A stretch of DNA of 64,000 nucleotides from Mytilus galloprovincialis (Eukaryota; Mollusca; Bivalvia; Mytilida; Mytilidae): contig NC_134838.1 of NCBI RefSeq assembly GCF_965363235.1, positions 2,547,001 through 2,611,000 of the forward strand, read 5' to 3'. Of this stretch, positions 1 to 64,000 are shown in pieces (within the stretch, counting starts at the first letter, position 1; each line of letters begins with the position of its first letter). The notes beneath the pieces are model-generated. The model was not told the origin of the DNA. It ran no database searches and saw only the letters and a list, made by a program, of their open reading frames with translations. The translations under genes were made by a program, and so were the position numbers.

Positions 1-828
1 GTTGACAGTTATTAAATGTTCGTGTCACAAATAACCACAGGTATGTTATAATTCTCGGAGTAATTTTTCATTCCTTTAACCCCTTGCATGGCTTCACTGA
101 ATGAGATTTATCACCGAATTTGTATTCCCCATGAACGACACGGCAGGTTTAACATGTGAAGAAGGAACAGTTTACACGTTGTCAGCTACTAGTATTTATA
201 CTCATTTTAACTCTTACCAATGCGTGCCCTTCTTTGTGTACACTTTCGAAAGCCATCTCGAAAGGGGTAGGACCCGGTTGATCTTTTTCGGGGTTCATAC
301 ACGAATTTGTGCAATAGTAATTTTTAAATCATTTTAAATATGCAAACATACTTTTCACGCGAAATTATCAATCAATTTTTTCCCCGGATTATCTATCTTT
401 ATTTCATTAAAATCCTGAACTTGACAATGCAGCTATGTTACAGTATCATTCACAAAAGATTTTAATCAGGTCAATGACCCTACTTTTTTATCTAAATATA
501 TCAATACACTATAACTATATCATATATAAAATTATTTTATTAATATAAAAGATATTATAATATGAGAAAACTGTTTGACCGTTTGCAGGCCAGGAGATGA
601 ATTCGTGACTCTTAGTAGGCTAAAGAATTAAAAGTTTGTACAATCATATTCTTTTCTTTAATTTAAATTCAATTTTAACTTTATGACGGTATCATAAAAT
701 AGCTTAATTTGAATAGTTGATATAAAAAGTAACGAGAGAATGTTTTTGATGAAAATATATAAAAGTAATCGGACATTAGCGATGAAATACAACACCGAGA
801 TTATATGCTGCCCGTGAACGTCAGTGAT
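1..828. other. AT-rich sequence with no recognised feature
   Basis: I see no gene here. A 78-codon open frame at 101-337 has no recognisable domain and no splice or codon pattern that would set it apart from chance. Confidence 0.5.
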
Positions 829-834
829 AACAAT

Positions 835-1010
835 ATAAAATTGAGAATAGAAACGGGGAATATGCCTAAGAGACAACAATCCGACCAAAAACAGAAAACA
901 ACCGAAGGTCATCGAATGGTCTTCAATACAGCGAGAAAATCCCGCACCCGGAGGTGTTGTGCTTCTTCTGTTCTTAAACAAAAATATGTACTAGTTTAGT
1001 GATAATGAAA
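835..1010 (+). repeat. Family B dispersed repeat, truncated
   Basis: It begins AAAATTGAGAATAG and shares ordered blocks (GGGGAAT, GACAACAATCCGACC, GGTCTTCAAT, CCCGCACCCGGAGG, ACTAGTTTAGTGATAATG) with the copies at 12572, 24645 and 50436. Two small open frames over it are by-products of the repeat. Confidence 0.8.
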
Positions 1011-1150
1011 GTTTATGACAATAAATACTAGTGGGCAGGAGTTTTTTTTCGCTTTCCGATTTTTTCAAAAATCAGTTGATATTAGTTTTATTTGAAATCA
1101 ATTATTAGTTCGTTTTTCTGTAGTGTATTTTAAATACAAATATACCATAT

Positions 1151-1522
1151 AAAAAAGAAGATGTGGTATGATTGCCAATGAGACAACTATCCACAAAAGA
1201 CCAAAATGACACAGACATTAACAACTATAGGTCACCGTACGGCCTTCAACAATGAGCAAAGCCCATACCGCATAGTCAGCCATAAAAGGCCCTGATCAGA
1301 CAATGTAAAACAATTCAAACGAGAAAACTAACGGCATTATATATGTAAAAAAAAATGAACGAAAAACAAATATGTAACACATAAACAAACGACAACCACT
1401 GAATTACAGGCTCCTGACTTGGGACAGGCACATACATAAATAATGTATAATGTGGCGGGGTTAAACATGTTAGCGGGATCCCAACCCTCCCCCTAACCTG
1501 GGACAGTTGGTATAACAGTATT
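1151..1522 (+). repeat. Family A dispersed repeat (antisense of a Penelope-like 3' tail)
   Basis: It starts GAAGATGTGGTATGATTGCC and contains GGTCACCGTACGGCCTTCAA, CATACCGCATAGTCAGC and GGCGGGGTTAAACATG. The copy at 27568-28090 has the same order and is joined to a reverse transcriptase remnant, so this is best read as a 5'-truncated copy of that element, shown in antisense. Confidence 0.85.
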
Positions 1523-1956
1523 GTATACTTGAAATGAGTTGTATTTACTATTTACTATCAAAAAACAAAAATAACGGGTTTAAGAAAAGAAAAGGGGAAG
1601 TCAGCTAAAACAAAGGGTCCTGTGCACAAGTACCCATGTTTGTTATCTACCAATAGTACACGGGTCTGTTGTCATACGATAAACATGTTCATGTTTACTA
1701 TGAATAAATCAAATCAGAGTTAAGTGTGTCTTTGTACGATGGTTCGGACAGGTAATTCGCGATAAATATTTACGTTGAAAATCTATTTTCTTATTTTGAC
1801 CATTCGAGGGTAATTCTTATTGCTTGCAGTACAATTTCCTCACCCGTCCATATGAATCTTTTTGTATTATATTTTTAAGGTTCTAAACCACCCACCGATG
1901 TGAAACCTTTTGTAATATTCTTTTTATTTATTGTACATCATTTAAAATGATGTCTA

Positions 1957-2622
1957 CATCTCTTAAAAGAGGGACGAAAGATACTAGAGGGACAGCCAAA
2001 CTCATAAATTGAAAATAAACTGACAACGCCATGGCTAAAAAAGAATAGGACAAATAGGCAAACAATGACACAACATAGAAAACTAAAGAATAAGCAACAA
2101 GAACTCCACCAAGAAACTAAGGGTGATACCAGGTACTCCGGAAGGGTAAGCAAATCCTGCTCCACGTGTGGCACCCGTCGTGTTGCTCATGTTATAACAT
2201 TCAGTAAATAGTTTAATTCGGTAGGTCACATTCATGAAAGGGAAAGGGATTGTAGTTACGACGTAAAAAACATATCCGATATCATCTGGGAAACGGTTAC
2301 TCCATAACGGTCAACCAACTCGTGAAGGCGTCTGTAAAATTTACGAAGGGATGATTTCAACTTTCCCATTTGGATTCTTTGTTTAATAGCTTCCTTGTAA
2401 GCAGCAACCTTCTATCAAGGAAATCATGATAGGAAATACAAGCACAGGAATATCGTATCAATTGGGAGATGTATACCCAGTATGCAAGTGCTGCTGGAAT
2501 GTTGCTACTTAGAAATGGAAAGTTCACAATTGGAAAGCTGAAATCATCTTATTTTGTTTTGAACCGATCCTCATTGTCAGTTTCTAGATGTAAGTCAAGA
2601 TATGAGGCCGACTTAAAATGAC
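1957..2622 (-). mobile_element. Penelope-like retroelement remnant with family C tail
   Basis: On the minus strand the end of a reverse transcriptase coding region (about 2622 down to 2215) runs straight into a family C tail that ends at about 1957 with the block GTATCTTTCGTCCCTCTTTT. The coding part matches the C-terminal reverse transcriptase region of the plus-strand copy at 23400-23713, including the stretch upstream of the CTACCGAATTAA block. The element is truncated at its 5' end and broken. Confidence 0.75.
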
Positions 2623-2635
2623 AATAGTTTGATAT

Positions 2636-2703
2636 TATTTTTTTTGAGAGAGAGAAGTGAACAATTTCTTTTTTTTTTCTTTTTTTCTTTTTTTTTTTTT
2701 TGT
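2636..2703. repeat. Low-complexity poly(T)/GA tract
   Basis: Long T runs flank a short GAGAGAGAG stretch. No coding or structural meaning is visible. Confidence 0.8.
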
Positions 2704-3171
2704 CTTTGTATATATGTGTGTAATACATAAAGGCTTAGGGAGCATCCGATTGTGTTTGCAAAGTGATTTAAAAACAGTTGTTTTTTGTTAGAATACTACA
2801 AAACGGTGAGCACTGCACTCGTCTGGCGACCTGTTTCCCATAGATATGCGTTTAAGTTTTTATGCCACAAATAGAACATAATGTATTTTAAATACAATTA
2901 ATAAGTTTTCTAAGTGATAATTAACTCCGATATCATCCATACGAAAAATATAAATCTTAATTACACCTCTCACATAGCTTCGGATTTTATAAAATAATAC
3001 GATCATATTATGTTTTAACGTCCAGTGTGTGATCTTGTGATCACAGATTCCGCAATGTTGAAAAATAAATGATTTTAAAATTTTGAAATTGAAGGTTTTC
3101 AACAATGGGAATAAACTAAGCGACTCTTCTTGCCACCTTCTTATTTTCGTATAAATCGTATTTTCTTAAGA

Positions 3172-3371
3172 CACTTGTCAAAAACAAGAAGATCAAAGAA
3201 GCAAGATCATTTAATTTCACATTCAGATATATTGATGATGTTCTTTCCATTAACAATCCAAACTTTTCTGATTAGGTTCCATTAATATATCACAAAAACT
3301 AGAAATTAAAAAAAAAACAACAGACACGGCTTCCTCCGCCTTATTTTTAGACTTATGCCTCGAATTTTGGA
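3172..3371 (+). mobile_element. Penelope-like reverse transcriptase fragment
   Basis: Conceptual translation shows the catalytic block FRYIDDVLSINN, then EIKKTTDTAS and LFLDLCLEF. These match the same blocks of the longer copy at 22901-23713 (FRYINDVLSLNN, EIKDTTDTVK, YLDLHLKF). It is a broken fragment of about 200 bp. An end piece of family D (minus, about 3396-3432) follows it. Confidence 0.75.
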
Positions 3372-3432
3372 AAAAAAAATACACGGTCATGTCAGTACGG
3401 AGTTCAGTATTTTTGTGATTTAATTTTTTTAT

Positions 3433-5018
3433 TAAGTAGCTGGATGTGTTGCCTTTTATCTATTTAATAAATTTAAAAAAGAACTAAAAAATATCAAAGT
3501 AGTTTCATTGGCTGATTGTTAATATCTTCATGTCAATAACCTATACAATACTCATGTTCTTGCCGTATAACATAACTGACTTAGCTCTAGGACAGGAATA
3601 TTGTCACTTCTTGATTAACTTGCCAGAAAAAGGTTTGATACATTTTCCGACTCTTACTTTTAACTTCCTGGATCTTCTATTCAACATTTTTTTTTACATT
3701 AATCGGAAATGGGTTACTATAAATAACAATAAAAGGAGAATGACAAATACTATAGAAAACACCTACTTTATGACGGGAACACACATCTCACATGATATAG
3801 GGAAATGAATTACTTAAAGAAACGTCAAGTACCGGAAAGACTTCATATAAGTTGTTTCTAAAATAAGCTTATGATTAGAAGGCATATTTTATTAGCCTTA
3901 AAATGCCATTTATAAAATAAAAATAGCTTAGTGAAACTCATCAGTAAAAAAGTTGCAATCAATTGATTGATATTAAAACTAAATCTAAGATCAGATTTTA
4001 TTCATCTAATAATTTCTGTTAGTGAATGTAATTCTTTCTCAACTGAAATAGTGAGATTGATATCGAAAGACGATACCATGATATGTTTTAATTTCGAATC
4101 TTTATGCAGATGATATCCTACCAATTAATTTGCAAATTTCATTATAGTAATATAAAATAATTCAACAGTTGCTTAAATCCCGTATTATTTGGACTCTCAG
4201 TGTTTGAGAGTGGTTTCATTAGCAATCATATTATATCTACCTATTTATATAGTCTTATACGTCTAGTATATTTAAATATAATTGGATTATATAAGAAAGG
4301 ACTATAATATTTTTTTCTGTCAATTCGAAACAACATAAAAAAACGAAAAAATCATTAAAACGAGATTTGGGTATTTGAGTATGCATATGTATCTTTGAAA
4401 TATGACCAATATCTAACCGTTGTTGATCTATACAAGTGAAGGAATAAACACCACCACTGCTCAGGGATTTATTTAGTACATTACATGTACAACTAATATT
4501 TATGTAGTCCTTGATTAAGTACATGTATGGGTCAAGGAAGCTTATGCAAACTCGTGATTGTGACTTGTGCCCTTTGTAAGAACAACTATGTCATTTCCTT
4601 CTTAAGGTCTTCAAATTTATTTTAATTCACTTTAAAGGATGTACTGACTATTATCTGTTATGTAGGAAACAGGATTTACTTAAAAGATTGTCAAAAACAA
4701 ACGTTTGTTTACATTTTAAATTTGAATATTTACCAAAAATGTTTATTTTGTAATCTTAGACTGTTTGGTCAATTTAGTTGTATGCGAAGAAAATGTTTTG
4801 TTTTTTAAGGTGAAAAATTAGAACGTTTCATAAATAAGGTTGTTAGATAATTTTAAGTCCATTTTCTAAAACTCGGGTAGAAGTATCTGTCGTATATATA
4901 TAGTTGTCACTTAATGCAAGTATTTTTGTGACTGTGCTTTCGATCCTTTACGATAGACATTACGCTAATCTGCAATCAATTTAATTATCATGCCTAATAT
5001 ATCATGTACATATATTGT
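3433..5018. other. AT-rich sequence without recognised genes
   Basis: Only chance open frames are present (for example 3530-3808 plus and 4255-4524 minus), with no domain, signal or repeat family that I recognise. Confidence 0.5.
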
Positions 5019-5343
5019 GTTACAGTTGTAGATTCTAACGACGAAGAAAGGTAACAACACTAAGCCACCGAAAGCTGTATTATTAGTTCAGTCTAGGTTG
5101 CCAAATTGTCTAGAGCGATGGACACAGTGCAGTCGCTTGTTGTCTCCCTTTAGCATGGATTCGAATCCCGATGAGGGAAGAAATACATTTGCTTCTGCAT
5201 TGTTGTGCTGATATTTAGAGTAGTTATTAATATAAAACATGTGTCCATCGCTCAAGACCACTCGACAACCTGGACTGAACTAATAATTCAGCTTTCGGTG
5301 GCCTAGTGTTACTATTCCTGCCAGTAGAATCTAGAGTTGTAAC
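5019..5343. mobile_element. Fold-back MITE with tRNA-like boxes
   Basis: Inverted arms of about 110 bp pair the left side (GTTACAGTTGTAGATTCTA, then TAACAACACTAAGCCACCGA) with the right side (AGAATCTAGAGTTGTAAC at the far end). The inner part of the arms and loop looks like a class II (Ser/Leu type) tRNA. The right arm in reverse reads GTCGAGTGGTCTTGAGCGA, like an A box, and the left arm is followed by GGATTCGAATCCC (about 5157-5170), a near-canonical B box. No intact cloverleaf is present. Whether the tRNA-like part was captured or is ancestral cannot be told from one copy. Confidence 0.65.
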
Positions 5344-5399
5344 TCAGATATATCAGACATGAAGATGGAATTCATTCCAAATTAGCTCAATATATATCG

Positions 5400-5560
5400 T
5401 AAAAAGTAAAATCACAAAAATACTTAGGGACCATGCAATATTATCAGGCAGGTGGGACCAGTGCATATTCTGGTTACAACAACAAAAAACGTCAATGTCC
5501 TATACTGATTTGGGCTACAAAAACTCAATGTCCTATGACTAGAATGCTGAAAATAAGTAT
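5400..5560 (+). repeat. Family D-like repeat fragment
   Basis: AGTAAAATCACAAAAATACT marks a family D start. The following GGGACCATGCAATATTATCA and GGCAGGTGGGACCAGTGCA recur in reverse orientation near 10470-10520, so this is a dispersed repeat. The 84-codon frame at 5433-5687 is part of it. Confidence 0.6.
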
Positions 5561-5769
5561 GTGTCCTACATATATATTTTTTTATACTACACTACAAACT
5601 GCTCAGAGTCTGAAAAGATCATATTTTTACTGGTCGAGCACAGATTTGATAGAAACGACTCAACGTAATCTCAACAGCACTCTTTGATCTCATTTTTACT
5701 TTAAATAATACGTGATTGAGGACTTAATTATCTTGGTATAATCTGAATATGGTCTCAACAAATTGGTAG

Positions 5770-6140
5770 CTTGGTTCATTTCTGTCAATTTTAAGGATTT
5801 AATTAAAAGATGAAAAAGCTAGAATTTTCAGTTCAGACTAACTTCAGACATTACTTTCATAAAATTCTATAAATTTTCAAATCAACTTAGATTTTCATAT
5901 TACTCTATAGACATCTCAATTGTATGTTGACCTTACAGAATACCAGGTTGTTTAGTTATTTGATGTATTGCTGTCAAATTTATGGATTTAATTTTAAATA
6001 GGTAAAAAAAAAGTAAAATTTTCAGTTTAGGGTTAATTCAGATAGTCACCTTTAATTTTTTATAACATTTTCATTTCAACTTGGATTTTCATATAACTCT
6101 ACAGCTATCTCAATTTTATATTAATCTTACAGAATGCCAG
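5770..6140. repeat. Two-copy direct duplication, about 190 bp each
   Basis: Blocks at 5777-5948 recur in the same order at 5968-6140: CTGTCAA...GGATTTAATT, AATTTTCAGTT, TTCATATTACTCTA, ATCTCAATT and CTTACAGAATRCCAGG. Divergence between the two units is considerable, so the duplication is old. Confidence 0.7.
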
Positions 6141-6732
6141 GGACCTTATTCACGAAGGTTCCGTAAATATTTCAGTTGCGGAAAGCTTACGGATGGTTTA
6201 CGGAAGAAATCCGCATCTTATTCGCAACGTTTACGCCGTATTCACAAAACATCCGTAAAGATACCGTAGTTTACGGAAAGTTTGCGCAGTACTTATGACG
6301 TCTAAACCTAATTAAATTAAGTTTAATCAACATGTCTCATATAACTTGTATTTGATTATCATAGTCTACGCTGTTGTTTTCATTGGTCTTTTTCTAAGAA
6401 ATAAAATGTTCTTCATATTGAGCCTCGATTTCAGTCATCTTTCTTTTTTCTATGTTGACTTGAAACATCACTTCGAAAGTCATTAGCTTAATTACTTCTT
6501 TTTCAAATAAATAATAATATGTTTGTTGAGAGTTAAGTATACATGTATCCAACAATATAATATACATGTATAAACATATAACCATTTTAAAAGAGTCATG
6601 TGTCGTCTGTACATTTCGTTTTCCAAAATACTCCTCATGTCGATTTAAGACGTGTAAGACAATGAACAATATGGGTTGATGGATGACGGTTGTGTGTCTA
6701 GCGGCAAATTGATAAGTTTATTCCGAACGATA
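6141..6732. other. No gene seen
   Basis: AT-rich sequence. About 6145-6290 repeats CCGTAAA/TTTACGG words in both orientations, suggesting a decayed hairpin element, but I could not define ends. Confidence 0.4.
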
Positions 6733-6872
6733 ACATATTAATGTTAAATGATTATATATATCTTTACTGAAATAGCTGTACCAGTGAAGAAATCTGTTAA
6801 CAGCATGTGATATATTGTTGTTGAATAAAAAAAAAAAAAAAAAAAACATATTAATGTTAAATGATTATATAT
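6733..6872 (+). mobile_element. Tiny poly(A)-tailed retro-insertion with 27-bp target duplication
   Basis: A perfect 27-bp direct repeat occupies 6733-6759 and 6846-6872. Between the copies lie about 65 bp of unique sequence ending in AATAAA and a run of about 20 A. This is the classic footprint of LINE-driven reverse transcription: long target duplication, 3' poly(A) and a polyadenylation signal. The insert is so short that it is probably the 3' end of an mRNA or of a LINE with extreme 5' truncation. Confidence 0.75.
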
Positions 6873-7262
6873 CCTGCTTTGTACTAAACCGACAATCCCA
6901 GCAGATTTTTTTTTAATTCACAAGGTAATAAGTCTTCTGGACACATAAAATTTACTCTAAGCCGACGAGTCTTTGCTCTACTCCTTAGCATGGCGTTTTT
7001 AGTGGATAAGCTGCAATTGTCAATCTTAACCGTGGCGTGTTTGATTTGACCTTGCTTCGATTTGATATAAGAACTTCCCATACTCGAGGTGAAGACGCTA
7101 CCACAACAGCGAGGCGGTGTACACACGTCAATTAGAAGTCAGTTTTTATCTGTTAAATTGAACCCTAGAAAACCGTACTCTGAATCTATTAGTCTATTAC
7201 TTACACAATTTATACATTCAACACTCTATCATATCATAATTTCATCCACTAATTTAAAATTC
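6873..7262. other. No recognised gene; one weak minus-strand frame
   Basis: The minus-strand frame 6884-7126 (80 codons) is rich in R, K and C and less AT-biased than its surroundings, so it could be an old exon. I recognise no domain and see no convincing splice sites. Confidence 0.35.
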
Positions 7263-7334
7263 AAGCGAACAATCGATCAATCAATTAATCAATCAATCCA
7301 TTAATCAATCAATCAATCCATTAATCAATCATCC
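7263..7334. repeat. ATCA/ATCAATCC microsatellite
   Basis: Tandem AATC/ATCAATCA words directly upstream of the Myb-like coding start. Confidence 0.9.
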
Positions 7335-7389
7335 AGTATCTAATGGAACTGATGACAATAATGACGTCATTTTCAAAGAAACGTCAGCC

Positions 7390-9670
7390 ATGGAGGAAGC
7401 GAAGAAAACAAAGAAGCCAAGATTTACAGAAAAAGAAATAGATGCCATTGTGGACAATGTCAAAGAAAATTCTGTCATGTTGTTTAGCAAGTTTTCTGAT
7501 GTTGTTTCTAATACAAGAAAGAAAGAAGCATGGAAAAAAGTACAAAACGCGGTAAACGCAGTATCCTTCACCAGCAGAACCATAGAGGAAATAAAAAAGA
7601 AATGGGATGACATCAAGAGAGGGACCAAAAAGAAGGCTACATCTATTACAAATGAGCGGAAGAAAACAGGAGGCGGAGTTCCTAGTTTTATAGCCTTAAG
7701 TAAAATGGAAGAAGACGTTGTAGCAGTTGTTGGGGAAGAAAGAGTATTTGGTATCTCAACTGGTTGCGATACCATGAAGGAATGGTTTTTTTTCAGATTG
7801 AACATTTATGTTTTTTTCTATGCTTCCGTTATAATGCAAACCTTTTCAAAATAATGTAAAGTTATGAATTTTATCCATCATAGTATTATTAATTTTTTTT
7901 ACAGAGAGAGTGAGTCGTTTATCATTCAATGATTCATTAAGTTTTTAATACGGTACAGTCTGGTGTATCCTCACACCTAAGACTTTTGACTTCACTTCAT
8001 TCAACTGATAAAACCAATCATTGTATAATATTGTGTGAATACATTCATAACAAACTTTTATTTCACAAAATTATCAGTTTGTAGGGTTTCACTCTCAAGA
8101 TTTTGTGTAATATGTGTCCAAAATTGGGAAAACCCCTGTTCTGAGAGTTCCTCCGATGTCCGTTGATTTCGCGCATACCTTCCGAAAGTAGCTTATTTTG
8201 AAGAGAAGGAAAGATTACCTGCTACGAAAGATAGCTAAATTCAAACCAAGCACGCTGCCAAGGATGAAGAGCAAAAAATATTTCAATCTGATAAAAATTT
8301 GACTTGAGTAAAACAAATTTTATCTGATGCTGTATTTTTTTAAATGGACATTGGCCAAATATTGTAAATCACGGGATTGCAGTTATTTCAATCTGGAACT
8401 GTACATCATTATCAAACACTGCATTGAATGAACATTCTATGTTTAAATAAAATAATTTAAAAGCAGTGTTTTGAATATACATATTTGTATCTGAATTTAC
8501 TGTCTGTCTGCCAGTATAATTCGGTTGCAATATAAAAGTAAATCACAAATCAAAAGTATTATAATTGATATAATATATATATAAAAATAAAGAAATACTT
8601 GTATCTCAACTTAATGCAAATAAAGAGTTTATGCGTGTTATTATTTCACAAGACAGTGGATCAATATCATATTTTGCTTTCAGACACCAATGAAAGCGTC
8701 ATGTGCTGAGACTGCTGCATCTGCCGTTATGCCTCCATTTGGAAATGCTACTGGGAGTATCACACATGTGCTACATGTAGATCATACAAGACAAACTCCT
8801 AAAAGGCCAACAGAATCAGAAAACAACCTACCAGTAAAGCAGAAGAAAACGGATAGTGAAAGGTAAATAACACTTGAATTTAACACTATCATGAAACTAT
8901 CACAAAAAACCTTTTTATGTTTAAGTTTAATGATATCTGAAATAACTATGCCATTTCAAAGAATCCACGGTCAGCGTCTTTGGTGTGATGAAGGCTAAAT
9001 TAATCTTTTTCCTTTGCAGCAAGGCTACTTTACATCTGAAAAGATACAATAAAAATATAATATGATAACACAGCACTACACATATGTTTATTTTTGATTT
9101 AGAAATATTAAATAATTTGACAAAGTTATTACTAATAATATATATAAAATCGATGTAAAAAGAAGAAGATTTTGTATATAATAAATAATCAGACAGCAAT
9201 CCTTCAACAATAGAGTAATAAAACATATAGATATCATCGTACGACCTTCACACTTACATATAATATAATATTGTTGTATAGACATCGATTGCATTATATG
9301 TCTCCGGTGTCAATGAAACACACGACCTTCATTTCTTTTAGAACTTTATTCATTCAAATGAAACTGAACAATAGTGTGGCAAAAAGTATATTCTTTAACC
9401 TTATATCAGTTTTTACCTAACCAACTGTTATAATTAAGTCTTTCGATTTTCATTTTAATCTTGCAAAGAAAACATGTCGAAATAGAGGAACAACGTTTGA
9501 TTATTGAGAGGGAGCGATTAGCAATTGAAAAAAGACGCCTTTTTATCGAGGAAAAGAGATTCGAATCAGCAAAAAGACAGGAGATAGATAATGACGGATT
9601 ACAGGAGCCAACGTCGTTTGAGGTTTTTCGTGGAGCGTTTATGTCTCTGGATTCGAATTCACGAAACTAA
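7390..9670 (+). CDS. Myb/SANT-like DNA-binding protein of a PIF/Harbinger element (three exons)
   Basis: Inferred exons are 7390-7773, 8684-8862 and 9469-9670, which join in frame to 254 residues. The N-terminus (about residues 8-85, from PRFTEKEIDAIVDN through TRKKEAWKKV to IEEIKKKWDDIKRGTKKKA) is a Myb/SANT-like domain of the NAIF1/MSANTD4 type. KKTGGG and VFGISTGCDT follow, as in Harbinger-associated Myb proteins. Exon 3 encodes a charged coiled coil (IEEQRLIIERERLAIEKRR) and ends at TAA. In this transposon class the Myb-like protein binds the element ends and helps bring the transposase into the nucleus. The acceptors (TTTCAG before 8684, GCAAAG before 9469) and the exon 2 donor (AG/GTAAAT) look normal. 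The expected exon 1 donor reads ATGAAGG after codon 128, where GT would be expected, so the gene may be dead or use another donor, for example GTATTT at 7744. Its convergent neighbour is the transposase exon at 9765-9964. A domesticated host gene is the alternative. Confidence 0.7.
7774..8683 (+). other. Intron 1 of the Myb-like gene
   Basis: AT-rich sequence with no repeat family that I recognise. It ends in a pyrimidine-rich stretch and CAG directly before 8684. Confidence 0.55.
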
Positions 9671-9764
9671 CATTATTTGTGCCTGTGTGTCTGTCTAAAA
9701 TTCAGAATATTATTTTTTGTGAAATTAAATATTAGATTTTAGAGTCAATTCATTAAGCGTTACC

Positions 9765-9964
9765 TTAAAATCTCTCAGCTATTAGCCTGTCTCTTAAATG
9801 ACGCCCATCAATGTCTTGGATGTCATCGTTTTCGTCTTCATTTTCCTGTTCCTCGGGATCCAGAAGGTCTACTGGTAATCCCAAATCTTCACATATATTG
9901 TGTAGAATGCCAGTTGACACAATGACATCTATTGCAGTTTCAAGTTGAACTGTTAATGGTCCAC
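9765..9964 (-). pseudogene. HARBI1-like transposase, last exon only
   Basis: On the minus strand a TGTAG acceptor at about 9965-9969 opens a frame beginning GPLTVQLETAIDVIV, then STGILHNICEDLGLP, an acidic stretch (DPEEQENEDENDD), and a TAA stop at 9765-9767. HNIC in this setting is the usual C-terminal signature of PIF/Harbinger (DDE superfamily) nucleases, which cut and paste the element. I could not find the catalytic exons upstream (9970-11270), so the transposase is at least truncated. Its tail-to-tail arrangement with the Myb-like gene, with only about 95 bp between stops, matches the two-gene layout of Harbinger transposons. Confidence 0.65.
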
Positions 9965-9969
9965 CTACA

Positions 9970-11276
9970 GGGAAATCAAAACTATTAATTAAAACAAATG
10001 TTTATATTAATTTAATTTAAAAGACAATATGCCATAGAAATTGAAATGAAAAAAATATGAGAAAACAAGTTTTATAAATAAGAGTTGAGAAAATAAAAAT
10101 AAAAGTAAAGGTGATCGACTTTCTCGCTAGAGTGGGGCGCTCATATTCGCCGTGGACACAATTTCGCCGTCAATAATTGATAATTCACCATATGATAATA
10201 GGTTTATTAGTCTAAGAGTTCGTGTCAATAAGTTTACTAGTCTAAGAGTTTGTGTTCATTAATTTAAATTATTTCCTTTATTTTAAATTGATAGAGTGTT
10301 TGAAAATTGTATACAAATTGGATATTTATAGTTTATAAATTTGTTTGATTGAATAATTTGAATAAATTTGTTTGATTGAATAATTTGAATAAATTTTCAT
10401 GGTAAAATAATGGTGAAAAAGTGGTGACCATATGCCTAAAGTGGATAAAAATGTGTTTGTCCTACTATGATTTGCACCGGTCCTACCTGCTTGGTAAATA
10501 TTGCACGGTCCCTTAACTCCAAGGAAAATTCAAAAAGGAAAATCAAATGGTAAATGAAAGGATCGTAAGATACAGTCACAGAATATATATGAAAAATTAA
10601 GCGACATAGACCCCAGAATAATTGGACCACTTTGAGAATTTAAACATCTGATTTGAACAAATGTAATGGAAATTGACCCTTCCTCCTTTTGTTTTTTTTT
10701 ATTAAAAATCTTAGTTTCCGCAAACGACATTCACAAAATAAACTTGATGTCACTGTAACCACAGCACGTGACTGCACGTCATTGTGTAGTGCATGATTAA
10801 TGTCAGCATTCACAGTCTAAATAATACGTCATCAAGTAAGATTGTGTAAGACATTATATTCTACTCACATGGCCGAACGTGGCATCCGTTGTCCGTCGTC
10901 TTCCAACTTTTACAAAAAATCCTCTCTTCTCAAACAACTTGGCTAAAGTTCTATGTTGTAATACAGTGGATACGCTTGAGATGCTTTTTTTTTATACCAC
11001 AAATCTTTGCAACTCCCTTTGATATTCGAATTATTTTCTGAATTTTTCTGAATTTTAATAATGTTTTCAATTACCAATAACAAAAGTTTAATTTATGAAG
11101 CTGCATTTACATATTAAAATGGATATAAGCTAAGAAGAAGGCAAGAAATTAAAATGCGGCTCATTTTTTGCAAGTATCTATAAAACTTGCGGAATTTTGA
11201 AATTATGACTCGTCATTAGCAGTCAGTTAGGCCCAAAATTTGTCCAAAAAAGCAACAATCAAAATCGCTTAACGAT
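9970..11276. other. AT-rich region where the Harbinger core would be expected
   Basis: No transposase core is visible. About 10320-10395 repeats GAATAATTTGAATAAATTTG. About 10436-10560 is a minus-oriented copy of the family D-like repeat seen at 5400-5560. About 10870-10960 has a GGCCGAACG...GTCCGTCGTCTTCC block, which I recall as a common bivalve dispersed repeat. Confidence 0.45.
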
Positions 11277-11277
11277 A

Positions 11278-11395
11278 TAGGAAGATGTGGTATGGGTCCA
11301 ATACGACAACTCTCCATCCAAGTCACAATTTATAAAAATAAACCATTATAGATCAAGGTACGGTCTTCAATTATGACTCAATGTCAATAATTTGC
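11278..11395 (+). repeat. Family A-prime repeat fragment
   Basis: GGAAGATGTGGTATGGGTCC, CTCTCCATCCAAGTCACAAT and GGTACGGTCTTCAATTATGA form a variant of family A. Close relatives lie at 36717 (plus) and 56565-56865 (minus). Confidence 0.75.
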
Positions 11396-11599
11396 CTTCA
11401 ATTGAATCTGTATTAATGTGATCTAACACTCCTTAGCTAGAAATTGATAATGCATTCACTAGGCGTGTCCAGCGAGTACAAGAAAAAGATTGAAAGTGAG
11501 ACCAGGGTGAATTCGAACTATTTAGTTGACTGATTAGATCTGCTAAAATCATTTAAATAAATGTTACAAATGGTTATTAACATATCTTTTTAACCTTTA

Positions 11600-11800
11600 A
11601 CATGAAATCAAACTGATCCTGGTTTGATTCCCGTTCCGGGATGAAAATTTCAGGGAATCAATTTTCGGCGCTCCTTTGACACCATTGCAATTTGCTTTAT
11701 GGTCTCGAGGAAACGATGATAGTCCGTCGGGAGGGGCTGATAAATGGCTGATCCGTGTTAAAAGAGAGCCATGTCTCTTGCACGTTGAAGATAATATTAA
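11600..11800 (+). mobile_element. tRNA-related SINE copy
   Basis: It starts with a B-box-like GGTTTGATTCCCGTTCC. The body has GGTCTCGAGGAAACGATGAT, GTCCGTCGGGAGGGGC and TGGCTGATCCGTGTTA, a body that I recall from bivalve SINEs. No A box is clear, so the 5' end is probably truncated. Confidence 0.55.
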
Positions 11801-12119
11801 GATTAATATAAGTTGCAAAACTTGTTTCCCAATCCACTATAAATAAATATGTTTAAACTAAAATGGTTAATTAAATGGCGTTAAGACTGGTTTACACACC
11901 AAATGCAGGTGCTAATTCATCGAGACCATTATTTGTTAATTGTTTATTTTAGATCTTCAATTGTTGAATCGGTGAAAACTAAATCGTCAATGTATAAAAC
12001 GTCTCTTTTCATCCTTCTGCCAATTTTACGTCATTCTTGGCTGCATTTTTTGTCTTATTCTTCAATTGAATGTATGGAATTGTTCATTCACTTCAAAGGG
12101 TTTGTAATTTAACCTAAAT

Positions 12120-12300
12120 TAGGCATGTGTTTGGAATCTGATGTTCAGTAGTTGTCGTTTGTTGATATGTTTCACAAGTGTTTCTCTGATTTAGCACATC
12201 TGATATTAGATTTTTGCACTAATGTAGCAAACATAATGTATAGAATTTGATTTGATTTAGCACATCTGATATTTATATTTTTGTTCTGATTTTTTAAGCT
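12120..12300. repeat. Family A minus fragment followed by a two-copy word
   Basis: About 12125-12180 (GATGTTCAGTAGTTGTCGTT) is a minus-oriented family A piece. GATTTAGCACATCTGATATT then occurs twice, at about 12189 and 12255. Confidence 0.55.
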
Positions 12301-12571
12301 GATGTTGAGATTTCGATTGTGACCGCTATAGTCGTACTTTGTATCCGCTAGTGAAGCGTTTAGACAATTTAACAGAATAGCAGGCGTGGGCAAAACAACA
12401 GTTCATATAAACAGAAAAAAATACTGTCGGAAATCTCTGTATGCAAGAGGTAAATCATGGGTTTTTAGTAAGTCGTTCTTATCTAATTTCCAACAGAGCT
12501 TGCGTATACATACTATAATGATTTCCTTGATAGAGGGTTACTGTTTTTGCAGACGCTATTCAACTAAGGGT

Positions 12572-13170
12572 TTCTAATAAAATAAAATTGAGAATGGAAA
12601 TGGGGAATGTGTTAAAGAGACAGCAATCCGACCATAGAAAAAAAAACAGCAGAAGGTCACCAACAGGTCTTCAATGTAGCGAGAAATTCCCGCACCAGGA
12701 GGCGTCCTTCAACTGGCCCCTAAACAAATATATACTAGTTCAGTGATAATGAACGCCATACTAATTTCCAAATTGTACACAAGAAACTAAAATTAAAATA
12801 ATACAAGACTAACAAAGGCCAGAGGCTCCTGACTTGGGACAGGCGCAAAAATGCGGCGGGGTTAAACATGTTTGTGAGATCTCAACCCTCCCCCTATACC
12901 TCTAGCCAAAGTAGAAAAGTAAACGCATAACAATACGCACATTAAAATTCAGTTCAAGAGAAGTCCGAGTCTGATGTCAGAAGATGTAACCAAAGAAAAT
13001 AAACAAAATGACAATAATACATAAATAACAACAGACTACTAGCAGTTAACTGACATGCCAGCTCCAGACTTCAATTAAACTGACTGAAAGATTATGATTT
13101 CATCATATGAACATCAGGCACAACCCTTCCCGTTAGGGGCTTAGTATCATACCATCATAACATATTCTAA
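12572..13170 (+). repeat. Family B dispersed repeat, longest copy in the window
   Basis: It runs from AAAATTGAGAATGGAAATGG through ACTAGTTCAGTGATAATGA, AGGCTCCTGACTTGGGACAG, GGCGGGGTTAAACATG, CCTCCCCCTATACCTCTAGC and GAAGTCCGAGTCTGATGTCA to about CCCTTCCCGTTAGGGGCTTA. The AGGCTCCTGACTTGGGACAG and GGCGGGGTTAAACATG blocks are shared with family A, so A and B are related retroelement tails. Confidence 0.8.
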
Positions 13171-13429
13171 TGGTGGATTGAAGTCATGATCCATCTGAAT
13201 ATTTTAAAAATGAAAACATCACTTTATAAATGTCATACGTCCTAAGCAATTTTCTAAGTAAACCTTCACCCGGAACGCTCAAACCGAATAAACGAAAGCT
13301 AAAAATGTATATGAACCTAAAAAGTTGTAGAGCTAGGAGACCTCAAAAAGACTTAGGAAATAGCAAATTACCCGGTGTCATCATCATTTGATTGATTGTT
13401 ATTAAAAATCTGCGTCAAGGTGAATGAAT

Positions 13430-13600
13430 ACTGATATGTTCAACTATTGTAGCCACTGTCATGTCCTCTTTTATACGGTTTCGGTACTTATACATCCTCG
13501 GATTTCAAATGTTTGGCTTTGAGCGTTCCTGATGAAAGTAAATCCAGAAAAGCGCTTCAGACTCATTGAAATTATTAAAGGTGTTGTTTTCAATTTTTTA
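13430..13600 (+). repeat. Retroelement tail with a hammerhead-like motif
   Basis: The region contains GAGCGTTC, CTGATGA (13519-13525), a short weak stem II, then AGAAAAGCGCTTC. The order matches a type I hammerhead with a minimal stem III of two A-U pairs and loop GCGC. Stem I pairs poorly (mismatches at two positions), so this copy is probably inactive. Confidence 0.5.
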
Positions 13601-14150
13601 TAAGGTTGTATCATATCAAAATGCGATTTATCATCAAAGACATAAAAAAATTATAAAAGGGTCAAAAATTGTAAAGCTTGCATTGAATTTCCGGAACTAA
13701 AGTAGTTTTTAGGTTAATACACTTCGCTGATTGAAAAACAAAAACAATTTAGCAAATCTATAGTTGTGTTCATATTGACGTTTCTTAGAGAAACACGTCT
13801 TACGATAATAGATAGCCAAGTTATATGATCTGTCATTTGCAAATACACAAGTTAGTACTTATAAAACAAACTGAACCCCAAAAGGCTCTTCATACACTAA
13901 AGAATTCTTTTTTAAACATTTATTGAAAACTTAATGTGTACTTTCACTATAGAAAACATATGGTTTATAAGAACATGCTTTAACAATAATACATATATTG
14001 AATATTGAATATGCACTTTATGTTTAAAATATTCCGTATATACATGTATTACATTATATGACAAGTTAAATTAAGATAAAGCCGACTTTACTGAAACTTC
14101 GTAATTGTATATATGATATCATGATAAAGTCCGAGATCTTCCGGAGAACA
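13601..14150. other. AT-rich 3' flank of GPCR 1
   Basis: No gene or known repeat was seen. Confidence 0.5.
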
Positions 14151-14153
14151 ACC

Positions 14154-14159
14154 TTTATT
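14154..14159 (-). promoter_or_regulatory. Likely polyadenylation signal of GPCR 1
   Basis: The minus strand reads AATAAA about 24 bases after the stop codon of the receptor gene. Confidence 0.5.
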
Positions 14160-14182
14160 TGTCAATGTCAATGCATTGTTTT

Positions 14183-15445
14183 TTAATATGTATACGATCT
14201 AGAATAATCATGTGACGAAATGTCATCTTTATTTTTCATTACGTTCTTACAACACATAGCTATGGAAATAAACACTTTCGAGCACTGCTTCCTAAATCTT
14301 GAGTTCAAAAAGCTGTAAATAATAGGATTAATTGCATTGTTAATAAAATAGAATCTTGAAAATAGTTTGACAATCATTTCCTCGATCGGTGATAAATCCT
14401 CATAAAAATTAGTGACCACACTCCTTGTGATCATTATGATTAGTCCTGGTAAGTACGTTACAACAAACGCTACCGTGACGGTGAAAAATATAATAGTTGT
14501 CCTACTCAGTTTGATTGTCTTCGGTTGCGATAGGACTTTCGGGGAACTTGGAGGAGACTTTTCAGTATCAGGGCAAATATCATCTGTTATCTTTTTTGGT
14601 GATTTTGGCGACATTGGCGTCTTGTCCTTACTTTCACTACTTATACTTCTTGCGAACATAGTGTTTCTAGTGCGTGCAATTTTGACCGCATTTTTTATTC
14701 TGGTTGACCCATAAACCGTTCCTACCCCGCAGTCACGACGTTGTCGAATTTCAATCCAAATTTTAATGTAAAATCCTGCCAACAATGAGAAAGTTATCAC
14801 GAATACCACAGTAAGCATATTATAATATACTTTCGGAAATACCGTTCCTCGGTACTTTTCGTCTATTGAGCAGTCATAACCAAATGTACCATTTATTGGC
14901 GTTGGTTGTTTTGTTACCCCAAATAAAAACAATGCAGGCGATGCAAGAATAAAAGCAGCTATACAAGCAACCATACACATTGTTTTAATCTTTGATGTCA
15001 TCAAAACCCGTAATGGTCTGCAAATTTTAAAGTATCTGTCAAACGCAATTTCGATAAGAATTATCGCTGATCCATAAATGATGGCGGCCTCTGTGTACTT
15101 TACTAATTTACAGCCAATTTTATCATTGAAAGTATAGGAATGAATAAGGTCATAAACACCAGCAGGCATTGATATGAGACATCCCAGTAAATCAAAGATG
15201 GCCATAGCACTGATGAAAAAGTTGGCCGATCTTCGCTTAAATCCCCAGTTATACACATATATCACCATGATATTTCCAAACGTTCCTATTACCATGATCA
15301 AAGCGACGAAAATTATAACTGGAATGTATAGAAATGCCTTCTCGTTATTGAGACATTCTAAACATTTCTGTGTATGGTCCGAAAACGATCCATTATCCCT
15401 AGAAACGTTAAATGTGCAGCAATTTAATACCTTGATTGTATGCAT
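14183..15445 (-). CDS. Class A (rhodopsin-like) GPCR, copy 1
   Basis: A 420-residue seven-helix receptor for an unknown, probably peptide or small-molecule, ligand at the plasma membrane. Visible landmarks are GN at 57-58 (helix 1), D85 (helix 2), C112 at the top of helix 3, DRY at 136-138, C192 in extracellular loop 2 (the likely disulphide partner of C112), and NPIIY at 373-377. The aromatic W of the helix 6 CWxP motif is missing: the motif reads VTYLP. Intracellular loop 3 is long (about 231-314), with several SP sites (MSPKSPKK, SPPSSPK) that could be phosphorylated. I chose the ATG at 15445, not the upstream in-frame ATG at 15511, because TTTTTCAG lies eight bases before it, which marks an intron in the 5' leader. 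Helices and loop spacing match the copies at 30811 and 41389, but sequence identity is clearly lower. The exact receptor subfamily cannot be named from sequence alone. Confidence 0.9.
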   Translation of the reverse strand: MHTIKVLNCCTFNVSRDNGSFSDHTQKCLECLNNEKAFLYIPVIIFVALIMVIGTFGNIMVIYVYNWGFKRRSANFFISAMAIFDLLGCLISMPAGVYDLIHSYTFNDKIGCKLVKYTEAAIIYGSAIILIEIAFDRYFKICRPLRVLMTSKIKTMCMVACIAAFILASPALFLFGVTKQPTPINGTFGYDCSIDEKYRGTVFPKVYYNMLTVVFVITFSLLAGFYIKIWIEIRQRRDCGVGTVYGSTRIKNAVKIARTRNTMFARSISSESKDKTPMSPKSPKKITDDICPDTEKSPPSSPKVLSQPKTIKLSRTTIIFFTVTVAFVVTYLPGLIIMITRSVVTNFYEDLSPIEEMIVKLFSRFYFINNAINPIIYSFLNSRFRKQCSKVFISIAMCCKNVMKNKDDISSHDYSRSYTY

Positions 15446-15694
15446 GTTGAAATCTGAAAAATAAATAATTTTGAATGTCAAGCTCTTTATATTGGAAGCG
15501 AATCGTGACAACGTAATATAAAATCAATTACTTAAATTGGTATCATTTACAAAGAATGATATAAAATATTGTAATAATTCACTAATGGACGTATGGTTTT
15601 CAGGTGAAATGAATATCAAACGGATTGAGAGCTTGTTTAAATCATTCGTAAAATTAAATAGATTGGCTATGATATATGACAGTGACACTCTAGT

Positions 15695-15757
15695 AATTGT
15701 TGCGTCCGAAACGCTTTTCTTGATTAACCTTCACCAGGAAATCGTAAGCCCGCCACG
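15695..15757 (-). repeat. Hammerhead-like retroelement tail fragment, 5' of GPCR 1
   Basis: The minus strand reads TTTCCTGGTGAAGGTTAATC then AAGAAAAGCGTTTCGGACGC. The layout is the same as at 13519, with CTGGTGA in place of CTGATGA in the core. Confidence 0.5.
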
Positions 15758-15759
15758 AT

Positions 15760-16889
15760 CAAAGCCCCGGATGAAACTACATTAAATAATATTTATAGTT
15801 GATGTACTCTTCAATAAAACTGCGCAGTTTTGAAAAAAAATGTTTTAGATAGAATCTAGAAGACTTAGTGTAAGGCGTAAGTTTTATGTTCAATTTTTAT
15901 GAAGAAAAAGTTAGAAAACTGAAGAGGTAATAAGAAAGGCTTTAAGTTATATCAATGTTTTAATGGTGATTGTTATATAGTATTCCACATCTTTGGTAAT
16001 GAGTTTCAAAATGTAGTTGATTATTTCATAAAACAGTTGCTAAATTTTACGTCAGTTTGGTATCTTGTAATAATGTGTCTCATTGGTAATCATACGACAT
16101 CTTTTTATATTGTTTTGAGCCTGTGATGCTGAACGGTTAGTATCAACTAAAGAGATAACAAGCGAAACAGAAAATCATTTAAAAAAAAAACAACAGTCAA
16201 GGTATTTCTATGTAAAATGTATTATAGTAAAAGTTGTGATACCTACCTTTAAGAGTCCGAGCCCTTTACCAGGATCTTTATTATTGTAGTATTTTTTGAA
16301 ACATTGATACTATAATATCAATTATAACAGTCATCTTAAGCTACTTAATGTAAACAAGTATTTCCTTTCCGGTTTAAGGATACATGGGATACATGTAGAT
16401 CTGACCACAGCAGTATATACATAACTGATATACATACTTAGTATACATATACTTATACGTTAAGAAGTCATTGGTGTCAAATTGGTTAACTGTGGTTTCT
16501 CTCATTTTGACCTAGAATTTAAGAATGTTAAGTAGTTCCCACTGTGTTAAGAGTAGTATGTGTATTGTCATGTCTTACTGTATCCAAATAACCTGTATGT
16601 ACCCATTGCCATTATTTCATACATGGGAATGAATGTTATATTTTGTATTAAAAAGGGTAAACTCTGTCACGAAGCTGAGTGTATGTGAACTGAAATGAGT
16701 AAGAAATAAATACAAAATAACAAAAATTGCTTTAAAGACAATGCATACAGTCTTTACTTTATTTACTTCTATCTCGAGGCTCTCTACTTTAGCCTAAAAG
16801 AGTTCGACCTTTAAAAAATCGCATATATATTGACAATTCTAAGGGCATAAAATATTCGTTTTTTGAAACAAAACAAAGGCAAAAAGTGG
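15760..16889. other. No gene seen
   Basis: AT-rich sequence. A short minus-strand family A end (about 16040-16110, TCTCATTGGTAATCATACGA) is the only repeat recognised. Confidence 0.5.
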
Positions 16890-17125
16890 CAGTTTATTAG
16901 TTAATGATAGGAATACACCGCTTCTTACTGAACAGACACTGAAAAGTTAATGATAGGAATACACCGCTTCTTACTGAAAAGTTAATGATAGGAATACACC
17001 GCTTCTTACTGAACAGACACTGAAAAGTTAATGATAGGAATACACCGCTTCTTACTGAAAAGTTAATGATAGGAATACACCGCTTCTTACTGAAAAGTTA
17101 ATGATAGAAATACACCGCTTCTAAC
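16890..17125. repeat. Tandem repeat, alternating 35- and 51-bp units
   Basis: AGTTAATGATAGGAATACAC followed by CGCTTCTTACTGAA occurs about six times. Some units add CAGACACTGAAA, giving long and short versions. Confidence 0.9.
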
Positions 17126-17144
17126 TTACTGAACAAACAGTAAA

Positions 17145-17530
17145 AAGTAAAATAAAAAAATACCGAATTCCGAGGAAAATTCAAAACGAAAAGTCCCTAA
17201 TCAAATGGCAAAAACGAAAGCTCAAATACATCAAACGAATGGATACACCTGTCATATTCCTGACTTGGTACAAGCTTTTTCTGATGTTGAATATGGTGCA
17301 TTTAACCTGGTTTTATAGTTGGCTAAACCTCTCGCTTGTATGTCAGTCGCATAAAATTCCTTTTTATTGTCAACGATATGAGAAAAAAATAAACAGACAT
17401 GTTAGGTAAAAATGTCAAAAATAGGGGTACAGCAGTCAACGTTCTGTTTTTATTTTAATCATTAATAAACAAACAAATATGTAAAAAATAATCACAAAAA
17501 GGCATATAGACAAAACACACAAGTAAAAAC
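17145..17530 (+). repeat. Family D dispersed repeat
   Basis: It contains ACCGAATTCCGAGGAAAATT, AGTCCCTAATCAAATGGC, ACCTGTCATATTCCTGACTT and TTTAACCTGGTTTTATAG, then AAATGTCAAAAATAGGGGTA. Other pieces of this family lie at 18118, 37322, 38336 and 43115. I found no coding part. Confidence 0.75.
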
Positions 17531-17699
17531 GAAAAGTTCTTTGACATACCCCTTGTTCATTAACTTTCAACTCAGACACTGGTGACCCTTTTACAAAATA
17601 TGAGTAGCTGCTGCAAGCTCCTGAGCACGAACAAGTTTTTAAATATATCTCATATATGTAGGTGGAGTTGATATATATTGCTACTTAGGTGTGGGAAAG

Positions 17700-18070
17700 T
17701 GACTAGAATTAAAATCGTCTCGTTTGTCATAGATTCTGGAACTGAGATGACTTTGTATGTCAAATTCGAAGTAAGTCTAAAAATGAGGCAGAAGAAGCTG
17801 TGTCTGTTGTTTCTTTAATTTCTAGTTATGAGGGATATGTTTAGGGAATCCAATCAGAAAAGTCTGGATTGTTAATGAAAAAACATCATCAATATATCTG
17901 AATGCAATATTAAATGATCTGGCTTCTTGGATCTTCTTGTGTTTAACAAGTGTATGAAGGAGCCCCGACGCATATGAAAATAAGAACGGGTCGACAAGAA
18001 GAGATGCACAGTATGTTCCCGCAGGCATGCCGATAGTTTGTTGAAAAATTCTACCTCCAAATTCAACAAA
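17700..18070 (-). mobile_element. Penelope-like reverse transcriptase remnant
   Basis: Minus-strand translation shows FVEFGGRIFQQTIGMPAGT, then FRYIDDVFSL. These correspond to FVSFGGRVFQQTVGIPMGT and the YxDD-type catalytic block of the copy at 22901-23713. It is broken and lacks both ends. A family D fragment follows at about 18118-18190. Confidence 0.75.
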
Positions 18071-18647
18071 TAAATTGTTAATTATAAACTTAGCATACTA
18101 ATCACTAGTTCCTTTGTGTAGCATAAACAGTAAAATCATAAAAATACTGAAAATTCAAAACGGTAAGTCCCAAATAAAATAGCATGTTTTACTCCTTTGT
18201 TCGCTATTAACATAATACGCCCTATGCTACCCCAAAGTAATAAATTTATGGCGTATGCTACCATTTTTATGTAACTGACTTAAGTCTCCAACAATACCAT
18301 TCAGAATGGGGGAGGAAATTTGTAATCAGGAATCCCTATACATAGACGCTTGCAGTTTCTAACATGTTATTTTTTTAAATGAGTTAGATTTTATCTGGGA
18401 GTTATTATTTAACCTTATTACTATGATTTTTTAAATATACTTACATCAAAGAAATTGTTGATTAGTGAAAACTGCCAAAATATTAAAATGATTTCTCAAT
18501 ATTGACACATTATCCACGCTTTTTAGTTTAACTGGCCCAAAGGTCCCAGTAAAACTTTCTCAATACGAGACGAATTCCTCGACTGCATTACATGTTGTCT
18601 ACTCATTCCGTAATAATGATTCCCTTTCAAATTTTAAGCTCTTTTAT

Positions 18648-19303
18648 ACGGAAGCCGATAAGGGCCATTCAAAAAAAAAATTATGTCGTAATTAGCATGT
18701 CGTAATTTCGACATAACATGTCGTTATTACGACATCGCTATGTCGTAATTTCGACATAACATGTCGTTATTTCGACATAACATGTCATAATAACGACATC
18801 AGTATGTCGTTTTAACGACATAGCTATGTCGTAATAACGACATCACTATGTCGTTTTAACGACATAGCTATGTCGTAATAACGACATCGCTATGTATATA
18901 AAAGAATATGTATTATGATTGCCAAGAGACTAAATGACACAGAAATTAACAACTATATGTTATCATAATGCCCCCAATAATTAAAAAAGCCCCCGCATAG
19001 TCAGCTACAAAAGAGGGACGAAAGATACCAGAGGGAGAGGCCCCGAAATGCTGTGTGGCAGACAGTGTTAACATTATTTAATTATTAGCTCCCTTGGTAA
19101 AACTCCAAATTTCATATTTAAAGTATTTCATTGTTGATTAATTTACATGATGCTTTATAAGTATATATTTGTTAATTGCATAGCTATTGCTATTTGAATT
19201 CATTGGTTAAAGATATTTATTCATATTGTAAAGTTTAATATTTGTATCGTTGCAAAATCTTTGGTCACCTTCTTTGGTTACCTTCTGTAAGAAAAATTTA
19301 TAT
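18648..19303 (+). repeat. Left inverted arm of the fold-back element
   Basis: From outside in: terminal block; A-run; palindrome array (18682-18898); a chimeric stretch resembling pieces of families A and C (ATGATTGCCAAGAGACTAAA, AGAGGGACGAAAGATACCAG); GCTGTGTGGCAGACAGTGTT; and a tail ending GGTCACCTTCTTTGGTTACC. The right arm has the same blocks in reverse. Confidence 0.85.
18682..18898. repeat. Array of about ten 18-bp palindromes
   Basis: Units follow ATGTCG-N6-CGACAT (for example ATGTCGTAATAACGACAT), repeated every 21-22 bp with spacers such as AAC, CGCT, AGCT and CACT. Some units are imperfect palindromes. The regular spacing, about two helical turns, would place all sites on one face of the DNA. 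Confidence 0.9.
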
Positions 19304-21615
19304 AATTTATAGATACTGATTACGTCCTGAAAGATACCGACCGTAGAAGGGATGCAGAGTCAGTCAAGGTCATATAAACCTTCTACTTGTTCGAGCAAAT
19401 TTATGTGGAATTATATGAGGACTGACAATACAGTCCTACCTATAAACAAGCGCTAACTACATGTCTTTGTGTAATAAGGGTGAATTGAAATATTGATTGC
19501 TCTCTTTCTACTTTCAAACGTTGGACACGATGTTCCTACAACCTCTAGGATTTAAAACAGAATCTTCGAAATTTCATCCGCAAAACAAAATAAAAATGTT
19601 AGAAAACACGAACCAATATTAAAACAAATTCAATATATGTTTCAAATTATGTTTTTACAGCTCTTGATCATATACTAAGTAATATCTAGGATATTTGATG
19701 ATTATATTAGCCAAGTTATGTGAAAAAAAAAAACAGATGTCCAACGTTACATTTATGAAAAACTGTTTTAAATCTTATGTATAGTGATCCTATTTCTTAT
19801 TCTCTGATCTTCTTGATACTTGGCAGGAACAACGACAGGTGTCGGTTCTTTGTGGCGTTAAAGCCGTTATTTTTGCCAAATTTTATTTGACTCGGTGGCT
19901 TCATATTAAGCGGGAATAAGAAAAATGTCCAACGACGTTTTTCGTCATCTCAACGACTGAAGGTGAATTTTGTAAGTAGCAGAAAATGAATAAAAAGAGT
20001 AAGACAATAATAATATCTAACAAAAGTACAAATATTTGCCTCATTGTTCGTGAGTTTAAATATTGCTGATTCAATAAAATCTTCTCTACACAGTCGTTTT
20101 TCAAACGGTAGCCATTTTGTCCAAGTTGATATTTCATTTTTCAAAGCAGTTAACGCGTATTTTTTATAATTAATCAAAACAAAAGTTAGATACACGAAGA
20201 GTAAAAAATGCCAAGATTCTTTTCTTATTAAGTTATGAAATTTGGAAAAACAGGTTGATGATTGCTGCCGAAAAAAAAAAAGAATAGCGCATGTTGCTAT
20301 AGACTCCACCCGGGGACATAGGTTCGACACAGCTTAAATTTTGCAATATTTATTAATCGTTTATAGCTTTTAACGATTTATTTAAAAGAATGGTGAAATG
20401 GGGAAAAATATCTCATTACATGAACTTCGTCCAACTATTGCAAAGACAAATTTTAGACACCAAGACAGTCCTCTAAATGTAAAATTCGAATTGAAATTTA
20501 TATTGTGGAAGTACTCCATAGATCATTTAAAGTCGTCACTTCAGTAAGGTGCAATCACCAATATTAAAAGACTTATACCAGTTCATGGAGTGTTTTACTT
20601 CGCGATTTGTCCTGCTATTCATGTTATAACTGTCGTGATGAAATAAATTCCTGTACTAGCGAAGTCGGAACTTTTCGTCAATATAAACTTGTGCATGAAA
20701 TGGAGGTACTAGTAATTGAAAGACAAATCCCAAACAGCGACGAAAACCGTTTCATCGAATTTTAAAAACCCGGGATTATTTAAGCCGTTTTCGCGGACGA
20801 TCCAGGAGTAGATTACTATATTTCAAAATGTATATCAGAAATTAAACACTATAGATGACTTGCGGAAATAATTCTTAAGCGTAGGTTCAAGTAATTGAAG
20901 GGGTGTATTTCGACAACTTATGTACCAGGGAAAATACAATTCTATTCAAATTTAACCAAGGGTAAAAATGTTCGATTTACTTGCAGAGTGTCAGATATAT
21001 TTGTATTGGGGTTGAGTTAAGATATAGAAATTTTACAATGACAGATGATATGCACCTTGAAAGTTAAACATCATATGATAATAGTTTCGTACATCTAAAA
21101 AAATATTTTTTTTTTTTTGGAAAACTGTACCACATCTTCCTATATCTACTTCCGTCCCATCTTTCTTTCCCACATTACTTGCGACAGTAATGCATTTTTA
21201 GTTGAAATAACTTAAAGGGTAAACATTATTAAATAGATTTCCACAACTTGAGGTAATTTATGATAAAATGACATCACAAAACGAACAGAACCAGAATCAG
21301 AAATTTTAAAAATTTTGTAATATAATGAATAAATCAACCAACATATAAAAAAACGAATAAAACTTGCAAAAATTAATCAAAAACCCTCTTCGACGCCGCT
21401 TTTATGTGTGACGTCGTGTTTTAGGAACATCGTGCCCATCGTTTGACAGTAAATACAGAGCAATCGATACGTCCATTTACCCTCATAACAACAACCAATA
21501 GAGTTGTGCGCTTCTTCAATATAAGGTAAAAAAAAAGCTTTGCTTGCCTTGAGAGGATTTCAGGTCGATCCTCATACTCCCCGGTCGGTTATTTATTACT
21601 TTCAAGCAGGATCTA
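19304..21615. other. Interior of the fold-back element
   Basis: AT-rich, with no supported gene. The minus frames 19950-20330 (126 codons) and 19901-20137 overlap in different phases and have no domain. A short minus-strand family A-prime piece (CACATCTTCCTATATCTACT) lies near 21131. Confidence 0.55.
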
Positions 21616-22267
21616 TAAAATATATAAGTTTCTCACAGAAGGTAACCATAGAAGGTGACCAAAGATTTTGCGACGATACAAATATTAAACTTTACAATAT
21701 AAATAAATATCATTAATCAATGAATTCAAATAGCAAAATCTATGCAATTAACAGATATATACTTATTCAGCTTCATGTAAATTATTAAACAATGAAATAC
21801 ATTAAATATGAAATTTGGAGTTTTACCAAGGGAGCTAATTATTAATTAATAACACCGTCTGCCACACAGCATTTCGGTGGCTCTCCCTCTGGTATCTTTC
21901 GTCCCTCTTTTATAGCTGATTATGCGGGGGCTTTTCTAGTTATTGGGGCATTATGATATGACCTATAGTTGTTAATTTCTGTGTCATTTAGTGTCTTGGC
22001 AATCATAATACATATTCTTTAATATATATAGTGATGTCGTTATTACGACATGTTATGTCGAAATTACGACATAGCGATGTCGTTATAACGACATATTATG
22101 TATGTATGTCGAAATTACGACATGCAATGTCGTTATAACGACATATTATGTCGAAATTACGACATAGCGATGTCGTTATAACGACATGTTATGTCGAAAT
22201 TACGACATGCTATGTCGTATTTACGACATAAAATTTTTTTTTTTGAATGGCCCTTATCGGCTTCCGT
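21616..22267 (-). repeat. Right inverted arm of the fold-back element, with palindrome array
   Basis: An inverted copy of 18648-19303 with small indels. The palindrome array lies at about 22033-22229 (about nine units, for example ATGTCGTTATAACGACAT), and one spacer has an extra ATGT duplication. Confidence 0.85.
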
Positions 22268-22900
22268 TATCGGCTTCCGTACTTTAACCTGTCTATTTGC
22301 ATACTTATCTGTGGTGACGTTTTGAATTTCAAAGAGCGTAATCTATGTATTACTGGTGATTTTTTAGTGAAGGATTTTCGTACAAAAAAAATACCTGAAA
22401 CCATTACTAAATTGTTCCTTAGATACAAAGCTTTGGTTTGGAAGTTAAGTTGTACCTTAAGAAAACTAATTCTAAAAGGAATAGCACATCCTTAATTATC
22501 TTTACGGTCATGTTGTTTAGATACAATTTGGGTACACTTATCAAAATTTAGATTGTTCTCAAAGGTAACAAATTCAACACTGTAATAGATCTTTGAATAT
22601 TTTTTTATTGGTATAAATATAGATTTTGTTTTCAGTTAATTTAATAATTTCAACAGTAGTATACCGGTGTTCAAAAATGTTAAAACAATAAATATTATAG
22701 TTGTACACATAAGAACATTCGCGGTACTAAAATCTGTCGATACCGTATTTTGGCATTGAAGCAAGGTCACGTTTTTTTTTTCTGTGGGTGTTAATTCGGC
22801 TTATGAGTATGAATGATCCTTTGGTATTGCTGTCGCCTCTTTAATTTTCAAAGATTTTTTAGAGTACATACAATCTAACTCTCATCTTGTAATAGTATTA
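22268..22900. other. No gene seen
   Basis: Contains a short family E end near 22650 (CAACAGTAGTATACCGGTGT). The open frame 22247-22495 begins inside the fold-back end and has no domain. Confidence 0.45.
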
Positions 22901-24345
22901 AAACATTTGACTTTTCTACTCTTTACACAAGTATTCCACATTCCAAACTAGAAGACAAATTGAAAGAGTTGGTATTACTTTGCTTCATAAAAAAGAATGG
23001 CCAACGTAGATACAAGTATCTTGTCTTAGGGAGGGATACATCCTACTTTGTAAAGGATCACTCTGAATCAAACAAAAATTTCTCTGAAACTGACATTATC
23101 AAGATGCTTGATTTCTTGATTGACAACATATTTGTTTCGTTCGGAGGACGTGTTTTTCAACAGACTGTCGGCATTCCAATGGGAACAAATTGTGCCCCTC
23201 TTCTTGTCGACTTGTTTCTTTATTATTATGAGGCTGACTTCATGCAGAAACTTTTTATGGAGAAAGATAAGAAGTTAGCGATATCATTTAACTCTACTTT
23301 CCGCTATATAAATGATGTTCTTTCACTAAATAATTGTGACTATGTGGAACGCATCTATCCCATCGAACTAGAGATCAAGGATACTACAGATACAGTTAAG
23401 ACGGCCTCATATCTTGACTTACATCTAAAATTTGACAATGAGGGTCGGTTGAAAACAAAACTTTACGACAAAAGAGATGATTTCAGCTTTCCAATTGTGA
23501 ACTTTCTATTTATAAGTAGCAACATTCCAGCAGCACCTGCATACGGGGTATATATTTCACAATTGATACGATATTCCCATACTTGCATTTCCTATCATGA
23601 TTTTCTTGATAGAAGGTTGCTGCTCACAAGGAAGCTATCAAACCAAGAGTTCCAAATGTTGAAGTTGAAATCATCCCTTCGTAAATTTTACGGACGTGAT
23701 CACGAGTTTTGACCGTTACAAAATAACCGTTTCACAAATGATATCGGATATGTTCCTTACGTCGTAACTACAATCCCTTCCCTTTCATGAATGTGACCTA
23801 CCGAATTAATAGACTATTTACCGGATTTGTTATCACGTGCTGACATGAATTATCATTGATATGGTTATGTTTATATTTTTGAAATACTAAGGCTTTTTTA
23901 CCTCAGACATAGATTACTTTAGCTGGATTTGGCAAAGCTTTTTGGAATTTTGGTCCTCAATGCTCTCGAACTTCGTACTTTATATTGGCCTTTTTAACTT
24001 GTTTGTATTCGAGCGTCACTGATGAGTCATTTCTAGACGAAACGCGCGTCTGGCGGATATACAAAATTTAGTCCTGGTATCTATGATGAGTTTGTTTATA
24101 AGCAACACGACGGGTGCCACATGTGGAGCAGGATCTGCTTACCCTTCCGGAGCACCTGAGATCACCCCTAGTTTTTGGTTGGGTTCAGGTTGCTCATTCT
24201 TTAGTTTTCTACGTTGTGTCATGTATACTGTTGTTTGTCTGTTTATTTTTTTCATTTTTAGCCAAGGCATTGTCAGATTATTTTCGATTTATGAGTTTGA
24301 CTGTCTCTTTGGTATCTTTCGTCCCTCTTTTACACTAAATTTATT
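22901..24345 (+). mobile_element. Penelope-like retroelement, 5'-truncated, with ribozyme-bearing 3' tail
   Basis: The best-preserved copy in the window. Reverse transcriptase blocks in order are TFDFSTLYTSIPHSKL, TDIIKMLDFLIDNIF, GGRVFQQTVGIPMGTNCAP, FRYINDVLSLNN, EIKDTTDTVK, YLDLHLKF and LKSSLRKFYG, ending at the stop at 23710-23712. GIPMGTNCAP with a YxDD-type block is typical of Penelope-like elements, which copy RNA into DNA. The catalytic block reads YIND in this copy. No GIY-YIG endonuclease is visible. The tail runs through a hammerhead motif (24013-24056) into family C, ending GTATCTTTCGTCCCTCTTTT. The 5' end is missing and the element is not functional as it stands. Confidence 0.8.
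24013..24056 (+). ncRNA. Hammerhead ribozyme (type I, minimal stem III)
   Basis: The conserved core is CTGATGA (24019-24025) and GAAA (24039-24042). Stem II pairs GTC (24026-24028) with GAC (24036-24038) over a 7-nt loop. Stem III is A-U plus C-G with loop GCGC (24042-24049). Stem I pairs CGTCA (24014-24018) with TGGCG (24051-24055), including one G-U pair. Cleavage would follow C24050, after GTC. Self-cleaving hammerheads with this short stem III are a known feature of Penelope-like elements, where they are thought to process RNA. Every core base needed is present, so activity is plausible. Confidence 0.75.
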
Positions 24346-24640
24346 GGATTTTAGATGTGTACTGATTGATTGTTTTAATCTTAGATACATGATTTTTTTT
24401 TTAATTAGTTGTGATTGGTTTTGAACTAGCTGCCAGTAAATGCGATTACACTCAGATGTGTACTTTATGTCTTTTTGTTGTAAGGGATGTATAAATCCTT
24501 CACGTCCGGTCTGCGTTTTTGTTCGAGGTTTTTTATTTGCTTTGTATCAATCTGATGAGTGAGCCCTTTTCAACTGATTGTTAGAGTTTGTTCTTATGAT
24601 ATTCTGTTACACCACAGTCACAGATAAGGGACGGGTTGGT
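24346..24640 (-). repeat. Family A tail fragment, minus orientation
   Basis: TTAGATACATGATTTTTTTT, GAACTAGCTGCCAGT, TTTTCAACTGATTGTTAGAG and TTTGTTCTTATGATATTCTG match, in reverse, the segment 27880-28130 of the long family A copy. Confidence 0.7.
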
Positions 24641-24644
24641 ACCT

Positions 24645-25075
24645 TTAATAAAATTGAGAAAGGAAATGGGGAATGTGTCAAAGCGACAACAACCCGACCA
24701 TAGAGCAGACAGCAGCCGAAGGCCACCAATGGGTCTTCAATGTAGCGGGAAACTCCAGCATCCGTAGGTGTCCTTCAGCTGGCCCCTTACAAAATGTATA
24801 CTAGTACAGTGATAATGGACGTCATACTAAACTCCGAATTATATACAAGAAACTAAAATTAAAAATCATACAAGACTACCAAAGGCCAGAGACTCCTGAC
24901 AACATTGTGCGGGGTTACATATTTTATGAGATCTCAACCCTCCCCCTATACCTCTAGCTAGCCAATGTAGAAAAGTAACCGCATAACAATACGCACATTC
25001 ACATTCAGTTCAAGAGAAGTCCGAGTCCGATGTCAGAATATGTAACAAAAGAAAATAAATTAACAGGAACAACAC
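24645..25075 (+). repeat. Family B dispersed repeat
   Basis: Same block order as 12572-13170 (AAAATTGAGAAAGGAAATGG to GAAGTCCGAGTCCGATGTCA), but it has lost most of the CTTGGGACAGGCGCAAAAA region. Confidence 0.8.
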
Positions 25076-25084
25076 CCCACAGTC

Positions 25085-25290
25085 TGTATGTGCCCGTCCA
25101 ATGTCATGATCCTGAGGTTCAGTAGTTGTCGTTGATTCATGTGTTTCATATTTGTGTTTCGTAAATTGTAAGGCCGTTAGTTTTCTCAGTTTAATTGTTT
25201 AATAGTTTTCCTGTCGGGGCCTTTTAAAGCAGAAAATACGGTTTGGGTTTTTTTTTCATTGTTAAAGGTCGTATGGTCGTATGGTCGTCT
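25085..25290 (-). repeat. Family A repeat, minus orientation
   Basis: GGTTCAGTAGTTGTCGTTGA, AAGGCCGTTAGTTTTCTCAG and CGGGGCCTTTTAAAG are reversed family A blocks. GGTCGTATGGTCGTATGGTC near the end is a small internal expansion. Confidence 0.7.
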
Positions 25291-25544
25291 ATAATTCTAC
25301 AGTATTTCTCATCAAATATATATTCATGTTCATTTTTTACGTGGTCTTTTTTGAAAATTTATCTTTTTTACTATTATTTTCTTAATAAGTTCGTTTTCTT
25401 TGTTTGTCTATTAATTTCCACCATAACATTTAACAGATTAGAAATATCAAGCGTTCAGAGCTCAGACGTTTGTATAGGATTGATTTTGAATTTTGAGGGG
25501 ATGCAAATAACATATGATTCCAGTAGATATTTCACTCTATTTCA

Positions 25545-25790
25545 GTTTTTGTCCAGAGCTGTCAAAAAGAAAGCCATTATGAAATGGGAACGAGGCTTTG
25601 TCACAACCACATGAACACCCACGCTGTACCTCACTTTATGAATAAAGTTGGCAGTATACGTAATGCCAGATGTGGATGTTTTGCCAAGTTTGGGTGTTAC
25701 TGTACATGTATAAACATCCACAGTATTTCCCATTTAATGTCACGTCGATCCTTTAGTACGTAAAACAATAATTAAAAACACGTTAAAGTT
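25545..25790 (+). pseudogene. Terminal-exon-like repeat, copy 1 (damaged)
   Basis: After a GTCCAG acceptor-like site the frame would read ELSKRKPL and then meets a stop, followed by NEALSQPHEHPRCTSLYE and TAA. Copy 2 at 26365 is open over the same stretch, so this copy is inactivated by a TGA where copy 2 has GGA. The identity of the parent gene is unknown. Confidence 0.45.
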
Positions 25791-25974
25791 GAAAATGGTT
25801 TAGATTGGTCACCCCACTGGTTGCTTTATTTACAGTTAATGAAGTTTTTCATGAACACAGAACCCGTCCAAGGGTACCTTTATCCGATGATGGTGATACA
25901 TTAACTGGACCCCTGCTGTTGTTTCAATCTTATCTACACAAACTGTGTCGAAGTATCAATCAGCGGGTGGCCAG

Positions 25975-26065
25975 TTAAGGTGATATACAGTAGTATGATT
26001 GCTAATTAGACAATTCTCCACCTAAACTAAATGACATTGAAGTTAACACGTATCTGTCAACGTTA
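25975..26065 (+). repeat. Family A repeat fragment
   Basis: GTATGATTGCTAATTAGACA, ATTCTCCACC and AATGACATTGAAGTTAACAC are diverged family A blocks. Confidence 0.6.
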
Positions 26066-26364
26066 CTAATATCATGTTTTTTTAACTTCTCGGTACCAAA
26101 CATAGTACCTTCTTTTTTTTTTAAATGTATATCATCTTTTTTTAATCTATTCGTTTTGTTATTTATCGAAATTTATTTATGTCATAAAATGAATCAAGCA
26201 TAGCAAGATCAGACTTTTGTAAAGGACTGCAATTGAAACTTGCAATTTGAGAAAGACATATTTTAAAAAATTATTAAGAAAGTTTTTAGAATTGTATAAA
26301 ACGATATGTGATTCATGTCATATTTTCCGTATATTTTACACCCTACTTCAATGTTTTCTTTACA

Positions 26365-26590
26365 GAGCTGTCGGAAAGGAAGCCATTAGGAATTGAGAAC
26401 GAGGCTTTGTCAAAACCACATGAACACCCACGCTTTACTTCAGTTCATCAATAAAGTTGGCAGTAATACCAAGTTAGGGTGTTTAAGATTGCAGTTATGC
26501 CAAGTTTGAGTGTTATAAACATCCATCATATTTCCTCTTAAATGTCATGTCGATCCTATTGTAAGTGAACAGTTAAACTGACATATAAGT
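26365..26590 (+). CDS. Terminal-exon-like repeat, copy 2 (open frame to stop)
   Basis: A TTTCTTTACAG acceptor-like site (ending 26365) is followed by a frame reading ELSERKPLGIENEALSKPH then EHPRFTSVHQ and a TAA that overlaps AATAAA. This would be about 30 residues, like the hydrophilic C-terminal tail of a larger protein. Downstream blocks (AAGTTGGCAGTA, ATGTCATGTCGATCCT) are shared with copies 1 and 3. I cannot see upstream exons of a gene to which it would belong, so it may be a copied exon without function. Confidence 0.35.
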
Positions 26591-26675
26591 TGTAAATAAC
26601 ATGAAATGATTTAACTCTTTTTTTCAATATGATTTTGACAAATTCAGTCGGTTTTCTCATTTGAAACGTTTCAAA

Positions 26676-27045
26676 TAAAGACAACAGTACAGGCGCGGAT
26701 CCAGAGGGGGGGGGGGGTCTGGGGGGTTGGAACCCCCCTTTTTTTGGACGATCAATGCATTTGAATGGGGACATGTAATTGGAACCCCCCCCCCTTTGTC
26801 CTGGGTTAGGACCCCCCTTTTTAAAATGGCTGGATACGCCCCTGCAGTAGTATACTGCTCTTCGAAATTCATAAATCGATTGAGAAAAAACAAATCCGGG
26901 TTACAAACTAAAACTGAGTGTAACGCATCAAATATAAGAGAACTACGACACAATAGAAACACAACATTAAAATGTAACACACACACAAACGAACTATAAT
27001 ATATCAAGGGCCATTTTCCGGACTTGGTACAGGACATTTTAAGAA
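26676..27045 (+). repeat. Family E dispersed repeat with a nested MITE
   Basis: Family E blocks: AAATAAAGACAACAGTA, then after the nested insert AGTATACTGCTCTTCGAAA, AAATCCGGGTTACAAACTAA, AATGTAACACACACACAAAC and TTCCGGACTTGGTACAGGAC. Sister copies lie at 34268 (plus), 34495 (minus) and 35268 (plus). Confidence 0.8.
26690..26844. mobile_element. hAT-like MITE inserted in family E
   Basis: Ends are CAGGCGCGGATCCAG and, reversed, CAGGGGCGTATCCAG, with CAGTA on both sides (26685-26689, 26845-26849). The interior has strong G and C runs in inverted arrangement. CAGG-type ends with GGATCCAG suggest a hAT-related non-autonomous element, although a hAT would normally leave 8 bp. Confidence 0.6.
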
Positions 27046-27049
27046 AAAC

Positions 27050-27205
27050 CCATTGATCATTTCGGGGCCTTTTTGGTTTGCTTAGTTGTATGGATTTAAT
27101 TTACTCATTATTGGAAGCTGTATTGTAAACTTTAAATGCTGAATTCTGCCTGATTTTGATTTCTGATTCAGAGTTGTAAAATTGGCAATCATACCAGATC
27201 TTCTA
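27050..27205 (-). repeat. Diverged family A-prime copy, minus orientation
   Basis: CGGGGCCTTTTTGGTTTGC near the start and GGCAATCATACCAGATCTTC at the end are reversed family A blocks; the middle is strongly diverged. Confidence 0.5.
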
Positions 27206-27567
27206 TTTTTATACCTTTGACTTCTTTCTGTGTATTGCTACATGAAAACATACTGGTATGAACCTTCACAATTGGCTCCACAGAGGGAAAGCAGACATTC
27301 GGTTGTGTTTCTGTGTCATTTGGGTCAGTGTCTTTTGTATATATTGTGCTTTTTCATTGGACATTTGAGCTTTTTAAATATGGACATTCGCAGTTTTTGT
27401 ATAGGACATTTTTGCTTTTAAAATATTTTCTATATAGTTAAAAGTTATATAGTCAGCATATAGCACATAGGTCAGTTTTCATTAAATATCTGAACCCAAA
27501 AGAATAAACATTTTTTTGTAATCTATCCTGACTGGTCTTTCGACCTCATTTCAATTACAATGCTATA

Positions 27568-29815
27568 AAAAAAAAGATGTGGTATGATTGCCAATGAATC
27601 GACTCTCCACAAGAGACTCAAAAATTATCATTTATAGGTAACTGTACGGCCTTCAATAATGAGCAAAGCCAATACCGCATAGTCAGGTATAAAAGGCCCC
27701 GAAATGTAAAACAATTCAAACGAGAAAACTAACGGCCTTATTTAAGTTTTAAAAAATGAACGAAAAACAAATATGTAACAAACAAACAAACGTTAACCAC
27801 TGAATTACAGGCTCCTGGCTTGGGACAGGCACGTACATAGATAATGTGGCGGGGTTAAACATGATAGCAGGATTCCAACCCTCCCCTAACCTAGGACAGT
27901 GGTATAGCAGTACAACATAAGAACAAACTATAAAAATCAGTTGAAAAAGGCTTAACTCATCAGATGGACAAAAATACATTTGGACGTGGCCAAGTACTTG
28001 TACATCCCAACAACAAAAAGACACAAGGAACAAATCTGAGAGTACCCGCAGTTAAGTGACAGCTAGTTCATAGCCACTAACAACTAATAAAAAAATCATG
28101 CATCTAAGACTAAATTATCAATCAAACTTCAAAACCAAATCTTTATATTTATGGAAAAATTTAGTAAAAGTTTCAATTAATTTATGGAAAGATATCCCTG
28201 GTTTAATAATTTAACAGTAATACATAGATTACGTTCGTTAAAATCAAAAACGTCACAACAGACACGGGCATAGCGAACGAGCTTTGAAATATTAACACCA
28301 TAAGATGGTGCCAAAGGAACACCACCATCTATAAATCGTCTCTTTTTTCGTCAATTTTAGTGTGGAGTTTCCCGTTTAAAACCGGAATATCAAAATCTAG
28401 GAAAGGACAGTTATTACCGTTTAAATTTGATTTATTTAAAGTAAGTCCCTTATAGTAAATTTCAGCAGTATATTGAGAAAATTCTTGATTATTTAACAAA
28501 AAAATATCATCAAGATAACGTAAGTGTTGGTGAATTTTGACTGGTCTTTATTGAGTTTAGTCATAAACTCGTACCAGTACAAAAACAAGTCTGTTATTAA
28601 AGGGGCGTGATTAGTGCCCATAGGGATACCGACAACCTGTCGATAAACTTTGTTGCCGAAACGTACATAAATATTATCAAGGAGAAAATTAACAGCTTCA
28701 ATCATCTCATCACACCTCCAGTAAGTATCTAGCATTTTTTTTTTATAAGATAGTGTGGAAATGTAGTGTAGAGAGTAAAAAAATCAAAACTTTCAACAGA
28801 ATCAAAAGGACCATTATTCCACTATGTTCATATATTTTATTACAATGAGTCTTTATTTCTCAATTCTTGACTCAGATGCCTGTTCATCAATATAACGAAA
28901 TTTAATGTAATTATCCGACTGTTGTTCAATGATAAAAATCCATCGTGACATATACATTTTTCCTGTACCTGTATCTATAACTTTATACTATAATGACTGT
29001 GTCAATGTGAATTAGCACATACAAGTTGAATTTATTTACGTTACTGATTGAAATAACAGGTAAACGAGTAAAGGTAAAAAGCGCAAATGTCTGGTCTAAT
29101 TTAAAAAGAAGTATATATAAGGCGCAAATCTTCATAGTGTTTGGAGCGCAACTGTCCTATCGTGTTAAGGCGAAAATAGCGCAAACGTCCTGTTCCAAGA
29201 CGAAATTCTACAGTAATCCGGATTGTTATTAAATCATGTATGCATTTATAAAATAAATTTCGAAATCTGAAATATGTTTTGATTAATTGATTGCTGAAAT
29301 GATACATGTACCATAAACTTGTTATTACTTTTCTAATGATATAATGAAATACATCAATTATTGTTCAGATTACACATGGAAGTGTCATTAAAACATTCTT
29401 TATATTGCAACTGTTAATAATTTCACCAAGAGCATTTTAATGTTCCAGATAGATTATTTTAGAATTGTAAGAATTTTGTGTTTCGTTTGTATAACCCGTT
29501 GCTATGACCGTAATATGAACTAAATGACCTTTAAGTGTTTGACCAGCATTTATTATTCGTTTAATAGCTTTGCGATTAGTATGTCCATTAATAAGATGAC
29601 TTAAATCCGAAATATTTAGCGAGACAATATAAAACTCCCACAATTTCACACCAATAGATGACAATATGTCCAACCCACGACCTGCCCTCTCTTTAGAATT
29701 AAAAAGGTTTAAAACACGTAAGTATTTTGATGTATATTGTATTTCTCTTTGAACAATGGTCGGATGTTTGCCTTTCAGCAATTTGTTTTTGTGGTCTATT
29801 TGACACACATGTAAA
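27568..29815 (-). mobile_element. Penelope-like retroelement with full family A tail, broken and interrupted
   Basis: On the minus strand, from high to low coordinates: an N-terminal coding part (29808-29437, with the blocks SKERAGRGLDILSSIG and ISDLSHLINGHTNRKAIK); about 400 bp of unrelated sequence; reverse transcriptase (about 28920-28100, with NKVYRQVVGIPMGTNHAP); and a 3' tail identical in layout to family A, ending at 27568. A second piece of the N-terminal part lies at 33780-34090. I assign the N-terminal blocks to this element from order and orientation only. It is broken in several places. Confidence 0.65.
29026..29232. repeat. Degenerate GCGCAAAYGTCCT repeats inside the Penelope-like copy
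   Basis: GCGCAAATGTCTGG, GCGCAAATCTTCAT, GCGCAACTGTCCTA and GCGCAAACGTCCTG occur at intervals of about 30-45 bp. Open frames on both strands here are a by-product. Confidence 0.5.
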
Positions 29816-29829
29816 GATAGTTAAATAAG

Positions 29830-30532
29830 TGTAAATTATAGGTAAACAATTCATTTCGTAAACGAACGAACAATTGTCTTGACTAGATTGAGAATTGATA
29901 TAAACGGTTGTTTTATTTCAGTGCAAATATTTGCGTGTGTCGATACGTGCATAACCTGCTAGTTAATCCTCAAAATGTAATGAGACCTGATATTTCAGTA
30001 TTGAATATAGGAAGGTTTAAGATGCTACATTTTTAACAAATATTGACCCTGAATCCAACGTTTTACCAACTCTGGGGTCTATTTGGTACTTAAGCAAAAC
30101 ACATATCTACATTTGTTTAAAATGTTGTTATAATTTCATCTATAGTATAAGGTGTTTTTCTCTTACTCTGTGGGTGTTCACCTATATATGCAAACATTTA
30201 AAAAAAAAATGCAAAACTTTTATCAAAACTGTCATCCATAGCGATGTGTTTTCCTGCAATTAGAAAACAACCGCCATGAACTATATACTTTACTGTGACG
30301 AAATAGTATATGCATTATATCTTTCAGTATAATAGTAATAAACAGGAAATACATGCATACCAGTATTCAAAAGCAACTTATTGGTTGCTGTAGATCGGTA
30401 ATAACGCGTAAAATATAACCGTCATAAACACTAAGAACAACCAAAGTTGATGTAGAATACCCACAAAAATCACCGAGCTTCCAATTGACAGAAAAAAAGA
30501 AGCAGAATTATAGGGGAAACACAGTTACTTTC
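29830..30532. other. No gene seen
   Basis: AT-rich flank without recognised repeats. Confidence 0.5.
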
Positions 30533-30673
30533 CAGGCCCGTAGCCAGGAATTTTCAAAGGGGCGCGAACTCAACTTTAACAGTCACATTCAAACAGAACG
30601 TTGACTTTACCAGTGCTTAGTTGTTTTTAAGGGGTGTCGTCCGAACCCTCTCCAAATCCCCTTGCTACGGGTA
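30533..30673. mobile_element. Small MITE candidate
   Basis: CAGGCCCGTAGCCAGGA at the left and CCCCTTGCTACGGG at the right are imperfect inverted ends. Similar GGCCCGTAGCCAGGA ends are common in bivalve sequence, as I recall. Confidence 0.45.
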
Positions 30674-30810
30674 TGCTTTCGAAGTCTCAGTGATACTCTC
30701 GAAATTCAAATATGAAATATAAGAAAAGCAAAACTTTTAATAAGATTTTTTTTTATGGTAGCAGTATATAAAGAACAGTGTGATATGCATAAAGTTTGAT
30801 CAAATTATTG

Positions 30811-32064
30811 TCAATGTTTAAGATGTTCTAATTCATATGCATGATCAAATTCACTTTTGTATGATTTCTTCCAACATAAACCAATGCTCTTGGTTAATTT
30901 TGAAACCTCGACACGGAAGTGTTTGTTTAGGAAACTGTAAATTATTGGATTGACGGCGTTGTTCAAGTAGTTGCATCTTGAAAATAATTTGAGAAGCACT
31001 TGAACGAACCCAGACGAGTCTTTTTCTATCTTTTTATATACAGTTCTACAAATCATCACACCAACGGAGGGCAAATAGCTCAATATAAACGCAATGGTGA
31101 CGGCGATGAAAATCTTTGTCGTCCGAGAAGCTTTAATATGAGACAATTTTTCTGATAAGTTCGACACTTTTGATTTTGTCGATAAGTTTGAAAATGTTCT
31201 GCGGAATTGCTTCTGGTTATGTCCTACCGATGAGTGGTCATCGCTACTTTCACTCGATAACATTCTTTGTCGGCCATTTTGTCCACTTGTAACGTTTAAT
31301 CTTGGAATCTCACCTATAATCATATCTTTTCTTCTTTTAATTGCTAACCATATCAAAAAGTACAATACCGACAATGTGACTAATGTTATTATAAACACTA
31401 ACCCTAACATCAGATAATAAATCATTTGGAAGCTGGAGTCTTTGTATTTTTGATCAACGGAGCAATCAAATCCGCACAGATTCCCGGAAATTCGTTCTCT
31501 TTTTGTTCCGAATAGAACAACCGCGGGACTACTCAAAATACCAGCTGATATAGACATACATTTTGTTCTATTTCGATTACCAAAACGTAAAGGCTTGCAT
31601 ATTTTAAAGTAGCGATCAAAGGCAATCTGTATTAAAATCACAGCAGATGCATATGTAGTAGCGTTTTCAACTGCTCGGAATATTTTACACGCAATGTTTG
31701 AATAGAATGAGTAATGATAGAGTAAATCATATATGTCAATTGGCATTACTACGACACTCGTAATAAAATCAAACAATGCCATGGCAATGATAAAATTGTT
31801 CGCTGACCTCTTTTTTGATCGAAAACAGTAAATATACAGAACCAGCGCGTTTCCGAAACACCCAACGATCATCAGTAAAAATTGGAAGATGATAACTGGA
31901 AGATACAGAACAGCCTTTCTACGACTCAGTAATAATAACTTTGGGTATATCCAGTCCTCGGTAGAACAATTTGTTATTGCTGAAATCGGAACAGTCGCTA
32001 AAGATGTATTCTCCATGTATCTGTGATAGCAACTGAGTATGTTATGTTCTCTGTCTTCAAACAT
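30811..32064 (-). CDS. Class A GPCR, copy 2, with shortened helix 4
   Basis: A 417-residue receptor very close to the copy at 41389. Landmarks are GN at 71-72, D99, C126, DRY at 150-152, the loop 2 block GFDCSVDQKY, and NPIIYSFLN in helix 7. The helix 6 motif reads LSYLP, with no W. Relative to copy 3, helix 4 lacks four residues: SISAGILSSPAVV here against SISAGMLALILCSPAVV there. That leaves barely 17 hydrophobic residues, so folding may be affected. The C-terminal tail also lacks an Arg/Ser-rich block of about 24 residues present in copy 3; both end YELEHLKH. The start at 32064 aligns with the second Met of copy 3. A TTTTACAG acceptor lies at 32086, giving a short leader of 21 bases before ATG. 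The frame is open throughout, so it is either functional or very recently impaired. Confidence 0.88.
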   Translation of the reverse strand: MFEDREHNILSCYHRYMENTSLATVPISAITNCSTEDWIYPKLLLLSRRKAVLYLPVIIFQFLLMIVGCFGNALVLYIYCFRSKKRSANNFIIAMALFDFITSVVVMPIDIYDLLYHYSFYSNIACKIFRAVENATTYASAVILIQIAFDRYFKICKPLRFGNRNRTKCMSISAGILSSPAVVLFGTKRERISGNLCGFDCSVDQKYKDSSFQMIYYLMLGLVFIITLVTLSVLYFLIWLAIKRRKDMIIGEIPRLNVTSGQNGRQRMLSSESSDDHSSVGHNQKQFRRTFSNLSTKSKVSNLSEKLSHIKASRTTKIFIAVTIAFILSYLPSVGVMICRTVYKKIEKDSSGFVQVLLKLFSRCNYLNNAVNPIIYSFLNKHFRVEVSKLTKSIGLCWKKSYKSEFDHAYELEHLKH

Positions 32065-32099
32065 TGCAGAGGGGACAGTCGGTATCTGTAAAAGAAAAA

Positions 32100-32454
32100 A
32101 AATAAAGATTTTTAATCAATTGCATGCTATAATGTTTTTCCCATTTTTTTTTTTGTGTGTGTGTGTTATTTTGTGTGTGTAAAAGTTACAACTTATCTTC
32201 ATTTGGAATCCTATGTTCTATAATTATTGTCTTCCTTATTTTTCGAGAACAATAAGGTTTCCATAGAAAAATGAGAAAGAAATAATATTCTAGTATTTTG
32301 TATATCCGACAACATGGTTTGACATCTTGGTTTTGCGTCTCCCGCAATTATGCTTTACTAATAAACTTTAAACAACTAAAAAGTAAATAAAATTAGGTAT
32401 CCCGCCATTTTAATCGTAGTATTGTTCACCATACCTCAAGAGTCATTTGTCCTA
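32100..32454. other. 5' region of GPCR copy 2
   Basis: Poly(T)/GT-rich sequence at about 32140-32185, otherwise AT-rich. A first leader exon is expected somewhere upstream, but I cannot place it. Confidence 0.4.
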
Positions 32455-32690
32455 TGCTGTCGGAACAGATGGTATAAGATGAGAAAGAGGCTAATCACAA
32501 ATATATGGACACACAAACTTTACTACTGTTGATTAATTTATTTAGTTGGCAGGTAAACTAAGTTTGAACGTTAATGTTGGCAGTAATGCAAAGTTTGGGT
32601 GTTAAAAACATCCTGCTTCCTCCATATTTCCTCTAAAATGTCAAATGTCATGTCAATCTTAATGTACGTAAAAAGTTAACTAGACATTTT
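32455..32690 (+). repeat. Terminal-exon-like repeat, copy 3 (decayed)
   Basis: It shares GCTGTCGGAA at the start, then GTTGGCAGTAATGCAAAGTT, GGGTGTTAAAAACATCC and ATATTTCCTCT with copies 1 and 2. The coding stretch is not recognisable. Confidence 0.55.
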
Positions 32691-33779
32691 CTCTTTTAAA
32701 TAATACTATTGTTCAGTTTTGTGGGCGAATTCAGGTATGTGGAGGGTCTAGCAACTATTATGAATAGCATTATGATACTTAAGGGAAAAGGTATTCACTC
32801 TATGTTTTTTGCGATTAAAAATAGCATTATTTTTTTCTTTTTTTTCAAAACCTCTCTACAATTTACGACTTTACTCGTACATGTAGTACTCATTGGCGTT
32901 TGTTTTTGTTGCACTTCGGTGTTTCTGTTGGTCCGTTGTATTCCTTTTGCATTTAATATGTTACCCTCGGATTTGGATTGTGGCCCAGATTGGATTATTT
33001 CCATCGATTTCTAAATTTTGAACAGCGGTATACTATTGTTGCCTTTATTAAGTCTTCGGTATGGATTCTGCATACAAGTCCTGCAAAGCGATTTCTAGCA
33101 AATGAATAGCAAACATGCAATAATTTGTTGATTTTGTAGATAATGTCACTGATTCTATTTTCATATCACAGTTTACAAATTAGTGTCGTCTTTTTTATAT
33201 TTTTTTCGCTGAGATTTTTCTCTCTAACTAAAATTTACCTCGCAAATCTTTTCATCTATATGTGATGTTTGTATCTAGCCATTAAACAGCCATTAATCAA
33301 TCAATACACGTTGTCTGTACCCTTTATTGACCTAATCTCTATTTGGGGATCTGAAACACACGACCCGATAATTTGCGACACTTACACTATTGACTTTAGT
33401 TAGCAATTCCATTGTGGAATCATACAGACATTTTCACTTGTGACCTCAAATATTTAAGGGAATATCTGTGATGTTCATTAATGGTGTACGGTGTGTTATT
33501 ATACTTTCTGTGGCAACCACTAATACAACGATTAAGATATTACTGTGCGTTTTTCTTTCCTTTGAGGATAATATCCCCTCGATCCCTTGTCAGATATCGC
33601 AACTAATTGGGAATATCTTAGTAGACAAAAAACCTGCTTTGAAATAGGCTGTTTTTGGAGCACATTTGCACGTAAAAATGATAACTAGCCATTGAAGTGT
33701 TTATATCTAGTAGATATTGATTACAGGTAGATTATTAGAAATTTGTTAGAACTTTTGTTTTTCATATTTATGTACTCGT
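32691..33779. other. No gene seen
   Basis: A minus-strand family E end lies at about 33010-33055 (GAACAGCGGTATACTATTGT). The frame at 32709-33014 has no domain. Confidence 0.5.
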
Positions 33780-34090
33780 TTTTATGATCGTATTGTGAAC
33801 TAAATTACCATTAAGTGTTTGACCATCGTTCATTCTTGGTTTTATAGTTTTACGATGAGTATTTCCATTAATAAGATGACTTAAATCAGAACTATTTAGC
33901 GAGACGATATAAAACACCCACATTTTACACCTATGTCCTCCTCATGACCTGTCATTCTTAAAAACAAAATACTTAAAAGCTCAATTATTTATATATTTAA
34001 TTTTAATACTATTTTTTAAATGGTTTGATGTTAGCCTTTCAGCTATAGGCAAAAGGTATGGTTTATTTAAAATTGACACACAGTTCAAAT
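33780..34090 (-). mobile_element. Fragment of the Penelope-like N-terminal region
   Basis: Nucleotide blocks ACCATTAAGTGTTTGACCA, TTCCATTAATAAGATGACTT and TTAGCGAGACGATATAAAAC match the segment 29520-29640 in the same order. Diverged and broken. Confidence 0.6.
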
Positions 34091-34267
34091 TGTTATGTAA
34101 TTGTAAATTGCAAATAACAATTTTCATTCCGTCAAATCAATAGTATTTACTTGATCGACAATTAAAGCCATGTTATCCTTCAAATCCTAGAACAAAAAGG
34201 AAAAAAAATCATTTTTTTTTCTACAAAAAACGGTAAACGTAGTAACCAAACCCTTTTTAGGTCAGGA

Positions 34268-34645
34268 ATAAAGTCAACAGTAGTACACCGCTGTTAGAAA
34301 TTCATAAATCGATTGAGAAAAAAAAACAAATCCGGGCCACAAACCAAAACCGAGGGAAACACATCAAATATAAGAGGAGAACCACGACACAACAGAAACA
34401 CAACACTAAAATGTAACACACACAGAAACGAACTATAATTTAACAATGGCCATTTTCCTGACTTGGTACATGAAATATTTGTAGCTCAGTGTTTCTGTTG
34501 TTGTGTTGATTTCCTCTTAGTGTTGATGCGTTTCCTTTTGAAAAGACTGACGACTCACACGCATGACTCGTTTGAGGGATTTTTTCTACATAATTTTACT
34601 TAAGACTGTTTGAACAGCGGTATACTACTGTTGCCTTTATTTAGG
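34268..34645. repeat. Two family E copies, head to head
   Basis: A plus-oriented copy (34268-34490: AACAGTAGTACACCGCTGTT, AAATCCGGGCCACAAACC, TTCCTGACTTGGTACATG) is followed directly by a minus-oriented partial copy (34495-34645, ending GAACAGCGGTATACTACTGT), giving an imperfect inverted repeat. Confidence 0.7.
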
Positions 34646-35267
34646 ACCATTATACTGCATACAACGACATATGTCAAACTTGAAATTTCATACGAGATAG
34701 GCAGTTGAAAATATAATAAGTAAAGCAGGGTGAAGGAGACAACTCAACTAAATTTGCTACATAAAGACATCAGAATCAAACAATTTTCCCCTTAAGAATC
34801 ATGCTTAATTAATCCATCTCATTCCTCCTTCACCTTCAAAACTCAATAATGTAAAAAAAAATTAACCTTTCAATAAACGCACAAACATTTTATCACAATT
34901 TGTTTACTTCTAACAAATTTGTGTGGTTTGTACATTTACAAAAATCATTCTTGAATATTCCTGCGTAAAAAATGTATTATCGTGATTAACATAAACAACA
35001 TATCAGGCGTAGTGTATTCAAGCTACTTTTCTTTATTTCTAGATATAAAATGTGCGTTTCATTTGCGATATGCTTGAATTTAAAAACTATATTTGGAAAA
35101 CAATGCCGTTTACTGGATAAAACATAGAATATTAGTGCTAATACATGCTCCCTTTACATTTACCTTTCTTCTAAATGTTAGAATTGGTTAATCGATACGA
35201 TATGTCGGTGTTTCAATTAACTAACGACATTTTTCGTAGTCTTATATCATATAAACGCAACCGAACT
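34646..35267. other. No gene seen
   Basis: AT-rich sequence without recognised repeats or domains. Confidence 0.5.
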
Positions 35268-35350
35268 ATACGGCTGTTCAATAGTCATAATTCGATTAAG
35301 TATCAACAAACCCGGGTAACAAACTAAAACTAAGGGAAAAACAAAGATAC
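35268..35350 (+). repeat. Family E fragment
   Basis: ACTATACGGCTGTTCAATAG and AACCCGGGTAACAAACTAAA are family E blocks, truncated on the right. Confidence 0.6.
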
Positions 35351-35689
35351 AGGTAAAGTCGTCTAATCTGCAATCTTACCGGTTGTTTGAGCATGTATAG
35401 CTGAGATTATTACCCTGTCGATGTACCCAATCGTGCTCCTATTGGAGTTCTAGTGATTTCCTCAGATTTTGTTTGTTACTTTAATTTGTCTGGTTATAAT
35501 CGTTATACAGGATTACCTGAAACATGTACTTTTTGTTCGTATTTTAGACTGTTTAATTTGTTTTATCCCTGTCGTTATCACTTTACCATGGACTTCGAAC
35601 AACCAATTGCTGTCTTCTGCCTCTTTCATTAACATCAATTAACTACTGATGCTTTAATTTGACTCGTTCGTGTTTTTTCTCTGGGTTTT

Positions 35690-36140
35690 TCTATTGTTTG
35701 CCTTGACACGTGTTTTGCTGGTTTTGTTATGCCCCGTTTGTGCCTTATTTAATGGATTTCTATATGAATGATTGCCCTGACACCTGTCTCGTAGCCTTTG
35801 TTATGCTTGCTTGTGTCTTGTTTTCTAGATATCTGTTGTTATGTTTGCCCTATCACCTGTCTTGTTGTTCATGTTTTCCCTGTTCTAGTCTTTTTCTATG
35901 GATTTATTTTTGCCCTAACACCTGTTTCGATGCCTTTTTGGTGTTGTTTTGTTTTTTTGCCCTGACACCTGTTTCGTTGCCTTTTTGGCGATGTTTCTAA
36001 ATTTAGATTTTTATGTTTGCCCTTAGTCTTGTATAGTTGTCTAAGTTTTGCCTTGTTTGTGCCTTGTTTGTGCTTTGTTCGCCGTCTTCCTATTGTTAAT
36101 GTTTAACACAACACCTGTCGAGTTGCCGATGTTTTGCTCC
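35690..36140. repeat. Degenerate tandem repeat around GCCCTGACACCTG
   Basis: TGCCCTGACACCTGT(T/C)TCG followed by TTGCCTTT and GTTATG/GATGTTT recurs about seven times at uneven spacing. The Cys/Phe-rich open frame 35710-36000 is explained by this repeat. Confidence 0.65.
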
Positions 36141-36716
36141 GTTTGAACCTTGTTTTTTTATATATAAATTTTACCTTTCTAGCACAGATAGTTTTGTACC
36201 TTTTGTCTATCAAAAGTAAATAGCCACCACGATTTATCTTTTAGATTGAATTTAATATTGTTTGAACAGGATATAAAAACAAACGGGTTTCCTAAAAACA
36301 ACCAGTATTGCGTATCCTGTGTTTGGACATGTTTCCTACATAAAAAAACCAACTGAAATGACGTTTCCTTGGTTGGTTTTCCTCGTGTTTGCAACCTATG
36401 ATGATGACAATTGGAATACTTATGATGCATCAAAAGGGGTATGTTTCCGTATGCTGTAATAACTATGTTCATAAATAAGAATACAAAATTTACATAAAAA
36501 AAACAGCCAATCAGTCAACCCCATCGCACACTTAAAACTGTGAAATAACAATGTTATATTAAAAATTAATTAGGATAACAAATGATTGAAGTAAAAGTTA
36601 TAAAATACACATTGACATCTTAAATCCTAAAATCTTTTTCAAAGTACAAACCTATATAGAAGAATGAGATCACTGCAGCCAGCTTTTATTCCCTAGTTAT
36701 CAGAAGCAGGTATAGA

Positions 36717-36815
36717 TATAGGAAGATGTGGTGTGAGTCCCAATGAGACAATTCTCCATCCAAATAACAATTTAAAAAAAAGTAAACCATTATAGGTCAA
36801 TGTACGGGCATGCAT
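36717..36815 (+). repeat. Family A-prime fragment
   Basis: TATAGGAAGATGTGGTGTGA, CTCCATCCAAATAACAATTT and CATTATAGGTCAATGTACGG match 11278-11395. Confidence 0.7.
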
Positions 36816-36929
36816 ATACATGCGAACACTTCATTTAAATTTTGATATCTTTAAAAGAAAAATAGAACTTCCACTGAATAAAAGCATCTGATTTCGCGTT
36901 TTTCTCTTTTTATCAGGTATATGCATTTA

Positions 36930-37000
36930 GTTTTAGATGTATGATTTTTTTTTCATCAGTTGTTATTGGCATTGAACAGATGTCAGTAACGCTGATATCT
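36930..37000 (-). repeat. Family A tail fragment, minus orientation
   Basis: TTTAGATGTATGATTTTTTT and TCATCAGTTGTTATTGGCAT match the reversed end of the long family A copy. Confidence 0.55.
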
Positions 37001-37321
37001 GATAGCTTGATAGTTTCCCCAATATAACTGAAAATGAAACATCAGAAATACCGAATCAACAAATCAGTACAGAGGGCTAAATCAAACTACTTGAAGGAGT
37101 AAACCCAAACAAAGCAAATGGTCCAGACAGCATATCATGTAGAATATTGAAAGAGTGTGCAGAGTCAATATCACCATATTTGCAGCTGTTATTTACCAAA
37201 AAAATATAATATCATAGTGTATTACAGGACTGACTAGTTGCAAATGTCACCGCACTTTTCAAGAAAGGGAAAACGAGTCAACCAGTCAACTATCGCCCAG
37301 TATCCTTGACGTCAGTTCCAT

Positions 37322-37385
37322 GTAAATAGAAAAATCACAAAAATACTGAACTCCGAGGGAAATTCAAAACAAAAAACTAGAACAA
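37322..37385 (+). repeat. Family D fragment inside the LINE
   Basis: AAAATCACAAAAATACTGAA, CTCCGAGGGAAATTCAAAAC: the start of family D, placed between the VSLTSVPCK block and the next LINE block. Confidence 0.7.
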
Positions 37386-38335
37386 ATCATATTCAAGCAC
37401 ATCATGAACCATCTTGACAAACATATGAATATACTTGTGGACTTTCTACATGGCTTCAGAAGCAAAATATATATTGCAACTAGTTATAACAGCAGAGGAC
37501 ATAACAAAAAATCTGGACAACAACCAACATGTAGATATGCTTATATTAGACTTTAGTAAAGCATTTGACACAGTACCACACCAGCGTTTGTTGAAAAAAA
37601 CTTGCCTCATATGGTATCAATGGAAACATACTTTTCTGGTTATAAGCATGATTGACACAAAGAGAACAACAAGTCACACTGGACGGGAAAAGTTCAAGTA
37701 CTGCTAAGGTAACATCCGGCGTACCACAGGGAACAGTTTAATGAACATTGCTGTTTTTCCTATACATACAACGACATAGGGAATGACATAACATTAAAGA
37801 TAAACCAATTCGCAGATGATAGCTTACTTTATCTAGCGATATCAACTAAGGACTACTGCAAATATCTACCAGAAGATCTTGACAAAATGGTAAAGTGGGC
37901 ACAAATTTGGCAAAATGGTTTGTCCTTACAATAAAAAAAAACAGAGTCATACCATCAACTTCAACTGCAACACCAATGGATTTATCCTGGAATCAGTTGC
38001 ATCAAATCCATACCTAGGCGCTGAACTTACCAACACAATGTCATGAGACAAACAAGTTAAGAAAGTTGTCACTAAAGGAAACAGATCACTCGGCTTCATA
38101 CGAAGAAATGTTGGATCCTGTCCAGAGGAAGTCAAGAAACAAGCCTATCTTGCTCTTGTCCGACCTCACCGTGAATACGCTTGCAGCTATAAAAACATAT
38201 TTATCAGATTGAGATGGTCCAACGCCGTGCAGGACGCTTTATCAAAAAAAAAAATACCCAAGAGGGCCTGTAACAGTTACAATAGTGAACCTGACACCAC
38301 TAGAAACCAAAATAGCACGTATAACGCTTTTTTAT

Positions 38336-38430
38336 TCGTTTGATGTGTTTTATCATTTGATTTTGCTATTTGATTAGGGACTTTCAGTTTTGAAACTCCT
38401 CGGAGTTCAGTATTTTTGTGATTTTACTTT
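38336..38430 (-). repeat. Family D fragment inside the LINE, opposite orientation
   Basis: GATTAGGGACTTTCAGTTTT, CTCGGAGTTCAGTATTTTTG: a reversed family D start. Confidence 0.7.
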
Positions 38431-38829
38431 TTTTTTATAAATCCATCAATGAAAAGGTTGCTATACCAATTCCATCACACATTTTAAAACCAAGAAGAAC
38501 TTCGAGACTCCATCAACCGAATACTAAAAGATACGTACAAATTAGGCCAAACAAAGGTATTTACAAGTACAGCTTCTTTCCTCGGACCAGACGAACAACT
38601 ACAGATTAAGAGCAGAGAGGAATTCAAGATCAAACTCACCAAGCTTTTATGTAGTTACCAACACAAACAAAAGAAGGATGATTTTTTTCACCAGCAACTG
38701 TACATATATTTTGAGCACAATTTTGAACTAATGTTTAGTAAATGTTATGTTGGACGTCAAACTAAAATTTATACTTGAGTGATGGTTCAAAGTACCTTTT
38801 TCGATTTTAGATGTATATATGTACTGGGC

Positions 38830-39330
38830 CTCTTTTAAAGTAGGGTATGTATAAGTTTCCTGTCATATCTACTCTGTGTTTTGTTAGATGTATTTCTATT
38901 TGTATCTATCTGCTGAGTAAAGCCATTTTCAACTGATTTATATACATGTAGTTTGTTCTTATGATGTACTGTTACCCCACTGTCACATATTATGAGAGGG
39001 TTAGCGCCTTCAAACTTTTTTAATCCCGCCATATTATGGATGTGCCTGTCCTAAGTCAGGGGCTTGTTATTCAGTTGTTGTCATTAATCCCGCCATATTA
39101 TGGATGTGCCTGTCCTAAATCAGGAGCTTGTTATTCAGTTGTTGTCATTAATCCCGCCATATTATGGATGTGCCTGTCCTAAATCAGGAGCTTGTTATTC
39201 AGTTGTTGTCATTTGTTGCTGCATACATATTTTCGTTCATTATTTAGTACAAAAATTCAGAAGGCCGTACGGTGACATCAAGTTGTTAATTTCTGTGTCA
39301 TTTGGTCTCTCGTTTGTAAACATGCTACAC
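38830..39330 (-). repeat. Family A copy, minus orientation, with internal triplication
   Basis: Reversed family A from TTTCAACTGATTTATATACA to CCGTACGGTGACATCAAGTT and TCATTTGGTCTCT. Inside it a 58-bp segment (CCCGCCATATTATGGATGTG to AGTTGTTGTCATT) is present three times in tandem at about 39025-39212. Confidence 0.8.
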
Positions 39331-40184
39331 CTTCAATTTTATAGTCGACATCAACAGGAAATACAGTTTTGGATTTATAATTGTTATTGCATTTCCAAGA
39401 AAAAATAATCACAATGGAGTATTTTAACAGGAAATATATTATGTTCTATGAATTCATGCAATTCCTAAAATGATTCATGTCCAAAATATAGAACAATGTG
39501 ATTTCCTTTTAAAACTAATCAAAACATCAGCATAAAACAGTAAACTTTAGTCGTGTCAAATTCAGTATTTCTTCCTAATAATTCATGATCTGTTTGAGCA
39601 GTTGTTATTGTTAAAGGACCACGTCCCTCTTAATGAACTATGTTTAGTTTGAACATACAAGAGCGTAACTTATTCACTGAGATACCGGTATGTTAACTCC
39701 ATACAATAGAGTAGAGAGTATGTTATTATGCGATAGATTCTATTTTGAATTTTGAATTTGTCCATCTTTATCAATTTCGAAAAAAAAAAAGACACTTGAT
39801 CAGACCTTCCTACTTTTAGTAGTTCCATTTACCTTAAGATGAGTTGGGTCTATGGGATGTAAAAACTCATTGAAATTAGAGTTTGTGCGACGAAACATCA
39901 CCAATATATCTGAAAGTGAAAATCAAAGAACTTTTTTTTTCTTTTTTTAAAGAAAAATCTGTGTGAGTCTGCTTCAAACGAGTGCAAAACAAGTCAACCA
40001 GTAGTGGTGGTTCCCAATGCGAAAACCGAATGTTCGCTTAAATATCGACTCATTAAACTAACAAAATATGTAAAACTAGCACTATAAATATTGGCAACAA
40101 GTGATACACGTTTAGTACAGGTGTTTGATTCATTTATTCTGCATTTATTCTTATGAACCAACTATTCAGTCATTTATATAACTA
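39331..40184. other. No gene seen
   Basis: AT-rich. CATCACCAATATATCTGAAAGTGAAA near 39896 resembles reversed Penelope-like reverse transcriptase sequence but is too short to call. Confidence 0.45.
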
Positions 40185-40350
40185 GTTTTTTTGGTGGGGT
40201 TCGTGTTGTTTATTCTTTAGTTTTCTATGTTGTGTCGTGTGTGCTGTTGTTTGTTTGTCTTTTTCATTTTTAGCCATGGCGTTGTCAGTTTGTTTTAGAT
40301 TTATGAGTTTGACTGTCCCTTTGGTATCTTTCGTCCCTCTTTTTCTTTTC
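40185..40350 (+). repeat. Family C fragment (Penelope-like 3' end)
   Basis: CTTTAGTTTTCTATGTTGTG, AGCCATGGCGTTGTCAGTTT, GAGTTTGACTGTCCCTTTGG and TATCTTTCGTCCCTCTTTT match the end of the element at 22901-24345. The antisense 62-codon frame here is a by-product. Confidence 0.8.
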
Positions 40351-40714
40351 TCGTACATGATGTCTACCAATTTAATAATTTGCTGACCACATGCTTCTCT
40401 TTGAATGTGTATCAGGTCTTTATACCTAATCCATAAGATTTGTAACCTGAATCACATTTTATATTCATAAATAAAAACTATGCTTGAAAAGAATATTATC
40501 ATAGATATCAGGATTATAATTAGGTGTACCAGAAGTCTACAACTCAAAATAGTTATCTGAGCAAATCAAATACAAATTAAAGAGCACTGTAAACTATAAA
40601 AAGTTCCAAAACAAACTATGAAGTTCAACTTCAATTCAGTAGCTGTGAGTATCCATAGTTTGGTACTTTTGGGTCTATTGACTTGTATATTTGTTTAGGG
40701 AATAATCGATCTCA

Positions 40715-40860
40715 CTTTTTTCAACTGTTGTGCTCTCATATTATTGTCCCGTGTAAGGGGGTAATGTTGTGCTCTCATATTATTGTCCCGTGTAAGGGGG
40801 TAATGTTGTGCTCTCATATTATTGTCCCGTGTAAAGGGTAATGTTGTGCTTTCATACCTC
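40715..40860. repeat. Tandem repeat, about 43-bp unit, 3.5 copies
   Basis: TGTTGTGCTCTCATATTATT followed by GTCCCGTGTAAGGGGGTAA occurs three times nearly perfectly, then decays. Confidence 0.9.
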
Positions 40861-40947
40861 AGTCCATGTTAGGGGGAATGTTAACCGTTTACGAAAATGT
40901 TTCATCCCGCCATGGAGGGAAATGGTTGGTTAATATGAAGAAGCAAA

Positions 40948-41100
40948 AAAGGAAGATGTGGTATGATTGCCAAAGAGACAAGTCTCCACAAGTGACCAAA
41001 TAACACAGAAATTGACAGATATAGGTCATCGTACGGCCTTTAACAATGAGCAATTTACCTCATAGTCAGCTATAAAAGGTCCCAAAATCACAATAGCCTT
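40948..41100 (+). repeat. Family A fragment
   Basis: GGAAGATGTGGTATGATTGC, CATCGTACGGCCTTTAACAA and ATAGTCAGCTATAAAAGGTC. Confidence 0.8.
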
Positions 41101-41388
41101 TTTTACGGGGAACTGATTGGTTGTAGTAAAAAGTTAATGCTCAGTAAATAGATTTTGTAACTATTAACGGTTAGAAGTCTTAAATTATTAATGGCGAAAT
41201 TTACACTATAGTATAATAGCATTATTGTGAAAAACCGGGACCCGACTAGATCAAGTCTCGAATATATTTTAAAACTATTCACATAAAAGGTAAAAAAAAA
41301 AAAAAAAGATGAACACTATCTAAAATGTGTTTTAATGCTAATAGTAAAGAGCAAAATGTTTGATATGCAATGTTTTATAATATAAACG

Positions 41389-42735
41389 TCAATGCTTTAA
41401 ATGTTCCAATTCATATTCATGAGTACGTTCACTTTTGTATGAATTTGATCTTGATGACCGTCCTTTTCGCGATGATCCGGAAGAAGTTGATAATGAGCGG
41501 GCTCGAAAACGATGCTTACAACAGAAACCAATGCTCTTGGTTAATTTTGTAATCTCGTCACGGAAGTGTTTGTTAAGGAAACTATAAATAATTGGATTTG
41601 CGGCGTTGTTTAAGTAGTGGCATCTTGAAAACAACTTTAGGAGCACTTGAACAAATTCCGAAGAGTCTTTTTCTATCTTTTTATTTACAGATCTGCAAAT
41701 CATTACACCAACGGAGGGTAAATAACTCAAAACAAACGCAATAGTGACGGCGATGAAAATCTTTGTCGTCCGAGAAGCTTTTATATTGGACAACCTTTCA
41801 GATAAGTTGGAGAGTTTAGATTTAGTTGATAAGTTGGACATTGTCCTGCGGAATAGTTTATGATTTTGTACCACTGACGACGAATCGTCATCACTCACAC
41901 TTGATAACATTCTTTTGCGGCCATTTTGTATAACACTTTGTCTGGGGTTTTCACCGATAGTTACACCTTTCCTTCTTTTGATTGCTAACCAGATTAAAAA
42001 GTATAAAGTTGACAATATAACGAATGTGATTATAAACACTAACCCTAATATAAGATAATACATAGTTTGGAAGGTCGAACCTTTGTATTTTTGATCAACG
42101 GAACAATCGAATCCACATAGATTTCCGGATATTTGTTCTCTTCTTGTTCCAAATAGAACAACAGCTGGACTACACAAAATTAAAGCTAACATGCCAGCTG
42201 ATATAGACATACACTTTGTTCTTGTACGATTACCAAAATGTAAAGGCTTGCATATTTTAAAGTAACGATCAAAAGCAATCTGTATTAAAATCACAGCAGA
42301 TGCATATGTAGTAGCGCTTTCAACAGCTCGGAATATTTTACACGCAATGTTTGAATAAAATGAGTAATGATAGAGTAAATCATATATGTCAATTGGCATC
42401 ACTACGACACTGGTTATAAAATCAAACAATGCCATGGCAATGATAAAATTGTTCGCTGACCTCTTTTTCGACCGAAAACAGTAAATATAGAGAACCAATG
42501 AGTTTCCAAAACATCCGAAGAGCATCAATAAAAACAAGAATATGATAACTGGAAGATACAGAACAGCCTTTCTTTGACTCAGTAGTGATAACTGTGGGTA
42601 TATCCAGTCCTCGGTAGAACAGTTAGTTATGTTGGTAAACGGAACAGTCGTATTCTCCAAGTACGAGTAATTGTTAAATGAATTATATATGGTATACTCG
42701 CTGTCTTTAAACATGACAGAGGTGACAGTTGACAT
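41389..42735 (-). CDS. Class A GPCR, copy 3
   Basis: A 448-residue rhodopsin-class receptor. The N-terminus has four N-glycosylation sequons (N22, N28, N35, N38). Helix 1 spans about 57-84 with GN at 77-78; D105 lies in helix 2; C132 and C211 form the likely disulphide; DRY is at 156-158; intracellular loop 3 (253-322) is rich in Ser, Lys and Arg; helix 6 reads LSYLP with no W; NPIIY is at 380-384; and an Arg/Ser-rich tail ends YELEHLKH. An acceptor (TTTCCAG) ends one base before the ATG at 42735, implying a leader intron. The second Met at position 8 aligns with the start of copy 2 and could be the real start. It is nearly identical to copy 2 through helices 1-3, so the pair arose by a recent local duplication. 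It likely couples to G proteins through DRY; ligand unknown. Confidence 0.9.
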   Translation of the reverse strand: MSTVTSVMFKDSEYTIYNSFNNYSYLENTTVPFTNITNCSTEDWIYPQLSLLSQRKAVLYLPVIIFLFLLMLFGCFGNSLVLYIYCFRSKKRSANNFIIAMALFDFITSVVVMPIDIYDLLYHYSFYSNIACKIFRAVESATTYASAVILIQIAFDRYFKICKPLHFGNRTRTKCMSISAGMLALILCSPAVVLFGTRREQISGNLCGFDCSVDQKYKGSTFQTMYYLILGLVFIITFVILSTLYFLIWLAIKRRKGVTIGENPRQSVIQNGRKRMLSSVSDDDSSSVVQNHKLFRRTMSNLSTKSKLSNLSERLSNIKASRTTKIFIAVTIAFVLSYLPSVGVMICRSVNKKIEKDSSEFVQVLLKLFSRCHYLNNAANPIIYSFLNKHFRDEITKLTKSIGFCCKHRFRARSLSTSSGSSRKGRSSRSNSYKSERTHEYELEHLKH

Positions 42736-42737
42736 CT

Positions 42738-43114
42738 GGAAATAACAAGATTATTTTGTTTTAACCAAAAAAACATCATTTGCTAATTATCAACATCTTT
42801 TAAATAGTTCATTTGTTGTACTGGTCTTGATGCTCGTGTCTTTGTGTGTTTTAGTGATTTTTTTCTACATGAGCGAGCAAGGAGATTCAGATGATAATTA
42901 ATGTGTCATCTCATTAAGCGATATCATACGCAGCTTCCATCTCATACTCAAAAGACAAAATGGGTTTTTACATAGCATTACACAATATACATTTATCTAC
43001 AAAGTAGTGTTGTTCTTGTATCCATGTGTCCTTAATATCAAATCCATTGAATTGATAATCGATGATTTTTATTACTTGATTACTCCAGCAGTTTCTACAT
43101 AAGGTCATGCCTGT
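42738..43114. other. 5' region of GPCR copy 3
   Basis: No leader exon can be placed and no repeat is recognised. The sequence is AT-rich. Confidence 0.4.
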
Positions 43115-43330
43115 ATCAAGTCAGGAATATGACAGTTGTTTTCCGTTTGTTTGATGTGTCTGACGTGTTTGAGATTTTCCTATTTGAATTTTCCTTGACG
43201 TTCTGTATTTTTGTTATTTTACTTTTTGCTATTCTGTTTGGGTTTTGCTCTTTGTTAAAGGTCGTACGGTGACAAAAAAAACTTTTAAGTCATTTTGGTC
43301 TCTGGTGCAAAGTTGTATCATGTTCTTATT
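43115..43330 (-). repeat. Family D and family A fragments, minus orientation
   Basis: CAAGTCAGGAATATGACAGT and TTCTGTATTTTTGTTATTTT are reversed family D (to about 43230). AAGGTCGTACGGTGAC and TCATTTTGGTCTCTGG are reversed family A. Confidence 0.65.
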
Positions 43331-44068
43331 TGTATACAAGCATGAGCTATAGGTTTTATTATTTTGCTCAATATAAATAAAGGCCTTGAAATTTAAAGAA
43401 GGAATTTTTGGTTTTCAAATTATTGTCGCCTTGTATCGCTTTCCATTTAGTATATTAGTGTGGGTGTCCATTATTTTGTCAAAACATTTAATTTAGATTA
43501 AAGATTAAAAAAAAAAAATAACCGACTTAAATGACTGTATCCTGAAGCTAGTTTTTTTATGTAATAATTCAAAAGGATTTTAGTATATACACGATAAAGA
43601 CTTAATTATTTGATTGATTATTTAAATAGTAAAGTTTGCTTCCGTGAAATGTTATTGTCCCTAGTGTTCGTAGTAATCTGACAATATCCTTTGTGTAAAT
43701 AACAAACATTAATTGTAAACAATATTGCATTGAAATATTTTGAACTCTTTTTTCAGAAGCGGTCAAAATGATAAACATTCTTTAAGAATTTGTTGAAGTA
43801 TTTAAAATATGATAAAAAAAATATTCACACGCACTTCAATGACTTAATTCTCTTTCATTGACTTCGTGGTTATAAAGGAAAACTTCATCTTACTCTACAT
43901 CTATATTGATATTTTTTAAAATGTCTATCGCATTAGATTTAACATTTAGAACGTGTTCTTCGTCAGTTACAAAAACCTCATCAACAATACAAGATACATA
44001 ATAGTGAGTTTCGTCAACAAAAGGCTCATCAGTGAAACTCGGACCAAAAGGTTATAACCAAAACCAAG
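43331..44068. other. AT-rich sequence before the minisatellite
   Basis: No gene supported. Confidence 0.5.
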
Positions 44069-45016
44069 AAAGAGTTGAAGAGCGCGTTGAAGACCAAAAC
44101 ACACAAAAAGAGTTGAAGAGCGCCTTGAAGACCAAAACAAAAAAAAGGGTTGAAGAGCGCGTTGAAGACCAAAACAAACAAAAAGAGTTGAAGAGCGCCT
44201 TGAAGACCAAAACAAAAAAAAGGGTTGAAGAGCGCGTTGAAGACCAAAACAAACAAAAAAGAGTTGAAGAACGCCTTGAAGACCAAAACAAAAAAAGAGT
44301 TAAAGAGCGCATTGAAGACCAAAACAAAAAAAGAGTCGAAGAGCGCGTTGAAGACCAAAACAAACAAAAAAGAGTTGAAGAGCGCGTTGAAGACCGAAAC
44401 AAACAAAAAGAGTTGAAGAGCGCCTTGAAGACCAAAACAAACAAAAAGAGTTGAAGAGCGCGTTGAAGACCAAAACAAACAAAAAAGAGTTGAAGAGCGC
44501 GTTGAAGACCAAAACAAACAAAAAAGAATTGAAGAGCGCGTTGAAGACTAAAACAACAAAAAAAAGAGTTGAAGAGCGCGTTGAAGACCAAATCAAACAA
44601 AAAACAGTTGAAGAGCGCGTTGAAGACCAAATAAAAAAAAAGAGTTGAAGAGTGCGTTGAAGACCAAAACAAACAAAAAAGAGTTGAAGAACGCCTTGAA
44701 GACCAAAACAAAAAAAGAGTTAAAGAGCGCATTGAAGACCAAAACAAAAAAAGAGTTGAAGAGCGCCTTGAAGACCAAAACAAACAAAAAGAGTTGAAGA
44801 GCGCGTTGAAGACCAAAACAAACAAAAAAGAGTTGAAGAGCGCGTTGAAGACCAAAACAAACAAAAAAGAATTGAAGAGCGCGTTGAAGACTAAAACAAA
44901 AAAAAGAGTTGAAGAGCGCGTTGAAGACCAAATCAAACAAAAAACAGTTGAAGAGCGCGTTGAAGACCAAATAAAAAAAAAGAGTTGAAGAGTGCGTTGA
45001 AGACCAAAACAAAAAA
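44069..45016. repeat. Minisatellite, 35-39-bp unit, about 25 copies
   Basis: The unit is GAGTTGAAGAGCGCGTTGAA followed by GACCAAAACAAACAAAAA. Variants have CCTTG for GCGTTG, GTTAAAG for GTTGAAG, or a shorter A-run. About 230 bp at 44419-44648 recur nearly unchanged at 44764-44993, so part of the array was duplicated as a block. Open frames exist on both strands (plus: VEERVEDQNKQ or ELKSALKTKTNK; minus: VFNALFNSF), because the unit lacks stops. I do not treat any of them as a gene. Confidence 0.9.
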
Positions 45017-46139
45017 TTCCAACAGGGGTTGCAAAAATCCATCCGACATAATATACTCCTACGATAGAAAATCTATAAGTTTTTCGAACAATTCAATGTT
45101 TTCTAATCAGATAATAAATCAATATAACAGGTATCAATGATAATTATGTCATCTCAACACCGAAGCGGTTCTGAAATAGGTTTATACCTCCATATAAGTA
45201 AACTATGTTTCACTTTAATTCTATATTAAATTGAACAATTTTCCACAAGGTATTTTTAAGTTGTGTTGAAAACTGAATCTTCCGACTGTTATTGTTGTTT
45301 GGGGTTTTCCTTAACTAAGATTCGAATATAAGAAATAAATTTTGCGAATTTCAGGAAGGCTTTCCGGAATGCATTATTAAACACTAACATTAATCTAAGG
45401 TATCATAACAAAACGTAATAACATTCAACCTAAAACAGTTATCATTACTTTTTATTATTTTTCATGTTTAATTATACCATTATAATTATAATTACACAAA
45501 CTAATGTTTAAAAATATATCTTTAATTAACTTTCTGTTGCGTTCAAAAAAAAATAATACAATATTGTATTCAACATTACATGTCATGTGTGAAATGGAAA
45601 AAAAATAGCGAAATCTTTATGGGTTTTTTTTCGGTTGTTTTTTTTTTTTTTATATTTTTGTATGTTCTATATATAAATATCGAATAATATATGAATAATT
45701 TTCTTACCTTCATTTTAAAATTAATTTAAAATTCACAATTCACTTAAAATTTAATAACGCACACTCTTCTGTCTAATCGTCTATTAAGCATGGTTACGTA
45801 AAACCTATATTTTTCTAGTGGAAATGTTTGCTTTCTCCCACATTTTCATACACTTCCGGTTTTTATTAAAACATTATCTTAGTCGCGTTATACGGAAATG
45901 GTTCAATGAGCAAATAGGATTTAATACTTAAAACATCTAAATACCTATAATATAGTTAAGAATTAATATTTTCTGTTGAACAACAAACTATTTTCCAGTA
46001 ATACAAACATAGTAATTTGATGCTTTTAATTGTTTGAAAACAAAATGTTCCATTCTTGTTGAAAAATGAATTTTCAAGTTTAAATTGTTATATTTTAATG
46101 CTTGTTTCGTCTATCGCCTTTTACACATCAATCATTTGA
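45017..46139. other. AT-rich sequence, no gene seen
   Basis: Long T runs near 45628-45652; nothing else recognised. Confidence 0.5.
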
Positions 46140-46570
46140 TTGTGAATAAAATAAAACGTGAGGGTAAACATTATAAGACAACAACCAAACGACACAAATT
46201 ACCAAACGACATAGAGAGGGCAATATACAGTTTATATATCCAAAATGTTAGGTTCTAGATCGTCCAGAGTCTCAAGTTAAAAAACTTGAGAATAAATTCA
46301 ACAGATCATCCATTTCACAGTCAGAAAGTGTTTTGAAAAACGACAAAAACCATAAAGATGACATTAAACAACTATTGACGAGAGACCAACCTAAGGCACA
46401 TAAAATGTGTGGTTAAACTTTTTTTTAAACGGATAAGTAGTATGACTGCAAGGAGAAAAGACTCACAAAAAGACCAAATGACATAGAAGCTACCAACTAA
46501 AGGTTACCGTACGGCGTTCGACAATGAGCTGAACGCACATCCGCATAAAAAGTTACAAAAGGGCCCGAAC
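46140..46570 (+). repeat. Diverged dispersed-repeat pieces
   Basis: About 46430-46570 is a diverged family A copy (AAGGTTACCGTACGGCGTTC, ACAATGAGCTGAACGC). About 46170-46215 has AACGACAC/ACCAAACGACAT words seen in families D and E. Confidence 0.55.
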
Positions 46571-46964
46571 AATTCCTCATATGTGGGGCCGACTGTGCAA
46601 TGACTGTATAGCCAGTCAAGGTCTATAAAACTTTCATTTTTTGGTTAGTCATATGTGTGGTGTCCTGTTCATTAAAATGGATACCACAAATATGAGGAAA
46701 AGTTTTAAATAATATTCTTGTATGTAATGTAGGAAATATAAATGATATCAATTTTCTTGGACGGTTGTGACCTTATTTTAACAGCTAGTATATTTCTTGC
46801 TATATCGAACACATGATCAGTACGGCTTCCTCGACTTAGATGCAGTTTCTTCCTGTTAAGGTTACGAGTAATGGTAATTCAGATTTAATGGAAAATATAG
46901 CATTCAGTCTTTTACATAAGTATCCCCGGTCACTCAGCATGCACTTATGACGCAATGGTTTGAA

Positions 46965-47200
46965 TTCAAAATGGTTTATTTAGTGGAATGAGTGTTGCTG
47001 AATCTTAAGTTTCTTGTCTTGTGGTTTATTTAGTGGAATGAGTGTGGCTGAATTTTAAGTTTCTTGTCTTGTGGGCTGTGGTTTATTTAGTGGAATGAGT
47101 GTTGCTGAATCTTAAGTTTCTTGTCTTGTGGGCTGTGGTTTATTTAGTGGAATGAGTGTTGCTGAATCTTAAGTTTCTTGTCTTGTGGGCTGTGGTTTGT
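46965..47200. repeat. Tandem repeat, about 50-60-bp unit, four copies
   Basis: GGTTTATTTAGTGGAATGAG then TGTTGCTGAATCTTAAGTTT and CTTGTCTTGTGGGCTG recur. The first two units lack the GGGCTG part. Confidence 0.9.
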
Positions 47201-47224
47201 CGTCCTATCTTTTTCTTTGTAGTT

Positions 47225-47545
47225 ATTGTACCTTGTTTTTATTCCCCATTTATGGGCATTATGTTTTCTGGTCTGTGTGTCTGTTCTTCTGTCCGTTCGT
47301 TCGTTCGTCTGTTCGTTCGTCTGTCCCGCTTCCGGTTAAAGTTTTTGGTTTGAAGTAGTTTTTGATCGATGAAGTTGAAGTCCAATCAACTTGAAAGTTA
47401 GTACACATGTTCCCTATGATATGACCTTTCTAATTTTAATGCCAAATTAGAGTTTTTACGCCATTTTAAAGGTCCACTGAACATAGAAAATGATAGTGTG
47501 GATATGGCATTCGTGTACTAGGGACACATTCTTATTTCCAAATAC
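47225..47545 (+). repeat. Family G dispersed repeat with TTCG/TCTG microsatellite
   Basis: CATTTATGGGCATTATGTTT, a CGTTCGTTCGTCTGTTCG run, CTTCCGGTTAAAGTTTTTGG, GATGAAGTTGAAGTCCAAT, TTAGTACACATGTTCCCTAT and ATGCCAAATTAGAG. The same blocks occur reversed at 59285-59540. I recall this family as widespread in bivalves. Confidence 0.75.
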
Positions 47546-48454
47546 ATTATGGATATGATTATGGATATGATAGGCCCTTTTTTATGCTTTCTATTTTTTT
47601 CTATCTGTTATTAGAAATAAACTTCAATAATTTGTTGTGGACTTGAGCGGTGTTGTGGACTTTAGAGGAAATGTGGACTTTAACGGTGCCACAAGAGATA
47701 ATGGTTTGATCGTTCTTTTTTATACATAAAAAAATCATTCGATTAACTATCTTGACTTTGGTGCATCAGATTTTTCGATTTCGCCGAATGAAGTGATGTG
47801 GTTTAGGCTTATTCATTATATCGGAAACAAATTACTATATCAGCTTCATCAAAGATAAAATTACGACAACGAGTACAGACCTTGCATCTATTTCTATTTA
47901 CAAATTTGATTCATCAGTAAATTTGAGTCACCTACAGCAATGACGCTGAGGTTGTGGTGTGTGTAACTTATACAAGTTTAAAAGATGCATCGGAACACTT
48001 CAATACATGATGCATGTCCTGGTGGCGTATCTCTTGATCTGAACAATACAGGACAAAGTTCAATAACCACGATATATGATTCATGTTTTAATGAATGTGT
48101 TTATGAATGAAAAATATTGCCTGATTATTTGTTTGATATAATTTAAAGAATAATAGAAAATAGAAATGTCAGTAGGTTTTTAAATTTTAATTAAACAAAC
48201 TAAACGGCTGAAAAGAATTAAATATAATATATTATGTATAAATTTCTATATATATTTCGGAAATAATTTTCTCTGTAGATATTATTTTTTAGGAAAGAAG
48301 AGGGACTTGTTCTTTTAAAAAATATATATAACCATTTACTAGTAGTTGATTTTTCTAGCATCAAAAGATAATGAACCTATGTCTCAAATATGACCTACAT
48401 GTAAGATGGATTAGACTGTGTTGGTCCCTGTTGGTTAAATATACATAGGTCCTC
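47546..48454. other. No gene seen
   Basis: AT-rich. GTTGTGGACTT recurs three times at about 47635-47680. Confidence 0.45.
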
Positions 48455-48560
48455 GTGTGTTTCGATTGGCTTCCAAACTTTTGGCTTTGAGTTTTGCTGG
48501 TGGAGGTAAATCAATAAAAGCGGGAGAACGCTTATATTTATAAAGTGTTGTTTGCATTCT
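48455..48560 (+). repeat. Diverged hammerhead-like retroelement tail
   Basis: TTTGGCTTTGAGTTTTGCTG, GTGGAGGTAAATCAATAAAA and GCGGGAGAACGC follow the same order as 13510-13570 with many changes. The 63-codon minus-strand frame over it is a by-product. Confidence 0.4.
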
Positions 48561-49270
48561 TTTTTTTAAACAATCAATGAATGCAGCTTTATTCCAAACA
48601 TCATCATGAATTGCACTTAATCGCACTCATTGATAAGGTATTAAAAATAATGAACTAATAAATGTTTTCAGAATCGCTCTCACGAACATATATGGTACAT
48701 TCTAATTGCACCAAGTGGTGTTTACAAAACACGCGGTTCATGTCCTAAGTACATGAGATTCAATCACGCTTATCTTTTTTCTCAATGAACACAAACAAAT
48801 GAAAGATCTTGCTATGCAAAACAAACGTTGTTTATACTACAAAAAAAATGAACAAAAATCTGTTGACTAACAGTAAGTATTCTAAGACTTTCCAAAAAGC
48901 AAAAACAAGAACAACAGCATTTTGGCGTGTTAACAAAACACAACGACGGTTGTATAATCAAAACTTTAGTTAGACAACATTTGAACCGCACATAGCTCTA
49001 AAAGATATTAGACTTCTGTGCAAGCATCATCTCTCGTTTTCTCCAAATCAAAAGAAAGTTATTGTCTGAGATAACAGGTAAAAATCACTTTAAATCTTTT
49101 ACCATTGGCATAGTTTTTTTTGTTGTGGGCTGTATATGTACCTTTGTAACCTATCTTTTAAATAGTATATCATAGGGCACTAAAACCGGTACTTTGTTTA
49201 TAAATGCGCATCATGTTTGCATATGGCCGTTCTATGATTTACAAATGAAATTATGAAAATGCTTTGCATC

Positions 49271-50068
49271 TGGTACAATCTAATCAGTAAAATATGGACC
49301 CTGTCAGCTCACCGTTTAAAGCATGGAGGTACAATCTTATCAGTAAAATATAGACCATGTCAGCTCATCGCTTAAAGTATGGAGGTACAATCTAATCAGT
49401 AAAATATGGACCCTGTCAGCTCATCGCTTAAAGCATGGAGGGACAATCTAATCAGTAAAATATAGACCCTGTCAGCTCACCGCTTAAAGCATGGAGGAAC
49501 AATCTTATCAGTAAAATATAGACCCTGTCAGCTCATCGCTTTAAGCATGGAGGTACAATCTAATCAGTAAAATATAGACCCTGTCAGCTCATCGCTTAAA
49601 GCATGGAAGTACAATCTTATCAGTAAAATATATAGACCCTGTCAGCTCATCGCTTAAAGCATGGAGGAACAATCTAATTAGTAAAATATAGACCATGTCA
49701 GCTCACCGTTTAAAGCATGGAGGTACAATCTTATCAGTAAAATATAGACCATGTCAGCTCATCGCTTAAAGTATGGAGGTACAATCTAATCAGTAAAATA
49801 TGGACCCTGTCAGCTCATCGCTTAAAGCATGGAGGTACAATCTAATCAGTAAAATATAGACCCTGTCAGCTCATCGCTTAAAGCATGGAGGAACAATCTT
49901 ATCAGTAAAATATAGACCCTGTCAGCTCATCGCTTAAAGCATGGAGGTACAATCTAATTAGTAAAATATAGACCCTGTCAGCTCATCGCTTAAAGCATGG
50001 AGGTACAATCTAATCAGTAAAATATAGACCCTGTCAGCTCATCGCTTAAAGCATGGAGGAACAATCTT
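49271..50068. repeat. Satellite, about 57-bp unit, 14 copies
   Basis: GGTACAATCTAATCAGTAAA then ATATAGACCCTGTCAGCTCA and TCGCTTAAAGCATGGA. Single-base variants (CTTATC, GGAACAATC, GACCATG) recur in blocks, so multi-unit duplication has taken place. The array stops exactly where a family C copy begins. Confidence 0.95.
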
Positions 50069-50069
50069 T

Positions 50070-50300
50070 GTACCATCATTAGCAACTGGACTGGTGCCAG
50101 ACGTGGAGCAGTATTTGCTCACCATTCCGGAGCACCTGAGATCACTCCCAGATTTTATTGGGTTTTTATCAGTCTTTAGTTTTCTGTCTAGTGTTTGTGT
50201 ACTATTGTTTGTCTGTTAGTCTTTTTCTTTTATAGGCATGGCGTTGTCAATTTTCGACTTTTGAGTTTGAATGTCGCTCTGGTATCTTCCGCCTTTCTTG
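50070..50300 (+). repeat. Family C fragment (Penelope-like 3' tail)
   Basis: GACTGGTGCCAGACGTGGAG, CCATTCCGGAGCACCTGAGA, GGCATGGCGTTGTCAATTTT and CTCTGGTATCTTCCGCCTTT. Confidence 0.8.
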
Positions 50301-50435
50301 ATGCACATTGCATGTTGTTGGCCTGGTGTTTCACATGCAGCTACATATACATGTACATGTAACGCTTCCCTCTAGCTATTTCCTTTCCTCCTCTCTTCCT
50401 AAAAATACTTTCCTGTTAAATAAGGTTATTAAATA

Positions 50436-50585
50436 AAATTGAGAATGGACATGGGGAATGTGTTAAAGCGACAAAAACCCGACCATAGAGCAGACAATAG
50501 CCGAAGGCCACAAATGGGCCTTCAATGTAGCGAGAAACTCCCGCACCCGGAATCGTCCTTCAGCTGGCCCCTAAACAAATATGCA
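50436..50585 (+). repeat. Family B fragment
   Basis: AAAATTGAGAATGGACATGG, ACAAAAACCCGACCATAGAG and CTTCAGCTGGCCCCTAAACA. Confidence 0.8.
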
Positions 50586-50689
50586 TATAAAACATTGATT
50601 TATTAGACAGTACACGTTGTCTTACAATGTCTATTGGGAACTTCACAAAATCTTACCTTGTTTACCTACAATTTTATTGTAAGTACTAT

Positions 50690-50815
50690 GTCTGCAGTAT
50701 CAGTGAGAGTCTATCTGCTATAGGAAACTACTTGCGTCGGTCTAAACTTTCGACGAATAAATGCTTTCTTGGTGAAGGTAAACACTGAAAAAGCGCTTTG
50801 GACGCACCTCATTTT
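50690..50815 (+). repeat. Hammerhead-like retroelement tail, diverged
   Basis: CTTTCTTGGTGAAGGTAAAC, then CTGAAAAAGCGCTTTGGACG. The GAAA-AGCGCTTT block and the GGACGCAC stem I strand are kept, but the CTGATGA core reads TTGGTGA. Confidence 0.45.
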
Positions 50816-51182
50816 TGATGTATTAATTTCACTTTCAAATTTCGATAATGCTGTCAATAAGAAGAGCTACAATTTCTTTAACAAATCAAGAGTGAAAGGA
50901 ATTCTATTACGATTGGAATACAACAAAATTAACGGTTTTAATAGTGTCATCTGGAAATAAAACTTTGACAAAGATGAAAAACGGACTCGTAAAATCGGAT
51001 TTAGGGTGAGAAATTTAAGGCAATCATTTACATGTATCAAATAATTAATAACTGAATACTTAAGTAATACTAAATTATTCAAATTTTTCATATTTCTATG
51101 AAATAAAAGAAGGCGATATCGTAAGTTTATATTTCGCCAAGAAATCTATAAGCACAAGTTTGTGACTCATTTACTAATGTAA

Positions 51183-51375
51183 GAATAAGAAGATGTGTTA
51201 TAATTGACAATGAGACGACACTCCACCAGAGACAAAATGACATAGAAGTTAAAAACAATAATTCACCGGACAGCCTACAACAATGAGAAAAACCCATACC
51301 GCATATACAGTCAGTATAGAGAGGCCCAGTGAAGATAACGTGAATCAATTCTATCGACAAAACCAACGGCCTGAT
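51183..51375 (+). repeat. Family A copy, diverged
   Basis: AGAAGATGTGTTATAATTGA, CAATGAGACGACACTCCACC and CCCATACCGCATATACAGTC. Confidence 0.7.
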
Positions 51376-53605
51376 TTGTGAACCAAATAATAATTGAAAA
51401 TGATAAATATGCTATACAGCGACAAACGATAATCACTGAACTACACGTTATTTCTTAACTGCATCACATGTTTTGTGGTCAATGTGTCAAATTGGTTCAT
51501 TTACAATTTATGCCATAAAGTATAAACATTTGTTCAATATTGTCGTCTTAAAAAGCAGCTGTTTTTCAAAGTGTCGACAGGTATATATCTATACTGCTAA
51601 AAACATCTCTGTTTAATAATTTTATATCAATATTTTAAACGCCTAGATTATAGTTAAAATAATGTATTTTATAAGTGGTTTTAAAAATTATAGAACCACC
51701 CTCTGTTTTAGTGTTTGTACATATTTAAGTTCCCTAAGTGCATCCAGTGTGCGTGCATCACTTTAAGAGGTTGTACATTGTCGGTGCCAGCTGCTGCTTA
51801 AAGGTATTAAGAACAATATGACTCACCTTTAAACACCCTATAACCGGTCATCGGTACTGCAACTCAAATGAAAATCTGCTCTAAACAATTGCAAAATCCA
51901 TTGAACTGCAATGGCAATTGAAACTGAAGACAAGAATCTGACGTCTACACGATTGCAATATTCATTGTACTGTTTTTTGGGGTTTTTTTTTTTTTTTTTG
52001 GCAAAGTGTCTACTTCTGACTTTTTTTTACTCAAAACGTCCTTTCCCTATTTTTCAAATTACATCCTGTCTCCCACCCCCCCCCCCCCTCACCCTCCCCG
52101 TAAAAACATCCCTGACTATGTATCTTCCATGACTACTTTTTTGTGTGATCTATCACAGATGCAACCTAAATAATTAAACGATCCATCAGTTGGTGCAGTT
52201 TGTCCTTTTATTGCAGTTTGGTGCATGTTTATCAATTTAAATGATCTACAGATTTTATCTTAAGTGACTTGCAGGTTGATTGGATCTAGTACTTCCGTCA
52301 AAAAAATGTATTAATATTTCTTCAATTATATCAAGTATTATTATGATTGGATACAATACTTCCGTCTAACAGTATCCTATTTCTACTATTATGTTGAAGG
52401 TTATCAAATAATATGCGTATAAGGTCTATGGGGTATATTTTTATGGGACACGTACACAAAATTCAAAACAATAACAAGGATTCGGTATGGTATTCGGTAA
52501 TAGATCCATTTAAAAACTGCCAATCATTAGAGTTGAAGTCGCGGTTCACAAAATAAAGATAAACAAAACGAATAATAAGCTCTATCAGAGACAAAATTAT
52601 AATATATATGCCATACTAATGTATTATATGTCTCTGATCCTATTATAGGGAAACAGGCAGAGAAAACTCATTAAAAGAAAGAGAAAAAAAACATCGTTTA
52701 AGGCATTTTATGGAATAACTAAATAGTTGCCTTTACGATTCAGACTTGTGATTCACATAATTCTGGTATCATACAACCCCCCTAACACACATACTGTATT
52801 TGTACTCCAATTATTTACTTCTGTCGAACGAGAATTCATTATGTAACGGTTATTAATCAGTTTGTCTGTAACGATCGATCTACCAACAAAAGTTTAACAG
52901 ATTTATACCGTTTAGTGGAACAGCAACCACAAGCTGTCAAAACTACTAGTAGTTCAAGCTTGCAAAGTTTTGAATGTTGTTGGTTTTTTTTAAATAAAAC
53001 TAATAAGATACTACACTACTATAATTATGAGAGTTCGTGTGTTGGTCAAGTTGAGATTTGTGTCAGCTTTAATAATATATTATTTTCAGTACTAGATCTG
53101 TTTATGAGGTGATACTTTACAATTTATCGAACTACATCAGATTTAATTTACACCATTCACGCCAAATGGTTGTTTCTAATTATTCCTCCGCTCCCAAGTA
53201 GGGGTATCATGTTTTATTCGTTATAAAGCAAGAATGGTCCGGTTGTAAATAGGAATATAATCCCAGCAAACATATTCACTCCCGACGATAAATTAAATTA
53301 AACTACGCGCAGCAATAAGTATAGTTTATTTTAACATATCACTTACATTTTTTCTCAGATACTACAGATCAGACACACTTCTGTTTCAGGCTGTAAGTGA
53401 TCGTGTTGCTGTGTACTCTGTTAATTTGTATTTTCACATTCACTGCTAGTCAAATTCCTGTTTACCGAATAGTTTACTAACATATAACAGCCGTCTAAAA
53501 TTTTCGTCATATTTTTTCAAATCAGAATTTCTTAAAAAACAAATGGGGAATGTGTCCATGGGACACAGATGATGCATCCGCTTGCATATAACGTTATAAA
53601 TAGTT
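51376..53605. other. No gene seen
   Basis: AT-rich with T-run and C-run low complexity at about 51978-52000 and 52073-52088. Several 60-75-codon frames have no domain. Confidence 0.5.
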
Positions 53606-53609
53606 ATCA

Positions 53610-53770
53610 AAGGTACAAGGATCAGAGGAGGATTTAGGGGGGGGGGGTTGGGAAAACATTTGGTTGCTTATATAGGGAATCACTGAAGCGTGACTGGAGC
53701 GGGCCCCCTCTTAAGGCAGTCAGTGGGCCCCCACTTATGATAATTTCTAGATCCGCCAGTGAGGATTATA
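53610..53770. mobile_element. Poly(G)-bearing MITE candidate
   Basis: CAGAGGAGGATTTAGGGGGG at the left and CTAGATCCGCCAGTGAGG at the right suggest inverted ends resembling the MITE at 26690-26844. The body has G and C runs. Confidence 0.4.
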
Positions 53771-54029
53771 ATTTTAAAAGACGTCAGGCGCGCGTTTCGT
53801 CTACACAAGACTGAAAGAGACATAACTCAAGAACTGTAAAAGTGATGCTACCCAAATTCAAACATAAATTGTTTTTTTTGTGGTAATGACCATTGTGTAT
53901 AAGTTTCATAACTTTTGGTTGAGGCAAATTAAAATAAGAGAATGGAATAAAAAAAATAGCAATTTTTCTATTTGCACAGGTGCATAACGCTAGAATGGAG
54001 AATATGACGCCACCAAAATTCAAACTTGA
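53771..54029 (-). repeat. Retroelement tail piece with partial hammerhead
   Basis: The minus strand reads CAGTCTTGTGTAGACGAAAC then GCGCGCCTGACG, which is stem II, GAAA and stem III of the 24013 ribozyme. The 5' core is missing and the cleavage triplet is changed. Confidence 0.45.
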
Positions 54030-54262
54030 TCACTTCATATAATGTTGTGAGCACTTCATATAAATTGTTTTGACCACTTCATATAATGTTGTGACCACTG
54101 CATATAATGTTTGGACCACTGCGTATAATGTTGTGAGCACTTAATATAATGTTGTGAGCACTTAATATAATGTTGTGAGCACTGCATATAATGGTGTGAG
54201 CACTGCATATAATGGTGTGAGCACTGCATATAATGTTGTGAGCACTGCATATAATGCTGATC
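54030..54262. repeat. Tandem repeat, 22-23-bp unit, about ten copies
   Basis: GTTGTGAGCACTGCATATAA with CACTTCAT, CACTTAAT and GACCACT variants. The Cys/His-rich minus-strand frames here are explained by it. Confidence 0.9.
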
Positions 54263-55194
54263 ATTAACATAAGGCAGTCATGGCGTTCCATAATTGTAGT
54301 TATAAAAAGTGGATCATACTAGTAGAAAGGAGGCAACAGAAAATCAAATTGACAAAAAAGTGGAAACAGACAAAAGTGACACATGTTAGGGTCTCACCCG
54401 CTTTACTGGTTCTACCTGAAATCTTTGTAGGAAACTTTGCCGCGTGTTTTTACTGAGGTTTCACCAACACTTATTATGATCAGTTATGTTCCATAGAAAT
54501 GAGGTCAGAGTAAGATAACCGGATGATAATATACGACATAAAATGATTCTATACAGCAAACATTGATAGCCAATAGTTTATGGAAACTGATGCAATCACG
54601 AAAATATTAACTATTATAATATATATGTGAATCATTGAATGAGGTCAAGTGACGCTTATCGAACAGAAATTAACTCCTTACAATTATCTTTAACCATATA
54701 TATGCAGTTGACCAATTACATACACTGGTGAAAACTTAAAAAATAAGTTATATAAGCACAAAAAGCTAAGGTTAAAGTCAAAATACCTTTCACCAGATGA
54801 CAACATACAATTATGCTATAAATCAAGCATTATTTACATATCTATAATAGTGACCTAGAAACTTGACCTGAAAACAATGACCAATTAACCTTTAAATTGA
54901 AGTAAAGGTCAGTTGCTACACTTCATAATCCTTCTATGGACTAAGGACATTCAATCATTTACTCATGAGTAATGGAGAGACGGACATGGTCACAAAACTT
55001 TGTTAATCAAAGATCCATGAAATAGGTCAAGGTCAATTAATCCTGTAAGACAGACAGGAAAATATTACAATCATTGTATATCAAAAACAGAAATAAATTT
55101 ACTCAAGAGGAACTGTCAAACGGTCCTGATCACGAAAACTTTGTTAATCAATGCACCATGAAATAAGGTCAAGGACAAATGAATCATACTAAGG
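54263..55194. other. Diverged repeat-like sequence, no gene
   Basis: AAGGTCAAGGTCAAT-like words recur (about 54780, 54905, 55025, 55160), suggesting an old tandem or dispersed repeat. Confidence 0.4.
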
Positions 55195-55400
55195 ATTTTC
55201 TTATCCCAGGCATAGATAACCTAAACCGTATTTGGCAAAACTTTTTAGAATTTTGGGTCATCAATGGTCCTCAACTTTGTACTAGTTTGAATTTCTAACT
55301 ATTTTGATCTTGGCGTCACTGATGAGTCTTGTGTAGACGAAACGCACTCACTTCTGGCATATTTTAAAATTATAAGCCTGGTAAATTTGATAACTATAAG
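55195..55400 (+). mobile_element. Penelope-like 3' tail with altered hammerhead
   Basis: TTATCCCAGGCATAGATAAC, TTTGGCAAAACTTTTTAGAA and TTTTGGGTCATCAATGGTCC parallel 23895-23965. The core CTGATGAGTC (from 55319) and GACGAAACGC are kept, but the segment before CTGGC has lost the GCGCGTC arrangement, so cleavage is unlikely. Confidence 0.6.
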
Positions 55401-55589
55401 ACAGACAGAAACATCTTAAAATCAGTTCATCAACAAAAGACAGTAAAACTTTACATTATTAAAAGAGTAACTGAGAAACGGACATTTCCAGACCACATTA
55501 AAACTACTTTATTGATGAATCATGAAAATTGATTTCAAATTCACACAACATTCCTACAATGTTGACACAAAGATGTTTACATATACATG

Positions 55590-55795
55590 ATTTAGATTGT
55601 TGGTTTTCTTGTTTGAATTGTTTCACATTTTTCATTTCAAGGCTTTTTTTAGTTTGATATGTGGTATCATCGGTATGGGTTTTCTCATTGTTGAAGCTGA
55701 CCTATAGTTGCTATCTTCTAAATCATTTGATCATTAGGGGAGAGTCGTCTCAATGTCAATCATATAGTACCACATTCTTTTATGTTTATATTGTC
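55590..55795 (-). repeat. Family A copy, minus orientation
   Basis: CATCGGTATGGGTTTTCTCA, TTGTTGAAGCTGACCTATAG and GAGTCGTCTCAATGTCAATC. Confidence 0.7.
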
Positions 55796-56061
55796 TGACA
55801 TAAATATAAAATGATTTGTCAGGGCTGCACCAATACTGAATGTTTGAACAGGTGATGTTTTTCAATCTTTACTGTCTGTGAACCTGTAGTGTTTTATGGA
55901 ATGTTGGTTGCCTGTTTATTTTTTCCCATGGTGTTTTTCTTTGAACTTTTTAACTTGATTGCCTTTCTTTGTATTTTAATGTATCACACAAATAAAACAT
56001 AAGATATGGCAATTGACTTTTATAATACAAGAATAAAAAAAAAAATAATACAGTTTTTTCG

Positions 56062-59000
56062 TCAGGATTTCTTTTCCCCCTCACTTATCATATCCTCTGC
56101 CCTTCTGACTGCCTCCTTTTCTACACTTCCGTCTTCATCATTCACCCATGGGTATAACCCTGCATGACTTTGTAAACAGTCTTGTAATTCTAAATGTTTC
56201 TCCCGACACTCTGGAGATGCCGCCCCTTCAGTGTAACATGCTAATGCCTGTCTCATCTGGTAACCACAAGGTCCAGTTAAATCTCGTGCAATACATGGAC
56301 AATCCCAGTTTATAGAACCATCTGGTAATATAGCTCCTAAAATAACATAGGTTTGTTAGAATTTAAAAGTCAAAATAATAATTAAATTGGAACATATTGA
56401 AAGTAATATAAGAATGAAGATAACTGTATTGTTATTCAACATGTTTTTGATTGAGTTACGCCTTCCAATTGATATTTTATAGTGTGTCTTTCTATGTTGT
56501 GATGTTATACTATTGTTTCAGAAATGGGAGAAGGTTTGGTACCATTAAAACGTTTAATCTTGCTGCAAATGTTTGCACCTGTTCCAAGTCAGGAATGTGA
56601 TGTACAGTAGTTGTCGTCTGTCTATGTAGTTCATATGTGTTTCTTGTTTCTCATTTTTATATAGATTAGACCGTTGGTTTTCCCGTTTGAATGGTTTTAC
56701 ACCAGCAATTTTTGGGGCTCTTTATAGCTTGCTGTTCAGTGTGAGCCAAGGCTCAGTGTTGAAGGCTACATTTTGACCTATTAATATAATAATGGTTTAC
56801 TTTTAAAAATTGTTACTTGGATGGAGAGTTGTCTCATTGGCACTCATACCACATCTTCCTATATCTATTAAGTTAGTCATCAATATGTAAATTCCATTTG
56901 CAAAGAGTAAAACCTACATTTTACATAGGCTATGGTCAAAATACATTAAAATACAATACAGAAATATTCTAATTTGTGAAGACTTCATTTGAATGAATGT
57001 TACCACAAAAGAGCTACAAATATATAAATATTGAAATTTTCCTAGAGATACTTATTAACATTATATTTAAACTTCTAGATCTCTGATATGAAATAAATTA
57101 CAGATTTTAATTCTTCTTCTTCTTCTTCCAGGTAAGGAACCGGATTCAATGCTGAATGTTAATGGTTCCGCGCGAAAACTTTACACAGTGTCGGGCAACA
57201 CAGAAAGCTTTCTCTTGGCTATTTACAAATACATTTAAAACGTTTGCAAAAATATACAATTAAAATTATTTACAACTTGGTTTTCCTACTTCCTTTCAGA
57301 GCATGCCTTCAGGGCAGCTCTGAATCCCTCAACGGTTATGAATTTTTAATTTGAATGATGTACGTGTCTTGATAGAAGTTAATGAAAACAGTCCAATTTG
57401 GCCATTGGAAACTCTTGAAACAAGTGTCAGTTAATTATGAAACTGTAAATGAAATACATAATTAGTTTAAGTTAAACAAGTAAAAGTAGTGGTAAGGAAA
57501 TCAAAATTATTAAAATCATCTATTTTAATTAAAAGCTGAATAATAGAAATGTAACTTTTGTTTTCATTTGTAATTTGTAATAATGCATACTAGTATATAT
57601 ACATATATAAAAATGCAGGTATTTTTCTAATTAATATAATATAACCAACATGGCACTTTTAAGTAAATGTAACATTACAACGCAAACCCAAAAAGGTGAA
57701 TCAATTTAATATTGTGTGCTAACCACATCATTATAGAAAAAAAATTCTGGGTAGAACACTGTAGTATTCCTACACTTGCTATTTACCTTTTTAAATTTGT
57801 TTTCTAGTGAAGGCATATTTAAATTGAAATTGGGGTAACCATCTATAGATATGATGAATGCAATTTTAGAATTTTGCGTACAAATTTCCAAGCACAGAAT
57901 TTTGAAGATATATTTGAAACCCACCAATATTTGAAATTTATTTGAAATTATGAAGTGCCTTTATGGATCTTATTTACATGATGTTATCGTTATGGACATG
58001 AAGTAATGTAATCTAGCAAAGAAATACATTTTCAGAAAAGAATTGATGTTAAATAAAGTATTCTAATGCAATTAGTTTGTATCAATGGTTCTGATTGGAT
58101 GACAGTTATCGTAAAATTCTCTATCTCCTTGTCTGTAACTAAGGTAGCCGACATTTTGAATTGCTGAATGTATTGACATGTAATTTCTACAATAATAAGC
58201 CATAAAACTGACATGTTGCACCTAAAAATCCTCTTTTTATCAAATTTTATTACATTCTGAAGCGGCACAGAAGCCAGAAAACGCCCGGTGTTTATGTTTG
58301 ACGCAGGAAGCATACCTATGAGGCTATGACATCATCTAGTGTTGGGACCAAAGAAGATAACATCTTTTCGCGGAATTTTCTTTATTGAAGAATTTACACT
58401 AAAATAATGATTGAAATTTAATTATGAATTTGTTTTGCATTAGAATAGAGATAACTGTATTGTATTTGAAGCTTTTCGGACGTCTATTGGTAGTTTTACT
58501 GTCGCAAATACCCATTTACCTGTCTCCCCTACGCGTCGCCAGGTAAACTAAATTTGCGACAGTAAAACTACCGATGGACGTCCTTAAAGCTTCAAATACA
58601 ATACAGTTATCTCTTAAATATATCTCTGTACAAAGGGAGATAACACAAAATATAATTCATGAATTTAACTCTTCAAAAGTGACAGATATATTTGTTCATT
58701 CTTTGGACTTTGTTTATCATGTTTATAGGCATATTTACACTTATAAATTCATTAACTCTGTAATTTTACACAGCTACTTTTGCATAGGTACTATTTCTGT
58801 ACTACACACTGTACTAAAAATCTGTAGTACTGGAAATTTACTTTTAAGATTCAGTACTATTTTGTTACTTTAAAATTATTGTAATATTTAGGTACATGTA
58901 CCTGTATTTTACAGTAATTAATTTGTACTTGAAATTTATGTACTACAGATTTTTGATTACTACTGTTACATTTTCAGCATTTTGAAAGTTTTTCTATTTC

Positions 59001-61251
59001 AAATCTCTTAAAACTATGATTTTCAAACATGGAATATTGTATTATTTCTGTACCAAAATATTTAGTACAATTCAAGTACTGTAAAATACAAGTACCTAAA
59101 TATTACAATAATTTTAAAGTAAAGAAATAGTACTAAATATTAAAAGTAAATTTCCAGTACTACATATTTTTAGTACATAAATAGCATCTATGCAAAAGTA
59201 GCTGTGTAGTACAAGCAAAGATAAAGTATATCAACATGTATTAAATAAGTATCAAAATTAGAAGAGAACTTATAATTAAACAAGAATGTGCCCCATCAAC
59301 ATTATCATTTTTTCTATGTTCAGTAGACCTTGAAATTGGGGAAAAATCTCTAATTTGGCATTACAATTAGAAAGATCATATCATAGGGAACATGTGTACT
59401 AAGTTTCAAGTTCATTGGACTTCAACTTCATCAAAAACTATCTCGACCAAAAACTTAAACCTGAAGCGGGACAGACAAATGGACAAACGAACGAACGGAC
59501 GCACAGACCAAAAAACATAATGCCCATAAATAAAGCATAAAAACAGTGCCCTTACAAATGTATATAAATCCTGAATTCATTGATATGCTATCAATGGTTG
59601 GAAGGTTGTTCACAGTTACATTTTTAACTATTTATAACAAAAGACTTAGTTCAATTTGAAGGCATTGCTACAAAATATAAGTTCTACTTCTAGAACATGT
59701 ATCAAGTTTATCCCAAGGGATGTGCCAGTGTTGTAATCTTACCTGGTTCTTCTTTGGGTTTTTCTATAACAATATTGGCTTTGCAAGGCTGGTTCAAGTC
59801 CTCTACAGTTGCTATTACAACTTTGTCTTTCCCTGAAATTAAAATTTGCATACAAAATTATTCATTACACATTATGACTAGTATAATTACACCACATCAG
59901 GGACAGTCCTACATGTAATAATTTTAAATTTGCATTATCAATTATATTTAATCAAAAGTTGTACAGTGAAACCTGACAACAAATACCAGAATCTTGTTTC
60001 AGTGATCACCTGTCTGTAATTTTCAATCACTCCCCCTCCCCAAAGGAAGTTTACTCTATATAAATGAACTCTTTTCAATGGTCATCTAAGTTTTGCACAA
60101 AAACATTTTAACTTTTAACAAAAGCCATTCTAATTGTTGAGCTACATGTACAGTGTACCAATATAAGCATGACTGAAAATATAAGGTCATAACAAAATGT
60201 TGAAATTAAGTTTTGAATTGAAAACCGTATCACTATATCAGTATATTATTCCCCCTTGAAGAATAACATACATGTACATGTATTTCAAATGTTTTCTTCA
60301 AATTGCAATGTAGGAACCTGCCATTGCTTATTTTATTGCTCACAAGAAAGGAAACTCTACATGTACAAAAAATGTACCTACATGTAAATAAACACTAAAA
60401 CAATTTTCCTCTATCCCAGCCGCAGGTCATATCAGAATAAGACTATTTCTGAACATCGTTTGAAAGGTCACCTTTCTCATAAGCAGTCACTTTGCATACT
60501 TACCATGAGTGACTGCTAATTGCAAGTTTGACTGTATTTCAATTACGCTTTTAATAAGCAAAATAGGTCAGATTAACATTTATCAGTCTTTTTCAAATAA
60601 TAAAATGACATTAAAAGAAGGCGTAACAACATAAAATTAAAATATCCTTACAGGATATCATTAATTACTTGGACTAGACATGCTACAAACAAATCTAGAC
60701 GACCCCTAATTGAACTTTGACGTAAACAGTCATTAGAATCAGAATGTAACCCTTGGCTTGAAAGGGGGTCTCATTGGGGGTTCTGATCCTGGATCCCGCT
60801 TAATATTTTGTCAGATTCCTGTATCCTGCTTACACTATGTACGTAAGAAATTCTCATTTTTTTGTAATTTCCCATGTCCCGCTAGACTTCATTTCCCGTT
60901 TTCACAGCACAATAATTTGACAATCACGCGTCACGCTTAGACCCCAATGAGACCCATTTGAAAGAGAAGCGTGGCTGTGCAGGATACAATATACTTGTAC
61001 TATTATTAAATCACCTTCGTTTATCATGATTAGTATCATTACCTGTCTTTGTATAGTAAAAAGATCGATTGCATAAGAAATCCTAATGTATATACCCAGT
61101 TGAATTTGGAAGGAAACAGACCGGAATGGAGAATGTTCGTCCGATTTTTTACTTTGTGCACAGGTTTTGAATTGCTTAAAGTAACTAGCGTTAACTGTTT
61201 GAACGATTTACACTTGTGAATAACCTTACCTTCTTCAACACAGTAAGACAT
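56062..61251 (-). CDS. CHCHD4: CHCHD4/MIA40 mitochondrial intermembrane space import oxidoreductase
   Basis: Coding exons are 61251-61230 (MSYCVEEG start), 59832-59743 and 56336-56062, with GT donors and AG acceptors in matching phase, giving 128 residues (human about 142). MIA40 traps cysteine-rich proteins in the mitochondrial intermembrane space and forms their disulphides, then is reoxidised by ALR/GFER. The redox motif CPC follows INWD (residues 50-52). The twin CX9C helices are C-GYQMRQALA-C and C-REKHLELQD-C, and LYPW follows as in the family. There is no presequence, as expected for animal CHCHD4. The N-terminal MSYC start is also family-like. The C-terminus is acidic (WVNDEDGSVEKE). 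Introns of 3.4 kb and 1.4 kb hold fold-back elements and dispersed repeats. A possible minus-strand polyadenylation signal is at 55915-55920. Single copy here and apparently intact. Confidence 0.95.
56565..56865 (-). repeat. Family A-prime copy in CHCHD4 intron 2
   Basis: GTTCCAAGTCAGGAATGTGA, GTAGTTGTCGTCTGTC, GGATGGAGAGTTGTCTCATT and CATACCACATCTTCCTATAT. Confidence 0.75.
58447..58614. mobile_element. Near-perfect palindromic MITE in CHCHD4 intron 2
   Basis: Arms of about 62 bp: AGAGATAACTGTATTGTATT to CTGTCGCAAAT on the left, and the reverse from ATTTGCGACAG to AATACAGTTATCTCT on the right. The loop of about 40 bp includes ACGCGTCGCC. Confidence 0.85.
58767..59208. mobile_element. GTAC-rich fold-back element in CHCHD4 intron 2
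   Basis: The ends TACACAGCTACTTTTGCATA and TATGCAAAAGTAGCTGTGTA are inverted. The arms extend about 170 bp with small gaps (for example TTAAAATTATTGTAATATTT on the left and AAATATTACAATAATTTTAA on the right). GTAC or AGTAC/GTACT words recur many times. Confidence 0.85.
59285..59540 (-). repeat. Family G dispersed repeat, minus orientation, CHCHD4 intron 2
   Basis: Reversed blocks of 47225-47545: AATTTGGCATTACAATTAG, AGGGAACATGTGTACTAAGT, GGACTTCAACTTCATCAAAA, GAACGAACGGACGCACAGAC and CATAATGCCCATAAAT. Confidence 0.8.
60758..60963. mobile_element. Short MITE in CHCHD4 intron 1
   Basis: GGGGGTCTCATTGGGGG at the left pairs with CCCCAATGAGACCCATT at the right. The interior reads GGATCCCGCTTA and TATCCTGCTTACACTAT, with no coding potential (the 60-codon frame is a by-product). 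Confidence 0.65.
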
Positions 61252-61370
61252 GTTGCAGGGAAATATAAGAATGGGGAGAGAAACTTACAGTCAATGTTTC
61301 TGTACGCTGTTACCTTCCTCCTATCTGAGGAGCACTTCTTAAAATGATTTTCTTTTTAATATTTTTAAAA

Positions 61371-61468
61371 TTAGTGTTTGACAGAAAAGAGAAAATATAA
61401 AGTGATATTTGCGATATTGAAGATGTCTGTAGGACATCAGCTATTTTCTCTTTTATGTCAAACACTAA
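61371..61468. repeat. Hairpin upstream of the CHCHD4 start
   Basis: A 26-bp arm (61371-61396, TTAGTGTTTGACAGAAAAGA...) pairs with 61443-61468 with one mismatch over a 46-nt loop. It lies about 120-220 bases upstream of the start codon, in the promoter or 5' UTR zone. Confidence 0.75.
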
Positions 61469-62003
61469 TGACTGGTTTAAACTTTCCCAAAATGTCTTGA
61501 AAAATACTGAAATATTAAGAGTCTCCTTATTCATAACTGAGATTCATAACAGAGACATGATATATATGTTACAGTGAATTTGTATAATCAGGGATTATGA
61601 AGAATCCCTGATTTTTCAGGGAATATGTAGAATCACTAAAATCATTAGTAATTATAAATAATCCCTGAAAATGACCAGTGATTTTACATAATCACTGAAC
61701 ATTTTAATAATTATTCTACAAATTCCCTAATATGATTTCAGGGATTATGAATAATTTAATGATCCTTTGTTTGATAAAATAAATGATATAGACAAATTAC
61801 ATTTTTTTCTTTCATTAATTCCTTGCCAGATGAAATAATTTTGCTTTTTAACACAGAGGATGATTTAAAAGATATAACCAACACAGGGTTTCGAGATAAA
61901 GTTGAAGACTTCAAAATTAATAATATCAACATTCCCTTTATAGCAATAGCTTTACATGTATTGTTTGTTTATTAAAAGCCAGCGTCAAATGAATATTCAG
62001 GTA

Positions 62004-62195
62004 AAAAAGAAGATGTGGTGTTATTGCCAATGAGACAACTGTCAACAAGAGACCAAAATGACACAGAAATTAACATCTATAGGTCACCGTACGGCCTTCA
62101 ACAATGAGCAAAGCCCATACCTTATAGTCAGCTATAAAAGGCCCCGAAATGACAATGTAAAACAATTCAAACGAGAAAACTAACGGCCTTATGTA
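62004..62195 (+). repeat. Family A copy nested in the DNA transposon
   Basis: AAGAAGATGTGGTGTTATTG, GGTCACCGTACGGCCTTCAA, CATACCTTATAGTCAGCTAT and GAAAACTAACGGCCTTA. It inserted after the transposon and so is younger. Confidence 0.85.
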
Positions 62196-62469
62196 TGGCT
62201 CTATTTTTAAATCCACAAAGCATGTTATTTGTGATACATGTAGGGCAAATGGTGAAGAAGATTATGGAACATCTGTTTTGTGTTTTTTTGTTTTGTTTAA
62301 ATGAACAAGACATTCAAACTGTGAGAACTTAGACATCTAAATGTAGGAAAAACAGGCAGAACTTAGGATTGACACATAGAAACAAATTTTAGAGGAAGCT
62401 TGCATTTGGTGTAATATTCTCATAGCAATTCCACATGGTAAAAAAGGAAAGGGAAACCCGAAAAACATA

Positions 62470-62850
62470 ATGACAATTGTTTTAAAAAAGTTTGAAAAAG
62501 GATATCGCCTGACTACAAAACATGGTATCTTTCTTGCTCGAACCGGTTCAAGGATGCAAATTCCCATCTTTTGTTGGGGGGTACCTTCAGATGTTTTACT
62601 GAACACTTTATTTCACTTAGGCGTGTCGTTAAAATCTGATTCGATATGTGCAGGAAAAGGTTTTCTAAAATGTGGATATTGTCGTAATAACAGATGTGAA
62701 GCATATTATTTTGATATATTGTGTTGCACATTTTCATGTAGTGGGCCTAACATTTTTAAAAAATTGGGTTATCATTTTGATATATTGTGCTTAACATTTT
62801 ACAATTTATGTTACTTTATAATGATGTTTTTATGTGATTTTATAGAATAA
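62470..62850 (+). pseudogene. Cys-rich C-terminal fragment of a transposon integrase-like protein
   Basis: A 126-codon frame. Residues about 11-27 (GYRLTTKHGIFLARTGS) and 62-75 (GKGFLKCGYCRNNR) resemble the region after the integrase core in KRBA2-like proteins, where a Cys-rich zinc-binding tail follows. The catalytic DDE core is absent, and the C-terminal third becomes hydrophobic and AT-driven, so the gene is truncated. Confidence 0.45.
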
Positions 62851-63072
62851 ATAATTTCAATTTTATTCATTTTCTTTATTTATAAATAAAACTATTTTTT
62901 CATTTCAGTTATTATGTAGAACCCCTCTTTTTTTCTTGTGATTATACATAATCCCTGAAAATTTTAGTGATTATATATAATCCCTAAACTAGCCAGTGAT
63001 TCTACATAGTCCCTGAAAATTTCAGGGATTCTACATAATCACTGATTATACAAATTCACTGTAACATATATA

Positions 63073-64000
63073 CACATATGTGTAATATGTATCTGGTCAT
63101 AAGACGCTTATAGCACTTAATTAGAACATAAAAACAGGTAGGTAATGTTTACTTTTGTTTATAATACTTATTAGGTGTATAAAAATATGCTTGATACATA
63201 CTTGAATGAATACTTTATTGCAAAAAGCATAATATATATATGCTATAGCAACGAAACAGCAGAGATAAGTACACATAAATCATTAAAGAAAACAAATAAC
63301 ATTAAGTAACAATTAATATGATCTGATTGACCACGCAGATTTTATGTAATTTCACAATTTTTTTAATATGTAAAATATTCTATGTAGTATTGCTGCATCA
63401 TTACAGTTTAATTTACTCAAGATATTTGTATACTAGTTGTATGAGCCGTTGCCAATTATTGTAATTGAGTTTGTGCCAATAAAATATTTGTATTTGTATT
63501 TGAATTGTAAAGCAGACATTATACATATGAATATATATCAAAATGGTCATTGAGTGTTAATATTTATTGAATTAAAATTAAATTTGCAGTATTTAGAAAA
63601 GGTGTTTCTTTTTAGCTAAGAACCTAAATGTCAAACTAATGTTTAGTATTACTACAACACCTTCTGCTATTCTGTCGCATAGTTTGTGTTTATGTATGTG
63701 TTAAATGTATCTATTGATGCTGATGTTATTCAAATTTGTACCTATAGTTTTGTAGACTTTGGTAATAAAGATTATGATCTATCAAAATAAAGCTCTAGAC
63801 TAATATGGCAGTCATCTCCGCACTTGGTAGATTCCCTTTATAATTGACATACCGGTAAAACTTACTTTATGTTCATGTACTGATTTATACTTGAACGCTT
63901 TCGAAGTGGCTTTTTCAAAGTGAATTTAAGAAATGATATTCTTGGTTCTTGAAATTAATGTTCAGTAATGAATACCCTCTGCTGGGTAAATATCTGCTGT
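63073..64000. other. No gene seen
   Basis: AT-rich. AATAAAATATTTGTATTTGTATTTG at about 63479 is a short low-complexity tract. Confidence 0.5.

Follow-up and report, generated by a model that had tools for sequence, protein, structure and literature searches.

Results

Overall architecture of the element

The window, i.e. the whole 64-kb stretch of mussel DNA analysed here, contains a 3.6-kb fold-back element made of two inverted arms of about 670 bp each and a central spacer (Table 1). When the arm at 18648-19321 is aligned with the reverse complement of the other (22267-21604), the two share 87.2% identity over 686 alignment columns, in line with the preliminary description of this DNA, which had proposed a fold-back structure with inverted arms of about 650 bp. 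Further inward, the blocks 19455-19542 and 21418-21505 pair more weakly (76% complementary), which suggests that the original arms may have reached about 0.9 kb; the stretches 19322-19454 and 21506-21603 align no better than shuffles do (171 of 500 shuffles equally good).

Table 1. Positions of the arms, tips, dyad arrays and other parts of the fold-back element in the window
Feature	Position	Strand	Remarks
Left arm, long terminal inverted repeat	18648..19321	+	87.2% identity with reverse complement of 21604-22267
Left tip, ACGGAAGCCGATAAGGGCCATTC + A-run	18648..18679	+	32/32 identical with right tip
Left array, nine dyads ATGTCG-W6-CGACAT	18697..18887	+	one mismatch, at 18782; steps 21-22 bp
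Piece like dispersed family A	18895..19013	+	matches near 1194, 27564, 40989, 51228 and 62046; shorter match at 39343
Piece like dispersed family C	19009..19039	+	also at 1965, 24331 and 40343
Innermost arm remnant	19455..19545	+	pairs with 21415-21505, 69/90 ungapped positions
Central spacer	19546..21414	.	no recognisable coding domain
Right arm	21604..22267	-	87.2% identity over 686 columns with left arm
Right array, nine exact dyads	22034..22229	-	steps 21-22 bp, one of 29 bp
Right tip with second tandem 13-bp copy (TTATCGGCTTCCG x2, 22254-22280)	22236..22280	-	repeat search

Ungapped identity between the arms drops from the tips inward: 32/32 positions at the tip, 138/146 in the block that resembles dispersed families, then 107/118 and 104/113 (pooled, 211/231), and, beyond the unalignable block, 69/90 in the innermost one. 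The gradient is weak from the tip to 19321 (matched by 138 of 5000 permutations) and strong when the innermost block is included (0 of 5000); the test left out the dyad array, where the register of the units is uncertain and where 171 of 196 ungapped positions are identical between the arms, a value that would not fit a smooth gradient. Conversion from the tips, or selection on the tips, would give such an inward fall in identity.

Hairpin-read artefacts can yield fold-back shapes, and one arm could in principle be a false inverted copy made during assembly, a possibility that the preliminary description itself had raised. A false copy would be nearly identical to its source, whereas outside the array (the innermost block not counted) 32 of 455 ungapped positions are mismatched between the arms, which also show indels and have arrays of different make-up; given this divergence, we regard an assembly artefact as extremely improbable.

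The whole fold-back element is in turn enclosed by an inverted pair of 67% identity (17758-18082 and 23119-23437). As a third copy lies at 3107-3367 (81% identity to 18020-17762), this enclosing pair is probably a dispersed repeat.

Tips, outer boundary and target site

The first 32 bases of both arms, which include the tip sequence ACGGAAGCCGATAAGGGCCA, are identical; as the tip is short and partly an A-run, this identity alone is weak evidence. At the right tip the extra 13-bp copy of TTATCGGCTTCCG suggests that the outer end may lie at 22280 instead of 22267. With the boundary at 22280, CGGAAGCC...GGCTTCCG has TA on either side (18649/22279), and these 2 bp may belong to the tip.

Ends from 18640 to 18652 were scanned against ends from 22258 to 22289 for target duplications of 2-11 bp, and none longer than 4 bp was free of mismatches at any scanned pair. 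At symmetric ends the exact matches are TA (2 bp, outer end) and TAT (3 bp, inner end); the best longer candidate is CTTTTA/CTTTAA (5/6, at 18647/22281), and every 7- or 8-bp candidate carries at least three mismatches, with no clear duplication among them. The offset pair TTTAAGCT/TTTAACCT has one mismatch in 8 and does not abut the left tip.

No further tip occurs elsewhere in the 64-kb window with up to three mismatches allowed. The flank repeat 22308-22446, which resembles 28262-28125, gave an apparent run across the joined flanks and thus an empty-site candidate, which we rejected: crossing the joined flanks gains nothing, and 26 of 300 shuffled left flanks do equally well. Weaker matches across the joined flanks, at 806-306 and 806-434 (54-56% identity; E 0.005 and 0.001) and at 35758-35905 (E 0.09), are attributed to chance because the best score was reached by resampled flanks in 93 of 200 trials for the inner end and 79 of 200 for the outer end, and by resampled random pieces of the window in 52 of 200 (outer end). 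The preliminary description had looked to short target duplications and empty sites for support of mobility; no clear duplication emerged among the scanned ends, and no empty site within the window.

These negative results, together with the absence of a second copy from the window and the fragments of other dispersed repeats within the arms, speak for the locus being not a transposon at all but an inverted segmental duplication (produced, e.g., by template switching) in which a palindromic satellite happens to lie near the outer ends. Such an origin would need both breakpoints to fall at the same tip, with the array adjoining, and a plain duplication of a single age would not show an identity that peaks at the tip and declines inward (a trend that is weak up to 19321); we consider this origin distinctly improbable.

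Arrays of palindromic dyads beside the tips

In both arms the tip is adjoined on its inner side by a row of nine 18-bp palindromes of the form ATGTCG-N6-CGACAT, 18 units in all with at most one mismatch, 17 of them exact. The preliminary count of nine to ten palindromes per arm at a 21-22-bp step proves accurate: a truncated outermost unit of the left array near 18683 accounts for the tenth, and the step is broken once, by 29 bp between 22077 and 22106, where an 11-base spacer lies at 22095-22105. Shuffled sequence held 0.11 units on average and two at most (100 shuffles), against 18 in the real sequence; the array is far from random, as the earlier emphasis on its order had implied. The 64-kb window holds no other row of at least three same-hexamer dyads of this geometry; a frame-shifted row of four ACGACA falls within the left array.

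Two kinds of unit alternate, as had been described. Read from the tip, position 8 is A T A T A T A T A in the left arm and A A T A T A T A A in the right, so that the types alternate in 14 of 16 steps, which only 204 of 200,000 random orderings equal; this alternation suggests that the array probably grew in dimeric steps of about 43 bp. The inner units of the left array mostly have TAATAA/TTTTAA centres and 4-base spacers, whereas the centres of the right arm are mostly TAATTT/TTATAA, with the innermost right unit carrying TAATAA as in the left. These differences in centres and spacers between left and right indicate, as far as the sequence can tell, that the two arrays have turned over partly separately.

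Conservation within the unit is concentrated in its half-sites. With units oriented from the tip, the 12 half-site columns depart from the consensus in 1 of 216 cells and the six centre columns in 26 of 108; the corresponding Fisher p of 8e-13 is too strong, as the cells are related by duplication and not independent, and the units were selected by their resemblance to the consensus. The dyads themselves go back to duplication, and their number does not stand for 18 separate origins. Counted by distinct variants, one deviant half-site stands against seven centre types, and inner left and right units have their half-sites in common despite differing centres. The centres consist of A and T only and are themselves nearly palindromic, with at most one of the three inner pairs off in 17 of 18 units. 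Position 7 is T in all 18 units, which gives the units a fixed orientation towards the tip and makes them not fully symmetric. That the half-sites stayed unchanged while the array turned over is our main argument for recognition by a protein, with the qualification that constraint on the half-sites is partly confounded with homogenisation within the array.

The same observations can be read as those of a fold-back transposon whose arrays are passenger satellites: a monomer that was palindromic by chance would have been spread by slippage or unequal exchange and have no binding role. The dimeric order (14 of 16 steps) and the different inner units of the two arms are an outcome of neutral tandem expansion; a single founder dyad arising by chance is not very rare, being held by 0.88% of random 22-bp monomers; and TIR repeats of the Drosophila element Tetris are described, in the part of the report used here, as having given rise to satellites (PMC4079207). 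Homogenisation affects whole monomers, yet variation is seen in centres and spacers and hardly at all in the half-sites, and the near-palindromic centres of 17 of the 18 units likewise speak against a passenger array. We judge this explanation unlikely, while giving it appreciable weight.

A further possibility is a structure-forming device, with hairpins or cruciforms extruded from the dyads and the fold-back shape itself serving as the feature that a protein or a replication fork recognises. Folded as single-stranded DNA, one array reaches -70.6 kcal/mol (shuffle mean -25.3, z -14.6) and the other -69.2 kcal/mol (shuffle mean -28.3, z -12.8). Any dyad array folds well, and these energies are thus not separate evidence; moreover, the half-site sequence itself is fixed, beyond what complementarity asks for, the lone change (18782) is without compensation on the opposite side, and cruciforms do not need units of fixed orientation. 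A structural device is accordingly very improbable. The preliminary description had offered both a protein-binding array and a cruciform-making device; the former, as a putative function, fits the half-site constraint and is the best available reading, and the latter ranks low.

Pieces of dispersed families and coding content

Both BLAST and alignment bear out that pieces like the dispersed families A and C are present in both arms. For the A-like piece, matches of 69-132 columns reach 70-78% identity and a shorter one of 37 columns reaches 86%; for the C-like piece, in either arm, identity is 89-94% over 31-35 columns. The two A-like pieces are missing an identical set of 18 alignment columns and the A/C junction coincides between the arms, so that a single capture before the arms were duplicated suffices to explain their symmetry and the symmetrical capture proposed earlier is not supported. 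The same holds for the view that the two families are retroelements: the six read-through frames of 1101-2900, which has copies of both, gave no Pfam match at E 0.01.

As described previously, no recognisable gene lies between the arms. None of the six read-through frames of the element matched a Pfam family above its cut-off; we attribute the sub-threshold matches to zf-TRAF (E 0.016, right array), RasGEF (E 0.022, spacer) and LHC (E 0.04, edge of the left array) to chance. At 127 aa, the longest spacer frame between two stops matches no Pfam family, and PDB yields a single match to it, at E 0.82. No transposase of MULE, THAP-domain or Tc1/mariner type was found in the six frames of the element. 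At the protein level, a search with the open frame that crosses the tip and array returned no candidate, and one with the array alone returned 110 candidates with shared words, none at E 1 or better.

Two neighbouring dyads have no exact match in IMG/VR or in prokaryote genomes, and the 20-bp tip has none in IMG/VR; for an animal element such negative scans are uninformative, as IMG/VR also lacks a 22-base string from dispersed family A. Sequence strings of the tip, the dyad and families A and C were not found in the main text of 5.39 million papers.

Neighbouring features in the window

Immediately to the right of the element, 22308-22446 matches 28262-28125 (76%) and 24363-24639 matches 28124-27875 (71%). 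The two targets are adjacent, and 28124/28125 looks like the empty site of a separate 1.9-kb insertion (22447-24362), which holds a copy of family C (24098-24332) and a 277-aa stop-to-stop frame without Pfam match (22879-23712).

Long open frames with rhodopsin-type GPCR matches lie at 14183-15523, 30811-32115 and 41389-42750 (minus strand), the latter two being a duplicate pair with 83% DNA identity over 1246 columns. Tandem repeats occur at 44065-45013 (a 39-bp unit, or 13 codons, repeated 25 times, with open frames of up to 346 aa on both strands) and at 49272-50067 (a 56-bp unit repeated 14 times, 93% matches). There are also inverted pairs of MITE size that are 89-94% complementary: 58810-58900 with 59087-59177, 5056-5126 with 5240-5310, and 58447-58509 with 58552-58614.

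Discussion

On balance, we lean towards the view that this single locus is an old, non-autonomous DNA transposon of the Foldback type with long terminal inverted repeats (TIRs), whose subterminal dyads dock a dimeric protein supplied in trans, probably its transposase. In favour of a transposon are the long inverted arms that end together in identical tips; against it count the single locus, the lack of a clear target duplication and of an empty site in the window, and the fact that no transposase was identified in the element. We infer mobility, binding, the protein and its transposase nature from the architecture of the element, and the array is most simply read as a set of docking sites for a trans-acting protein.

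The proposed mechanism would run as follows: the tips of about 20 bp would be the ends at which cleavage takes place; next to each tip, on its inner side, the 18-bp dyads would serve as docking sites for a dimeric DNA-binding protein, most likely the transposase of an autonomous relative; and sites about two helical turns apart (21-22 bp) would place the dimers on one face of the DNA and help to join both ends. The dimer is suggested by the symmetry of the unit, and the two helical turns by the 21-22-bp step. Growth of the array would have proceeded in dimeric units that combine two monomer types, through slippage or unequal exchange and partly independently in each arm, while recognition held the half-sites ATGTCG/CGACAT constant and allowed the centres and spacers to drift.

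By structure, the element is of the Foldback type: long arms form much of it, and short tandem repeats (nine units per arm) lie inside them. The comparisons below draw on parts of the cited papers, one of which points out that common descent need not unite Foldback-like elements, since they include transposases of different classes (PMC3169594). Among the closest layouts is that of Muta1, a MULE of Aedes aegypti called a “type2 Foldback TE”, whose 145-bp TIRs consist of a terminal motif followed by nine 12-bp subterminal repeats with 3-4-bp spacers, and which has non-autonomous copies with heterogeneous interiors (PMC5225508). The mussel element shares the terminal motif followed by nine short, spaced subterminal repeats per TIR; it differs in having 18-bp dyads and arms of about 0.7 kb, and the 8-9-bp target duplications of Muta1 have no counterpart found here.

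In root-knot nematodes, the Mutator/Foldback element Tm1 likewise has composite TIRs, with 1-9 tandem units in numbers that differ between the ends; its own two TIRs are 93% identical on average and its outer ends are asymmetric (PMC3169594). Its unit of about 14 bp is, in the part of that report used here, not described as palindromic, its target duplications are mostly of 9 bp, and a transposase-bearing member is known (PMC3169594). A possible likeness exists to Mcmar, a mariner of Meloidogyne chitwoodi with 355-bp TIRs of direct repeats and palindromes (described second-hand in PMC3169594): both have long TIRs with direct repeats and palindromes, and TA flanks both outer ends of the mussel element; a difference is that no transposase was found in the latter.

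Galileo, of the P superfamily in Drosophila, offers a parallel for the docking itself: the DNA-binding domain of its transposase has a footprint of 18 bp, and extra binding sites lie in its repeats (PMC3688188, PMC4168063). Like the mussel element, it has very long TIRs, internal repeats in some copies and pieces of other transposons inside the TIRs; unlike it, its repeats contain few sites and are long, measuring about 140 bp in a D. willistoni copy, its target duplications are of 7 bp and its THAP transposase is known. For Foldback and Phantom, the 2013 Galileo paper calls extra sites in the long-arm repeats untested (PMC3688188). Tetris, with its TIR-220 repeats in Drosophila virilis, resembles the mussel element as a Foldback element with expanding TIR repeats and, as far as the cited part of the report goes, no transposase-bearing copy found; it differs in its 220-bp units, its target duplications of 8-10 bp and the several copies known (PMC4079207).

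We could not assign the element to the MULE, P or Tc1/mariner group: no transposase was found, and neither the 8-10-bp target duplication of MULEs nor the 7-8-bp duplication of the P superfamily is present at the symmetric ends. TA is the insertion site of mariner elements; the TA flank by itself is too slight a basis for an assignment. Helentron/pearl MITEs are not known to have long terminal inverted repeats, and the long arms rule against such an origin. The pearl-family MITEs of bivalves are similar in being mobile elements of bivalves with short tandem arrays, which are internal satellite-like repeats according to the part of the report used here, in contrast to the arrays beside the tips of both arms in the mussel element (PMC5139131).

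What stands out as unusual within the Foldback-type architecture is the regular dyad array. A bolder form of the docking model would see in it an operator array, each end offering about nine dimer sites spaced by two helical turns; a homodimer (a transposase or a co-opted host factor) would form on these sites a filament that pairs the ends. We hold this form to be quite unlikely; if true, it would mean that, in an undescribed lineage of bivalve transposons, ends are recognised by arrays of dyads and not by single asymmetric repeats.

In conclusion, the near-identical and almost symmetric 18-bp sites with varying centres provide an unusually clean substrate for testing binding sites in long arms, since each of half-site, centre, spacing and number can be changed independently of the others. 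If copies with different array lengths exist, the length of the array could be compared with copy number, and hence with transposition success.
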